DNA of 55,377 nucleotides from an uncultured Elusimicrobia bacterium. Its GTDB lineage: Bacteria; Elusimicrobiota; Elusimicrobia; UBA1565; UBA9628. The DNA lies in contig CAIKVT010000030.1 of assembly GCA_903830945.1 (NCBI GenBank), positions 1 to 55,377 of the forward strand. The letters run 5' to 3'. Every line of letters starts with the position of its first letter. Within the stretch, counting starts at the first letter, position 1. A program made the translations under genes and the position numbers. Of the stretch, positions 1 through 55,377 are shown in pieces. The notes beneath the pieces are model-generated. The model made no database searches and was not told the DNA's origin. It was given only the letters and a program-made list of their open reading frames with translations.

Positions 1-497
1 TCAGCGGCGGCAGCAACGTCTTCCTTGGCTTTAGCGCCGGCTCCAACGAAACGGGATCGAACAAACTCTACATCGCCAACTCGGGCACAAATCCGCCGTT
101 GATCTACGGGGATTTCTCAACGGGCAACGTGGGCCTCGGGACGACGAACCCGACTCTGGGGCCCCTGCAGATGGGCTCCGGCGCGTATGTTAGCGCCGGC
201 GGCATCTGGACTAACGCATCGAGTCGGTCATACAAGGAGGAGATCGCGAATTTGACCCTGGACGCAGCCCTTAAGACCCTCGGCGGCCTGAACCCCGTGA
301 CTTACCGATATAAGACAGCCCGAGACGAAAAACACGTCGGGTTCATTGCGGAGGACGTCCCTGACCTTGTCGCCACGAAGGACAGGAAAGGCATAAGTCC
401 GATGGACATCGTGGCGGTACTAACCAAGGTCGTGCAGTATCAACAAGCGGAGAATGATGACCTCCGGCGCCGGCTGGAAGCCCTCGAAAATCGTTAG
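1..497 (+). CDS. Tail-fibre-like protein, C-terminal S74 chaperone-of-endosialidase domain (5' partial)
   Basis: The frame is open from the window edge (first whole codon at base 3) to a TAG at 495-497, so only the last 164 residues are visible. The upstream part (SGGSNVFLGFSAGSNE, then VGLGTTNP) is the Gly/Ser/Asn-rich stalk typical of bacterial and phage tail-fibre-like proteins. It is followed by a peptidase S74 / intramolecular chaperone domain: SSRSYKEEI, where family members carry the Ser and Lys used for self-cleavage, then the conserved GFIAEDVP segment. A short C-terminal coiled coil follows (YQQAENDDLRRRLEALE). In the family this domain trimerises the fibre and is then released by autocleavage. 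In cellular bacteria such proteins are usually surface or secreted fibres rather than phage genes, and no other phage gene is nearby. The ATG/TTG starts inside the window are not believed to be real starts. Confidence 0.8.
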   Translation, partial: SGGSNVFLGFSAGSNETGSNKLYIANSGTNPPLIYGDFSTGNVGLGTTNPTLGPLQMGSGAYVSAGGIWTNASSRSYKEEIANLTLDAALKTLGGLNPVTYRYKTARDEKHVGFIAEDVPDLVATKDRKGISPMDIVAVLTKVVQYQQAENDDLRRRLEALENR

Positions 498-569
498 ACA
501 ACGGAGAATGTTTCCAAGTGCAACGATGACGGCAAAATAATGATTCGGGCAAGGACTGTCAATGTGGGT

Positions 570-575
570 AAAGGA
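570..575 (+). promoter_or_regulatory. Ribosome binding site of the first giant gene
   Basis: AAAGGA lies 9 bases before the ATG at 585. It supports that start, which also gives a good signal peptide. A second ATG 8 bases further on is in another frame. No convincing promoter was seen in the 87-base gap after the S74 gene. Confidence 0.5.
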
Positions 576-584
576 TTGTAGGCC

Positions 585-3500
585 ATGCCGCATGAAGGGT
601 GCGTGAAATCGGTCTGGACAGGACTTATCCTGGCCTTGTCTTTGGGTTTTGTCACCCGCCTAGAGGCTGCCCCGCTAGGCAGCGCCAACTACAGCATCCC
701 GGCCCAGAACTACAATTCAGCCGGCACCACCGCCGCTGTTTCCGCCAATTATCAAACCTTTGTCAACATGGGAGACATCATCGCTCCTTCCCAGAGTTCG
801 AGTCATCAGAGTTACAACGGCGCGGTTTATACGATATTTTCCATGAGCGAAAGTTTCGAGCTTCCCTCCGGTTGCACTTCGGGCTTTAACGTGACCAAGA
901 GCGGGACCGGCGACTATACCTCCATCCAGGCCGCGGTCAACGCCTTATCCCACAACCTCACCGGCAACGCCTGTGTGGTTATTCGCGATACGGCGACCTA
1001 TTCCGAGCAGGTGACGGTGGCAGGCTTCACGTTCACCAATCCCAGCTATCGACTGCAAATCATGGCCGACCCTTCCTTTATCAGCTCCGCGCCCGTGGTC
1101 AATCCGCCGACAAAATCCACCGCCGCTTTCCAAATCGCCAATGCCAGCGTCACCATCCAAAACATCACGATCATCACCACCAACACGGTGGCCTACGGCA
1201 TCCTGGTCTCTTCCATGCAGGTGCAGATCTCAAACGTCAACGTGATGGACTCGGGGGGGAGCATCTGGACCGCGGGCATAGCGCTATCCTCCAGGAGCTA
1301 TCTTTCCTATTCCAGCATAACGGTCCAAAACGCGTACGGCATCAAACTCTTATCCAATGCCAACACGATCAGCCAAAGCTCAATAATGAGCAATGCCACT
1401 TATGTTGCGGCGCTTGAGATACAAGGCTCCTCGAACACGATAGCTGGGAACTATTTCTCCAATCCATCTGGAAAAGCAGTCTATTTGGACAACAACAATT
1501 CCAATGCAAACACGATCAGCCAAAGCACCATAACAAGCGGCTCCTCCTATGGTCTCATGTTGGTTTATGGCTCTGCAAACATCATAAGCGAGTGTTACCT
1601 TGGCAGCCAAGGTTCGTACGGCGCTTTTATCGGCAGCAACCTCAACATGATCATGGACAGCACCATCACGAGCAATGGTTCCGGCAGCATCGCAGCGCTG
1701 GACATACAGAATGGTTCCTCGAACATGATAACCAGGACCTATATCTACAATCCTACAGGAAGAGGCGCCTGGCTTTGGGGCACCGGCAATTCCAACACGA
1801 TCAGCCAAAGCACCATAACGAGCAACTATAATTACAGTGGTGTCGCGGCGCTCGACATCGGGGACTCCTACGACACCATGACCGGCCTATCTGTGCAAGG
1901 CTACACCGCCGTCTATGTGTCGGGCTCGACCGGCACGGTCATAGACCGATGCGTGCTGACAGCGAACAACACCATGGGCGAGGCCCTGCGCACGATCGGC
2001 AGCTCGCGCGACCTCACGCTTTCCTCCAGCACCCTCATCGGCGGAGCGCAGGGCAGCGGCCTCTATCTCAACGCCGGAAACGCGGGTACCATAAAACTAT
2101 CTACGAACATCATCACCGGCGCTCATTACGGCATCACCATAGCCACGCAAGGCCTAGCCGGCCAGACGTTCACCGGCCTAACCATATCCAGCCTGGCCTT
2201 CTCCAACTTAACTTCCGGGGCCACGGCCATCAATTTCCTGGGCGGGCAGTTCGTCTCGACCTTCACCAACGTCTCCTTTGACTCAAGCCTGACGGTCAAC
2301 TTAAACACTTCCCAGCTCGCCAGCGGCTCGAGCATCTATATGGTCCTCCCCACCGGATCCAAGGCCGGCCCGGCCTACTGCCACGACCTGCACGGCTACA
2401 ATGACTCCACCGGCTACGCACACTGGCCCAGCACCTTAGGCTGTTCCGTGACCCCTGCCGATTGCGACAGCAACAACTGCGTGGACGTAGGCAAGACACT
2501 CGGTAATGACTCCATTACGAAAGGCTTGGCGGCCTTGGACCACACTCTGTCCGTGTCGGGGGGTAACGCCTGCGTGGTCATCCGCGACACAGAGACCTAT
2601 TCCGAGCAGGTGACGGTGGCGCGCTTCACGAACAAGGGCCACCAGGTCAAGATCATGGCTGACCCGAGCTTCATCAGCTCCGCGCCCGTGGTCAATCCGC
2701 CCAGTGGCGCCACGGCCGCTTTCCAGATCTTGAACACTAGCGTCTCCATACAGCACATCAACATCATAACCACCAACACGGTCTCCTACGGCGTCGTGGC
2801 TTCCTCGGACTACGTCACTCTCTCCAGCGTCAGTATCCAGGACCCTAACGGCAAGATCAATAGTCAAGGCATCCACATCAATTCGGACTGGGCTACGATC
2901 TCGTATTCCAGCGTCACCGTCAAAACCGCAAGCGGCATCGTGTTCAGCGGCGCATCCAGGGCCAAGGTATCCTATAGCAAGGCCCAGACCAGCGCCTCCG
3001 GCTATGCCGCCCTCTATCTTGGCGGCTCCTCATCCAACACTTTCTCCGTGTTCTTAGCCAGCAACTCCGCAGGAACCGGCGCGGACTTTTCGGGCGCCAA
3101 CTACAACACCATAACCAACAGCACCATGACCGGCAGCGGCGACAACTACTACGGCCTCCACATGTTATCGGCTTGGTCCAACACCATACAACAGAGCTAT
3201 ATCAACAACTCCTCGGGGGTCGGCGCGCGCCTTCAGGATGAATCCGACTATAACACCATAACCAACAGCACCGTGACCGGCCACGTCAACGGCGTCGACG
3301 GTTGCGGCCTCTATATCGTGAACGCCGCGTCCAATACCGTACAACAAAGCTATATCGACAACACCTTAGGATACGGCACGTGCCTTGATAGCGCCGCCAG
3401 AAACAACACCATAACCAACAGCATCATGAACAGCGGCGGCGCCGGTTCTGTCCGCGTCAGCCTCTATCTCCATGGCGCCTGGTCCAACACCGTAAGACAA

Positions 3501-6500
3501 AGTTATATAAACAACCCTTGGGGATTGAGCGCGCAGCTGGACAACTCAGACTACAACACCATAACCAACAGCACCATAACCGGCAGCTCTGGCCTCGACA
3601 TATACCAATCCTCATCCAACACGGTCGGCAGCTGCTACGTGCAGGGCCCACACTCAGCACTCTCTATCGAAGGCGCCACCAACACGGTCATCAGCGCCAG
3701 CGTCCTGATGAGCACCGGGACCTATGGCTACGGCTTGCAGTTCATCCAAGACAGCCTCAACCTCTCGCTCTCATCCAACACCATCCTGGGCGGGCCACAA
3801 GGCACCGGCGTCCACCTCGACATCAACGAACCGAGCATAGTCTCCCTCTCCTCCAACACCATCACCGGCCCCGCCTCAGGCCCCTATTCCGGCCTCGAGA
3901 TCACGGGCGGAACGTCTACCGGCCTGACCATTACCAGCATGACCTTTGCCTCCCTGCCTCCGGGCGCGACCGCCATCAACTTCATAGGCGGGACCTTCGT
4001 TTCCACCTTTACCGCAATCAATTTCGCCGACTCCCACATCGCGGTCAACGTCAACGCCGGCGCCCTCTCGGCCGACTCGCGGATCACCATGTTCCAATCC
4101 ACCGGAACCAAAGCCGGACCGAGCTTTGCAAACGACCTCAACGGCTATGTGGACTGGCCCGGCTTCAACATACTGACACCCATGCCGTTCGTTGCGGTAA
4201 CGTCGTCCAGCATAACCGGGCGATGGTCGTCGACCTTCGCGCCGGGGACCAATTATTCCGCGGTGCTTTCCACCGGCAGCCTGCAGAACAATCATCTGAA
4301 CAACTATCCGGGGGACGTGACGCTGAACACGACCGGAACTGCCATAACCTGGACCAACCTGTCGCCCAACACCACCTACTACGCCGCGGTATCGACCGCC
4401 TCATCCGGAATCCCATTCACGTCCTTGGGTTCGACCATCACCTTGCCAGGGCCTCATTTGGTTTTCACAACACAGTCACGGACTTTCTCCGCCGGAGCCT
4501 GTTCACCCCCCGTGGTAATCCAAAGTCGCGACATGTACGATGGCCTTCTAAATCTGAGCGCTGCCTCTACGATTACTCTGACCGCCACGTCAGAGACCAT
4601 GAAATTCTATGCGGATTCTTCTTGTAATAATAATGTGGCCATCACTTCGGTCGCGATAGGAGCGGGCAGCTATTCGGCGACGTTCTATTTAAAAGATACA
4701 GCCCCGGGCTCACCGATCATTACCGCCTCGTCTACGTGGCTGACCCCAGCATCCCAGGGCGAGACAATCAACGGCAGCAATGTGCCGACCAAGCTCGTGT
4801 TCGTTACTGGGCAGCAATCGTTGTCCGCCGGAGCCTGTTCCTCTTCCGTGACAGTCCAAACCCAGGATTCCTTAAACAATCCGGTCAATGTCAATCCCGC
4901 AATCTCGGTCACTTTGAATGGCAGCGGCCTGGAATTTTACTCGGATTCAGCCTGTAGCGCGGTCGTGTACAACAACAGCATCTCAATTGCGGCTGCCACG
5001 AACCAAGCCAGCTTCTATTTTAAGGGTAAGATCGCCGGCACGCCCAGCCTGACCGCCCAGCCCCAGCCCTCGAACTGGAGCCAGGTGAGCCAGATGGAAA
5101 CCATCACCAGTTCGGCCCCGGCACAGTTGGTCTTTACTACACCGCGGCAGACGGTATCCGTCGGGGTGTGCTCTTCTTCCGTGACGGTCCAGAGCCAGGA
5201 CGCGTTCAACAATCCGGCCAGCGTGGCAGTTTCGACCCCAGTATGGTTGAGCGTGAACAATCCCGGGACCCTCGACTTCTATTCGGATGCAGGCTGCACG
5301 ATATCGACCACGTCCGTCATCCTCGGAACGGGCCAGACTTGGGCGAGCTTCTATTTCAAAGGTCCGACCGCCGGCGCGGCGCCGATCATCATGGCCTCGA
5401 TGACCTGGCTCACCCCGGCCACCCAAAATGAGACGATCAGCAATACCGGCCAACCGACCAGGCTCGTTTTCATCTCGCTACAGCGCATGGTCGCGGCAGG
5501 GGTCTGCTCGTCTTCCGTGACGGTCCAGAGCCAAGATTCGGGAGGCACCGCCCGCAACGTGACCGCCGCCACCCAAATGACTTGGAAGGCCACGCCTCAA
5601 ATCTTGGGATTTTATTCCGACGAAAATTGCGGCGTGCCTTTAAGCAACGCCTGGATCCCGGTTAATACGAGTACAGCCACCGTCTACTTCAAGGGCACGA
5701 CGGTCGGAATGTCCACCATCACGGCCACGGCCGAGGGGCTGACCCCCGCAGACCAACTGGAAACGATCAACGGCGGTACGCCGGCCAAATTATCCATCAT
5801 CACGCAGTCGCCAACGATCTCGGCCGGGACTTGCTCGTCGACGGCGACGGTCTATAGCCTTGATGCCTCGGGCAATGCCAGCAATGTGGCGGCGGCCACG
5901 ACCGTGAACTTGACCGCCACATCCAACAACCTGGGCTTCTATTCGGATGTAAACTGCGCTTCCACGAGCACATTCGCGACCATCGCGGCGGGAGCGAATC
6001 TAGCGGCGTTCTATTTCAAGGACATGATCAGCGAGACTCTCACTATCACCGCCAGAGCCGACGGGCTGAATCCCGCCAGCCAGAACGAGACAGTCAACGC
6101 CGGCGGAGCGACGCAGCTGGCCTTCACCACCCCGCGGCAGGCCTTGTCGGTCGGGGCGTGCTCCCCGATTGTCACGGTCCAGAGCCGCGATTCCTTCAAC
6201 AACCCCGCCAATGTCAGCGCGGCGATCATGGTCGCCTGGTCGGCCGACTCCGACACGCTAAAATTCTACTCAGATCCAGGCTGCGGCACTCACTCGGCTT
6301 ACAGCTCCATCGCCGCGGGAGGCAATTTCGCCAACGTTTATTTCCAGGATGCGAGCTCCGGTACTCCGACCATCAGCGCCAGCGCCTCGAACGCGGGGCT
6401 GTCCTCGGCCAGCCAAACGGAGACAATCAGCGGCGGCAGCGGCGGCACGCCGACTAAATTGGCCATCATCACTTCGTCGCAAACGGTCCCCGCGGGGACT

Positions 6501-9500
6501 TGCTCAGGCCAGGTCACGGTACAAGCCCAAGACGCTGGCGGCAGTCCGGCCAATGTGGCCGTGGCCACGACGGTCTCTCTGACGGTCAATTACACAAGCT
6601 TTAAATTCTATTCCGATCCCAATTGCACGGCATCGCTCACCGCCATTTCCATCCCCGCGGCGATGAATTTGGCCAATTTCTACTTCATGGACACCATAGG
6701 CGGCAGCCCGGCTCTCACCGCCTCGGCCGCGGGACTCTCCGCGGCGAGCCAGACGGAGACCATCAGCGGCGGGGTCTTCAACCTCTATATCAAAGAGGAC
6801 GGCCTCGGCCGCGTGACCAGCAGCCCAGCGGGCATCGATTGCGGCAACGGCGGCACCAGCTGCTCTTTTAACTTCAGCGGCGCCGTCACTTTGACCGCGG
6901 TGCCTGGCTCAGGCTCCGATTTCGGCGGTTGGGGCGGGGGGGGCTGCGGCGGCAGCACCGCGCCGACCTGCGCGCTGAATGTGACGGCCGCGCTGAACGT
7001 GACCGCCGGGTTCTATGCCTCGGGCCTGGTCTTGCAGGTCACCAACTCCGGAACCGGCAGCGGCAATGTCGTCAGTGCCCCGAACGGGATCAACTGCGGG
7101 CTGGGCGGAGCCAGCTGTTCGGCGAGCTATTCCTCGGGCACCCAAGTGACGCTGACCGCAGCGCCCGGGGGAGGCTCTCTGTTCTCGGGCTGGAACGGAG
7201 CCTGCTCCGGGATGGGCAACTGCAGCCTAATGATGAACACGGCCCAATCCGTCACCGCGATCTTCTCTCCCTTGGGCTTCAACCTGACGGTCAGCACGAT
7301 GGGCGGCGGCAGCGGCAACGTCAGCAGTTCGCCCAGCGGCCTCATCAATTGCGGCTCGGCCGGAGCCCTCTGTGCCACCAGTCTATCCTCCGGGACCGTG
7401 CTCACTTTGACCGCGGCCGCGGACTCTGGGTCCTCGTTCGCGGGCTGGTATGGAGGCGGTTGTTCTAACGTCGGCAACTGCAGCGTGACGATGTACGCGG
7501 CACAGTCCGTCTCCGCGAAGTTCACCCCGACCGGCGGGGGCGTCGTCCTGACGGTGGGCAACCCCGGGACCGGCGGCTCCATCATCAGCGTCCCCGCGGG
7601 CATCAACTGCGGCATGAACATGACCGCCTGCAGCGTGGGCTTCCCCGTCGGCACACCAGTGAGCCTTGCCACCTCCGCAGGCGCGGGCTTCCAATTCTCA
7701 GGCTGGAACGGGGCGTGCGCGGGCATGGGCCCCTGCGCGGTCACCTTGAACGCCGCGCGGAGCGTGACGGCTGGCTTCAGTTCCATCGGCTACGCCCTAA
7801 CCGTCACCGCCACGGGCGGGGGCGCCATCTTCAGCAATCCCACGGGCATCAATTGCGGGAATGGGGGGACGAGCTGCGCCGCGACTTTCCCCAGCGGAAC
7901 CGCGGTGACGCTCAGCGCCACCGCGGGGGCCAATTACGTGTTCGCGGGCTGGAGTGGCGGGGGCTGCTCCGGGACCGGAAGCTGCGGATTCACACTCAAC
8001 GCAGCCCAGGATGTCGCGGCGAGCTTCAACTCCTCGGCGGGCGGCTTCTCCCTCATGGTCAACAACAACGGCGGCGGGCAAGGCAATGTCTACAGCAGTC
8101 CCAACGGGATCAATTGCGGGCAAGGGGGCACCGTCTGCTCGACTTCTTTCAATATGAACACATCCGTGACGCTGACCGCGGTCCCCGCGGCAGGCTCCGT
8201 GTTCTCGGGGTGGGGCGGCGGCTGCACGGGCATAGGGAATTGCACCGTCAAGATGAGCGTGGCGCAGAACATCACAGCCACCTTCACGACCCCGTATACC
8301 ATGACTGTGACCGCTCTGGGCCTCGCCACCGGGACCGTGGTCAGCGCCCCGCCCGGAATCAGCTGCGGCAACGGCAGAACCAGCTGCAGCGCCGATTTCT
8401 CGGGAGGGACGGCCGTCGTCCTGACCGCGACAGCGGGGACTGATGCGATATTCGCGGGCTGGAGCGGTGGCAACTGCGCGGGCACTGGCAGCTGCAATGT
8501 GACCATGAATTCAGCCCAGAATGTGGCGGCCACCTTCAATCCCACCGGAGCCGCTGTCCCCTTGACCGTCGCCAACACGGGCGGCGGCGGCGGCACGGTC
8601 GCCAGCTCGCCTTCGGGCATCAACTGCGGGCTCGGCGGGGCCGATTGCGTGGCCAGCTTCACCAGCGCCACCCAAGTGACCCTGACCGCCGCCGCGGGCT
8701 CAGGCTCTCAGTTCTCAGGCTGGAGCGGCGACTGCACCGGCATGGGCGCCTGCCTCATCACGATGAGCACCGCCAGATCCGTCAGCGCCAATTTCACCCC
8801 GGCCGGCGGCCTGACCCTCACGGTGGCCACTCCCGGCAACGGCGGGACAATCTACAGCTATCCGACGGCCATCAGCTGCGGCAACGCCTCCGCCAGCTGC
8901 TCCGCCAGCTTCCCGATGGGGACCTCGGTCATGCTGACCGCCGCGCCCGCCGCGGGCTACATGCTGGCAAACTGGAATGTGCCTGGCTGCGCCGGGACCG
9001 GGAGCTGCACTCTAGCCATGAACGCGGCCCAATACGTGGCGCCCTATTTCAAAAACCAGATCGAGGTAAGCGGTTCCGTCGGCTACACCGGCACCATATC
9101 CTTCCCGGTCCGCCTGGAATTCTGGTCCAACAACGCCTTCTCGGACCAGTTGATCGCTCTGCAGATGCTCAGCGGCCCCGGTTCCTTCGATATCATGCTG
9201 CCCGGAGGCGGCTCCTGCTTCATCCGAGCCTTCATGGACACCAACAGCGACAACATCCCCAATCCCAACGAACCCAGCGGCGTCTACTCACCGTTCAACC
9301 AGGGCGCCGAAGCTTTGGTCTTGTCATCTGCCGCCGTTTCCGGCGTCAATCTCTTGATCAAGGATCCCGGGGCAGGCGTGGCGGGGCTGGCCGGAGAAGG
9401 CTCCGCCGCTCTCAGCGTCACGACGGCCGCGGCCGGCTCCATCTTCACCACGACCATGACCTACGTCTCTTTGAGCACGGGCATCCAAACCGGCGGAGTC

Positions 9501-12500
9501 ATCGGCGTGGTCATGCCCTCCGGCTTCACGATGCCGCAGTCCGTGACCGCCGCCAGCACGAACAGCGGCGTCAACTTCTCCATCAAGACCACATGGCCAT
9601 CGGTGCTGGCCACGGTCACGGGGGACCTCAAGCCCGGCCAGCAGGCCAACCTGGTGCTCAATGGGGTTTATGCCCCCTGCCTCGCCTCGACCCAGACCCT
9701 GGCCGTCGTGTCCGCGCAGAACGGGCTCGTAGCGCCGAAGCCTCTGTTCTCGGGTTCCCCGACCTTGTCCATGGTCCCAGGCCCGGCCGCTTTCTTCCAG
9801 CCTTCGACTCCTTATTTCTCCATCCTGCAAGGCGTCTTGTCGGCTCCACAGACACTGGAGGCCAGGGATACTTGCGCCAACAGGGTGGCCGTGACCGGAG
9901 CGCCCCTGACGGCGGTCCTGCGGGCCAAGACGTACGACTACTCGGCCGGGTTCCTCCCCGACGCGACGGTCGGCATGACCACCGACACCGCGGTCACCGC
10001 GGCGAACGTCCTGAACCTCGATTTCGCCGTTGGACAATCCTCCCGCAGCTTTCTCGTCGTCTCCATCTCCACGGGAGGCAAGAGCATCGAATTATCCTAC
10101 AACCTGAGCCGCCCGAATACCTTCTATTTCGGATTCACCGTCCTGCCCAACAACGCCTTGACCAATGTGTGGATTTCCACGCAGGCCTCCCTCCTGGGAC
10201 AGACTTTCGCCACGATCATCCCCAACGGCGATCCCTCGACTCCCAAGCAGGCCTTCATCAATTTCACCCTGGGCAATCCGAATACCAATTGGCACGTCCT
10301 CGTCAGTTCCTCTCCCCTCCAGACCGGCGTGCCCGCGATCCCGGTTTGGGAGAGCTGGGGTTATGGCCAACCCGGCTTGGGCGCGGTGGCTTGGGACGGC
10401 CGCTACAACCCCTCCATCAATTCCGGCACGCGGGCGCCTAACGGAACCTACTACATCCGCGTGGAGATCGGCGTCGGCCTGCAGAACGATTCTCTCTCGG
10501 TCCAGGTCCGCACTCCGCAGCTTACGGGCACGGTCTCCGACGCGGGAAGCACTCCCGCGCTGCCCTTGGCCAACGTCTCTCTGCAGGCTTTCGGAACAGC
10601 CGGGGCGGCCGCAGCCCAGTCCGACGCGCTGGGTGCCTATGCCTTGCCGGGCCTAGGGGCAGGCGCCCAGAATCTGGTCCTGAGTCGGGACGGGTACTTG
10701 AAAGGAAGCCTCAGCGCGACCTTGGACGGCGCCGGAGCCGTATCGACCTTCACCGTGCTCTCTCTTGGAATCACGGCTTCGACGAATGCTTCCGGCGGCC
10801 TCGATTTCCTGATGAGCCGCGCCCCGATCCTCGTTGTGATCCCCGCCCTGGTGAACTACTCGACCCAGGCCGCGGACCAATGGGGGGGGCTACAGGTGCG
10901 CAACAGCGATCCTTCCAAACCGCCAGTGTATTCTCCCCTGCGCCTGCCCGCCGGGACCACGACTTTCGATGACGGGGGGCAATGGGATCCGGGGCTCAAC
11001 AGCAATGTGGCCAAGACCCGGTTCAAATTCAACGTCGCGATCGGCAGCTATGCCGTGGAGGCTTCCTTCGCTGATTTCGCGCCCTCCAGCGCCGCGGTCT
11101 TCGTGGGTGCAGACGGAGCGGCCTTGAACCTCCCGGCCTTCGCCAGGAGAAGCAGCGTGTCGGGTCTGGTGAGCGTGTCCAGCAACACCGACGGCCTGTC
11201 AATCGCGGTCAATGCCATGCCCTTATCCAGTGCCACGATCCTGGCCGCAGGCTTCGCCCAAGTCTGGCTGGCTCCAGGGATCTCCAGCGCCACTTATAGG
11301 ATCACGGGCCTGGACGCCGGCGCCTATCTGCTGCGCGCCAACACCAACGCATTTGCGGCGGTCTCCACGGGGCCGATCACGATCCAGTCCTCGAGCGACG
11401 TCGCGGGCGTGGACTTCCCAGCCTTCGGCGACGGCGGAAAAATCTCCGGGACGGTGACGCTGCCGCCCGGCCTTTTCGGCATGGCCGTGAAGCTCAACAT
11501 CAACGCCTGGTCGCCCGGCTCCAACAATTTCGGCTCGACCTCGGTCTACAAATCCCCCGCGGACTGGATCACCAACAGCACTATCGATTACCTGGTCAAA
11601 GGCCTCGACAGCGGCGCCACTTATCAGCTTTATGCCAATGTGGAGAGCACGGCCAGTCTCAGCCTCGAGGTCCTGGAAGGCATGCCGCTCTCGGTCCAGC
11701 CCAGCCTCGCGGGCGCCATCCGGAACTTCACTTTCATCCAGAGTTCCGGCATCCTTCTGGGGACCATTCTCCTACCGGCCAGAAGCACAGATTTCCTCGA
11801 TGTGGACCTTTTCCGCACCGTGATCGCATCGGTACGGCCCAGCGAGATAGGGCAGACAGAGACGTTCTCGGGGGCGCACACCCTGCCGAACTTCCGATGC
11901 TCCGCCAACGGTCAGCCCGCGGCCGGCGGCTATTGCCCGGTCGGCAACTCCAGCGCCACTTTCACGGTGCCCAACCTCAACACCGAGACCATGGACGTCA
12001 CGCTGCTCTACCGGCGCACCGGCCAGATGCGCCGGCAAAGCGTCTCAGTAGTCAATGGCTCTACCACCACGATCTCGGTGGATTTGACCGCCGCCACCTT
12101 CTCCATCTCCGGCGGCATCACCAACCAGATCCTCAATCCCCTGTTCAATACCGATCCGCTGCTGGTGGCCAACGCGCCCTTCCTAGCGCCTCCCGGCTGG
12201 CCCGCGGACCTCTCCTCGAGCACGGCCCGCGTGCTGGCCATCCGCCAGGACGCGGATCAGTTCAACGTGTCCGTCTCAACGGTCTACGATCCGGCCAACA
12301 CACGCGTGGGCTTCCTGACCCCGAGCGGAACCTTCACCATCACCAACGTCCCGAGCGGCGTCTATTTCCTGCGCACGGAGAGCCTGCGCGCCTGCGCCAC
12401 CTGCGACATCGCGGTACCGGCCGCGGGCGCCACCGTCAAGGTTTCAGCCGATATGTCCAACCTCAATTTCGTCCTTAGCGACGGCTACTCCGCGGCCGGG

Positions 12501-15461
12501 ACGATCTCCCTGGAGGGGGGCATCCAGGACTCCGCGATCCTGCGCCTCACTTTGCGCAACCACCGGCAGGAGGTGGTGCGCTCGACCATGGTTTACTTAG
12601 GCGACGCGACCGCCGGCCTCACGGCAAACTCCGTGGACTACGGCTTCACCAACCTCCCGTCCGGAGAGTTCTATACCCTTTCCATCGAGGTGGCCGCCGC
12701 TCCGATCCAATACGTGGGAGCCCCCATCAAGTTCCCCAATCCCGGCCTGGCGCCCCAAGGCCTAGCCGGAAACCTGACCCAGCAGAACGCAATCATGAAG
12801 CGGGCCGCCTATATCACGGGCCGACTCCAGGACCGCAACACCGGAGCTCTCATCACCGCGTTGAACGCGCAGCTCCTGACGCCTTCCTTCCGCATCTCGG
12901 CCACGGCCAATCCCTGGATCGAAGGCGGCTACGGCGAGGCGCCCTTAAGCACGGCCACGCTCAACCGCCCCATCGACGAAGACGGCTACTTCCTCGTCGG
13001 ACCGCTTCTGCCCGGCGCAGCCTACGATCTAAAGCTGGCACAGACCAGTTGGGACGCAGGCGCGCTGCTGCAAGGCAGCCAGAACTATGCCCCCATAGTC
13101 ATCAGCGGCTTGTCCCCGCAGGCCGGCGAGATCAAGGACGTGGGCGTGGTAAGCCTCGACCAGGGCCAGTTCCTCACGGGCGTGGTGCGCTCCACCGCCA
13201 CCGGAGCGGCCCTGGGCGGCCTTAAAGTCACAGCCCAACCCTCCTTCGGCCTCACCTTAATGAAAGTAGAGACCTTTACCAACGGGGCGGGACAATACAC
13301 CCTGTGGGTCTCGACCTCGGTCTCCAGCCAGTTCGACCTGACCGCGGCCCCGCGCGACGGCAATCAAGCCTCCGACAGCCTGCGCTACGGCGAGATGACG
13401 GCCCGCAATGTGATCGTAGCCACGGCCACGGTCAACTTTGACCTCCAACCCCTGCTCGCCATGGCCACAGGCTGCGTGGTGGCGGTAGACTCAGCGACCG
13501 GCGGCGAACTGTCCTATCCTTTTGGAGACAAGCGCGGTTATCCGGCCGCGGCGATCAATCTTCAGCCCGTGGGCGTCGTGCCCCGCAACGACCCCTTGGG
13601 AGATATCGAGGCCATGACGGATGCCGCGGGCTGCTTCGCGGTTCCCGGGCTCTCGACCGGGAGCTATTCACTTGCGGCCACGAGCCTCGGCTACATGATC
13701 TGCAAGGCTACGGTCACGACGAACGCCAACGGGTTCCATATCTATAATGGCTCGGACACGCCGAGCCATTACCTGCCGGGCAACATCATGATCCTCACCC
13801 GCGGGGCGACCGTGACCGGCCGCATCATCAAGTCCGACGGTTCCACACCCAACAATACCGAGGTCGGCGGAGTGGCGGCGGCCAACTTCGGCCAAAACGA
13901 ACTGGTGATGGGCTCGGTGGACCTGGACCCAGTGGCCAAGACCATCAATTCTTACTCGATCTCCGGTTTCCGGATCGGGGTGAGCTACGAAATCATCCTG
14001 CTGCCAAAGGATGCGGCCGGCAGCGTCAATATGCCGGTGGAAGGCAAGGATGTGTCCTTCGCCATGTCCGAGGCGACTTCGACCAAGAACATCAACCTGA
14101 CGTATCTGTCCTCTGCCCTGGACTGCCTGCCCGCCTCCAAGAAATCCCTGGGCAATAACCAGTTCCAGATCAAATTCGAATGCAACCCGTCGCTGCGCAA
14201 GCAGCTGGCCTCGGACGATGACCTGGACTGGCTGGTCTCTATTTCCTCCGGCACCGGGACAATGCTCACCGCGGACAAACAGCTCTCATCCGACCGCCGC
14301 ATCATAACGGTCATTTACCAGGCCAAAGCCGCGGCGCAAGAGGCTACTTTCGCCTTGCGCGTTCGGGCTTACTCCCAGGACATCAACCCCCGCACCGGAA
14401 CCAATTATTTTGAGGACCGGGTCTTCACTTTCTATGCAGGCCTGGATTCAAACTCCACCAAGAAGGTCTCCAATATCCAGGGCGGCTTCGTGGCGCTCGA
14501 GCCCACGGCCGACGATGAGGCCCTGGGATTCTCCGAGCGCGCCCTGGTGGTGCTCACGGCGGGCAGTTTCGCCGACGATTACGGCGTGGTCTCGGCCTCC
14601 AGCACCATAGAGGTGGGCATATCCAAGGGCAAGGAGGAACAGTTGGCCAGGAGGCTGGCCCTGCGCGCCTTTGGCTACGTGCCGGCCGGGCTCAACGTGC
14701 TCCAGAACCTATCAGCCTATCCGCCGGAGATGGGCGCGGCCATCGCGGCCTACCGAACCATGTCATCGACGCAGACCGTCGGCGGGGTCAATCCATTAAG
14801 CTCTTTCTATAACATCTTCCTACCCGCGGGCATCCGGCACCAACTCAAACAGCGCGCGGACTTGACCCTGTCCTATTCGACCATCGGCTCCTCCCGGGCC
14901 GTGACGGACTCGGACGCTATCAACGTCTGGTTCTACAACGCGACTCTGGGCCGATACGTCAAGGAAGATACGAATCGCCGCCTCGACCCTTTCAATAAGA
15001 CCATCACCGTGAGCGTAGATCACTTCTCCACCTTCGTGGTGCTCGACGGGGCGCCGACGATCAGGGCTGTCGGTACAGTGGAGACCCCCGAGATCCTTGC
15101 TTTCAACTTCCCCAATCCTTCCGACTGCAAGGTCCATTCCAGCATACAGGGAGACGCTCGCTTCAATTGGGGAGCTTATCCAGGAGGAGTCATCCCGGAC
15201 TTCAGTGGGACGATGATCCGTTACTCGCTGCCCCCGGGCGATGCGGCGCAGACGAGCATCCATATCTACAATCTAAACGGCGAGCTGGTGCGCAAAATAG
15301 ACCAGGGCCAGGTAGCGGGTCACGGGACCTATTACTTCCCGTGGGACTGCAATAACAATTCCGGCAGGATCGTGGCCTCCGGCGTATACGTCGGCGAAGT
15401 CCAGTGGGGCAACCGGCGCAAATTCTTCAAGATCGCGATCATCAAGGGCAGCGGCTTATGA
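585..15461 (+). CDS. Giant secreted mosaic surface protein (4958 aa) with type-IX-like C-terminal domain
   Basis: This is an uninterrupted 14.9-kb frame. It starts with a Sec signal peptide (hydrophobic TGLILALSLGFV, likely cleavage near LEA-AP, residues about 27-29). Domains in order, by approximate residue: 100-620 and 625-1190, two right-handed beta-helix modules (pectin-lyase-like, rich in N-T-I and S-N-T); 1200-1285, an FN3-like domain; 1288-2062, seven Ig-like repeats; 2065-2822, nine Cys-rich B-repeats; 2826-3300, a region with an acidic loop DTNSDNIPNPNEP (possible Ca2+ site); 3310-4420, many carboxypeptidase-regulatory-like beta sandwiches (GxV-x-G-x-Y-x-L pattern); about 4836-4958, a FlgD/T9SS type-A-like C-terminal domain. 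No catalytic domain was recognised, so an adhesive or structural surface role is inferred. Its stop overlaps the start of a PorV-like gene, suggesting co-translation with an export partner. Exact domain edges are estimates. Confidence 0.85.
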   Translation: MPHEGCVKSVWTGLILALSLGFVTRLEAAPLGSANYSIPAQNYNSAGTTAAVSANYQTFVNMGDIIAPSQSSSHQSYNGAVYTIFSMSESFELPSGCTSGFNVTKSGTGDYTSIQAAVNALSHNLTGNACVVIRDTATYSEQVTVAGFTFTNPSYRLQIMADPSFISSAPVVNPPTKSTAAFQIANASVTIQNITIITTNTVAYGILVSSMQVQISNVNVMDSGGSIWTAGIALSSRSYLSYSSITVQNAYGIKLLSNANTISQSSIMSNATYVAALEIQGSSNTIAGNYFSNPSGKAVYLDNNNSNANTISQSTITSGSSYGLMLVYGSANIISECYLGSQGSYGAFIGSNLNMIMDSTITSNGSGSIAALDIQNGSSNMITRTYIYNPTGRGAWLWGTGNSNTISQSTITSNYNYSGVAALDIGDSYDTMTGLSVQGYTAVYVSGSTGTVIDRCVLTANNTMGEALRTIGSSRDLTLSSSTLIGGAQGSGLYLNAGNAGTIKLSTNIITGAHYGITIATQGLAGQTFTGLTISSLAFSNLTSGATAINFLGGQFVSTFTNVSFDSSLTVNLNTSQLASGSSIYMVLPTGSKAGPAYCHDLHGYNDSTGYAHWPSTLGCSVTPADCDSNNCVDVGKTLGNDSITKGLAALDHTLSVSGGNACVVIRDTETYSEQVTVARFTNKGHQVKIMADPSFISSAPVVNPPSGATAAFQILNTSVSIQHINIITTNTVSYGVVASSDYVTLSSVSIQDPNGKINSQGIHINSDWATISYSSVTVKTASGIVFSGASRAKVSYSKAQTSASGYAALYLGGSSSNTFSVFLASNSAGTGADFSGANYNTITNSTMTGSGDNYYGLHMLSAWSNTIQQSYINNSSGVGARLQDESDYNTITNSTVTGHVNGVDGCGLYIVNAASNTVQQSYIDNTLGYGTCLDSAARNNTITNSIMNSGGAGSVRVSLYLHGAWSNTVRQSYINNPWGLSAQLDNSDYNTITNSTITGSSGLDIYQSSSNTVGSCYVQGPHSALSIEGATNTVISASVLMSTGTYGYGLQFIQDSLNLSLSSNTILGGPQGTGVHLDINEPSIVSLSSNTITGPASGPYSGLEITGGTSTGLTITSMTFASLPPGATAINFIGGTFVSTFTAINFADSHIAVNVNAGALSADSRITMFQSTGTKAGPSFANDLNGYVDWPGFNILTPMPFVAVTSSSITGRWSSTFAPGTNYSAVLSTGSLQNNHLNNYPGDVTLNTTGTAITWTNLSPNTTYYAAVSTASSGIPFTSLGSTITLPGPHLVFTTQSRTFSAGACSPPVVIQSRDMYDGLLNLSAASTITLTATSETMKFYADSSCNNNVAITSVAIGAGSYSATFYLKDTAPGSPIITASSTWLTPASQGETINGSNVPTKLVFVTGQQSLSAGACSSSVTVQTQDSLNNPVNVNPAISVTLNGSGLEFYSDSACSAVVYNNSISIAAATNQASFYFKGKIAGTPSLTAQPQPSNWSQVSQMETITSSAPAQLVFTTPRQTVSVGVCSSSVTVQSQDAFNNPASVAVSTPVWLSVNNPGTLDFYSDAGCTISTTSVILGTGQTWASFYFKGPTAGAAPIIMASMTWLTPATQNETISNTGQPTRLVFISLQRMVAAGVCSSSVTVQSQDSGGTARNVTAATQMTWKATPQILGFYSDENCGVPLSNAWIPVNTSTATVYFKGTTVGMSTITATAEGLTPADQLETINGGTPAKLSIITQSPTISAGTCSSTATVYSLDASGNASNVAAATTVNLTATSNNLGFYSDVNCASTSTFATIAAGANLAAFYFKDMISETLTITARADGLNPASQNETVNAGGATQLAFTTPRQALSVGACSPIVTVQSRDSFNNPANVSAAIMVAWSADSDTLKFYSDPGCGTHSAYSSIAAGGNFANVYFQDASSGTPTISASASNAGLSSASQTETISGGSGGTPTKLAIITSSQTVPAGTCSGQVTVQAQDAGGSPANVAVATTVSLTVNYTSFKFYSDPNCTASLTAISIPAAMNLANFYFMDTIGGSPALTASAAGLSAASQTETISGGVFNLYIKEDGLGRVTSSPAGIDCGNGGTSCSFNFSGAVTLTAVPGSGSDFGGWGGGGCGGSTAPTCALNVTAALNVTAGFYASGLVLQVTNSGTGSGNVVSAPNGINCGLGGASCSASYSSGTQVTLTAAPGGGSLFSGWNGACSGMGNCSLMMNTAQSVTAIFSPLGFNLTVSTMGGGSGNVSSSPSGLINCGSAGALCATSLSSGTVLTLTAAADSGSSFAGWYGGGCSNVGNCSVTMYAAQSVSAKFTPTGGGVVLTVGNPGTGGSIISVPAGINCGMNMTACSVGFPVGTPVSLATSAGAGFQFSGWNGACAGMGPCAVTLNAARSVTAGFSSIGYALTVTATGGGAIFSNPTGINCGNGGTSCAATFPSGTAVTLSATAGANYVFAGWSGGGCSGTGSCGFTLNAAQDVAASFNSSAGGFSLMVNNNGGGQGNVYSSPNGINCGQGGTVCSTSFNMNTSVTLTAVPAAGSVFSGWGGGCTGIGNCTVKMSVAQNITATFTTPYTMTVTALGLATGTVVSAPPGISCGNGRTSCSADFSGGTAVVLTATAGTDAIFAGWSGGNCAGTGSCNVTMNSAQNVAATFNPTGAAVPLTVANTGGGGGTVASSPSGINCGLGGADCVASFTSATQVTLTAAAGSGSQFSGWSGDCTGMGACLITMSTARSVSANFTPAGGLTLTVATPGNGGTIYSYPTAISCGNASASCSASFPMGTSVMLTAAPAAGYMLANWNVPGCAGTGSCTLAMNAAQYVAPYFKNQIEVSGSVGYTGTISFPVRLEFWSNNAFSDQLIALQMLSGPGSFDIMLPGGGSCFIRAFMDTNSDNIPNPNEPSGVYSPFNQGAEALVLSSAAVSGVNLLIKDPGAGVAGLAGEGSAALSVTTAAAGSIFTTTMTYVSLSTGIQTGGVIGVVMPSGFTMPQSVTAASTNSGVNFSIKTTWPSVLATVTGDLKPGQQANLVLNGVYAPCLASTQTLAVVSAQNGLVAPKPLFSGSPTLSMVPGPAAFFQPSTPYFSILQGVLSAPQTLEARDTCANRVAVTGAPLTAVLRAKTYDYSAGFLPDATVGMTTDTAVTAANVLNLDFAVGQSSRSFLVVSISTGGKSIELSYNLSRPNTFYFGFTVLPNNALTNVWISTQASLLGQTFATIIPNGDPSTPKQAFINFTLGNPNTNWHVLVSSSPLQTGVPAIPVWESWGYGQPGLGAVAWDGRYNPSINSGTRAPNGTYYIRVEIGVGLQNDSLSVQVRTPQLTGTVSDAGSTPALPLANVSLQAFGTAGAAAAQSDALGAYALPGLGAGAQNLVLSRDGYLKGSLSATLDGAGAVSTFTVLSLGITASTNASGGLDFLMSRAPILVVIPALVNYSTQAADQWGGLQVRNSDPSKPPVYSPLRLPAGTTTFDDGGQWDPGLNSNVAKTRFKFNVAIGSYAVEASFADFAPSSAAVFVGADGAALNLPAFARRSSVSGLVSVSSNTDGLSIAVNAMPLSSATILAAGFAQVWLAPGISSATYRITGLDAGAYLLRANTNAFAAVSTGPITIQSSSDVAGVDFPAFGDGGKISGTVTLPPGLFGMAVKLNINAWSPGSNNFGSTSVYKSPADWITNSTIDYLVKGLDSGATYQLYANVESTASLSLEVLEGMPLSVQPSLAGAIRNFTFIQSSGILLGTILLPARSTDFLDVDLFRTVIASVRPSEIGQTETFSGAHTLPNFRCSANGQPAAGGYCPVGNSSATFTVPNLNTETMDVTLLYRRTGQMRRQSVSVVNGSTTTISVDLTAATFSISGGITNQILNPLFNTDPLLVANAPFLAPPGWPADLSSSTARVLAIRQDADQFNVSVSTVYDPANTRVGFLTPSGTFTITNVPSGVYFLRTESLRACATCDIAVPAAGATVKVSADMSNLNFVLSDGYSAAGTISLEGGIQDSAILRLTLRNHRQEVVRSTMVYLGDATAGLTANSVDYGFTNLPSGEFYTLSIEVAAAPIQYVGAPIKFPNPGLAPQGLAGNLTQQNAIMKRAAYITGRLQDRNTGALITALNAQLLTPSFRISATANPWIEGGYGEAPLSTATLNRPIDEDGYFLVGPLLPGAAYDLKLAQTSWDAGALLQGSQNYAPIVISGLSPQAGEIKDVGVVSLDQGQFLTGVVRSTATGAALGGLKVTAQPSFGLTLMKVETFTNGAGQYTLWVSTSVSSQFDLTAAPRDGNQASDSLRYGEMTARNVIVATATVNFDLQPLLAMATGCVVAVDSATGGELSYPFGDKRGYPAAAINLQPVGVVPRNDPLGDIEAMTDAAGCFAVPGLSTGSYSLAATSLGYMICKATVTTNANGFHIYNGSDTPSHYLPGNIMILTRGATVTGRIIKSDGSTPNNTEVGGVAAANFGQNELVMGSVDLDPVAKTINSYSISGFRIGVSYEIILLPKDAAGSVNMPVEGKDVSFAMSEATSTKNINLTYLSSALDCLPASKKSLGNNQFQIKFECNPSLRKQLASDDDLDWLVSISSGTGTMLTADKQLSSDRRIITVIYQAKAAAQEATFALRVRAYSQDINPRTGTNYFEDRVFTFYAGLDSNSTKKVSNIQGGFVALEPTADDEALGFSERALVVLTAGSFADDYGVVSASSTIEVGISKGKEEQLARRLALRAFGYVPAGLNVLQNLSAYPPEMGAAIAAYRTMSSTQTVGGVNPLSSFYNIFLPAGIRHQLKQRADLTLSYSTIGSSRAVTDSDAINVWFYNATLGRYVKEDTNRRLDPFNKTITVSVDHFSTFVVLDGAPTIRAVGTVETPEILAFNFPNPSDCKVHSSIQGDARFNWGAYPGGVIPDFSGTMIRYSLPPGDAAQTSIHIYNLNGELVRKIDQGQVAGHGTYYFPWDCNNNSGRIVASGVYVGEVQWGNRRKFFKIAIIKGSGL
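880..4160 (+). repeat. Two homologous beta-helix modules inside the first giant protein
   Basis: Module A (about 880-2445) and module B (about 2448-4160) share an opening block: NACVVIRDT-TYSEQVTVA, then IMADPSFISSAPVVNPP, then ITTNTV-YG. Each continues as short turns rich in N-T-I, S-N-T and Q-S-Y-I and ends with similar GATAINF-GG-FVSTFT and STG(S)KAGP segments. The pattern is that of right-handed parallel beta-helices (NosD/pectate-lyase-like fold). The shared start and end point to an internal duplication. Confidence 0.75.
4450..6774 (+). repeat. Seven Ig-like repeats, period about 330 bp
   Basis: Repeats begin near 4450, 4788, 5116, 5455, 5780, 6107 and 6446. Each opens with P-x-(K/Q/R)-L-x-(F/I)-x-T, followed by (S/A)-x-G-x-C-S and V-Q-(S/T)-(Q/R)-D, and ends with F-Y-x-D-x-x-C, F-Y-F-K-(G/D) and (S/N)-Q-x-E-T-I. 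Two cysteines per repeat, one in each half, could form a disulfide in each domain after export. The fold assignment as a bacterial Ig-like sandwich is by pattern only. Confidence 0.75.
6775..9055 (+). repeat. Nine Cys-rich B-repeats (InlB/Flg_new-like), period about 250 bp
   Basis: Nine copies share the frame L-T-V ... G-x-V-x-S-x-P-x-G-I-x-C-G ... C ... G-x-x-V-x-L-T-A ... F-x-G-W-x-G-x-C-x-G-x-G-x-C ... (A/S)-V-x-A-x-F. This resembles the divergent InlB B-repeat / bacterial repeat family. Most copies have four regularly placed cysteines, which suggests two disulfides per repeat. Such arrays are usually extended stalks of surface proteins. Confidence 0.8.
10515..13830 (+). repeat. Carboxypeptidase-regulatory-like domain array in the first giant protein
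   Basis: Successive segments match the CarboxypepD_reg pattern: a G-x-V start (LTGTVSDAG, ISGTVTLPP, ISGGITNQI, ITGRLQDRN, LTGVVRSTATG, VTGRIIKSDGS), a middle (A/G)-x-Y-x-(L/V)-x-G-L, and a T-V-x-F-x-L ending. They are beta-sandwich spacer domains without an expected active site. The number of copies and their edges are approximate. Confidence 0.6.
13745..13771. other. 11-bp perfect inverted repeat inside the coding region
   Basis: TAATGGCTCGG (13745-13755) and its exact complement (13761-13771) flank the 5-base loop ACACG. It lies inside the first giant frame, in the codons for NGSDTPSHY. There is no U-run, so it does not look like an intrinsic terminator. Confidence 0.5.
15090..15461 (+). 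other. C-terminal FlgD/T9SS type-A-like sorting domain of the first giant
   Basis: Residues about 4836-4958 carry the family signature: an N-F-P-N-P start, then IRYSLP, IHIYNLNGELVRKI, a Trp/Asp-containing W-D-C-N-N-N segment, a G-x-x-V-A-S-G-V-Y turn and a terminal basic strand (KFFKIAIIKG). In type IX secretion this domain directs passage across the outer membrane. In other phyla the same FlgD-like fold may act only as a structural cap. It is preceded by VDHFSTFVVLDG, which has a counterpart in the second giant. Confidence 0.7.
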
Positions 15462-16408
15462 GGAGACTCCTGCTGACGGCGGCGGCACTGACGCTGCTGG
15501 CACCGGCGCATGCCCTCAGCACCCAGGCAGGCACAGCCGGGGCCCAGTTCCTCAAGCTCGGGGCCGGGGCCCGGGCCGGGGCCATGGCCGACAACTTCGC
15601 GGCCCTGGCGGATGACGCTTACGCCGCCTATTACAACCCTGCCGGCCTGACCCAGCTCAACGACACCCAGCTCGCCGGAGCGCACAACTCGCTGTTCCAA
15701 GGCGTCAGCTACGAGGTCGTGGACTTCGCGGTGCCCTTCGGCCGCGAGGAGCGCTACTCCCGCAATGCGGTCGCGGTCGGCGTCTACTACCTCTCCGTTG
15801 GAGACATCGAGAGGCGCACCTCGGATTCGACCGATCCCGTCGGCACCTTCGGAGCCTCGGACGGAGCCTACGGCCTCACCTACGCCCATGCCTTCGACCA
15901 CAAGCTCAGCGTGGGCCTGACAGGGAAATACATCGCGCAGAACATCGACGCCTACAACGCACGCACCTTTTCCGCCGATGCGGGAGCGCTCTACCGGCTC
16001 GATCCGGACGGAGCCCGGCCCGTGAGCGTGGCGGCCGTGGTCAAGAACATAGGCAACCAGGCGGATGCTTTCGTGGCCGGCACGGGCGATCCCTTGCCCT
16101 TAGGCGTGACTTTGGCTGCGGCTTGCCGGGTTTTCCCCAAGCGCTTCGCCTTGGACCTGGAAGCCTCCAAGTACCGCGACACCGACGTCTTCTTCGGCCT
16201 GGGCGGGGAGTACACGCACCCCTTCAACGACAACATCTCAGGCGCCCTGCGCTTCGGCTACTCCTCGCTGCGCAAGGACATCGACGGCTTAAACGGCATC
16301 GCCCTAGGCGGCGGCCTCAGCTTCTACAAGGCTTCCTTCGATTTCGCATGGCAGCCCTTCGGCGTTTTGGGCGACACCTTCCGCTACTCCCTCATCGTCC
16401 GCTTCTGA
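15458..16408 (+). CDS. PorV/PorQ-family outer-membrane beta-barrel protein
   Basis: The protein has 316 residues. The ATG at 15458 overlaps the stop of the giant gene (ATGA), and the protein begins with a clear signal peptide (MRRLLLTAAALTLLAPAHA). An earlier in-frame start at 15404 would lie inside the giant gene and destroy the signal peptide. The mature N-terminus has the PorV/UPF0164 signature: GAQFLKLGAGARAGAMAD, then YYNPAGL. The rest alternates short amphipathic strands and turns and ends with an aromatic terminal strand (YSLIVRF), as expected of an outer-membrane barrel. In type IX secretion PorV binds substrate C-terminal domains and carries them to the surface attachment complex. 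The coupling to a protein with such a domain suggests that role here. A FadL-like transport role is the main alternative. Confidence 0.85.
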   Translation: MRRLLLTAAALTLLAPAHALSTQAGTAGAQFLKLGAGARAGAMADNFAALADDAYAAYYNPAGLTQLNDTQLAGAHNSLFQGVSYEVVDFAVPFGREERYSRNAVAVGVYYLSVGDIERRTSDSTDPVGTFGASDGAYGLTYAHAFDHKLSVGLTGKYIAQNIDAYNARTFSADAGALYRLDPDGARPVSVAAVVKNIGNQADAFVAGTGDPLPLGVTLAAACRVFPKRFALDLEASKYRDTDVFFGLGGEYTHPFNDNISGALRFGYSSLRKDIDGLNGIALGGGLSFYKASFDFAWQPFGVLGDTFRYSLIVRF

Positions 16409-16431
16409 AGCCCGAGCCACGCCCCGGGCTT
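16408..16431. terminator. Possible bidirectional hairpin between convergent genes
   Basis: AAGCCCG (16408-16414) pairs with CGGGCTT (16425-16431) around a 10-base loop, spanning the stop codons of both convergent genes. No clear T-run follows on either strand, so it would be a weak or factor-assisted terminator. Confidence 0.35.
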
Positions 16432-17482
16432 ACTGCCGACCGACATAGCCCGGCAAACCCTTGGCCTTCGGGCTCTGAGCCCACGCCATGGCCTCATCTA
16501 CGGCCTTTTCGAAATCGCGATGCCTCGGATCCGTCTGCAGGCGCGCGCGGAAAAAATCCGCCCATCTGAACTCCGCGAACGGCTTCCCGGTCTTCTTAAA
16601 ACCGCCGCGCTCGCGCACGGCCCAAGCCACGCTCCGGTACGGGTCGTCCGCCAACCCGCGCACATCCTTTGGCAAGTCCGCGACTTCCCGCGGATTGCCG
16701 TTCTCGTCGTACGGATAAACCCAGGCCTCCTGCTTCATGCGGTCCCAAAAAGCGGCCTCGGAGAGTCCGGAAAGATCCGCTTGAACATCGATGTAGACCT
16801 CCTGGATGTGCGCCTGCCAGGCGGCCATGACTAGATGATGATGGTCTATGATGTAAAGGCGCCCCTTAGGCCCGAGCACCACCGGGACCGGGTTCGAGGT
16901 GAGGTAGCCCTTGAGCTCATGCGGGGACTTCTTCAGGGCCTGCAGCTTCTCGGCCTTATGTTCGACTTCTTCCATGCCCGCCGCCATCTGCGTGACGCGC
17001 AGGCTCAAGACCGCGGCCTTCCGCAATTTCAGCCCGACGGCAGCGGCCTCGGACGGCTCGGCCAGGACGGAACCCAGACGCGTGAAAAAATCGGCCTCGA
17101 CCGTGTCCTTAGCCGCCGCGTTGCTCAAACGGGAAAGGTCCGGAACCTCCGCAAAGAGCACGGCGGCATGGCCACGGCCCAACAGCACGCCGGGCTGCTC
17201 CTGGACGACCATCGCCGCCGCCGGCGTCACCGTGGGCGCGGCAGACAGAAAACCGGCGGTCCAGGAGGGGGAAAGCTGGGGAGGGCAAAGAGCTGTGGCC
17301 TGCCATGCGGCAGCCATGCCGGGGCGCATCGCCGAGAGTACCCCGGGCGCGCCAGCCGCTTTCAGACCGAAGTTCAGGACCATACGCTGCCCAGCCGCTT
17401 GCGCAGCCAGGGCATGTCCGACCGCACCCGAGCCCAGCGCGGCCATAAGCGCCGCGCTCCAGAACGCCCGTTTTCTCATCAT
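16430..17482 (-). CDS. Exported ParB-like putative nuclease (ParBc_2-like)
   Basis: The protein has 350 residues with a Sec-type signal (RKRAFWSAALMAALGSGAVG, cleavage probably after AHALA-type residues near 27). A variable low-complexity stretch follows to residue about 150. The C-terminal domain matches the ParB-like family called ParBc_2: LRVTQMAAGMEEVEHKAEKL (residues 161-180), then the Asp-His-His-His motif at 213-216 within LYIIDHHHLVMAAW. It ends with W-A-(D/E)-F-F-R and a D-F-x-K-A-V segment typical of that family. The family's reaction is not established. Unlike chromosome-partitioning ParB there is no helix-turn-helix, and the signal peptide puts it outside the cytoplasm. Two ATGs lie in tandem at 17482 and 17479; a TATAAT sits 4 bases upstream, so the message may be leaderless. 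Confidence 0.7.
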   Translation of the reverse strand: MMRKRAFWSAALMAALGSGAVGHALAAQAAGQRMVLNFGLKAAGAPGVLSAMRPGMAAAWQATALCPPQLSPSWTAGFLSAAPTVTPAAAMVVQEQPGVLLGRGHAAVLFAEVPDLSRLSNAAAKDTVEADFFTRLGSVLAEPSEAAAVGLKLRKAAVLSLRVTQMAAGMEEVEHKAEKLQALKKSPHELKGYLTSNPVPVVLGPKGRLYIIDHHHLVMAAWQAHIQEVYIDVQADLSGLSEAAFWDRMKQEAWVYPYDENGNPREVADLPKDVRGLADDPYRSVAWAVRERGGFKKTGKPFAEFRWADFFRARLQTDPRHRDFEKAVDEAMAWAQSPKAKGLPGYVGRQ

Positions 17483-17486
17483 GAAG

Positions 17487-17492
17487 ATTATA
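17487..17492 (-). promoter_or_regulatory. -10 box of the ParB-like gene
   Basis: A perfect TATAAT on the minus strand ends 4 bases before the first ATG. Transcription would start at or inside the start codons, which suggests a leaderless mRNA. No clear -35 was seen. Confidence 0.45.
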
Positions 17493-17584
17493 GACCAGCC
17501 GCGGCTCAGGCAGGGTTACCCAAGGGCCCAATTCGTTAAAGGAAAAGGACCCAGCCCCTTTAGGTCCGATTCCTCTCAATCTGT

Positions 17585-17590
17585 TATACT
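17585..17590 (+). promoter_or_regulatory. -10-like box of the PHP phosphatase gene
   Basis: TATACT (within GTTATACTGGG) lies 12 bases before the ATG at 17603. No Shine-Dalgarno sequence sits between them. A predicted start near 17597 would leave a leader of about 6 bases. Confidence 0.4.
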
Positions 17591-17602
17591 GGGAACCTCC
17601 GC

Positions 17603-18391
17603 ATGGATTCCTACCACAACCATACCGACTTCAGCGACGGCAAGGCCACAGTCTCTGAAATGGCGGCTGCGGCCGAGCAGGCGGGGCTGGAAGAGTTCGG
17701 GATATCCGACCACCTCATCATCCACCCCGCGGGCCGGAGCTTCCGGTGGGGCATGCGCCTGGAGCGCCTCGACGCATACGTCGCCGAGGTGCGCCGCGTC
17801 GGCCGCTCCACCCCGCTGCCTGTGCGCCTGGGGATCGAGGCGGATTTCTTCCCGGAGACCGTGGCGGAGACCCGCCGGCTCCTGGCCCGGCACGACTTCG
17901 ATTTCGTCATCGGCTCCGTTCATTTCGCGGGAGGCTTCCTGGGAGATGAGACCCACAGCTCCGGGGAGAAGCTCACGGCCGAGCAGCGCCAGGCCAAGTG
18001 GAGCTTCTACTGGGGCCTCGTCGCGCAGCTCGCGGCCAGCCGCGCCTTCGACTTCGTGGCTCACCTCGACATCCCCAAGAAGTTCGGCTGCCAGATGGAA
18101 CAGGAGGCCCCGCAAACCGCCTTGGCAGCCCTCGACGCCATCGCCGAGGCCGGCATGGCCCTGGAAGTGAACACCTCCGGCTGGCACCAACCCTGCCGGG
18201 AGGCCTACCCGTCGCCGGCTCTCCTGCGCGCGGCGCGCCGCCGCGACATCCCCATCCTCATCAACGCCGACGCGCATGCCCCGGCGGACATCGCGCGATC
18301 CTTCGGAGCGGCCCTGCTCCTAGCCCATGAGGCCGGCTACACGCAGACCGTGCGCTACGCGGCCAGAAGGCGCAGCTTCGTCCCGCTGTGA
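17603..18391 (+). CDS. PHP-family phosphoesterase, probable histidinol-phosphatase (HisJ/HisK type)
   Basis: The protein has 262 residues, the usual length for PHP-type histidinol-phosphatase. The metal-binding motifs are all present: H5 and H7 in HNHTDFSDG, D36-H37 in ISDH, E79 in LGIEADF, H107 in GSVHF, H154 and D156 in AHLD, and D223 and H225 in NADAH. Such a set binds a trinuclear metal centre and hydrolyses L-histidinol phosphate to L-histidinol, the penultimate stage of histidine synthesis. GSVHF and the AHLD motif favour this subgroup over polymerase-type PHP domains. No other his gene is nearby, so another small phosphoester substrate is possible. It is cytoplasmic, with no signal peptide. 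The short leader suggests its own promoter. Confidence 0.8.
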   Translation: MDSYHNHTDFSDGKATVSEMAAAAEQAGLEEFGISDHLIIHPAGRSFRWGMRLERLDAYVAEVRRVGRSTPLPVRLGIEADFFPETVAETRRLLARHDFDFVIGSVHFAGGFLGDETHSSGEKLTAEQRQAKWSFYWGLVAQLAASRAFDFVAHLDIPKKFGCQMEQEAPQTALAALDAIAEAGMALEVNTSGWHQPCREAYPSPALLRAARRRDIPILINADAHAPADIARSFGAALLLAHEAGYTQTVRYAARRRSFVPL

Positions 18392-18395
18392 CAGC

Positions 18396-18446
18396 TTGCG
18401 GCGCCCGAATCCGACCGGGTTATGCTACACTAAAACCATCGGAGGT
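18396..18446 (+). promoter_or_regulatory. Promoter-like elements and strong RBS of the HtrA-like gene
   Basis: TTGCGG (18396-18401) and TATGCT (18421-18426) or TACACT (18426-18431) form a loose promoter; the spacing (19 or 24 bases) is not ideal. GGAGGT at 18441-18446 lies 6 bases before the ATG at 18453. It fixes that start over the earlier in-frame one at 18327, which would overlap the upstream gene. Confidence 0.5.
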
Positions 18447-18452
18447 AAACTA

Positions 18453-19562
18453 ATGAAACTCTTTGCCGTCCTCTGCATAGGCCTCGCCGTCCTCTGCGCC
18501 CCGCCGCTCGCCGCAGCCGGTCCCGCCGGAAGGGATATCTCTCCACGCCAGATCTATCAGCGCGTGGGGCCAGGTGTGGTCCTCATCATGGCCGTAAGCA
18601 AAGAGGGCTCGGGCGAGATGGGCACCGGCAGCATCCTCGACGATGAGGGGCACATCATCACCAACGCCCACGTGATCCTCCAGAGCTCCACCCGGCAGCC
18701 CTATGAAGTCATCCACGTCTATTTGAAGCCGGCCAAGATCACGGGCGACCCCAAGGTGGACCTCAGCAACCCGCTGACCGCCAAGGTCATGAACTGGGAC
18801 CGCGAACTGGATCTGGCGCTGCTCAAGCTCGAAGACAAAACCGAGGCGCTTAAAGCCGTGCCTCTCGGCGAGTCCTCGGCCGTGGAAACCGGCGACCAGG
18901 TGGTGGCCATCGGCCACCCGGAACAGGGCGGGCTCTGGACCCTGACGCAGGGCGTCGTCAGCACGGTCATCGCCAACCTCGGAGAAGTCCAAGGGAAAGA
19001 TGTATTCCAGACCGACGCCAGCATCAACCGCGGCAATTCCGGCGGACCTCTGCTCAATGATCACGGGGCCATGATCGGCATCAACACCTCCATGGCGCGC
19101 AAGGCCAAGGACGGCCTGACCATCACGGGTGAGAACTTCTCCATCAAGTCCAATGTGGTCAAGGATTGGCTCGCCAAGAACGACCCGGACGTACGCTACA
19201 CGGTCCCCGCCCAAGAGACCGCGTCCCAGCCCACCCCGGCCGTAGTCGCGCCGGCCGCCGATAAGCCGGCCGTAGCCAAGCCCGCGATCGAACCTCCCGC
19301 GGCCAAACCTTCGATCGAGCCGCCTCCTGCGACGAATCCCTCGATAGAACCGCCCGCGACCAAGCCTTCGATCGAGCCGCCTCCTGCGGCTAAACCGTCG
19401 ATAGAGCCTCCCGCAGCCAAGCCTTCACAGGCCAAGATACTCACCCCGATCAAACCCTTCAAGGCCGAGGACCTCATTCAGAAGGAGATCTCCGAGATGG
19501 AAGACCTCGAAAAGGAGATGCAGGGCGAGATCGAGAAGAGAAGGGGAAGCCTCGGGCAGTAG
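18453..19562 (+). CDS. Exported HtrA/DegP-like trypsin-type serine protease without PDZ domain
   Basis: The protein has 369 residues. A signal peptide (MKLFAVLCIGLAVLCAPPLAAAG) is followed by an S1C trypsin-like domain at about residues 30-240. The catalytic triad is complete: H73 in ITNAHV, D120 in DLALLKL, S196 in NRGNSGGPL. Instead of the one or two PDZ domains usual in DegP/DegS, the C-terminus has a Pro-rich linker (residues about 250-330, repeated KPSIEPP(P)A units) and a charged helix (KEISEMEDLEKEMQGEIEKR). It is likely periplasmic, acting in protein quality control or processing. The Pro-rich linker could span peptidoglycan or position the protease. It lies between the two giant/PorV pairs, so a role in handling those exports is conceivable but not shown. 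Confidence 0.85.
   Translation: MKLFAVLCIGLAVLCAPPLAAAGPAGRDISPRQIYQRVGPGVVLIMAVSKEGSGEMGTGSILDDEGHIITNAHVILQSSTRQPYEVIHVYLKPAKITGDPKVDLSNPLTAKVMNWDRELDLALLKLEDKTEALKAVPLGESSAVETGDQVVAIGHPEQGGLWTLTQGVVSTVIANLGEVQGKDVFQTDASINRGNSGGPLLNDHGAMIGINTSMARKAKDGLTITGENFSIKSNVVKDWLAKNDPDVRYTVPAQETASQPTPAVVAPAADKPAVAKPAIEPPAAKPSIEPPPATNPSIEPPATKPSIEPPPAAKPSIEPPAAKPSQAKILTPIKPFKAEDLIQKEISEMEDLEKEMQGEIEKRRGSLGQ
19278..19433 (+). repeat. 57-bp Pro-rich tandem repeat in the protease gene
   Basis: Two full 57-base units (from 19305 and 19362) encode a 10-residue plus 9-residue pair, KPSIEPPPA(T/A) then (N/K)PSIEPPA(T/A). Degenerate copies flank them. The DNA copies are similar enough to recombine, so repeat number may vary between strains. 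Confidence 0.75.
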
Positions 19563-19603
19563 ATGACCGTCGTTAGCAGACCAGCAGGCAATGCCCATAT
19601 TCG

Positions 19604-19609
19604 TATAAT
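19604..19609 (+). promoter_or_regulatory. -10 box of the epimerase gene
   Basis: A perfect TATAAT lies 6 bases before the ATG at 19616, with no Shine-Dalgarno sequence. Transcription would begin at about the A of the ATG, so the message is probably leaderless. Confidence 0.45.
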
Positions 19610-19615
19610 GGACCC

Positions 19616-20671
19616 ATGGCCGCGACCAGCGTGCGATCCTCCGCCGTTCGGATATTCAAAACTCCGCTCAAGCGGCCGTTCGTCACTGCTTTAGGACGCA
19701 AGACCTCGACCTGCAACGTGGGCTTCACCCTGACCCTGCGCGACGGCACGCGCGGCTACGGCGAAGCATCGGCGTCCTTGGCCCTGGCCCACCTTCGTCC
19801 ACAACGCTTGGCACAGGTCCTGGCCGGACTCGGCCGCAGCGCACACGGCCAAGACGCTGCGTGCCCACGGCCTCTCGTGGAAGATGCTTGGCGCCGGCAC
19901 AGCGGGGAAGGACCGGCCGTTGCGGCGTTCGAATGCGCCTTGCTCGACGCCTGGACCCGCTCGCAGGGCTTGAGCCTAGCCGCCTGGTTCGGCGGCCGGC
20001 GGCGCGAGGTCTCATCCGACATCACGCTCTCGGCCTGGACCGACAACCACCTGACCCGCACCGCGGCGGCCGAGGCTGCCGATGAGGGGTTCCGGGTCTT
20101 CAAGGTCAAGTTAGGGGGAACACTTGAGGACGATATCGCACGCCTGCGCCTAGTCTGCCGGACAGTCCGTCACGTCAAGCCCAGCTTCATCCTGGACGGA
20201 AACCAGGGCCTCAGCGTCGCCTCGGCCCTGCGCCTGCTGAACTCGGCCCACAAAGCCAAGATGAAGGTGCTCCTGCTGGAGCAGCCTCTGCCCAAGACGG
20301 ATTTCCGAGGCATGTCCGCGCTCACCAAACGCTCCCCGGTGCCGGTAGCCGCCGATGAGATGGTGCACAGCCCCCAAGACGCCGTACGCGTGGTGCTGGA
20401 GCGCGCGGCCTCGGTCATCAACATCAAGGTGGCCAAGAGCGGCCTTCTGCGCGCCCTGGGCATCGCGGCCGTGGCGCGCGCCGCGGGGCTCCGGCTCATG
20501 ATCGGCTGCATGTCCGAGACCAGCCGGGGCCTCATGCCCAGCGTACACCTGGCCTTGGGAACGGGCTTCTTCTCCTTCGTAGACCTCGACAGCGACCACC
20601 TGCTGGCGGCGCATGAGCAATCGCCCGACTGGAAGAGGGACGGGCCGACCATCAGGCTCGATGGGCGATAG
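19616..20671 (+). CDS. Enolase-superfamily dipeptide epimerase (L-Ala-D/L-Glu epimerase-like)
   Basis: The protein has 351 residues, the usual length for the muconate-lactonizing-enzyme subgroup. The barrel motifs are visible: the KxK pair K163/K165 in FKVKLGG, metal ligands D194 (LDGNQG), E222 (LLEQPL) and D247 (AADEM), the second base K271 (INIKVAKSG), GCMSETS, and D323-x-D325 in FVDLDSDHLL. The DxD near the C-terminus is typical of dipeptide epimerases, where it binds the substrate's amino group. The likely reaction is epimerisation of L-Ala-D-Glu to L-Ala-L-Glu, used in murein peptide recycling. Other dipeptides are possible because specificity varies within the family. It is cytoplasmic, has its own promoter-like box, and converges on the second PorV-like gene. 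Confidence 0.82.
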   Translation: MAATSVRSSAVRIFKTPLKRPFVTALGRKTSTCNVGFTLTLRDGTRGYGEASASLALAHLRPQRLAQVLAGLGRSAHGQDAACPRPLVEDAWRRHSGEGPAVAAFECALLDAWTRSQGLSLAAWFGGRRREVSSDITLSAWTDNHLTRTAAAEAADEGFRVFKVKLGGTLEDDIARLRLVCRTVRHVKPSFILDGNQGLSVASALRLLNSAHKAKMKVLLLEQPLPKTDFRGMSALTKRSPVPVAADEMVHSPQDAVRVVLERAASVINIKVAKSGLLRALGIAAVARAAGLRLMIGCMSETSRGLMPSVHLALGTGFFSFVDLDSDHLLAAHEQSPDWKRDGPTIRLDGR

Positions 20672-20673
20672 GA

Positions 20674-21681
20674 TCAAAGCTCACCCAAAATCCTTACCGC
20701 CGGCATGACGGCGGGCGCCGGGACCGATATCATCAACACCGGAGCCGGCGCGGCTTCAGGGACTGCTTTGGAGGTCGCCCCACCCCACCGGAACGCCACG
20801 CTCAGCCGGTTCGAGTAGCCCAGCGCACCGAAGGGAACGATCGCGTAATCGAAATCGAAGTCGTGGATCCGGCAGCCGATCCCGGCCGTGATCCCCACAC
20901 CCGCGTCGTTGCTCTGGTTGTAACCCAGCCGAAGAGCCAGCATCTTGAGCACCCGCGTCTCCACGCCTACGGAGACATAGGCCGAATCGTTGCGCTCCTT
21001 CACCACGTCCAGAGCCAAAGCGTGGCTCGCCCCCAGCCAGTCGCGACGGTACGCCCCGCCCAACCGCCAGGTCAGCGGCTGGTTCTCCTGCGCCTGGTCG
21101 TAACTCACCGTCGGGCCCATGTTCTGCACCGCCGCGCCCACCGAAAGCCCTGACAGCCGCGGCACGACGTAGTGGCCGCCCAGGTCGAATGAGGCGTTGT
21201 CCCGCGGCGTCTGGTCTATGACCTCTCGGATATACCTGCCCCCGACGCCTACGGATAAGTCGTCGGTCAGCTTGCGGCCATAACCGAGTCCCAGCGCCAA
21301 GTCCGAAAGCGAGGTCTGGCCAAGCCCGTCGCCGGCAGGATGGTCCAAAGTGGTCCGCTGCACGTCGCCGAAGCTCAAGTAGTTGAGGCTGGCGCCCAGC
21401 CCCAACGGCGAAGCCAGATTCAGGTACTCCTGGGTGACGCCCTGAAAGTACTGGTTGTGCATGAAACTCACTTCGTTGCTTTCGGTGCGCGCCAGTCCCG
21501 CCGGGTTGTAGGCCAAGGATCCGGCGCCTGTGCCCAGGGCCGTGTATGCCCCACCCAGGGCCGCAGCCCGCGCGTTGGCGTCCAGGAGCAGGAAACCGTA
21601 AGGGTCCGCGCCCCCGGACGCCCGGAGGGGCACCGGAGCCAGCAAGGCCAAGGCCACGACTATCCCTAGCGTTGTTTTCAT
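20674..21681 (-). CDS. Second PorV/PorQ-family outer-membrane beta-barrel protein
   Basis: The protein has 335 residues. The ATG (21681-21679) overlaps the TGA of the 8504-aa giant by ATGA and begins a signal peptide (MKTTLGIVVALALLAPVPLRA). The in-frame extension up to 21789 lies inside the giant gene and lacks a signal peptide at its end, so it is rejected. The mature part has the family signature FLLLDANARAAALGGAYTA, then LAYNPAGL, and many alternating barrel strands. The last strand, SVAFRWGG, is followed by a 35-residue Ala/Pro/Val-rich tail that the first PorV-like protein lacks. Family role: recognition and shuttling of type-IX substrates at the outer membrane. The coupling suggests it serves the giant protein encoded just upstream. 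Confidence 0.85.
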   Translation of the reverse strand: MKTTLGIVVALALLAPVPLRASGGADPYGFLLLDANARAAALGGAYTALGTGAGSLAYNPAGLARTESNEVSFMHNQYFQGVTQEYLNLASPLGLGASLNYLSFGDVQRTTLDHPAGDGLGQTSLSDLALGLGYGRKLTDDLSVGVGGRYIREVIDQTPRDNASFDLGGHYVVPRLSGLSVGAAVQNMGPTVSYDQAQENQPLTWRLGGAYRRDWLGASHALALDVVKERNDSAYVSVGVETRVLKMLALRLGYNQSNDAGVGITAGIGCRIHDFDFDYAIVPFGALGYSNRLSVAFRWGGATSKAVPEAAPAPVLMISVPAPAVMPAVRILGEL

Positions 21682-21990
21682 CGCACGATGATGAGCTTCT
21701 TGACAACCTGTCCGCAGCCAGGACTGCTGAGCACCGCGATATAGCCGCCCGAGGCCACGTCCTGTCCGCTGTCGTTCTTCACGTCCCATTGCAGCTTGCC
21801 GCTCGACACAGCCGTGTCCATCCGCGCCACCCGCCGCCCGGTGATCGTGTAGATCTCGATGGTCACCGCGTTGGGCAGGTTGTCGAAAATGATCCCGGAT
21901 TTAGGATCGCCGACGGAGTAGGGATGACCACGGTTGGGGTCGCTGCCGTTGGGCCGATACGGGATCGGATAGACAAGCACCGCGCTAAGG
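21678..21990 (-). other. C-terminal FlgD/T9SS type-A-like sorting domain of the second giant
   Basis: Residues about 8402-8504 read VYPIPYRP, IIFDNLP, VTIEIYTITGRRVARMD, LQWDVKNDSGQDVASGGY and a basic end strand VVKKLIIVR. This is the standard layout of type-A C-terminal domains (Y-P-N-P-like start, I-Y-x-x-x-G-x-x-V, W-D/G-Y turn, K-K-L-x-V-x-R end). It is preceded by VNHLSIFAAIG, matching VDHFSTFVVLDG in the first giant. Confidence 0.75.
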
Positions 21991-24900
21991 TCCGAACCCG
22001 CGGCCGTGCCAATGGCTGCAAAAATGGAAAGATGGTTGACTTGCGCCACGAGCACCTGGTGCACCGTGTCGATGCTGCTGCCTGGCACGAATTCCCAGAG
22101 CCCGGTGGCCTCGTTGAGCCAGTAAAGCTGCAGGGTACCGACCGGGACGCGCGGCGACAACCCATCCACAAAGCCCGTATTGTTGACATCTGAATAAGGC
22201 ACCCTGATCGTCACCGCCGTCCACAACGCCTGCGTAAAGCGCTCGCCGTTGACGGACACGATGTACTCGGTTATAGAAGCGGTAGACACATGCAGGGAAC
22301 CGGGCAATGACACGTCGGCCTGGGCGATGAGGCTCGGCGTCTGGCCGGTCAGTGGAGCCTGGACCGGATCCTCGGAGAGGAGCCATTGCACGTCCGGCGG
22401 AGTGCTGCCCAGCGGGACATCGAGTTCGCGCTTGTTGTCAGCCCCCAAGAGCGTCCCGGAGCTGAGCCCCGTCATGAAGGACTGCTGGTAGGGCGTGGCC
22501 ACGACCACGGTGTTCGAGAAAGCCTGACCGCTCGGGTTGTAAGCCTCGATGTAGCGCGCGTAGCGTACCTGCGTGATAAGCGGCGTCTCCAGGTAGAAGC
22601 TCGCCGACGAGGGCAGCTGGGCTATCAGGATACCCGAACTCGTCCAGAAGCGATAGGAAGCAGCGACATTGGCCGCACCCGTGGTCCAGTACCAGCGCAC
22701 CGAGCCGCTCGACACCGTGACCGCGGCCAGCACCGGAGCCGAGGGCGGAGCCGGGAAGGTCAAAGTCGAGACCGTCTGGTCGTAGGCCGTGGGCACGCCG
22801 CCGCCATTGAAGCCGCGCACCCGATAGTAATATGTGGTCAGGGGCACGCCAAAATCCGTGAACTGCGTGGCCGCGCCCAGCGCAGCCGAGGAGGCGACCT
22901 CCGCGAACACGCCCGCAGCGGCGCTGGCGCGCTCCACCGCGTAGGCCGAGGCGGCCCCGGTGGGCGTCCATTCCACCCGCACGAAAGCCCCGGGCAGGGG
23001 CAAGGCCGTGGTGTCAGCCGGAGGCGCGGCCAGGGTCCAGACCGTGGTCACGGTACTCAGGGCCGTCCCGGACTCGTCCACCGCCTCCACCGCGAGACTT
23101 ACGGCCGTGTTCGTGGCTAGGTTGACCTGGCTGAAAGAATTGGTGCTCAGCCCGACAACCTGCAGGAAAAGGTTGCCCTGAACCGCAGAATAGACGTTGT
23201 AGCTGGAAGCCGAGGACACCGCATTCCAGGTCCAGGAGAGCACTGCGCTCTCGGCCGCGGCGCCCAGTCCGTTGGGCACGGCCGGATTGAACAGACGGGT
23301 GAAGGCCGCTATGCTCGAGGTGAACACCGTGTCGAGCCCGGCCCGATTGGTCGCCTTCACCCTGAAATAATAGGTCGTGGCCGGAGTGAGCCCGGTGAAG
23401 CCGGCCGCCGCGTCCGAAACAGCGGCCGATGCGGCCAGCAGCGTGAAGTCCGGGCCGGTGGAGAGCAGCGCCGTGTAGCGCGTGTCGCCAGGATTGCTGT
23501 TGGCGCCCCACTGGAAGGACAGGGTCAGCGAACTGCGCGTCACTGTCCAGGGCGAGACCGGGACCGCGGACGCGGTCACCGTGGCCGCGTCAATAGAGAA
23601 GTCCGTGTACACGCTCATCCGGTTGGCCGCCTGCACGCCCAGGTAATAGCTGGTGTTGGGCACAAAACCGGTGAACAGGGTCGTGAAGCTCGTCGTGTTC
23701 GCGCGGAGGTTACCGGGAATGCCATTGGCTCCCGGGGCAGGATATGAGGAGATGACCGCGGTATAAGGAGTACCCGCCGGGTTGTCGTTGGCGCCCCAAT
23801 TCGCCTGCGCCTGCCCCATCGTCACGCCGGTCAAGAACACCGGGGTTGGGATGGCAGCCCAGGTCATGGCCGCAGACAGGGTCACGAAGCCCGTATGAAT
23901 GCCGCCATAGCTGACGGCTTCGACGCGCGTGTAGTAGGTGGCGTTAGGGTTGAGACCCGTGAAGGCCGCGGCCGTGCTCACGGTCACGCTGGTCGTGAAC
24001 ACGGAGAAGGCGGGGTCCGTGCTCAGCTGCGCGATGTACATGGTGCCCGCCGGGTCACCGTCCTGGCCCCAGTTGGCGGTGAGCGCGATGGCCAGCGGCG
24101 AGGGCGCCTGCGCGATGGGGGCGTTTGCCAAGGTGACCGTCGTACCGACCGAGGTGTAGTCCGAGCAGCCGGCCGAGCCGCAGGCCGAGACCAGACCGTA
24201 GTAGGTGGTGTTCGGAGTCAAGCCGCCCACCGTCACGGTGGTGATCTGGGTCCGGACCGCGGGCGCGCCGGCGCCGGGGTTGGTAGGGCTGGTGGAGGCG
24301 GCGAAATAATAATAGTCCGCGTCGGCGGCCGCGCTCCAGCCCGCCTTGAGCGTGACCGCGGTCACGTTGATGATGCCGATGCCGCCGACGGCGGCGCCGG
24401 GCGCGGTCGCGCCGCTGCCCAGCGCCGTGAACGCGCTGCTCAATCCCCCGAACCCTACCGCCTTCACGTCCACGTAATAGATGGTATTGGGCGGCCGGGA
24501 TATGAACAAGGCATAGGTGTTGATCGTGGTGGTGGTGACGTTGCCGGAAGCGCCGTTGGTACTGGGCGCAGCCTTGGTCGATAGGATGGCCACGTAACTC
24601 GTGCCCGGCGCGTTGCCGTTGGCCAGCCAGTTGGCCTGGATCTGGGTCGTCCCAGCCGTGAAGGGCGTCGCCGCGCCGACCGGCGCGGCGGGCCAGGTGA
24701 CGGTGGAGACCGGAGTGGTGAAAGCGGTGAGCACGCCGGCGAAATTCCGCGCGGCCACCCGCAGGTAACAGGTGGTGTTGGCGCCCAGGTCGGAGAACAC
24801 GACGGCGGTGTTGAACGTGAGGCTCGAAGTGCTCAGAGAGGCGAACGACGGGTCTGTGCTGAGCTGAGCCAGGTAAACGGTGCCCGCGGGATCGCCGTTG

Positions 24901-27900
24901 GCCGACCAGTTGGCGGTCAATTGGGCGGTCTGCACTCCTGAGAACAGAGCCGTGGCCGGGACATTGGCCCAGGTCGACGTACCTCCCAGCACAGTGAAGC
25001 TCGTGGCCGCCCCCTCACTATTGAGCACAGCCACATCCGCGTAGTAGGTGGCGTTAGGGTTGAGGCCAACAAACAGGGCATAGGTGTTGAGCGTGGTGGT
25101 GCTGGAGTTGCCAATGAAGCCGTTGACGCTAGGTGAGGAGCCGGTGGAGAGGATCACCAGATACTGGACCCCCTGATTCCCGTTCGCACTCCAATTCGCC
25201 TGCACCTGGCTCGTGGTCACGTTGGAGAACGGCCCGGCCACGGCGGTCAACGCTAAGGTGGCCGTGGTAGGCAAAACCGCGAAGGAGCCGGCTACCCCGT
25301 CATAATTGACCGCTTGGACCCGGCTGTAATAAGTAGTGTTGGCACTCAGGTCGGAGAACGCGGCGAAGGTGTTGAGCGTGCGGCTTGAGGCGGCCAGCGG
25401 CGCGAAGGCCGGGGCGGTGCTGAGTTGGGCCACGTAAAGAGTACCCTCCGGGTCTTCGTCAAGAGTCCAGTTCAAGGTCAGCTGGCCTGCCTGCACGTCG
25501 CTGGGCACGGCCGAACCAGGGGTGTTGACCCAGGTCGCAGTCCCGCCCAGGGCCGCGTAATCCGTGGGCAGGCCGATGCGGTTGATGGCCTGCACGTCCG
25601 AATAGTAGGTGGTGTTCGCGCTCAGGCCCGTGAACAAGGCATAGGCATTGAGCGTAGCGCTCGACGCGGTCAGCGTGCCGAATGCCGAGTCCGTGCTGAG
25701 CTGCACGAAATAGGCGGTGCCCATGGGATTACTGTTGGCGCCCCAGACAGCCTGGACCTGACCCGTGCTCGCGATAACGAAAGGTGCCGTCCTGGGGATC
25801 GCGGCCAGCGTGGCTGCGGCCGGCAGAATCACAAAGGCCGTAGCGATGCACGAGAAGTTGAACGCCTCTACGCGCGAATAATAAGTCGTGTTGGGCAGGA
25901 GCTGTGAGAAGATCGCGCCCGTGCTCACGGTCCGGGCCGAGGCCAGGCTCCCGAAATTCGGGTCGGTGCTGAGCTGGACTATATAGGTCGTGCCCGGCGG
26001 ATCGCCATCAGGGTCCCAGCCCGCGGCGACCGTGGAGCTCGACGTGGCGGGCACTGCGGCCAAAGGCGCGTTGGCCTGCGTGACGGTCGTGCCCTCCACG
26101 ACGTAGGACGAGCAGGTCAGCGCGCTGCAGGCGTTGACGAAGACGTAGCAGGTAGTATTCGGGGGCAGGCCCCCGACTGCGCCCGTGGGCATCACAAACG
26201 AGCCCGCAGACAATATCGGGGCCGGAGGCAGGCCGGGGTTCGTGGAGACCACCATGGTATACGAGCTGGCCCCGACAACGGCGCTCCAGGATGCGGTAAC
26301 GGTTCCGGTCCCGACCGCGGTGATGGGGCCCGTGCTGGGCGGTTGGGCCAGCGACGTCGCGGTCACGCCCAGAGCCGTAAAGCTGCTGCGGGCGCCGCTG
26401 AAGCCGATGGCCTGCACGTCCACGTAATAGGTGGTGTTCGCGAACAGGGGGGAGAACAAGGCGTAAAGGTTCTGGGTCGAGACGGGGACGTTGCCGGAAT
26501 CCCCGTTGGCGCTGGGCGAAGGACCGGTCGAAAGGATAGCCGCGTACATGGTCCCATCCGAGTTACCGTTAGCGAGCCAGTTTGCCCGCAGCTGAGAGAC
26601 ACCGGTGTTGTAGGCCGCGGCCCCAGGCGCGGCCGGCCAGGTCATAGTCGAGACCGGGCCAGCGAAGGCCGTGATAATGCCCGCTGAATTCTCAGCCGCC
26701 ACCCTGAAATAATAGGTCGCGTTGGCGCTGAGGGGGGAGAACATGCTGGAAGTGCTCAGCGTAACGCTCGACGCACTCAGCGTGCCGAAGACCGCGTCCG
26801 TGCTGAACTGGGTTATATAAGAAGTGCCTGCGGGATTTCCGTTGGCAGACCAATCGACGGTGGATTGGAAGGCCGACACGCCGGAGAACGCAGCCGTGCT
26901 CGGAACATTGGCCCAAGTCGGAGTGCCGCCCAGCACCGTAAAGGCCGTGGGCACCCCTTCGCTGTTGAGCACGGCCACGTCCACGTAATACATGACATTG
27001 GGATGGAGGCCGGCGGAGTGACGGCCGGTGAAGAGGAAATAGGTATTGAGCGTGGTGGTGGTGAAATTCCCGCTGAAGCCGTTACTGCTCGGCGAGAATC
27101 CGGTGGAAAGGGCCACCAGATACGTCACCCCCTGGTTGCCGTTGGCAAGCCAGTTAGCCTGGACCTGGGTCGAGGTTACATGAGAGAAATCATCGCCGCC
27201 GGCGCTCAACGCCATGGTGGCCGTAGCGGGCAAAACCGTAAAGACGCTAGCGACCCCAGCATCATTAACCGCTTGGACCTCGCCGTAGTAGGTAGTGTTG
27301 GGGGAAAGTCCTCTGAACATGGCGGAGTTGCTCTGGGTGTAAACGGACTGCGCCCCGGCGAAGCTTTGGTCGGCGCTCAACTGAGCGACATAGCTCGTGC
27401 CGGCCGGGTTGTTATTGGCGCCCCAGTTCAGGGTCAGCCGGCTGTCCAGGACATCGCTGGCCGCAGCCGTGCTGGGGGCGTTGACCCAAGTCACGGTCCC
27501 GCCCAGGGCCGCGAAAGTCGTGGTCGACCCGAGGCGGCCGATAGCCTGCACGTCCACGTAGTACGTGAAGTTGGGGCGCAGGCCGACACCGGATGGCCGG
27601 CCAGTGAATACGAACTGGGAGTTGAGCGTGATGGTAGTGTAGTTGCCGCTGAAGCCGTTAATGCTGGGCGAAGGCCCGGTAGAGAGTTCGGCCCTGTAGA
27701 GCGTGTCCACCGGATTGTAGTTGTTGCCCCAGGCCGCCTGGACCTGGCCCGTGCTCGCGATGACGAAGGGCGCCGTGCTGGGGGCCACGGGCAAGGTGAC
27801 GAAAGGCACCAAGGCCGTGAAGGTGCTGGCCGTGCCCGCCCAATTGACGGCCGCCACGCGCGAATAATAGGTCGTGTTGGGAGTGAGCGGAGAGAATGGT

Positions 27901-30900
27901 ATGGATGTGCTGACCGTAAGGGTCGACTCACCGTTGGGCAGGCCCAGCAGGCTCGGCGCGGCGAAGCTGGGGTTGGTGCTTAACTCGACCCAATAGTTCG
28001 TGCCCGGCGGGTTGCCGTTGGCAGACCAGGTTTCGGTCATGGAACTCACGTTCACCGAGGACACGGCCAGGCTCGCGATGGCGGCCGGCCATGTGATGGT
28101 GGAGACAGTGGCAAATCCGCTCGGCGAGCCGCCGCCCAAGGCAACGAAGGCCTGCACACCAAGGTAGTAGGTGGTGTTCGGCTGGATCTCCTGGGAGCCG
28201 GAGATCGTGGCCGTGGTCAACACGGTCTGACTGCTGAATACGGTCCCGGAGAAATCCACGGCCGTGGAGACCTGCAGCAGGTAAGCCACGCTCGCGGAGC
28301 TGCCGCTGACGCCCCAGGTGAGGCCGGCCGTGAACGTGCTGACGTTGACCACCGTAGGACCGAAGGGCTTGGGAAGCGCCATGGCAGCCACCGGGATCGT
28401 GTAGGCCGCGGTGGACACGTTGCCGGCGAAGTCCGAGACGACGAAGGCGACCTGGTTGGTGGCCGGATGACCGCGCCAGGCCGCGTTGACGATAGGGATG
28501 TTGTCGGCCTCCAAAGTGGCCGACTGGGTGCCATTGGAACCGACCGTGATGTTGCTGACGCTGGCGGTAGAAACGAAGTTCCAGGCCGCACCGGCCGTGG
28601 TGGTGCAGTAAACGCTGTAAGCCGCGCCGCGGTTCTGCGCGGCCAAGGTATCCGACTCGTAGTCGGCGAGGATTTGGGCCGAGGAACGGGCCACGTTGAA
28701 GATGCGCACCTCGTCGATCAGGCCGTTGAAATATTTGCCGTCCTGTCTTGCGCCGATGCGTAGAGGCACGGCATAGTCGGCCAGAGCGCTGCCAGTTATG
28801 GAGCCGGCTAGGACGCCATTGACGTAGATATTCCCTGAGGTCCCGGATTGAACCGCGGCGATATGGGACCAAACGCCTATTGGCAGCGTGTAATTGATGA
28901 AGGACACGCTGCCAAGGCTTACCCAAGCAATCTGCTGTGTTCCGGCATTGTTGAGTTCCAGGACATATCCTGCGGTGCCATTAGCATCATCCCTCTTGTC
29001 TACTATCCCCATGCCGTTACCAGGGGTGGGCAGCGCGGCCGGATTCACCCATGTCTCCACTGTGATGGCCGGAGGCGTCAAGGCGCTGTTATTGGCGACG
29101 GTCACGTAACTATTGCTGCCATTGAAGCTCAACGCCGAGCCGCGCTTGCCCGCCACCCAGGTAAGAGTGCCGACCAACACGCCGTTGAAGGCGTCAGTCG
29201 AGGCATCCAGGGCCACGCTGCCCGAACTCTCGTCGAAATGCCACTGGCCTACGAGGCCGCTGGGCAAACCGGTGGAGACCAGCAGGCCCGAGCCGGAGTC
29301 CTGGACCGTGACGCGCACGGAGACCGTGCCCGAGGAGAGGTAGGGCGCGGTTGACAGGCTCATCCAGCCGGAAGATAGAGCAGTGGCGATATAAGGCGCG
29401 GAGAAAACCGGAGGAATCAGGTCTATGGGCAGGCTCTGAGCCGCGGACCAGTTGGTTATGCTGACGCCCGGCGAGCCCACGCGCCACCAATAAGTCTGAG
29501 CGTCATTCAAGGCGTTAGTCGAGACGTAGAAGGTGTTGGCCGTGGTCGAGTCCGCGATGACCTGCGTGAAGCCCTGGTCATTGGCTAGCTGCAGCCGGCT
29601 CTTGCCCGTGAGTTGGGTCCAGGTCAGGACTGGAGCAGCCGTGCTGACCACGGCCCCGCTAGCCGGGCTCAGAGCGACCGGCGCCGGAGCCGCGGTGTCC
29701 ACCAGGATGGTATAGACCGCGGTGGACACGTTGCCCGCGAAGTCCGAGACAACGAAGGCGACCTGGTCCGTAGCCGCGCCTGGGCCGGTGGAGGTGACCA
29801 GCGGGATGTTGCTGGCCTGCACGGTCTGGGCCGTCTGCATGCCGTCTGAGCCGCCCATAGTCACATTGCTGGTAGAGAGGAAATTCCACGTTGCGCCGGC
29901 GTCAGTCGAGTAGAACACCTTATGGGACGAGGACCGATTCTGAGCGGCGGAAGTATCCTTATAATCGGACAGGATCTGGGCGTCTGAGCGTACCGCGTTG
30001 AAGATGCGCACCTCGTCGAGGCTGCCGTTAAATAATCCAGTGGACCATCCCGCCGCTCCAATCTTCAAGAATGAAGATATCTGCGGGGCCTCCCCCGCCT
30101 GTGTGGAGTCCAGTGCCCCGTTAAGATACATCCGTGCATAGGTCCCATCGTAGGTGAGGGCGACATGGGTCCATACGCCCGTGGCCACGGTCCCGGAGCT
30201 GTAAAGTGCCCGGTTGGAAGCGGGCAACCACAAGAGCTTCGTGTTGGAACTGATCCCAAAATCGTAACCGGCGCTGCCGCCGTTCTCATTGCCGTCTATG
30301 ATGGTGACGCCGCCCGTCCCCGCCGCGCTGATCTTCACAAGTCCGCTGTTTCCACTTCCTGGTGCTGCGACGCCATAGCCGGCAGATCCAGCACGGTCGG
30401 GATCATCGTAGTTCCCTGGAGTGATTCCCGAGCCATTGCTGACAGTTGTTCCTAGGCTATTACCTCCACCACCCCCAGCCCCTCCGTTTTGATCGACACT
30501 TGCAGGTCCTCCTCCTGTGCCTCCATTGTCGCCTCCACCACCGCCGCCGCCTGCGCTGGCGTCCCAGCTAGGTATGCCTCCATCGCCGCCATGCGTACTG
30601 CCGCTAGCGCCAGCAGTTCCTCCTGAGGCGCCATATCCTGGGCTGCCGTTGACACCGCCGCCGCCGCCTGCGCCGGCATTGATACCGGTTTCTATACCGC
30701 CGCCACCACCACCGCCGCCCGCGGCCAACAGGATTGCATTACTTGCATTTAAAATAAAACTACCGCCGCCGCCCCCACCGCCACCGCCTGAACATCCACT
30801 AGATCCGGAGTTGCCGCCAGCTCCGCCGGCACCGATGCCATTATACCCGGTGCCAGCCGAACCTCCCCCAGCACTCATGACGCATTCTACAGATCCAGCG

Positions 30901-33900
30901 CCGCCACCTCCTCCGACGATGACGGTCAGGACTTGACCGGGGGTCACCGCAAGAGTGGAACTGGCGTATGCGCCGCCGCCTCCGGCTCCTCCCGAGCTAT
31001 TCAAGCCACCTCCACCACCACCCGCACCCCAGGCCTTGACCGTGATAGAGGTGACTCCGGGAGGAACAGTATAAGTCGCTCCTCCGGCGGTGCTGACCGT
31101 GTAACTCGCCTGGACGGATGTAGGGATCGTGGTCGGATTGACCCAGGCCTCGATGGTAAGCGGCGTCGCCCCATAGAGGACGCCCGTGTTGGGGAAGCTG
31201 ACATAATTGCTCGCGCCGTCGAAGCTCAAGGCCCCGCCACGTTTACCGCCCGTCGAAGCCCAACTTGCCCCGACGACAGTCCCGTTCTGGCCGTAGCCCG
31301 ACGAGTCATAAGCGGTGGCGCCGAAGGTTTCATCGAAATGCCACTGGCCCACGAGCCCCGCCGGCGGCGCTGTGGCCAGCAGGAGCCCGGAGCCCGTATC
31401 CTGAACGCTGACACTGACTGAAACGGAAGTGGAGGAGAAATAGGTCATAGACGGCAGGCTCGTCCAGCCGGAAGCCGGGGCAGTGGAAGCCTGCGGCCCG
31501 GAAAGGACCGGCGCAGCGGTGTCCACGAAGAAGCTGTAGGCCGCGGACCATGAGTTCGGGTTGCTCGTCAATTGCGCATGCCACCAATAGGTAAGCCCAT
31601 TGTTCAGCCCACTCACTGGGCAATACGGGTTAGCCGTGGTCGAATCCGCCACGATGGCATTGAAGCCCACGTCCGACGCGACCTGGACACGCACGTTGCC
31701 CGAGCCGCTCCAGGTCAGCACCGGCGCGGTGGAAGCGAGGCGCTTGCCATTGCTCGGGGTGACCAAAGTCGGGATCGTGCGGGTGTCCACCGTGATGGCG
31801 TAGACCGCTGTGGACACGTTGCCCGCGAAGTCCGAGACCACGAAGGCGACTTGGTCCAGCGCGGCACCCGTCCCGGCGGAGGTGACCACCGGGATGTTGT
31901 CCGCCTCCAGGGTCTCCTGCGCCGTGTCGCCGTTGACGCCGCTGCCGCTCAACGAAACGCTGGCGGTGGAGACGAAGTTCCAATGGGAACCGGCATCGTT
32001 GGAGTAGAACACGTTGTAGGCTTGACCGCGATTCTGGGCGGCCAAGGTGTCGGACTGATAATCCGAGAGTATCTGCGCCGACGAGCGCGCCACATTGTAG
32101 ATGCGGACATCCTCCATGCGACCGCCGAACTGCTGCCACCAAGGGTCCACGGACGCGCCCAGGCGCAGCGGTTGGGCGTTGAATGCCCAGGATGCTGAGT
32201 TCGTACACGATGCCTCGGCTTTCCCATTGAGGTAGAGCGTGTCGACCCCGCCGTTGGCCTGGGAATAAGTCAGAGCGACATGGTACCACTGGTTGGCGGA
32301 AAGAACCGTGGGACCGACACAGTTGTACGCAAAGGCCGATCCATTTTTTAACTCGGCAGCGAGAGTGTTGCCCTGGATGACGAAGGAGATCCCAGACCAG
32401 GAACTCACTGCGTCGGCGCGACTCATCAGCATGATGCCGTTGCCGACGGGAAGGCTGGTGGGGTATATCCATGCGCTCCACGTGCCCGAGGCGCCGTCGA
32501 ATGCAGGGTTGCTTGGGATATTGACATATTGCCCGGAACCATTGAAGCTCAAGGCCGCGCCCTTGATGCCGGCCGTCCACACCATGTTGCTAAGCACCGT
32601 GCCGTTTATGGCATTGGTCGAGGCGTCCAGGGCTACGGTGCCGGAGCCTTCGTCCAGGTGCCACTGCGCTACCAGACCGACAGGCAGGCCAGTGGAAACC
32701 AGAAGACCGGAGCCCAGATCCTGGACCGCGACTCGCACCGAGGCCGTGCTGGCCAAGACGGTGGTCGTCGGGAGGCTGGTCCAGCCCGAGACCGGGGAAT
32801 AGACCAGAGGTCCGGAGATGGCCGGGCCGGCGAGGTCCACCACGAAAGTGAAGGTCGAAGACCAGGCATTCATGTTGGGGCTCGCGGCCGTTATGGCGCG
32901 CCAGTAATAGGTCCCGCCGCGCAACCCGCTTGCCACATAGTAAGAGTTGGCCGTAATCGAGGACGCCACGATGGTAGTGAAGCCCGCATCCGACGCGACC
33001 TCGACGAGCACGCTGCCCGCGCCGCTCCAGCTCAGCACGGGCGCGGAGGTGCTGACCGAAGTCTCGTTGGCCGGGGCGAACAAGACCGGCGCCGGGGTGG
33101 TGTCTACCAGCACGGTGTAGACCGCGGTGGACACGTTGCCAACCATATCCGAGGCGATGAAGGCAATCTGGTCCGTAATCGCGCCGGTGCCGATAGAGGT
33201 GACGACAGGGACGTTGTCCGCTTCCAAAGTCAGGGACGCCAGCGTGCCGTTGGAACCGCCCATCGTGACACTGTTGGCGGAGACGGTGTTCCAGGTTGAG
33301 CCAGCGTTGGTGGAGTACATGACATTGTAGGCCACGCCGCGATTGTGCGCGGCCAAGGTGTCGGACTGGTAATCAGCCAAAATTTGGGCTGACGAGCGAG
33401 TCACCTTCAAAACACGCAGTTCATCAATGGCTCCATGGAAATAGCCACCCATCGGGCCTCCGACCGAGTATGCTCCTATCTGCGCGCTGACGCTACCTTC
33501 TCCCGCATTAGTATAAGCCGCATTCTCGCCGTCAAGCACTCCGTTCACATACACTTTCATCCCATCCGGCCCCAAGGTTGCAGCGACGTGATACCACTGG
33601 CCGGCTTGCAGGACAGAGGATCCATTGATCGATATCCAGCAGTATTTATTGTCGCACTCGGGGACGGGGATATTCCAAGCATGTCTACTGAATGAAACCG
33701 CACTTCCGGCGCAAGCACCCAAACCATAGTTAAGCCCGCCACCCGTATTTTCGGCATAAACGGTGCAATCGCTGGCACCTTGAGGCCGGACCCAGGCCTC
33801 AATGGTCTGGTTGGGCGAGGGAGAGAGGGCGGGATCGCCGGCCAGCTGGACATATTGGGATGATCCGTCGAAGGAAAGGGCCGAGCCCCGCTTGCCTGCG

Positions 33901-36900
33901 ACCCAGGCCGGAGCGTTGACCAGAAGGCCGCTAAAGGCATGGGTCGAGGCATCCAGGATCACGGTGCCGGAGCCCTCATCAAGATGCCACTGCCCCATCA
34001 GACCTATAGGCAGGCCAGTAGAGACCAACAACCCGGAGCCCGAATCCTGAATGCTGATCTTGATTGAAACGGAAGTGGAGGAGAAATAGGCCGAAGACGG
34101 CAGGCTCGTCCAGATGCCGGTTGAGACCTGCGGCCCGAAAAATACCGGGGCAGCGTCGTCCATGAAAAAACTGTAAACCGCGGACCAAGCGTTCGCATCA
34201 GGGCTCGCGGCCGTCATGGCCCGCCAATAATAGGTGGTCCCGCCGCTCAGTCCGCTCGCCGGGCAATAAGAGTTGGCCGTAGTCGAGGACGCCGCGATGA
34301 TCCTGAAGTCCGCATATTGCGACACCTGGACGCTCACATCCCCCAGACCGGACCAGGTCAACACCGGAGCAGAGGCGCTGACTGGAGTCCCGTTGGCCGG
34401 GGAGAGCAGGACCGGCACCTGATTCGTGTCCACCAGCACGGTGTAGACCGCGGTGGACACGTTACCGACCATGTCCGAGACCACGAAGACGATCTGGTCC
34501 GTGGCCGCGCCTGGACCGGTTGAGGTGACGACCGGGATGTTGCTGGCCTGCAGGGTTTCCTGCGTCATGTCGCCGTTGACGCCGCTGCCGCCGCTCAAAA
34601 AAATGCTGGCGGTAGAGATGAAGTTCCAAGTGGAACCGGCGTTGGTGGAGTAAAGGACGTTGTAGGCTTGGCCGCGATTATGGGAGGCCAAGGTGTCTGA
34701 CTGATAGTCAGCCAAAACCTGGGCCGTGGTACGGGCGACATTGAAGAGGCGGAACTCGTCTAACGCGCCGCCCCAATATTGGTTATTGGAATTGCCGGTA
34801 CCGTCGGTCCCGATTATATTAACGGGATGAGCCGCCCCGTCGACGGCAGTCGCAACGCTCCCGACAGGAATCCCGTCGATATAGAATCTCGTGGAGTTCG
34901 CGCCTACGGAGGCCACGGCCGCCAAGTGATGCCAGCCATTCAAAGCGCTAACACTGTAGCCGGAAGAGACAAAGCCGGATCCGTTATATGCGCCGAGATT
35001 CCCGTTCAAATCAAGAAGAACATGATTGTAGCCAGTCTGGCTGGACCCCAAAAGGGAATTCCAGTTGCCGTGCAGGTTCAAAGGGAATTCCGACCAGGTT
35101 TCGACGGTCCAGTTTGAGCCCATGTTGATGCTACGAACCGACATAGAGTTGCCGTAGGCATTAAATGAGATGGCCCCGCCGCTGATGCCGGCAGTCCAGG
35201 TCGGGCCACCGACCAAAGTTCCATTATAGACGTTGGTCGAGGCGTCCAAAGCCACGGTGCCCGAACTCTCATCGAAGTGCCACTGAGCCATGAGGCCCAC
35301 GGGCAGGCTGGTGGAAACCAATAGCCCGGAACCAGAATCTTGAATATTGATCTTGACCGAAACGGAAGAGGAGGAGAAATAGGCAGAAGACGGCATGTTC
35401 GTCCAGATAGCGGTGGAGACCTGCGGCCCGGAAAGGACCGGCGCGACGTTGTCCACCGTGAAGCTGTAAGCCGAGGACCAGTTGCCCGGGTCAATGCTCG
35501 GCGCGACCCGCCACCAATAGGGCGTGCCGTTGGCCAGCGCCAGAACGCCGGCCGGGACGGCATAGGTATGATTGACGGTGATGGAGTCCGTGAGTATGGT
35601 GTTGAAGCCCGAGTCCAAGGCCACTTGCACGCGGGAAGGGCTGAGCCGCGAAGACCGCCAAGCCAGCACCGGCTGAGCCGTGGAGACCACGGACCCGTCG
35701 GCGGGCGCGTAAAGATGACGCGGCGAGATCAAGGTGGCTGAACCGATGGCCACGAAATCCGCCGCGCCCACCCAGTTCAAGGCGCCCACGCGCACATAGT
35801 AGGTGCTGTACGTGCTCAGGCCAGACACGGTCAAGGTGCTCAAGGCCGCATCAGCCGCGGCGCTGGAGAAAACGGTCCCGCTGAAATCCGACATGGTCGA
35901 GGCTTGCAGGAGATAGCCCTGGCATGCGGTCAAGACCAGGGGCTGCCAATTCGCCACCAAGCTGGTGTCGAAAACCTCGCTGATCTGCCCGGCCAGGACC
36001 GGCGCGGCCAACGTGGGCGTGGCCACCGCGGCGTCGAAAACGGTCCACACTCCGCCCAAGTTCTGAGCCCGGGCGCGCAGATAATAGGTCGTGTCCGACA
36101 AGAGACCCGACACCATGGCCGAGGTTGCGACGGTCTGGCTGCTGCCGGCCAAGAGTTGAAAACCCGTTAAGGACGAAACCCCGACCCAGTAGCTCGTACC
36201 GGCCGGATTGCTGTTGGCATACCAACCCAAGGTCAGCGAGCTGCTGGACGCGAAGAGGGCGACCGAGCCGGCCGGCGGCACGGCCAAGGTGTAGGCCGTG
36301 ACCCCGGCCGAGAGCGGGCCTTCGCTGCCCGCGCCCACTCCCGAGACCATGGCCGCAAACGCCGTGTTCGTGGAAAGCCTTGTCGAGGTCAAGAACGTGC
36401 CGGCCAGCCGGAGCGCAGGGCCGCCGGTGGAGGGATAGAAGGCGTAGCTGGAAGCGTCGCTCACGCTGTTCCAGCTCCAGGCGATGGAACTCACGCCCAA
36501 AGTCGTGGGGGAAGGCGTGGGCGCAGCCGGGGTCTGCACAGCATAAAACTGGGATACCCTGCTGTTGCCGAAATCGCCTGCCCACACGTTGCGGCCCGTG
36601 TCCACCGCCAATGACCTCGGCTGGTTCAAGGTATTGGCCTGCGACCCGGTGCCGCGATTGGCGGCATTGGAGACATAATCAGCTTGGCCCACCACCCAGT
36701 CCGCGTTCATGCCGGTCGTAAAAGGAGGCGAATAGCGCAGGAACCGGCTGTTGTAAGTGTCCGCGACCCAGAGCTCGCCGATGAAGTCAACAGTCAGGCC
36801 CGAGGGGTTGGATAATGTATTGGCCGCCGAAGACAGGGCGCCGCTGTTGGCCTGGACGGAATTGAAGTCCGACTGGCCCAGGACCAGGTCCGCGGCCATA

Positions 36901-39900
36901 CCCGTGGCCTGGGGCGCGCCGTAGCGCAAGACCCGATTGTTGGACGAGTCCGCCACCCACACGGTCCCACCCGCGTCCACGCGCACGGACGAGGGGGCGG
37001 CCAAGGTGACGCTCGTGGCTCCGGCCGCCCCGGAAGTCAGGCCCGACTGGCCCAGCGTCAGGTTCGCAGGCATGCCCGAGGAGACCGGAGCGTTGTAACG
37101 CAGGACCCTATTATTGTTGAGGTCCGCGACCCAGACGTTGCTGGAGGCGTCCACGGCCACGCTCGCCGGGCACGACAATGTGTTGGCGGCCACGGCCCCA
37201 CCCTGGTTGGCCGCCTTAGATGTGAAATCGGACTGCCCCAACACGAGGTCCGCGCTCATGCCGTTGGCAAACGGCGGCGCATAGCGTAGGACCCGGCTGT
37301 TGAGGCAGTCCGCCACCCAGAGATTGCCGCCGGTATCGAAGGAGACCCCTTGCGGCGAATAGAGCGTGCCAGCCGTAGGCAACGGCGGGGTATAGCCGCT
37401 GGTGAAGACGGACTGGCCCAGCACGAGACTCGCGTTCATGCTGTTGGAAAATGGCGGCGCATAGCGCAGGACCCGGTTGTTCACCGCGTCCGCCACCCAG
37501 AGGTTGCCGGAAGCGTCCAGCGCCACCTCATAAGGGCTGCTCAAAGTATTGGCAAAAGGCGACGCATTGCCGCGGTTGCCAACTGAAGATAGGAAATCCG
37601 CCTGGCCAAGGGGCACGCCCGCGATGGCCGTGACTATGGAGGGCGGCGGAGACAAGGTATAGGTGGTCGCGGACGCCGAGAGCAAGCCCACCACTGCCTG
37701 GGAGTCCACGCCAGCGACGCGGATGCCGTAGGCCGTGAGCCCGACCAGACCCGTAGACACCCAGGGCGGTTGGGCAACGTTGGCGAGCAATGCCCCGGAA
37801 GCCGCGGAGTAGACGTTGAAGCTGACCGCGCCTCCGGCCGCGAGCCAGGTCCAGGTGATCGAGGACACGCCCAAAGCCGTGCCGACCGGGGTTATGACCA
37901 GTCCGGGAATGGTGATGGTCGAACCCAGGTAGGTATAGGCCGAGACATCCAGGCTATTGTTGGCCGAAGCGAAGAGATAGTAGGGGGTGGACGGAGAGAG
38001 CCCTGAGACCGTGGCTGTAATCGCGGCCGTGGCCGAAGAGCCGGCGATCAAGGTGGTTGGGTAGGCGGAGGAGGTGGAGGCCACCAAGGTATAGCCGGTG
38101 GCGGCTCCGACCGAGCCCCATTGCGCCTTGACCGAGGCGGTGCCGACAGAGAGCACGGCAGGAGAGACCAGGGGCGGGGCCGTGATGGGGACGAAGACCA
38201 TGGCGCGCACGCTCCTTGCAGCGACCGTATCCCCGACGAAAAGCCGCCGGGTCCCCGGGTCGTAGGAGGCGGATAAGGGATAGGGCAGGCTCTTTTGTCC
38301 GGGGGCGGTACCGCCCACACCGAGCACATAAGAGGCGTTCATGTTGTTCATGATGCCCTGGCTCAGCTCGAAGAGCATGATGCGCGAATTGCTCCGGTCG
38401 GCTACGAAGAGCCTTTGGCCTGCCGGATCAAAGCCGACTCCGTAAGGGCTACTCAACGCAGACTGGGAGGACCCGCTGACACTGGTAGTGAACCCGCTCT
38501 GCCCGAGCACATATGAGGCGTTCATGCCGTTGCTGATGCCCTGGCTCAGGTCGAAGCTCAGCACGCGGTTACCGTTCACCTCGCAGGTGAACAGTCTTTG
38601 GCTGGCCAGGTCGTAGGCCAAGCCGGTGACGAAGTTAAAGCTGTTCTGAGCCGGATTGGAGGGAGTAGCATTCGAGGTGAAATTGGTCTGTCCCAGCACC
38701 CATGAGGCGTTCATGCCGTTGCTGATGCCCTGGCTCAGGTCAAAGACCAACATCCGGTTACTGTCGCTGACGAAGAGCCTCTGTCCGGCCGGGTCCCAAG
38801 CGACGCTGTACCCGGCGATGAGTTGGCTCTGGCTCGTGACCGGGCTGTTCGTGGTGAAATTAGGCTGCCCCAGAACATAAGCCGCGTTCATACCGTTCGT
38901 GACGCCCTGACTGAGGTCGAACGCAAGAACACGATGGTTGCTCTGTTCAGCCACGAAAAGCCTCTGTCGGGCCGGGTCATAAGCCAGGCCCTGGGGGCTG
39001 TTCATCTTGTTCTGCGCCGCGGCGTTGCCCGTGGTCGTGAAATCCGGCTGGCCTAGCACAAAGGCCGCGTTCATCCCGTTGACCAGGCCCGCGCTGAGGT
39101 CATAGACCAGCACGCGGTGCTTGAGGGAGTCACTGACGAAGAGCCTCTGTCCGGCCGGGTCATAAGCGAAACCACCGCCTGTCAGCGAGCCTCCGGCAGC
39201 CGCGGTGGAGTTCATAGTGGTGAAATCAGGCTGGCCCAGCACGAAGCTCGCGTTCATCCCGTTACCGAAGACCTGAAGCGCGGGCGGGGTGAGCAAAGAG
39301 ACCGGGTTGCTCGCCGGGCCCTGAGTCCCGGCGTAGGTGGCGATGACCTGAAAATAGTAGGTGGTGCTCGGGAAGAGCCCGGAGGCCACGGTCGCAGCAG
39401 AAGTCGTGGTCACGACAGTGGACCATCCTGTAGACCCGTCCAGGCTCTGCTGGAGCGCGTAACTGGTCCCGGCCGGGTAGCCGTTGGGGTTCCAGGCCAG
39501 GCCCGCGCTCACAGGCCCGCTCCAGAGCGCGGCCAGAACAGGCGTGGGCGGGGGTCCGGTCGTAGTCGATCCCAACAAGGTGTAGGCGCTCATCTCGTTG
39601 GAGCCGGTCGCGGCCACGAAGAGGTAGTAGAACGTGTTCGGCGCCAGGCCAAAGACCGTGGCCGTGGTCAGGGCCGTGAGCGAGGAGCCCGCAATCGCGG
39701 CCGGCGGCAGATCGCTGGAGGCGGAAACGACCAGGCTGTAGCCGGTAGCGCCGGCCACCAGGCCCCACTGCGCCTGGATGGAGTTGAAGCCCACGGAAAG
39801 CACAGCGGGCACCATGGGCGTCGGCGCAACCAAGGGAGTGAAGATGAGCGTCCGATTGATGCCCGTGTCGCCGATGAATAATTGGCGCGTTCCAGGATCG

Positions 39901-42900
39901 TAGGACGGGTTATTATAAGGGTTGGACATCCGGTTCTGCAGGACGAGGCCGCTTGAGTGAGAGTAGAAATTGTCCTGCCCCAGGACATAGGCCGCGTTCA
40001 TGTTGTTGGCGACGCCTTGGCTCAAGTCGAAGATCAGCACGCGATTGTTGCTGGTGTCGGTCACGAAAAGCCGCGCCCCGGCCGGATCCAAAGCCACGCC
40101 CTCCGGGTAGTTCATGCCGTTGGGGCCGGAGGTCGCGACGCTCGTCGTGAAGTTGGCCTGGCCCAGGACATAGGCGGCGTTCATGCCGTTTGAGATGCCC
40201 TGGCTTAGATCAAAGGCCAGCACGCGGTTGGAGCCGGCATCGCTGGCAAACAGCTTCTGGCTGCCCAGGTCATAGGCGAGGCCCATAGGGGACTTCGTCA
40301 CATTCTGGGTAGTCCCGGGGTTGTATATGTTGAAGGCGGTCTGCCCCAGCACAAAGGAGGCGTTCATTCCGTTGGCGATGCCCCGGCTCAGGTCGAAGGC
40401 CAGGAGTCGAGAATACCCCGCGTCGGAGACAAAAAGCCTCTGCCTAGCCTGCTCATAGGCCAGCCCCTGGGGGCTCCTGATGCTGTTCTGGTTCAAGCCG
40501 GACCCGTTCGAGGTGAAATTGGTCTGCCCCAGGACATAGACCGCGTTCATGCCGTTCGTGATGCCTTGGCTCAGGTCGAAGACCAGCACGCGTAGGTTGC
40601 CCGTGTCCGCGACGAAGAGGTTCTGCGCCACCGGGTCATAAGCCAAGGAGTACGGACCGGAGAGCCCGTTCTGCGTGCGGTTCGCGGTGTTGGAAGTAAA
40701 ATCGGCCTGGCCCAGCACATTGGCCGCGTTCATGCCGGTAGCAGCGCCTCCCGCGAGGTTGAAGACCAGCACCCGGTTGTTCGCGTTGTCGACCACGAAG
40801 AGCCGCTGCAGGACAGGGTCGTAAGCGGAACCTTCGTTCTGATACATCTTGCTCTGGGTAGTGCCGTATGAACTCGAGGTGAAATTGCTTTGGCCCAGAG
40901 CGAAGCGCGCGTTCTGACCACTGGCAAAGTTCTGAATGCCATCGAGCGTTAAGAAAGACACGGTGCCGCTGGGCGCGGTGGTATTCCCAAGGATATCCTG
41001 CGTCACAACCCGATAATAATAGGTGGTGCTCGGCGAGAGCCCGAAGGCCACGGTCGCGGCGAAAGTGGTGGTCTGCACCGTGGACCAGGAGGCCCCGTCC
41101 GGGCCCTGCTGGACCTGGTAGAAGGTCCCTGCGGGGTTGCCGTTAGGGCGCCAACCTAGGGCCGCGTTGCTCGCGCCGTTCCAGAGTACGGCCAGGTTGG
41201 CTGCGGGCGCGGCCGGCGTGACCGTGGAGCCTAAAAGCGTATAGTCCGATGGGCCGACAGCCCCTACGGCACTGGAAAAGAGGTAATAGGTCGTGTTGGG
41301 CCAGAGGCCGGAGACCGTGGCCGTGGTCCGGGCCGTGCTCGACGAGCCCGCAACGGCCGTGGGGGGAATAGCGCTCGATGTCGAGGCGACCAACAGGTAG
41401 CCGGTGGCGCCCGGGGCCAAAGCCCACTGGGCCTGTATGCTCGTAGTGGCCACGGCCAAAATCGGCAGGCTGACCGGCCCGGGCGCGGCCTGCTGGCCGA
41501 ATAGGAGCACTCGGGAATTGACATCATCCGCGACGAAGAGAGTCCGAGAGCCAGGGTCATAAGCCAAGCCCCAGGGATCATACATCCCGCTCTGGGTGGT
41601 GGCGGAAAGTTTCGAGGTAAAATTGGCCTGACCCAGAACATAACTGGCGTTCATGCCGTTGGTGATGCCATTGGCCAGGTTGAAAGCCAAAATACGGTTA
41701 TTGTTGAAGTCGACCACGAAGAGACGCTGCTGGGCCGGGTCATAGGAGGCGCCCATAGGAGCGAACATCCCCGCCTGGGTGACGGTGGAGCCGCTCGCGG
41801 TGAAATTCGCCTGGCCCAGCACGGCGCTGGCGTTCATGCCGTTGGATATGCCGTTAGCCAGATTGAAGACCATGACCCGGTTGCCGCCGTCAGACACGAA
41901 AAGCCTCTGACCGGCCAGGTCGTAGGCAGAGCCCTGGGGCAGATACATCCCGCTCTGGGTTACGATGGAATTACTAGCGGTGAAATTGGCTTGGCCCAGC
42001 ACATTGCTCGCGGACATGCCGCTGGTAATGCCGTTGGCCAGGTTGAAGACCAGCACGCGGCTATTGCCATGGTCCACCACGAAAAGCCGCTGCTGGGCCG
42101 GGTCATACTCCAAGTCCGAGGGATAGTCCATGGCGCTGGAGCTTGTGGCGCCGATGGAAGCGGTGAAGTTCATCTGGCCCAGCACGAAGCTCGCGGCCAT
42201 GCCGTTGGAGATCGTGCCGGGAGCCGTGTTGAAGACCAGCACGCGGTTGTAGCTGTAGTCGGCCACGAAGAGCCTCTGGCTGACCTGGTCATAGGCAAGG
42301 CCCTGAGGCGAAGACAGGCTGCGGCTCGACGCGGCGACGCTGCTGGAAGTCGTGAAATTGGCCTGACCCAGAACATAACTGGCGTTCATGTTATTGGAGA
42401 TGCCGTTGGCCAGGTTGAAGACCAACACGCGATTGTTACCATAGTCGCTCACGAAGAGCCTCTGGTTGGCCGAATCATAAGCAAATCCCTCGGGCTGCTT
42501 CAGACCGGGCTGGGTGGTGTTGCCGCCGCGCGTGGTGAAATCAGCCTGGCCCAGCACAAAGCTCGCGTTCTGGCCGTTGCTCAAACTCAAGTCAGCGAGC
42601 AGCGTGAACAAGGACGTCGTCACGGTCAAGGCGCTGGCGCCCACACCTACCTTATAATAGTAGGTGGTGCTGGGCGAGAGCCCGGAGACCTGAATCGCGG
42701 TGAAAGACGTGGCCGCCACCGTGGACCAGTTGGAGCCGTCCAGGCTCTGCTGGACCGTATAGGTACTGCCTGCGGGACTGCCGTTCGGATTCCAGGCCAA
42801 ACCCGCGTTGCTCGCGCCGTTCCAAAGAACGGTCAGGTTGGATGGAGCATAGACCCTGGTGTCCACGCACACCACATATGCGGCACTGGACACGTTGCCG

Positions 42901-45900
42901 GCCATGTCGGAAACGAAGAAAGCGACTTGGTTCGTCGGGCTCGTGGAGGTGACCAGGGGGATGTCGTCCGCCTCCAAGGTCTGCGCGTCAATAGTTCCAT
43001 TGGAGCCGGACAAGGTGACGCTGTTGGTGGAGACGAAATTCCAGTTAGCGCCGGCGGTGGTGGAGTAAAGCACGTTATAGGCCTGGCCACGGTTCTGCGC
43101 AGCCAAGGTGTCGCTTTGGAGCATGTTCCAGATCTGAATGGAGGAAAGAGCCACGCTGAAGAGACGGGTCTCGTCGAGTTTCCCCAATAAATATGGATCG
43201 GCGGAATACTGGGACTTCCCGAAGAAATTGAGGTTCGTGCTGCCCAGGCTCGACGGCGTCAGCGTCATGCTGGTATTGCTCGCCACGACCACGCCGTCTA
43301 TGTATAACGTGCCCAGCGAGGCCGAATGGTCGAGCGTGACCGCGATATGATGCCAGACTCCCGTCTTCAGCGCCGCCGGCGCGTTGATGCGCTGCTCGTT
43401 ACCGTTGCCGCTGGTGGTGATCGCGAAACGAGGCGTTCCATCGGAAGAGTCGGGTGTCAGGAACATATTGACATTGGTTCCCGTTCCAAAATCGAAGAAC
43501 CTCTGCCAGGCCGACGCAGACTGCCAATAGACCCAACTCGCGAACGTGAAGCTGGTCAATCCCTGCACGAGACCCGAGGACAGGCTGACGTAACTATTGC
43601 CGCCCAGGAAGTTCAAGGCACTGCCGCGTTTGCCCGCCACCCAGGTCAGGTTGTTGACGAGCCGGCCGTTGTAAGCGTTGGTCGAAGCATCCAGGGCCAC
43701 GCTGCCCGAGCTTTCGTCGAAATGCCACTGGCCCACGAGGCCCACGGGCAGGCCGGTGGAAACCAGAAGCCCGGAGTTGATGTCCTGCACCGATATCGTG
43801 ACCGAGACCATGCTCCCTCCCAGCAAGGTCGTCGTGGGCAAGCCCAGGAAAACGCCGGTCGGCGAAGTCGAGACCTGAGCACCAGAATAGGCGGGCAAGT
43901 CCAGGTCCGTCAGGAAGCTGGAAGCCGCGGACCAATCGGAACTGCCGCACGCTCTCCAATAATAGGCGGTCGCATTGGTCAGAGTGTTGGTAGAGACATA
44001 GTAAGGAAGAGCCGTAATCGAATCCACAACGATCTGGGTGAAGCTTTGATCCAAGGCGACCTGCACCCGCCAGGGGGCAAAGCCGCCGATCCAGGTCAAA
44101 AGCGGGGCCCCGGCGTTGACCGGGACTCCGCTGACTGGACTCGCCATGTTGGGCGGCGCGGCCAAGGTCATGGTGGATCCCAGCAACAGGTACCCTGAAA
44201 CACCGTTGATGCCATTGGCGTTGACGAAGAGATAATAAGTCGTGTGCAGAGCCAGACCCGAGACCGTGGCCATGGTCAGGGCCGTGGCAGACGAGCCCAC
44301 GATGAGCAGAGGTGGGGTGGCGCTCGAGGTCGATGCAACCAAGGTGTAGCCGGCCGCGGCATAAGCCGAACCCCACTGGGCCTGGATGCTCGTCGTGGTC
44401 ACGGCCAATATAGGGGGGCTTGCGGCCGGCGGAGCGTCCTGCTGGCCGAAGATGAGCACGCGGTTGTTGCTCTGATCCGCGACAAATAACTGCTTGGAGC
44501 CTGGGTCGAAAGCCACGCCATAAGGATAATGCATCCCGCTCTGTGTGGCGGTGGCGACATTCGAAGTGAAATTACCCTCTCCCAGCACCAGGCTGGCGTT
44601 CATGCCGTTGGTGATGCCGCCGGCCAGGTTGTAGGCCACCACGCGGTCACTGTCCGTCACGAAAAGCCTCTGCTGGGCCTGGTCATAGGTTGCGGCCCCG
44701 GGAGAATACTGCCCGTTCTGGCTGACGGCGGCATTATACGAGATGAAATTGGTCTGGCCCAGCACGAAGCTCGCGTTCATGCCGTTGGCGATGGCGCTGG
44801 GAGCCGCATTGAAGACCAAAGTGCGGTTGTTGCCGTAGTCGGCCACGAATAGACGTTGATTGCCAGGATCATAGGCAAGCCCCGAGGGATTGTCCATACC
44901 GGTCTGGGTATGGGCCAGGGCATTGGAAGTGAAATTGGCCTGGCCCAGCACATTGCTTGCGAGCATCCCGTTAGCGATGCCGTTGGCTAGGTTGAAGACC
45001 AAAGCGCGGTGATTGCCGTAGTCGGCTACAAAAAGGCGTTGATTGCCGGGGTCGTAGGCAACGCCAGAGGGGAGGGACATGCCGTTCTGGGTAGCGGCGG
45101 TTCCGTAAGAGGTGAAATTGGCCTGGCCCAGCACATTGCCGGCGAGCATCCCATCCGTGATGCCTCCGGCCAGATTGAAGACCAGAACGCGGTTGTTGTG
45201 GAAGTCGGCCATAAAAAGCCTTTGATTGACCGGGTCATAGGCCAGGCCCTCGGGATAGGACATGCCGCTCTGGGTATGGGCCGCCGCATGAGAGGTAAAA
45301 TCGGGCTGGCCCAGCACATTGACCGCGTTCATGCCGTTGGCAGCGCCGTTGGCCAGGCTGAAGACCAACACGCGGTTGTTGTTGCTGTCGGCCACGAAAA
45401 GCCTATCATTAGCCGGGTCATATACGCCGCTTGCAGGAGAATTCATCGCGCCCTGACTGAAGGCGGTGGTCGCCGAGGTGAAATTGGACTGGCCCAGCAC
45501 AAAGCTCGCGTTCTGGCCATTGGAGAAGGACTGGTCCACGGGCAAGGTGGTCAATAACGCTGTGTTCGAGACATTGAACCCCGCGGCCAGGACCTGATAG
45601 TAGTAGGTGGTCAGGGGAGAAAGCCCGGAGACCAGGGCCGCTGTGAAGGTCGTGGTCAGCACCGTTGACCAATTGGAGCCGTCCAGACTCTGCTGGAGAG
45701 TGTAGGAAGTGCGGCCGGGAGTCCCGTTCCAGGCCAGGCCCGCGTTGCTCGCGCCGCTCCAGAGCGCAGTCAAGTTTGTCGGAGGAAGGACATTGGTGTC
45801 CACGAACACCACATAAGCAGCGCTGGACACGTTGCCGGCCATGTCGGAGACGAAGAAAGCGATCTTATTGGTGGGGCCCTGAGAGGTGACCAGCGGGATG

Positions 45901-47192
45901 TTATCCGCCTCAAAAGTCTGGACCGCGTTGGTGCCGTTGGTCCCGGACAAGGTGACGCTGTTGGTGGAGACGAAGTTCCAGGTGAAGCCCGCATTGGTGG
46001 AGTAGAGCACGTTGTAAGCCTGGCCGCGATTCTGCGCGGCCAAGGTGTCGGACTGGTAATCGGCCAGGATCTGGGCCGAGGAGCGCGCCACGCCAAAGAG
46101 GCGGACCTCATCTATCGCGCCGTTGAAATAGAGGGGCGAGCTCTTGCTGGCCGTGCAGCCGAACAACAGGGTGACGCCGCCAGGGTTGGGGGGACTGGCG
46201 TTCGTCCCCGAGCCGTCCAGGAGGCCGTTGACGTAGACCTTCATGCCGTCGGAACCCAAGGTCCCCGCGATGTGATACCACTGACCGGTCTGCAAGGCAG
46301 TAGCCCCGGTCGCGACCTGATCGCCCGAGGTATGCATCCAAAACTCAACCCGGCCCGAGGCGTTGACCCCCAGATGATACTTATCAGTGCCGTTAGTGCC
46401 TTCCGAGTACACGGCCATGACGCTGCCCGAGGTAGGTTTGATCCAAGCCTCGACAGTGGAGGCCGGATAGTTGATGAGCCCGGTGACCGTATAGGTACTC
46501 AGCGCATATTGGCTGGAACTGCTATTGAAGCTGAGGGCATAGCCGCGCTTGCCTGAGACCCAGGCCGGGCTGTTGAAGAGCATGATGTTGTAGCTATCCA
46601 TGAACGCATCGAGCGCCACGCTGCCCGAACTTTCATCGAGATGCCACTGGCCGATGAGGCCTATGGGCAGTCCAGTGGAGACAAGGAGCCCGGAGTTCCG
46701 GTCCTGCACCAATATCGTGGCCGAGACCGTGCTCACGCCCAGAACGCTCGCCGTTGGCAGGCCGATGAAAACTCCGGTCGGCGAGGTCGAGAGTTGCGCG
46801 CCCGAGTAGGTCGACGAGGCCAGGTCCACCAGGAAGCTGGCAACCGCGGACCAGTTCCCGACACTGGCCACCTTCCAATAATAGGTGGTCGCATTGGTCA
46901 GCGTGTTGGTGGAGACGTAGTAGAGATTGGCCGTGGTCGAGGCCACGATGACCTGGGTGAAGCTTTGGTCCCGGGCTACCTGCACCTGCCAGGGAGACGA
47001 GCCGCCTGCCCACGTCATGACCGGAGCGCCGGCGCTGACCGAGGCTCTATTGGCCGGGCTCACCGTCGTAGGGAAAGTCCCCATCGGTGTAGCGGCAACG
47101 CAGAGTGGATAAAAGAGAACGGAGAAAACAGCCGCGCATAAGCAGCGGCCGCTCGGCAAAAGTCTCGGCGTCAATTGCCCTCGGCGCTTCAA
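21678..47192 (-). CDS. Giant secreted LamG/NHL/FN3 mosaic surface protein (8504 aa) with type-IX-like C-terminal domain
   Basis: This is a single 25.5-kb open frame, one of the larger bacterial genes. It starts with TTG at 47192 and a signal peptide (basic MKRRGQ, hydrophobic CLCAAVFSVLFYPLCVA). No in-frame ATG precedes the signal peptide. Order by approximate residue: 30-920, FN3-like, LamG 1, FN3, NHL propeller 1; 925-1905, the same composite again; 1910-3010, FN3 and propellers 3 and 4; 3190-3555, propeller 5; 3600-6180, FN3 domains and LamG 3-7, with a Gly-rich insert in LamG 6; 6270-8150, about 21 FN3 domains; 8400-8504, a FlgD/T9SS-like C-terminal domain. No catalytic residues were recognised. 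LamG and NHL domains suggest binding of glycans or proteins, so an adhesin or cell-surface scaffold is inferred. Cysteines are rare, unlike in the first giant. Its stop overlaps the second PorV-like gene. Confidence 0.85.
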   Translation of the reverse strand: MKRRGQLTPRLLPSGRCLCAAVFSVLFYPLCVAATPMGTFPTTVSPANRASVSAGAPVMTWAGGSSPWQVQVARDQSFTQVIVASTTANLYYVSTNTLTNATTYYWKVASVGNWSAVASFLVDLASSTYSGAQLSTSPTGVFIGLPTASVLGVSTVSATILVQDRNSGLLVSTGLPIGLIGQWHLDESSGSVALDAFMDSYNIMLFNSPAWVSGKRGYALSFNSSSSQYALSTYTVTGLINYPASTVEAWIKPTSGSVMAVYSEGTNGTDKYHLGVNASGRVEFWMHTSGDQVATGATALQTGQWYHIAGTLGSDGMKVYVNGLLDGSGTNASPPNPGGVTLLFGCTASKSSPLYFNGAIDEVRLFGVARSSAQILADYQSDTLAAQNRGQAYNVLYSTNAGFTWNFVSTNSVTLSGTNGTNAVQTFEADNIPLVTSQGPTNKIAFFVSDMAGNVSSAAYVVFVDTNVLPPTNLTALWSGASNAGLAWNGTPGRTSYTLQQSLDGSNWSTVLTTTFTAALVSGLSPLTTYYYQVLAAGFNVSNTALLTTLPVDQSFSNGQNASFVLGQSNFTSATTAFSQGAMNSPASGVYDPANDRLFVADSNNNRVLVFSLANGAANGMNAVNVLGQPDFTSHAAAHTQSGMSYPEGLAYDPVNQRLFMADFHNNRVLVFNLAGGITDGMLAGNVLGQANFTSYGTAATQNGMSLPSGVAYDPGNQRLFVADYGNHRALVFNLANGIANGMLASNVLGQANFTSNALAHTQTGMDNPSGLAYDPGNQRLFVADYGNNRTLVFNAAPSAIANGMNASFVLGQTNFISYNAAVSQNGQYSPGAATYDQAQQRLFVTDSDRVVAYNLAGGITNGMNASLVLGEGNFTSNVATATQSGMHYPYGVAFDPGSKQLFVADQSNNRVLIFGQQDAPPAASPPILAVTTTSIQAQWGSAYAAAGYTLVASTSSATPPLLIVGSSATALTMATVSGLALHTTYYLFVNANGINGVSGYLLLGSTMTLAAPPNMASPVSGVPVNAGAPLLTWIGGFAPWRVQVALDQSFTQIVVDSITALPYYVSTNTLTNATAYYWRACGSSDWSAASSFLTDLDLPAYSGAQVSTSPTGVFLGLPTTTLLGGSMVSVTISVQDINSGLLVSTGLPVGLVGQWHFDESSGSVALDASTNAYNGRLVNNLTWVAGKRGSALNFLGGNSYVSLSSGLVQGLTSFTFASWVYWQSASAWQRFFDFGTGTNVNMFLTPDSSDGTPRFAITTSGNGNEQRINAPAALKTGVWHHIAVTLDHSASLGTLYIDGVVVASNTSMTLTPSSLGSTNLNFFGKSQYSADPYLLGKLDETRLFSVALSSIQIWNMLQSDTLAAQNRGQAYNVLYSTTAGANWNFVSTNSVTLSGSNGTIDAQTLEADDIPLVTSTSPTNQVAFFVSDMAGNVSSAAYVVCVDTRVYAPSNLTVLWNGASNAGLAWNPNGSPAGSTYTVQQSLDGSNWSTVAATSFTAIQVSGLSPSTTYYYKVGVGASALTVTTSLFTLLADLSLSNGQNASFVLGQADFTTRGGNTTQPGLKQPEGFAYDSANQRLFVSDYGNNRVLVFNLANGISNNMNASYVLGQANFTTSSSVAASSRSLSSPQGLAYDQVSQRLFVADYSYNRVLVFNTAPGTISNGMAASFVLGQMNFTASIGATSSSAMDYPSDLEYDPAQQRLFVVDHGNSRVLVFNLANGITSGMSASNVLGQANFTASNSIVTQSGMYLPQGSAYDLAGQRLFVSDGGNRVMVFNLANGISNGMNASAVLGQANFTASGSTVTQAGMFAPMGASYDPAQQRLFVVDFNNNRILAFNLANGITNGMNASYVLGQANFTSKLSATTQSGMYDPWGLAYDPGSRTLFVADDVNSRVLLFGQQAAPGPVSLPILAVATTSIQAQWALAPGATGYLLVASTSSAIPPTAVAGSSSTARTTATVSGLWPNTTYYLFSSAVGAVGPSDYTLLGSTVTPAAPAANLAVLWNGASNAALGWRPNGNPAGTFYQVQQGPDGASWSTVQTTTFAATVAFGLSPSTTYYYRVVTQDILGNTTAPSGTVSFLTLDGIQNFASGQNARFALGQSNFTSSSYGTTQSKMYQNEGSAYDPVLQRLFVVDNANNRVLVFNLAGGAATGMNAANVLGQADFTSNTANRTQNGLSGPYSLAYDPVAQNLFVADTGNLRVLVFDLSQGITNGMNAVYVLGQTNFTSNGSGLNQNSIRSPQGLAYEQARQRLFVSDAGYSRLLAFDLSRGIANGMNASFVLGQTAFNIYNPGTTQNVTKSPMGLAYDLGSQKLFASDAGSNRVLAFDLSQGISNGMNAAYVLGQANFTTSVATSGPNGMNYPEGVALDPAGARLFVTDTSNNRVLIFDLSQGVANNMNAAYVLGQDNFYSHSSGLVLQNRMSNPYNNPSYDPGTRQLFIGDTGINRTLIFTPLVAPTPMVPAVLSVGFNSIQAQWGLVAGATGYSLVVSASSDLPPAAIAGSSLTALTTATVFGLAPNTFYYLFVAATGSNEMSAYTLLGSTTTGPPPTPVLAALWSGPVSAGLAWNPNGYPAGTSYALQQSLDGSTGWSTVVTTTSAATVASGLFPSTTYYFQVIATYAGTQGPASNPVSLLTPPALQVFGNGMNASFVLGQPDFTTMNSTAAAGGSLTGGGFAYDPAGQRLFVSDSLKHRVLVYDLSAGLVNGMNAAFVLGQPDFTTTGNAAAQNKMNSPQGLAYDPARQRLFVAEQSNHRVLAFDLSQGVTNGMNAAYVLGQPNFTTNSPVTSQSQLIAGYSVAWDPAGQRLFVSDSNRMLVFDLSQGISNGMNASWVLGQTNFTSNATPSNPAQNSFNFVTGLAYDLASQRLFTCEVNGNRVLSFDLSQGISNGMNASYVLGQSGFTTSVSGSSQSALSSPYGVGFDPAGQRLFVADRSNSRIMLFELSQGIMNNMNASYVLGVGGTAPGQKSLPYPLSASYDPGTRRLFVGDTVAARSVRAMVFVPITAPPLVSPAVLSVGTASVKAQWGSVGAATGYTLVASTSSAYPTTLIAGSSATAAITATVSGLSPSTPYYLFASANNSLDVSAYTYLGSTITIPGLVITPVGTALGVSSITWTWLAAGGAVSFNVYSAASGALLANVAQPPWVSTGLVGLTAYGIRVAGVDSQAVVGLLSASATTYTLSPPPSIVTAIAGVPLGQADFLSSVGNRGNASPFANTLSSPYEVALDASGNLWVADAVNNRVLRYAPPFSNSMNASLVLGQSVFTSGYTPPLPTAGTLYSPQGVSFDTGGNLWVADCLNSRVLRYAPPFANGMSADLVLGQSDFTSKAANQGGAVAANTLSCPASVAVDASSNVWVADLNNNRVLRYNAPVSSGMPANLTLGQSGLTSGAAGATSVTLAAPSSVRVDAGGTVWVADSSNNRVLRYGAPQATGMAADLVLGQSDFNSVQANSGALSSAANTLSNPSGLTVDFIGELWVADTYNSRFLRYSPPFTTGMNADWVVGQADYVSNAANRGTGSQANTLNQPRSLAVDTGRNVWAGDFGNSRVSQFYAVQTPAAPTPSPTTLGVSSIAWSWNSVSDASSYAFYPSTGGPALRLAGTFLTSTRLSTNTAFAAMVSGVGAGSEGPLSAGVTAYTLAVPPAGSVALFASSSSLTLGWYANSNPAGTSYWVGVSSLTGFQLLAGSSQTVATSAMVSGLLSDTTYYLRARAQNLGGVWTVFDAAVATPTLAAPVLAGQISEVFDTSLVANWQPLVLTACQGYLLQASTMSDFSGTVFSSAAADAALSTLTVSGLSTYSTYYVRVGALNWVGAADFVAIGSATLISPRHLYAPADGSVVSTAQPVLAWRSSRLSPSRVQVALDSGFNTILTDSITVNHTYAVPAGVLALANGTPYWWRVAPSIDPGNWSSAYSFTVDNVAPVLSGPQVSTAIWTNMPSSAYFSSSSVSVKINIQDSGSGLLVSTSLPVGLMAQWHFDESSGTVALDASTNVYNGTLVGGPTWTAGISGGAISFNAYGNSMSVRSINMGSNWTVETWSEFPLNLHGNWNSLLGSSQTGYNHVLLDLNGNLGAYNGSGFVSSGYSVSALNGWHHLAAVASVGANSTRFYIDGIPVGSVATAVDGAAHPVNIIGTDGTGNSNNQYWGGALDEFRLFNVARTTAQVLADYQSDTLASHNRGQAYNVLYSTNAGSTWNFISTASIFLSGGSGVNGDMTQETLQASNIPVVTSTGPGAATDQIVFVVSDMVGNVSTAVYTVLVDTNQVPVLLSPANGTPVSASAPVLTWSGLGDVSVQVSQYADFRIIAASSTTANSYCPASGLSGGTTYYWRAMTAASPDANAWSAVYSFFMDDAAPVFFGPQVSTGIWTSLPSSAYFSSTSVSIKISIQDSGSGLLVSTGLPIGLMGQWHLDEGSGTVILDASTHAFSGLLVNAPAWVAGKRGSALSFDGSSQYVQLAGDPALSPSPNQTIEAWVRPQGASDCTVYAENTGGGLNYGLGACAGSAVSFSRHAWNIPVPECDNKYCWISINGSSVLQAGQWYHVAATLGPDGMKVYVNGVLDGENAAYTNAGEGSVSAQIGAYSVGGPMGGYFHGAIDELRVLKVTRSSAQILADYQSDTLAAHNRGVAYNVMYSTNAGSTWNTVSANSVTMGGSNGTLASLTLEADNVPVVTSIGTGAITDQIAFIASDMVGNVSTAVYTVLVDTTPAPVLFAPANETSVSTSAPVLSWSGAGSVLVEVASDAGFTTIVASSITANSYYVASGLRGGTYYWRAITAASPNMNAWSSTFTFVVDLAGPAISGPLVYSPVSGWTSLPTTTVLASTASVRVAVQDLGSGLLVSTGLPVGLVAQWHLDEGSGTVALDASTNAINGTVLSNMVWTAGIKGAALSFNGSGQYVNIPSNPAFDGASGTWSAWIYPTSLPVGNGIMLMSRADAVSSWSGISFVIQGNTLAAELKNGSAFAYNCVGPTVLSANQWYHVALTYSQANGGVDTLYLNGKAEASCTNSASWAFNAQPLRLGASVDPWWQQFGGRMEDVRIYNVARSSAQILSDYQSDTLAAQNRGQAYNVFYSNDAGSHWNFVSTASVSLSGSGVNGDTAQETLEADNIPVVTSAGTGAALDQVAFVVSDFAGNVSTAVYAITVDTRTIPTLVTPSNGKRLASTAPVLTWSGSGNVRVQVASDVGFNAIVADSTTANPYCPVSGLNNGLTYWWHAQLTSNPNSWSAAYSFFVDTAAPVLSGPQASTAPASGWTSLPSMTYFSSTSVSVSVSVQDTGSGLLLATAPPAGLVGQWHFDETFGATAYDSSGYGQNGTVVGASWASTGGKRGGALSFDGASNYVSFPNTGVLYGATPLTIEAWVNPTTIPTSVQASYTVSTAGGATYTVPPGVTSITVKAWGAGGGGGGLNSSGGAGGGGAYASSTLAVTPGQVLTVIVGGGGGAGSVECVMSAGGGSAGTGYNGIGAGGAGGNSGSSGCSGGGGGGGGGSFILNASNAILLAAGGGGGGGGIETGINAGAGGGGGVNGSPGYGASGGTAGASGSTHGGDGGIPSWDASAGGGGGGGDNGGTGGGPASVDQNGGAGGGGGNSLGTTVSNGSGITPGNYDDPDRAGSAGYGVAAPGSGNSGLVKISAAGTGGVTIIDGNENGGSAGYDFGISSNTKLLWLPASNRALYSSGTVATGVWTHVALTYDGTYARMYLNGALDSTQAGEAPQISSFLKIGAAGWSTGLFNGSLDEVRIFNAVRSDAQILSDYKDTSAAQNRSSSHKVFYSTDAGATWNFLSTSNVTMGGSDGMQTAQTVQASNIPLVTSTGPGAATDQVAFVVSDFAGNVSTAVYTILVDTAAPAPVALSPASGAVVSTAAPVLTWTQLTGKSRLQLANDQGFTQVIADSTTANTFYVSTNALNDAQTYWWRVGSPGVSITNWSAAQSLPIDLIPPVFSAPYIATALSSGWMSLSTAPYLSSGTVSVRVTVQDSGSGLLVSTGLPSGLVGQWHFDESSGSVALDASTDAFNGVLVGTLTWVAGKRGSALSFNGSNSYVTVANNSALTPPAITVETWVNPAALPTPGNGMGIVDKRDDANGTAGYVLELNNAGTQQIAWVSLGSVSFINYTLPIGVWSHIAAVQSGTSGNIYVNGVLAGSITGSALADYAVPLRIGARQDGKYFNGLIDEVRIFNVARSSAQILADYESDTLAAQNRGAAYSVYCTTTAGAAWNFVSTASVSNITVGSNGTQSATLEADNIPIVNAAWRGHPATNQVAFVVSDFAGNVSTAAYTIPVAAMALPKPFGPTVVNVSTFTAGLTWGVSGSSASVAYLLQVSTAVDFSGTVFSSQTVLTTATISGSQEIQPNTTYYLGVQAFVALGGGSPSGFATVSTITWPAAIASLAVSSVNVSSMTETWSANGNPPGTNYWVELSTNPSFAAPSLLGLPNGESTLTVSTSIPFSPLTPNTTYYSRVAAVNWAGTASTFTALVPFVTLPVAPSTAPFVIASTGQVQAAWGNNYNPVDTLYRAELSTGPSPSINGFSGNYTTITLNSQFVFTGRPSGVGLRPNFTYYVDVQAIGRLGSTTTFAALGGTVTWVNAPSTAAASDVLDSRLTLNWGANNNPAGTSYVAQLSADQSFAGAQSVYTQSNSAMFRGLSPNTTYYGEVQAVNDAGVASVFTVLPATATMALSAGGDDFSHVTSTQVQANWLANGNQGVTYLVALSTGFSPSSNGFSGNFTTTTLNTYFLFTGRHSAGLHPNVMYYVDVAVLNSEGVPTAFTVLGGTPTWANVPSTAAFSGVSAFQSTVDWSANGNPAGTSYITQFSTDAVFGTLSASSVTLSTSSMFSPLSANATYYFRVAAENSAGIITAFAGPVSTMTWPAAPGAAAYNTGVSQLRANWLANGNSDGTMYAAILSTGPSPSANGDSGNVPVSTQNLYALFSPLFANTTYYVDVQAIGFSGARSSFTALGVTATSLAQPPSTGPITAVGTGTVTASWSAVVGASSYTMVVSTNPGLPPAPILSAGSFVMPTGAVGGLPPNTTCYVFVNACSALTCSSYVVEGTTVTQANAPLAAVPATSSSTVAAGWDPDGDPPGTTYIVQLSTDPNFGSLASARTVSTGAIFSQLLPNTTYYSRVEAFNFSCIATAFVILPAAATLAAIPRTAPFVIASTGQVQAVWGANSNPMGTAYFVQLSTDSAFGTLTASSATLNAYALFTGLSANTTYYSDVQAINRIGLPTDYAALGGTATWVNTPGSAVPSDVQAGQLTLNWTLDEDPEGTLYVAQLSTAPAFAPLAASSRTLNTFAAFSDLSANTTYYSRVQAVNYDGVAGSFAVLPTTATLALTAVAGPFSNVTTSQVQANWSANGNQGVQYLVILSTGSSPSVNGFIGNSSTTTLNTYALFVGLNPNATYYADVAVLNSEGAATSFTVLGGTSTWANVPATALFSGVQTAQLTANWSANGDPAGTVYLAQLSTDPSFASLSTSSLTFNTAVVFSDLGANTTCYLRVAARNFAGVLTAFTTPVSTVTWPAAPVGAATPFTAGTTQIQANWLANGNAPGTSYVAILSTKAAPSTNGASGNVTTTTINTYALFISRPPNTIYYVDVKAVGFGGLSSAFTALGSGATAPGAAVGGIGIINVTAVTLKAGWSAAADADYYYFAASTSPTNPGAGAPAVRTQITTVTVGGLTPNTTYYGLVSACGSAGCSDYTSVGTTVTLANAPIAQAPSPLAIALTANWGQDGDPAGTMYIAQLSTDPAFSVFTTSVTVSTAAAFTGLNPNATYYTRVEAVSYGGIHTGFVTLSAAMTWAAIPTPVFLTGVTMGQAQANWGANDNPAGTPYTAVISSYPAPGANGIPGNLRANTTSFTTLFTGFVPNTSYYLGVQAANRMSVYTDFSIDAATVTASAVPVSPWTVTRSSLTLSFQWGANSNPGDTRYTALLSTGPDFTLLAASAAVSDAAAGFTGLTPATTYYFRVKATNRAGLDTVFTSSIAAFTRLFNPAVPNGLGAAAESAVLSWTWNAVSSASSYNVYSAVQGNLFLQVVGLSTNSFSQVNLATNTAVSLAVEAVDESGTALSTVTTVWTLAAPPADTTALPLPGAFVRVEWTPTGAASAYAVERASAAAGVFAEVASSAALGAATQFTDFGVPLTTYYYRVRGFNGGGVPTAYDQTVSTLTFPAPPSAPVLAAVTVSSGSVRWYWTTGAANVAASYRFWTSSGILIAQLPSSASFYLETPLITQVRYARYIEAYNPSGQAFSNTVVVATPYQQSFMTGLSSGTLLGADNKRELDVPLGSTPPDVQWLLSEDPVQAPLTGQTPSLIAQADVSLPGSLHVSTASITEYIVSVNGERFTQALWTAVTIRVPYSDVNNTGFVDGLSPRVPVGTLQLYWLNEATGLWEFVPGSSIDTVHQVLVAQVNHLSIFAAIGTAAGSDLSAVLVYPIPYRPNGSDPNRGHPYSVGDPKSGIIFDNLPNAVTIEIYTITGRRVARMDTAVSSGKLQWDVKNDSGQDVASGGYIAVLSSPGCGQVVKKLIIVR
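22735..28380 (-). repeat. Array of about 21 FN3 domains with a seven-domain superrepeat
   Basis: Successive domains of about 85-95 residues share a W-x-A-N-(G/N)-N-P-x-G-T-x-Y strand, an (A/V)-x-L-S-T segment and the closing L-x-P-N-T-T-Y-Y-x-x-V-x-A-x-N. Domains fall into a repeating order of types: domains 3-9 match domains 10-16 one for one, for example APFVIASTGQVQAAWG near 27775 and APFVIASTGQVQAVWG near 25795. The offset is about 1.98 kb, and a third partial unit begins near 23830. Confidence 0.75.
28660..29260 (-). repeat. LamG domain 7 of the second giant
   Basis: A Laminin-G-like (concanavalin-type) domain opens with GQWHFDESSGSVALDAST and closes with the F-N-G-L-I-D-E-V-R-I-F signature of the LamG_3 family. 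A conserved module with YCTTTAGAAWNFVSTAS and VAFVVSDFAGNVSTAAYT follows. Confidence 0.7.
29945..31360 (-). repeat. LamG domain 6, split by a Gly-rich insert
   Basis: The N-terminal half (QWHFDETFGATAYDSSGYG through LTIEAWVNPTTIPTSVQ) and the C-terminal half (IIDGNENGGSAGYDF through GSLDEVRIFN) together make a normal LamG domain. They are separated by about 265 residues of Gly-rich sequence, so the domain is about twice the length of its sisters. Confidence 0.75.
30310..31107 (-). other. Gly-rich domain nested inside LamG 6
   Basis: Residues about 5363-5628 begin YTVPPGVTSITVKAWGAG and continue through many runs of 4-9 glycines, with alternating S, A and N residues and a few cysteines. They end at SGLVKISAAGTGG. 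The opening is the signature of a glycine-rich domain found in many bacterial and phage surface proteins. The plus strand reads as CCG/CCA/CCT-rich DNA here. Confidence 0.75.
32045..32675 (-). repeat. LamG domain 5 of the second giant
   Basis: It opens with QWHLDEGSGTVALDASTNA and includes WSAWIYPTSLPVG and a WYHVALTYSQ strand. It closes with GGRMEDVRIYNVARSSAQIL. The neighbouring YSNDAGSHWNFVSTAS module is shared with the other LamG copies. Confidence 0.7.
33360..34005 (-). repeat. LamG domain 4 of the second giant
   Basis: It opens with QWHLDEGSGTVILDAST. The core has IEAWVRPQGASDC and WYHVAATLGPDGMKVYVNG, and the domain closes with FHGAIDELRVL. The core carries unusual cysteines (DCTVYAENT, CAGSAVSF, CDNKYCWIS) not seen in its sisters. 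Confidence 0.7.
34695..35295 (-). repeat. LamG domain 3 of the second giant
   Basis: It opens with QWHFDESSGTVALDASTNV and closes with GGALDEFRLFNVARTTAQVL. The core (MGSNWTVETWSEFPLN) is divergent, while the flanks are nearly the same as in the other copies. Confidence 0.7.
36535..37628 (-). repeat. NHL beta-propeller 5 (six blades, divergent type)
   Basis: Six LGQ-type blade starts are visible (VPLGQADF, LVLGQSVF, LVLGQSDF, LTLGQSGL, LVLGQSDF, WVVGQADY), each followed by (V/A)-D-x-x-G-x-(L/V)-W-V-A-D-x-x-N-x-R-x-L-R-Y. The W-V-A-D and L-R-Y wording differs from the L-F-V-A-D and L-V-F of propellers 1-4, so this copy has a separate origin or is an older duplicate. Confidence 0.75.
38180..39275 (-). 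repeat. NHL beta-propeller 4 (six blades)
   Basis: Six blades begin with N-A-x-x-V-L-G (ASFVLGQPDF, AAFVLGQPDF, AAYVLGQPNF, ASWVLGQTNF, ASYVLGQSGF, ASYVLGVGG) and continue with Y-D-P-A-x-Q-R-L-F-V-(S/A)-(D/E)-x-x-x-x-R-x-L-x-F. The last blade has lost the Q of the signature. Confidence 0.75.
39835..40935 (-). repeat. NHL beta-propeller 3 (six blades)
   Basis: Six blades begin with ARFALGQSNF, AANVLGQADF, AVYVLGQTNF, ASFVLGQTAF, AAYVLGQANF and AAYVLGQDNF. It lies between FN3 domains; the FN3-propeller-FN3 unit of about 1.65 kb is repeated in propeller 4. Confidence 0.75.
41495..42590 (-). repeat. NHL beta-propeller 2 (six blades)
   Basis: Six blades begin with ASFVLGQADF, ASYVLGQANF, ASFVLGQMNF, ASNVLGQANF, ASAVLGQANF and ASYVLGQANF, each with the L-F-V-(A/S/V)-D-x-x-N-x-R-V-L-V-F core. 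It belongs to the second copy of the LamG-FN3-propeller composite. Confidence 0.75.
43105..43745 (-). repeat. LamG domain 2 of the second giant
   Basis: It opens with QWHFDESSGSVALDAST and contains FTFASWVYWQSASAWQRFFD and WHHIAVTLDHS. It closes with LGKLDETRLFSVALSSIQIW. Its core differs from LamG 1 much more than its flanks do. Confidence 0.7.
44445..45535 (-). repeat. NHL beta-propeller 1 (six blades)
   Basis: Six blades begin with ASFVLGQSNF, AVNVLGQPDF, AGNVLGQANF, ASNVLGQANF, ASFVLGQTNF and ASLVLGEGNF, each followed by Y-D-P-x-x-Q-R-L-F-(V/M)-A-D and N-N-R-V-L-V-F. The six-fold count closes a complete six-bladed propeller. Confidence 0.75.
46050..46665 (-). repeat. LamG domain 1 of the second giant
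   Basis: It opens with GQWHLDESSGSVALDAF and includes VEAWIKPTSGS and WYHIAGTLGSDGMKVYVNG. It closes with FNGAIDEVRLFGVARSSAQI. The conserved YSTNAGFTWNFVSTNS module and a VSDMAGNVSSAAYV strand follow. Confidence 0.75.
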
Positions 47193-47234
47193 AAAACTCT
47201 ATCCCGGAAAACCCGGAATAACGATACGAGCAAA

Positions 47235-47263
47235 ATTTTAGCATACACCCACACGCTCCGCAA
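47235..47263 (-). promoter_or_regulatory. Promoter of the second giant gene
   Basis: On the minus strand TTGCGG (47263-47258) and TAAAAT (47240-47235) are separated by exactly 17 bases. This would start transcription near 47228 and give a leader of about 36 bases before the TTG start. A GGGATAGAG stretch just before the TTG is only a weak ribosome site. Confidence 0.6.
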
Positions 47264-47326
47264 CAATAAAAAATATCCAATAAAAAACCGCCAAAACGCC
47301 ATTTCTGAAACGGCGGGCAGTTAAGG

Positions 47327-47332
47327 TACAAT
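47327..47332 (+). promoter_or_regulatory. -10-like box of the CHAT lipoprotein gene
   Basis: TACAAT lies 9 bases before the ATG at 47342 with no Shine-Dalgarno sequence between, implying a very short leader. It is divergent from the giant gene's promoter within the same 149-base gap, so both could respond to shared regulation. Confidence 0.4.
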
Positions 47333-47341
47333 AGCCGAACC

Positions 47342-49885
47342 ATGACCGGAACCCCTACCGTTGCGCTGCGCCACGCTCTGCTCGCCTTCTTATGTCTAGC
47401 CGCCGGTGGCTGCGCCACCATGTCCAAGATCATGCCCGCGCCGCCGGACTTCATGGTCAAGATCCGGCTCGACGGCCCTTACGACAAGGACATCCCGGAA
47501 GAATTCATCAAGCAGCTCAAGGGCGCCAGCGTGGCCGCGGACTGGGCCATCCCCTACATCTTCATGAGCGTAGGCCTGCGTTTCGAGTCCTTGGGCGACG
47601 AGACCAGGGCCCTGCATTTCTACGACCGGGCCATGGCCGGGTTCCAAGCGCGCCAGAACACGGGCGGCGAGGGCTCGGCCTTCAACCGCAAGGTCTTCGC
47701 CCTTTACGAGTTCGGCCGCATACGCGAATCCTTCGATCTCATCCGGCAGCAGGAGGCGCGCTGGCCCTCCACTCCGGCACACGCCTTCGTAGCCCACAAC
47801 TACGGCCATTACTGTCTCATGAACGGCGACTACGACAAGGCTTTAGGCTACTTCCGGCAGGCCGTATCCGAGGACGCGGACTTCCGCAAAGATTTCGACT
47901 TCATGATGCTGCGGCGTGACTCGGAACTGGAGAGCGGCATCGCGACGATACTCGCAGACTACGTGCCGCGCATGTCCAAGAAGTACAGCCTTCTGGATTT
48001 TGACCCGGCCACGCTCACCGCCATCCGCGGCCGACTAGACGAGGGGATTGCGCACCTCAAGCAAGTCCTCGACCTTAACTTGGCCATCCGCAAGACCAAG
48101 CCGGGCGCCTTCACCCCGCCCACCGTCTTCCGGGTCATGGAGACCAACGTCTACAACTTTCTGGGCCTGGCGGCCGGCATCAAAGCGGAATGGGAGACCG
48201 CCTTCGCCTACCTGGACAAGTCCTCCCAGATCGCGCGAGAAGAAAGCTACCGCGTGGGAGAGGTGGACAGCCTCTTCTTCCGCGAGCAGGTCTTCCTCCT
48301 CAAGAAGGACATCACCGCCGGTCTCAAGGCGTCGCGGGAGCTCAACGCGCTCGCGGACCGCTACCGCTTCCCTTTCTACCAAGTCTGGGCCAAGTTCATC
48401 CTATCCCGCTACGAGACAGGCTTCGGCAACGCGCCGGGCGCCATCGCGGTGCTCAAGGAGGCCGTAGCCGTCATCGAGGCCCAGCGCGCGGCCTTGGTTA
48501 TCGACCAGCTCAAGGAGAGCTATCTCTTCAATCGCCAGGTCATCTATGAAGCCTTGGTGGAGATACTGGCCCGGGAGGGGGATTTCGCCGGAGCTCTCGA
48601 CTACGCGGAACATTCCAAGGCCCGGCTCCTGGTGGATCTGCTTGCCGGCAAGGACATCAGCCGCAACCCAACGGAAGGCGAACTCCTGCGCCAGGAAGTG
48701 TCCGCCGACCAAGAGGTGACGGGCCTAGGAAAACGGCTGGCCGCGGTCCAAAGCGAGAAGGCCTCCCAGGAACTCCTCGCCGGCCTGGTCAAGGCCGAAG
48801 GCGCCTATCGCGACATCGTGGTCAAGATCAAGCGCGAGAATTCCGAGCTCGCAAGCCTGGTCTCGGTCCAGTCGCCGGCCCCATCCGTCATCCAGGCCCA
48901 TATACCGGCGGACACGGCTTTGGTGGACTATTTCGTGACGGACCAGACCCTCTATGTCTGGGCCGTGGACCGGGACAAGGTGCACCTGGAGCGCGTCAAG
49001 CTCGGCCGCGAGGACCTGCGGGCGCTTGTCTCCTCATTCCTGAAAGCCATACAGGCCAAGAACCAGTCCACGACCAATGCCCTTTCCCAGAAACTCTACG
49101 ACGCCCTGCTCAAGCCCGTCCTGCCCTTCGTGACCGCGTCGAACATCGGCCTGATCCCGCATGACATCCTGTACTACCTGCCGTTTGCGGCCTTAAGCGA
49201 CCAGGGCAAGTACCTCGTCGAAAGCCGTGCCCTCTTCAACCTGCCCAACGCCGCGATGCTGGAATACCTCACCGAGCGCAAGCCCTCGGACAAGCTCCAC
49301 TTACTGGCCTTCGGCAACCCGGACCTCGGCAAGCGGGAGTTCGACCTGCCCTTCGCCGAGGCCGAGGTGGCGGCCATCAAGAAGCGCTTCCCGTCCGCCG
49401 TCGTATTCACTGGCAAGGAGGCGACCAAGGAGAGGGCCAAAGAACTACTCAGCCAGGGCTTCGACATCGCGCACTTCGCGGTGCACGGCAACTACTCCGA
49501 GGAGACCCCGCTGGAATCCGGCCTGCTGTTGGCGCCTACCACGGCCGAGGAGGGGCGCCTGAGCGCTCTCGAGATATTCAAACTCCGCTGCCCGGGCAGC
49601 GCCGTGATCCTGAGCGCCTGCAAGACGGCCTTAGGCCGCTCGGCTACAGGCAGCGAGATCGTGGGCTTAAACCGCTCCTTCCTATACGCCGGCGCCCCGT
49701 CCGTGCTTGCGACCCTGTGGAGCATAGACGACCAGGCCACGGCGACGCTGATGGGGAGCCTATACGCGGGCCTGGAAAAGAAGGTGGGACTGGCCGCAAG
49801 CCTGCGCGCGGCACAGCTCGACATGATCCGCGCGGGTCTATCCCCCTACTTCTGGGCCGCGTTCGTCATCACGGGCCGCGGCTGA
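47342..49885 (+). CDS. TPR-CHAT lipoprotein, caspase-like cysteine protease
   Basis: The protein has 847 residues. The N-terminus is a lipoprotein signal (ALLAFLCLAAGGC; lipidated Cys at 24). Residues about 70-450 are helical TPR-like repeats (for example ALHFYDRAMAGF, ALGYFRQAVSED, ALDYAEHSKARLL). Residues about 520-845 form a CHAT domain (peptidase clan CD, related to caspases and separase). The catalytic pair is present: H715 in AHFAVHG and C760 in VILSACKTALG, with the usual downstream GSEIVGLNRSFLYAGAPSVL and LWSIDDQAT. It is expected to cleave proteins on the periplasmic or surface side of the envelope. Substrate and trigger are unknown; TPRs usually sense partners. It is divergent from the 8504-aa giant and convergent with a CsgG/DUF4384 gene. 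Confidence 0.85.
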   Translation: MTGTPTVALRHALLAFLCLAAGGCATMSKIMPAPPDFMVKIRLDGPYDKDIPEEFIKQLKGASVAADWAIPYIFMSVGLRFESLGDETRALHFYDRAMAGFQARQNTGGEGSAFNRKVFALYEFGRIRESFDLIRQQEARWPSTPAHAFVAHNYGHYCLMNGDYDKALGYFRQAVSEDADFRKDFDFMMLRRDSELESGIATILADYVPRMSKKYSLLDFDPATLTAIRGRLDEGIAHLKQVLDLNLAIRKTKPGAFTPPTVFRVMETNVYNFLGLAAGIKAEWETAFAYLDKSSQIAREESYRVGEVDSLFFREQVFLLKKDITAGLKASRELNALADRYRFPFYQVWAKFILSRYETGFGNAPGAIAVLKEAVAVIEAQRAALVIDQLKESYLFNRQVIYEALVEILAREGDFAGALDYAEHSKARLLVDLLAGKDISRNPTEGELLRQEVSADQEVTGLGKRLAAVQSEKASQELLAGLVKAEGAYRDIVVKIKRENSELASLVSVQSPAPSVIQAHIPADTALVDYFVTDQTLYVWAVDRDKVHLERVKLGREDLRALVSSFLKAIQAKNQSTTNALSQKLYDALLKPVLPFVTASNIGLIPHDILYYLPFAALSDQGKYLVESRALFNLPNAAMLEYLTERKPSDKLHLLAFGNPDLGKREFDLPFAEAEVAAIKKRFPSAVVFTGKEATKERAKELLSQGFDIAHFAVHGNYSEETPLESGLLLAPTTAEEGRLSALEIFKLRCPGSAVILSACKTALGRSATGSEIVGLNRSFLYAGAPSVLATLWSIDDQATATLMGSLYAGLEKKVGLAASLRAAQLDMIRAGLSPYFWAAFVITGRG

Positions 49886-49893
49886 GCCGGGCG

Positions 49894-50916
49894 TTAACGG
49901 ATCTTAAGCTGCAGGACGGTCTCGCTCCATTCACCCGGCTTTGCCTTCTTAGCCTTGGCCTGGATGTCGCGCGTCAGAGCCGGGACGTTGCCCTTAACCT
50001 CGGCAAAAGGGCTCTGGGCCGTGGTCTTACCCACGATGTCAGCCAAGTCCACGACCGGCTCATGCGAAGCGATGGCGCGCACGATCTCCTTGCCCGCCGG
50101 ACCGCTCACCTCGAATTCGAATCCGGCGGAGAGGTCCGGTATGGTGTAGGTCACATTGGCCTTGACCGTGTTGTCCGGAGCCTGATGGTTGGGAAAGATG
50201 ACATTGACCGAACCGCTAGTGCCCACGTCGATAAGGGTAAGATGGCAGTCCTGGTTGGCCTTGACGTTCACCCGGAACTTCTCGCCCGGCTTATACTCGG
50301 CCTTCTCAGTCCAGACCTCCACTTTGAGGGGTTCGACCGATCCGGCCTTGGACGCGGCTTGGGGAGCCGGCGGGGGGAGGTGGTTTTCACGCGCCGCGCG
50401 CAGGCGCTTGTCGGACTTAAGCAGGGCCATGCCCGCGGCCAATATCTGTCCGGACTCGGTGTCGACCAAGGAAACGCGCATCTCGATGCGCTTCTTCTCC
50501 GGGACCGTGTACTTTCCCAGAAGCAGGACGTCCACGCCTAGGAGCTTTCCGGCTTGCTTGGCGGTGGAATCCTCTATGAAGCCCTTGTTGTCGAGCTCCC
50601 ATTCCTTGGCCAAGGATTCCAGGTTGCGGCGGTCGAGCACCTTAAGATCCCGGCCCATGGCCGGCAGCATCAAAGCGGCCTCCAAGGCATCGGCGCACAT
50701 GACTGAAAACTCCGTAGGGCCGCCCTCCGGGGGTGCGATCTCGCCGACCGCCACGGTCTTGCCCCGCAACGCGGAGGCCTGCGAAAGCAGGCCGGCCACA
50801 AGCTGGGACGCGGCATCCGACAGGGAATCCTTCGCCTCGTCCGCGGCGACCGCAGGGGACCAACCGGAGGCCAGGATGAGCGCGGCGGCAAGAAAGGCCT
50901 TAAGAGCGTGTTTCAT
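49894..50916 (-). CDS. Exported CsgG/FlgO-like plus DUF4384 protein
   Basis: The protein has 340 residues with a Sec signal peptide (MKHALKAFLAAALILASGWSPAVAA; no lipobox Cys). Residues about 50-165 resemble the CsgG/FlgO fold: TVAVGEIAPPEGG, LEAALM, LKVLDRRNLESLAKE, AKQAGKLLGVDVLLLGKYT and a following R-V-S-L-V-D-T-E-S-G-Q-I strand. Residues about 190-300 match DUF4384: EYKPGEKFRVNVKANQDCHL, LIDVGTSGSVNVIFPN and a final sandwich strand. In known proteins CsgG-type domains form outer-membrane secretion pores or associated factors. DUF4384 often accompanies envelope proteases and kinases. Its 3' end lies 8 bases from that of the CHAT gene. A GAGGTG site lies just before the ATG. The function is not established. 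Confidence 0.75.
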   Translation of the reverse strand: MKHALKAFLAAALILASGWSPAVAADEAKDSLSDAASQLVAGLLSQASALRGKTVAVGEIAPPEGGPTEFSVMCADALEAALMLPAMGRDLKVLDRRNLESLAKEWELDNKGFIEDSTAKQAGKLLGVDVLLLGKYTVPEKKRIEMRVSLVDTESGQILAAGMALLKSDKRLRAARENHLPPPAPQAASKAGSVEPLKVEVWTEKAEYKPGEKFRVNVKANQDCHLTLIDVGTSGSVNVIFPNHQAPDNTVKANVTYTIPDLSAGFEFEVSGPAGKEIVRAIASHEPVVDLADIVGKTTAQSPFAEVKGNVPALTRDIQAKAKKAKPGEWSETVLQLKIR

Positions 50917-50921
50917 GGGTT

Positions 50922-50949
50922 CACCTCTGCGGGGATAGTGACCATTATA
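50922..50949 (-). promoter_or_regulatory. -10 box and RBS of the CsgG/DUF4384 gene
   Basis: On the minus strand a perfect TATAAT (50949-50944) is followed by GAGGTG (50927-50922), 5 bases before the ATG at 50916. No good -35 was seen. Confidence 0.5.
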
Positions 50950-50980
50950 TAAATATTCACTCCTACCGATTAAGATTTAT

Positions 50981-50996
50981 ATATAATTCGTTATAT
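50981..50996. promoter_or_regulatory. Candidate ArsR operator (palindrome in an AT-rich promoter region)
   Basis: ATATAA-TTCG-TTATAT is a perfect 6-base inverted repeat with a 4-base centre. It lies 15 bases before the arsR ATG, in a sharply AT-rich stretch (50941-51013) unlike its surroundings. It overlaps TATAAT (50982-50987), and a second -10-like TATACT lies at 51004-51009. ArsR-family repressors bind AT-rich imperfect palindromes overlapping their own promoter, so this is the likely control site. The exact site is unproven. Confidence 0.45.
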
Positions 50997-51011
50997 GGCG
51001 AAATATACTAT

Positions 51012-51404
51012 ATGAACGACCCCCGACTACGCAGCTTCATGACCGTATCCAAGGCCCTCGCCGATGAGAACCGCGTCCGCATGCTCGCGCTGCTGCGGGG
51101 GCATTGTCTGTGCGTTTGCCAGATCATCGCCGTCCTAGGACTGGCGCCCTCGACCATATCCAAGCACCTCTCCATCCTCAAGGCTGCAGGCCTGCTTGAC
51201 ATCGAAAAGCGCGGCCGCTGGATCCATTGCCGGCTGACCAAGGCAGATCGCAGCCACCCGGCGGCAGGGGCGCACAGATGGGTCGCTTCGGCGATCGCCG
51301 GTTCCTCCCGTTTGAAGGAGGATCGCCAGAGGCTGCGCGGCATCCTAAAGATAGAGCCCGAAGAGATCTGCCGCCGGCAGCTCAAAAAGCGCAGGCTGCA
51401 ATGA
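51012..51404 (+). CDS. arsR: ArsR-family arsenic-responsive transcriptional repressor
   Basis: The protein has 130 residues. It carries an ArsR/SmtB winged helix-turn-helix: SKALADENRVRMLALLRG, then CLCVCQI, and the recognition helix LAPSTISKHLSILKAAGLL. Cysteines at 32, 34 and 36 sit where the E. coli plasmid ArsR has its As(III)-binding C32/C34/C37 cluster, so As(III) or Sb(III) would release it from DNA. The C-terminal extension, basic and rich in Arg/Lys, is longer than usual. It is the first gene of the operon, and its stop overlaps the next start (ATGA). There is no obvious Shine-Dalgarno sequence, so the leader may be very short. Confidence 0.9.
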   Translation: MNDPRLRSFMTVSKALADENRVRMLALLRGHCLCVCQIIAVLGLAPSTISKHLSILKAAGLLDIEKRGRWIHCRLTKADRSHPAAGAHRWVASAIAGSSRLKEDRQRLRGILKIEPEEICRRQLKKRRLQ

Positions 51405-52429
51405 GTATCCAGACCGTTCGCGGACGATCGCTGGCTCAGGGCATCGCAGCTCTGGCGCTCTGGTCGGCCGCCTACTTGAGCCTGGCGCCTTTCTCGCGTC
51501 GCATCACCTACGGTCTGCTTTCTCTAACGCAGGGAACAAAACTTGCGTCCGCTGTCGAGTTCTTCCTATATGAGACCCCCAAAGTGCTCATGCTCCTGCT
51601 CCTGGTGGTCTTCGCCATGGGCATCATCCGGACCTTCTTCACTCCCCAGCGCACCCGCCGGATGCTGGCCGGCAAACGCGAGTCTGTAGGCAACGTGCTG
51701 GCAGCGTTGCTTGGGATAGTCACCCCGTTTTGTTCCTGCTCCGCCGTACCGCTTTTCATCGGCTTTGTCACGGCCGGAGTGCCCTTGGGGGTGACATTCT
51801 CGTTCCTGGTTTCCGCGCCGATGGTCAACGAGATCGCCCTGGTGCTCCTCTTCGGCCTCTTCGGGTGGAAGCTCGCTCTGCTCTACGCCGGAACCGGAGT
51901 GGCCATCGCCATCGTTTCGGGCTGGGTCATCGGACGTCTTGAAATGGAACGGCACGTGGAAGACTGGGTGTACAAAACACGCGCCGCTGAGGACATGCTG
52001 GAAGCATCCCAAAAATGGCCTGACCGTATCGCGGCCGGCCGTGAAGCGGTCCGCGACATCGTAGGCAAGGTGTGGCCCTACATCCTGGCTGGCATCGCGG
52101 TGGGAGCCGGCATCCACGGCTACGTGCCTCAGGATTTCATGGCCGCCCTCATGGGCAAGAGCGCGTGGTGGTCCGTCCCGGCCGCGGTCGCGATAGGCAT
52201 ACCGATGTACTCCAACGCGGCAGGCATAGTGCCCGTGATCTCTGCGCTCATCGAAAAGGGCGCCGCGCTGGGGACCGCGCTCGCCTTCATGATGTCCGTC
52301 ATCGGGCTTTCCCTGCCTGAGACCATCATCCTTCGAAAGGTCCTCAAACCCCGGCTGATCGCTGTCTTCGTGGGCGTTGTCGGCGTGGGCATACTGCTGG
52401 TGGGATATCTCTTCAACTTCTTATTCTGA
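51401..52429 (+). CDS. ArsP-like (DUF318/YraQ family) permease
   Basis: The protein has 342 residues. The ATG at 51401 overlaps the arsR stop, while the upstream in-frame start at 51227 would lie inside arsR. There are about eight hydrophobic segments with the family signature TPFCSCSAVPLFIGF and a second GIPMYSNAAGIVPV repeat, typical of the two-fold DUF318 permeases. A cytoplasmic loop (residues about 185-220) separates the halves. Members in ars operons (ArsP) export trivalent organoarsenicals such as methylarsenite, using cysteines of the CSC motif. Others are linked to Cu/Zn export, so the substrate is inferred from context. Confidence 0.8.
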   Translation: MSIQTVRGRSLAQGIAALALWSAAYLSLAPFSRRITYGLLSLTQGTKLASAVEFFLYETPKVLMLLLLVVFAMGIIRTFFTPQRTRRMLAGKRESVGNVLAALLGIVTPFCSCSAVPLFIGFVTAGVPLGVTFSFLVSAPMVNEIALVLLFGLFGWKLALLYAGTGVAIAIVSGWVIGRLEMERHVEDWVYKTRAAEDMLEASQKWPDRIAAGREAVRDIVGKVWPYILAGIAVGAGIHGYVPQDFMAALMGKSAWWSVPAAVAIGIPMYSNAAGIVPVISALIEKGAALGTALAFMMSVIGLSLPETIILRKVLKPRLIAVFVGVVGVGILLVGYLFNFLF

Positions 52430-52448
52430 TGATGCCGCGAACCTAATT

Positions 52449-52453
52449 AGGAG
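52449..52453 (+). promoter_or_regulatory. RBS before arsF
   Basis: AGGAG lies only 3 bases before the ATG at 52457, at the end of a small palindrome CCTAATTAGG (52442-52451) that could partly mask it. The 27-base gap is the first non-overlapping junction in the operon. Confidence 0.4.
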
Positions 52454-52456
52454 AAT

Positions 52457-53026
52457 ATGACTCAAAAAAAACTCATCACCTGGGCGTTGTCGACTTTTGT
52501 CGGTGTAAGCCTCGTGGTCACGGCCTATCGAGCCGCCAGAGAAAGCCGAAAGCCCGGGGCAACCACGCAATCTTGTCAAGACCCTGAAGCCGCGCGGGGA
52601 CGGAGTCCCGCTGCGCAGATCGATCAGACAGTCGTCGCTCCCAAGCCCGGGACTGCTGCAAAGATGGTTCCGCAGGCTGCAAAATCCAAGGGGAATATCC
52701 TCGCCTACTACTTCCATGGTTTCGCCAGATGCCAGACTTGCAGAAAGCTGGAAGCCTATAGCCAGGAAGCCATCGAGACGGGATTCGGGCCTGAGCTCAA
52801 GTCCGGCAGGATCAAGTGGCAGGCCGTCAATGTGGAAGAGCCCGGTAACAGACACTTCATCCAGGATTTCAAACTGACCAACAAATCCGTCGTGCTGGCC
52901 ATCGCCCGGGGCGGGATTGTGAAGGATTGGAAGAACCTATCCATGATATGGGAACTGGTTGGCGACAAGGGCCAGTTCCTCAAATACATCCAGGATGAGA
53001 TGCGGACCTACCAAGTAAAGCTATGA
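52457..53026 (+). CDS. arsF: ArsF-family membrane-anchored thioredoxin-like protein
   Basis: The protein has 189 residues. An N-terminal membrane anchor (residues about 6-24, ITWALSTFVGVSLVVTAY) is followed by a Pro/Ala-rich linker and a thioredoxin-like domain with the signature YYFHGFARCQTCRKLEAYS. The redox pair C92-x-x-C95 is intact. This signature marks the ArsF family, described in arsEFG operons that give resistance to nitroaromatic arsenicals together with the permease ArsG. No ArsE is seen beside it here. It would act on the outer face of the inner membrane, possibly passing electrons to ArsG, to which it is directly coupled (ATGA overlap). The biochemical reaction is not certain. 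Confidence 0.75.
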   Translation: MTQKKLITWALSTFVGVSLVVTAYRAARESRKPGATTQSCQDPEAARGRSPAAQIDQTVVAPKPGTAAKMVPQAAKSKGNILAYYFHGFARCQTCRKLEAYSQEAIETGFGPELKSGRIKWQAVNVEEPGNRHFIQDFKLTNKSVVLAIARGGIVKDWKNLSMIWELVGDKGQFLKYIQDEMRTYQVKL

Positions 53027-53712
53027 CCGGGCTCCAACTGGCGTCTTTCTCTGCGATATGGCTTGGGATACTCACATCCGTCAGCCCTTGCCCTCTGGCG
53101 ACGAATATCGCTGCGGTCGGATTCGTGGGCAGAGACGTCACCCGCCCCGCGGCCGTTCTCCTGGCCGCGGTCGCATATATGGCCGGAAGGATGCTCACAT
53201 ACGTCGTCCTAGCGTTCATCCTGACGGCAGGCGTGCTCGCCATACCGGATGTCTCTTTCTTTCTGGAAAAATACGCCAACAGCGTCCTCGGGCCGGCCCT
53301 GATAGTCACGGGGATGTTCGTGCTGGACATGCTGAGCCTCGACTTCCCCGATTTTGACAAAAGCGCCATGGCCGACAGCCTCGCCGCCGAATACGGGGTC
53401 GCAGCCCCTTTGGTCATGGGCGCGGTATTCGCCTTGGCCTTTTGCCCTATTTCCGGGGCGCTCTATTTCGGCAGCCTCCTTCCACTGGCCTTGAAATTCA
53501 AGTCGCCCCTGCTCGTCCCATCCATCTACGCGGTCGGGACTGCCTTGCCCGTGATCCTCGTCTCGGTCCTGCTGAGCACCGGAGCCAGATCGATCGGCGA
53601 GGCGTTCCATCTCATGACCGCCCTTGAGTCCAAGGCGCGCCGTGCGACCGGGTTCATCTTCATCGCCGCCGGGATTTATCTTTCGCTCAAATACGCATTC
53701 AGGATCATCTAA
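53023..53712 (+). CDS. arsG: ArsG-family (CcdA/DsbD-like) membrane transporter
   Basis: The protein has 229 residues and starts at an ATG that overlaps the arsF stop. It has six predicted membrane segments in two homologous halves, each with a Cys-Pro motif: SVSPCPLATN (C23) and LAFCPISGALYFG (C142). This is the layout of CcdA/DsbD electron carriers, in which the two cysteines form a disulfide within the membrane. Members encoded after arsF are named ArsG and are proposed to export aromatic amino-arsenicals. A thiol-electron relay feeding ArsF is an equally good reading of the fold. The next gene follows after 27 bases. Confidence 0.75.
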   Translation: MTGLQLASFSAIWLGILTSVSPCPLATNIAAVGFVGRDVTRPAAVLLAAVAYMAGRMLTYVVLAFILTAGVLAIPDVSFFLEKYANSVLGPALIVTGMFVLDMLSLDFPDFDKSAMADSLAAEYGVAAPLVMGAVFALAFCPISGALYFGSLLPLALKFKSPLLVPSIYAVGTALPVILVSVLLSTGARSIGEAFHLMTALESKARRATGFIFIAAGIYLSLKYAFRII

Positions 53713-53739
53713 AATGCCGATTCACGGAGGCACCAGTCC

Positions 53740-53970
53740 ATGAAGATAGAAGTCTTCGGCCCCGGATGTCCCAAGTGTCATACCGCGGAGAAGGTCATAC
53801 GCGAGGTGTTGGCGGAATTGGGGAAAGACGCCGAGATCGTGAAGGTGACCGACATCCAAAAGATAGTAGAACGCGGAGTGATGTGGACCCCCGCGGTGAT
53901 GATCGACGGCAAGAAGGTCTGCGAAGGCAAGGCACCGACGGCCGCGATGGTCAGAGAGTGGCTGAAATGA
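53740..53970 (+). CDS. Small thioredoxin-like protein (TM0996/MTH895 family)
   Basis: The protein has 76 residues, the usual length of these minimal thioredoxins. It contains C10-P-K-C13 in FGPGCPKCHTAE, the cis-Pro segment WTPAVMIDGK and a C-terminal helix AAMVREWLK. It is cytoplasmic, with no signal. GGAGG lies 9 bases upstream. In ars operons this family is thought to reduce ArsC or ArsF/ArsG partners, and its stop overlaps the start of arsC (ATGA), which fits a reductant for arsenate reductase. The electron donor is not shown by sequence. Confidence 0.85.
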   Translation: MKIEVFGPGCPKCHTAEKVIREVLAELGKDAEIVKVTDIQKIVERGVMWTPAVMIDGKKVCEGKAPTAAMVREWLK

Positions 53971-54397
53971 TCAAAAAGAGGATATTATTCCTCTGCGCCG
54001 GCAACTCCTGCCGCAGCCAGATGGCTGAGGGTTGGACCAGGCACCTCCATGGGGACAAGTTCGAGGCCCATTCGGCCGGCGTCAAGCCGGTCGAGCTCCA
54101 TCCCCTGGCCGTACGGGTCATGAAGGAGGCCGGAGCCGACATCTCATCACAAAAATCCAAGAATATGCGCGTGCTCAAGGACGTGGCTTTCGACTACGTC
54201 GTCACGGTCTGCGACAGCGCCAGGGAAAGCTGTCCGCTCTTCCCTGGGAAGACCAAGGTTCTGCATGTTGATTTCGAGGACCCGGCCGCCGCGCAGGGAA
54301 GCGATGAGAAAGTGCTGGCGGTCTTCAGGCGGGTGCGCGACCAGATCAAAGAGTTCGTCTCAGGGCTGCCGGGATATCTTTCGGATCGGAGGAGATC

Positions 54398-54401
<4 letters not shown>
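53967..54401 (+). CDS. arsC: Thioredoxin-coupled arsenate reductase
   Basis: The protein has 144 residues. The start at 53967 overlaps the previous stop; the longer frame from 53766 is out of place inside the thioredoxin gene. It has the low-molecular-weight phosphatase P-loop ([16 protein letters not shown]) with C10, and C82 and C89 in [12 protein letters not shown]. These are exactly the positions of the S. aureus pI258 ArsC triad, which forms a cascade of disulfides while reducing As(V) to As(III). The following HVDFEDPA segment carries the conserved D-P of the family. The reduced product would leave by the Acr3 pump encoded next (ATGA overlap). Confidence 0.92.

Positions 54402-55377
<976 letters not shown>

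Follow-up and report, generated by a model that had tools for sequence, protein, structure and literature searches.

The window, a stretch of 55,377 nucleotides, carries a giant reading frame whose FN3 array contains a superrepeat of seven domains, which the present analysis confirms. Domains 3-9 (copy 1, 1983 nt, 25803..27785) and domains 10-16 (copy 2, 1947 nt, 23856..25802), both on the minus strand, run through the same order of domain types, A B A B A C B, and each domain of the first copy pairs with its counterpart in the second. Judged from the sequence, this pairing is best explained by duplication of a seven-domain FN3 block. The superrepeat is thus real, and as a form of growth of a repetitive protein it is ordinary, since block growth is already known (Bjorklund 2006, titin, nebulin). 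The less expected and more novel part, which is put forward here as a lead, is the T9SS-like setting in which the gene is found in the Elusimicrobiota.

The giant reading frame and its superrepeat

The window is one whole contig of an Elusimicrobiota genome (3.24 Mb in 84 contigs, 99% complete). The giant ORF lies at 21678..47192 on the minus strand as a single open frame of 8504 aa; its start codon is TTG, and its N-terminus, as judged by eye, resembles a signal peptide. From N to C it is composed of LamG and NHL modules, five tandem LamG modules, 21 FN3-like domains and a C-terminal module. The first part (36513..47087, minus strand), which comprises another two LamG modules together with five of the FN3/NHL kind, extends to residue 3560. 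The five tandem LamG compound modules occupy 28386..35723 (minus strand, residues 3824-6269); they are about 430-445 aa long, with one of 698 aa that has a glycine-rich insert, and share 49-54% identity in pairs. A self-BLAST of the whole protein gave no off-diagonal rows, and module alignments were used instead, in which the FN3/NHL modules N1-N4 show 53-61% mutual identity. The array of 21 FN3-like domains (22491..28385, minus strand, residues 6270-8234) is followed by a C-terminal module of 270 aa (21681..22490, minus strand), the last part of which is FlgD_ig / Por_Secre_tail-like. With profile PF00041 the C-terminal 2304 aa of the protein scored 192 bits against a cut-off of 25; single domains did not all pass this cut-off alone, and domains 19-21 were weak. 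A PDB sequence search with the FN3 array at 1e-10 returned nothing.

Domain boundaries were placed by hand and the domains were compared all against all at the protein level. The pairs 3/10 to 9/16, taken in order, are 61, 54, 72, 60, 58, 41 and 52% identical, with a mean of 57%. Over the nine pairs at lag 7 the mean identity is 54%; lags 1-6, 8 and 9 give means of 37-43%. The lag-7 partner is the best match for all seven domains of copy 1 and for six of the seven in copy 2, the exception being domain 11, which is closest to domain 13. When the order of the 14 domains was shuffled, the observed mean lag-7 score was equalled in 2 of 100,000 shuffles, and in a second, local block-repeat test on the window array none of 1000 shuffles was as good. 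At the DNA level the seven best ungapped diagonals lie, in order of rank, at 1944, 1959, 561, 1950, 1956, 1947 and 1986 nt. It can be seen that the offset of about 1.98 kb, the subject of the dot-plot test proposed with the initial annotation, outranks single-domain spacing: six of the seven best diagonals fall at 1944-1986 nt, and the spacing of one domain (276 nt) ranks fifteenth. The superrepeat is an ordered multi-domain unit, in register, in two copies. The one-for-one match of domains 3-9 with 10-16 that had been described from the letters alone holds in its pairing, offset and coordinates, and the peptides quoted for it are present, as are the two ANVP-type domains (6 and 13).

Domains 17-18 (23289..23855, minus strand) had been taken to begin a third copy. 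The comparison does not support this: domain 17 agrees best with domain 7, then with 3 and 14, and domain 18 with 16 and 10, then with 4, so that no third copy can be recognised as beginning there. The unit occurs twice, fewer than the minimum of three copies set for a super-repeat of the titin or nebulin kind, domains 17-18 failing to match as the third.

Probable block duplication, smaller events and the age of the copies

Type A comprises domains 3, 5, 7, 10, 12 and 14, type B domains 4, 6, 9, 11, 13 and 16, and type C domains 8 and 15; the order A B A B A C B occurs twice in the superrepeat. Mean identities are 50% for A-A, 48% for B-B, 38% for A-B and 28% for A-C and B-C pairs, values that lean towards the scheme because types were assigned by eye before the means were computed. 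Pairs of the same type are 46-47% identical off lag 7, compared with 63% (A, n=3) and 56% (B, n=3) at lag 7.

In the preferred reading, the array next to the membrane-side C-terminal module grew stepwise, the block A B A B A C B was copied once in tandem and then diverged, and the product is a stalk for the LamG and NHL domains of a protein exported by a type IX-like route with a PorV partner; we hold this history, as a whole, with fair confidence. Single FN3 domains would first have given rise to alternating types A and B, from which the mixed run A B A B A C B would have formed. A single tandem duplication of the seven-domain block would have come next; what is observed is the lag-7 pairing, and the single event is what it suggests. 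Thereafter both copies would have diverged by point change and, within domain 10, through one or more small exchanges. The initial annotation had stated that the last large duplications copied blocks of seven domains. Block duplication stands as the best account of the pairing, but one such event is enough, and the phase of the block is not fixed.

It is unlikely, though it deserves the most weight among the alternatives, that the pattern arose as a patchwork of two-domain and single-domain duplications with local gene conversion and that seven domains were never copied together. The third-ranking DNA diagonal, at 561 nt, corresponds to two-domain spacing, lag 2 ranks second by mean score in the domain comparison, and domain 10 (25527..25802, minus strand) is a mosaic, all of which such a patchwork would explain. 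Compared by thirds, the outer parts of domain 10 are 67 and 68% identical to domain 3 and the middle third 33%, while this middle third is 58 and 54% identical to the B-type domains 11 and 6. However, 13 of the 14 domains, among them domains 8 and 15 of type C, prefer their exact lag-7 partner, and pairs of the same type are clearly less alike off lag 7 than at lag 7. The middle third is poorly conserved in pairs 3/10 (33%), 8/15 (33%) and 4/11 (39%). These poor middle thirds, together with the uneven divergence of the pairs (41-72%), count against an event in one block and leave room for a patchwork of smaller events.

Whatever the balance of larger and smaller events, the copies of the superrepeat are old and have since drifted apart. 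The seven lag-7 pairs, when pooled, gave a dN of 0.36 and a dS of about 0.91, and third positions are 55% identical in these pairs, compared with a mean of 45% in 126 other pairs. DNA identity on the main diagonals is 62-76%, and the longest exact DNA match is 18 nt at the block offset and 24 nt anywhere in the array. It had been proposed that the repeat could change length by recombination. For the present gene these values speak against it: a dS near 0.9 and no more than 18 identical nucleotides in succession at the offset leave little substrate for recombination today. The same divergence, with no long exact repeats, would make a short-read assembly of the block less doubtful.

A mechanical role of the FN3 array as a spacer or stalk is likely, because the array sits between domains of sugar-binding type and the C-terminal module. 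It would hold the lectin-like LamG domains and the NHL domains away from the cell, and the ancient seven-domain duplication would have lengthened this C-terminal stalk. With a length of about 3-4 nm per FN3 domain, a block of seven may add roughly 25 nm.

Such a stalk recalls the periscope proteins, which are likewise surface stalks of repeated domains near an anchor. That the array is itself a length-variable stalk of this type, still expanding and contracting by recombination, nevertheless seems improbable. A repeated array of extracellular type does lie near the C-terminal module, and other arrays of the phylum do contain long exact repeats, of 192 nt (locus L063) and 112 nt (locus L033, in the same genome as the window). 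In contrast, periscope proteins are characterised, in the text available of PMC8201768, by DNA repeats that are both long and closely alike and by observed variation in length, whereas the repeats of the window are old and diverged, and neither the exact matches nor the identity along their diagonals approaches that description.

FN3 arrays across the phylum

To place the superrepeat among its relatives, an FN3 domain profile was built from the window array and refined on 269 domains, and the window and 46 fetched loci were surveyed. The loci are not a random sample, having been picked, among the matches listed, by their match to the window's array or to its PorV neighbour; loci L001-L018, most of which are shorter copies of places fetched again, were omitted. 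In this set block repeats at lags of 2 or more were sought in 37 runs, each of at least 8 FN3 domains, a run being accepted when at most 5 of 1000 shuffles, or none of 200, did as well (runs of more than 25 domains were given 200 shuffles only). Block repeats were obtained in nine of the 37 runs, the window included, and the other 28 fell short of this threshold. The unit is five domains in loci L024 (21 pairs, 72%), L026, L031 and L036, fifteen in L027, three in L028, six in L041 and four in L056 (28 pairs over 32 domains); a unit of seven was found in the window alone. A global lag test, applied to a smaller set of 13 runs, agreed on the best lag for the window, L024, L026, L027, L028, L031 and L036, although weakly for L028 (p 0.05) and L036 (p 0.044), and L033 was marked at lag 1 (p 0.006).

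When the seven-domain order of the window was sought as a collinear match in the 36 other runs, the best results (3 of 200 shuffles for L048 and 6 of 200 for L046) were unconvincing over 36 tests. Block growth is thus recurrent in the phylum and, the block of the window not having been found collinear in the other runs, the unit of seven is this gene's own. With units of 3, 4, 5, 6, 7 and 15 domains in related giants, unit size is not set by the fold. The survey is more useful than the superrepeat alone, in that unit sizes vary within one phylum. Very little is left, on these data, for the idea that seven-domain spacing was selected as a ruler matching a fixed surface spacing, as in the titin A-band: the titin D-zone does consist of six copies of a seven-domain Ig/FN3 unit (PMC10665226, as far as its text was available), but here there are only two copies, and the unit differs among related arrays.

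A negative z at lag 1 was seen in seven of the nine block-type runs and in one of the 28 others; adjacent domains thus mostly do not exceed chance similarity in the block-type runs and usually do so in the rest. The way in which the block runs were selected accounts for part of this contrast. The contrast agrees with the idea, put forward in the available parts of PMC8201768 and PMC1553488, that unlike neighbouring domains avoid misfolding or aggregation.

An ortholog with the same array was not found among the genomes and loci compared, and a scan of named genomes with the window's array gave nothing. The closest match of the PorV neighbour in another genome of the same genus, among the matches listed, is 65% identical (genome G002); the cargo ORF before it has 729 aa and a C-terminal module of 57% identity, without the array. 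A scan with the neighbouring MR_MLE protein retrieved two Elusimicrobia MAGs (73 and 67% identity), in whose stretches of 21.0 and 18.1 kb no homologue of the PorV or giant gene was detected at 1e-10.

Growth by several domains at once, visible as similarity at a fixed lag, has been described for domain repeats by Bjorklund et al. 2006 (PMC1553488), and nebulin expands seven domains at a time according to the same paper; the study covers 24 species, seven of them bacterial and none from the Elusimicrobiota. The mode of growth is the same here, with FN3 domains in a bacterial giant protein. The titin D-zone (PMC10665226, text available in part) is likewise a seven-domain, FN3-rich unit with distinct types in a fixed order; in titin the unit includes Ig domains, occurs in six copies and is tied to the thick filament, whereas here it is made of FN3 only and occurs in two. 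Taken alone, the superrepeat is one more clear example, bacterial and made of FN3 domains, of a way of array growth that is already known.

The PorV-family neighbour and a putative type IX-like export

The next gene downstream of the giant ORF (20674..21681, minus strand) encodes an outer-membrane protein of the PorV/PorQ family, and its ATG overlaps the TGA of the giant ORF (ATGA). The protein scored 172 bits with NF033709 against a cut-off of 90 and matched PorV in the PDB (6h3i_F, E 4e-8); the genome as a whole has 21 matches to the PorV family. Ten junctions of cargo and PorV gene were read, at loci which had been chosen for their PorV neighbour. The ATGA overlap was present in nine, including both giants of the window, and in the tenth (locus L020) the ATG directly follows the stop. 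Among the 19 FN3-array ORFs with a readable C-terminus, a PorV-like gene lies at most 1.5 kb downstream in 12 and in the other seven there is none; this count leaves aside 12 of 31 array ORFs, 11 that run off the fetched stretch and one with masked bases near the C-terminus. In 10 of the 12 PorV-linked array ORFs, 224-531 residues separate the end of the last long FN3 run from the C-terminus.

A SprA-like match (TIGR04189) was obtained in 35 of 38 genomes and was above the cut-off in none. In the genome of the window the SprA-like ORF has 1932 aa and reaches 154 bits against a cut-off of 200, in three stretches; a PDB sequence search with this protein at a cut-off of 0.01 returned nothing. The SprA_N profile gave no match in this genome, and the control searches were equally silent. 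The same was true of the Peptidase_C25 profile (PF01364, PorU), for which the control genomes were silent too. Gene order, the family matches and the SprA-like gene elsewhere in the genome suggest that the giant protein is probably exported by a type IX-like route of divergent kind, in which the PorV-family protein next to it would be its dedicated partner. Against this export count the SprA matches and the scores of the C-terminal module, all of them below their cut-offs, the lack of SprA_N and Peptidase_C25 matches, with silent controls, and the seven array ORFs that have no PorV-like neighbour.

A broader reading, which we offer tentatively and rate at somewhat below even chances, is that the Elusimicrobiota possess a divergent type IX-like route for giant surface proteins, each translated in overlap with its own PorV-family partner. 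The FN3 stalks of these proteins would grow in two ways, by duplication of single domains, which sets like beside like, and by duplication of blocks with lineage-specific unit sizes, in which neighbours are unlike; the seven-domain copy of the window would be an instance of the latter. The arrangement may be compared with the T9SS type B pairs of Flavobacterium johnsoniae (PMC12618676, as far as its text was available), where a sorting-type C-terminal module, of which the module of the giant would be a putative counterpart, is combined with a linked outer-membrane partner. In F. johnsoniae, a member of the Bacteroidota, these partners are PorP/SprF-like shuttles, whereas here, in the Elusimicrobiota, a PorV/PorQ-family neighbour overlaps the stop of the cargo gene. 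No T9SS ascribed to Elusimicrobia was found in the literature examined, a search outside which most subscription papers fell. A T9SS-like setting outside the Bacteroidota would be important if confirmed.

The C-terminal module of the giant protein remains below the cut-offs of the sorting models (TIGR04183, 20.7 against 23 bits; PF18962, 14.5 against 27). Its structure model, built on 7 sequences, has a mean pLDDT of 78 and a pTM of 0.62. With low TM-scores, a fold search with this model placed PorZ (5m11, E 1.1e-5) and PorU (6za2, E 1.2e-4) at the top.

A recent expansion by single FN3 domains

Another FN3 array, of 10 domains, lies elsewhere in the window's own genome (G000) at locus L033 (contig C26, 174500-186394). 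The mean identity among these 10 domains is 66%, their spacing is mostly exactly 93 aa, and the array contains an exact repeat of 112 nt. This one genome holds both a young expansion by single domains, at L033, and the old, diverged seven-domain block copy of the main giant ORF.

Giant ORFs, PorV partners and variable cargo

Among the matches listed, the closest relative of the window's PorV from another genome is at L019 (15769-16797, contig C77 of G002, a genome of the same genus; 65%). The cargo ORF ahead of it is only 729 aa, against 8504 aa for the window's main giant: the C-terminal module and its PorV partner are retained, and the remaining cargo changes.

The window holds another such pair at 585-16408, where a giant ORF of 4958 aa, with beta-helix, InlB-type and carboxypeptidase-regulatory domains and FlgD_ig at its end, is also coupled by an ATGA overlap to its own PorV-like gene. 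At loci L040, L041 and L043, proteins with FN3 arrays have a different conserved C-terminus, and the next gene, instead of PorV, encodes a product whose N-terminus is of membrane type and whose length is about 450-470 aa.

Contig ends in the window's own genome

FN3 arrays or PorV copies were found at the ends of several G000 contigs (C8, C26, C29, C58 and C62). FN3 sequence reaches 32964 of 33087 in C62 and 185311 of 186394 in C26, and starts at 224 in C29; C8 and C58 end in PorV copies which, among the matches listed, are 76-79% like the window's PorV. The assembly of this genome may be missing further giant members of the family.

Other features in the window

The sixth LamG module of the main giant is 698 aa, compared with about 440 for the others, and carries a glycine-rich insert (about 30318-31142). 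A trypsin-like protease gene ends in a proline-rich tandem repeat (19275-19426) with units of 27-57 nt.
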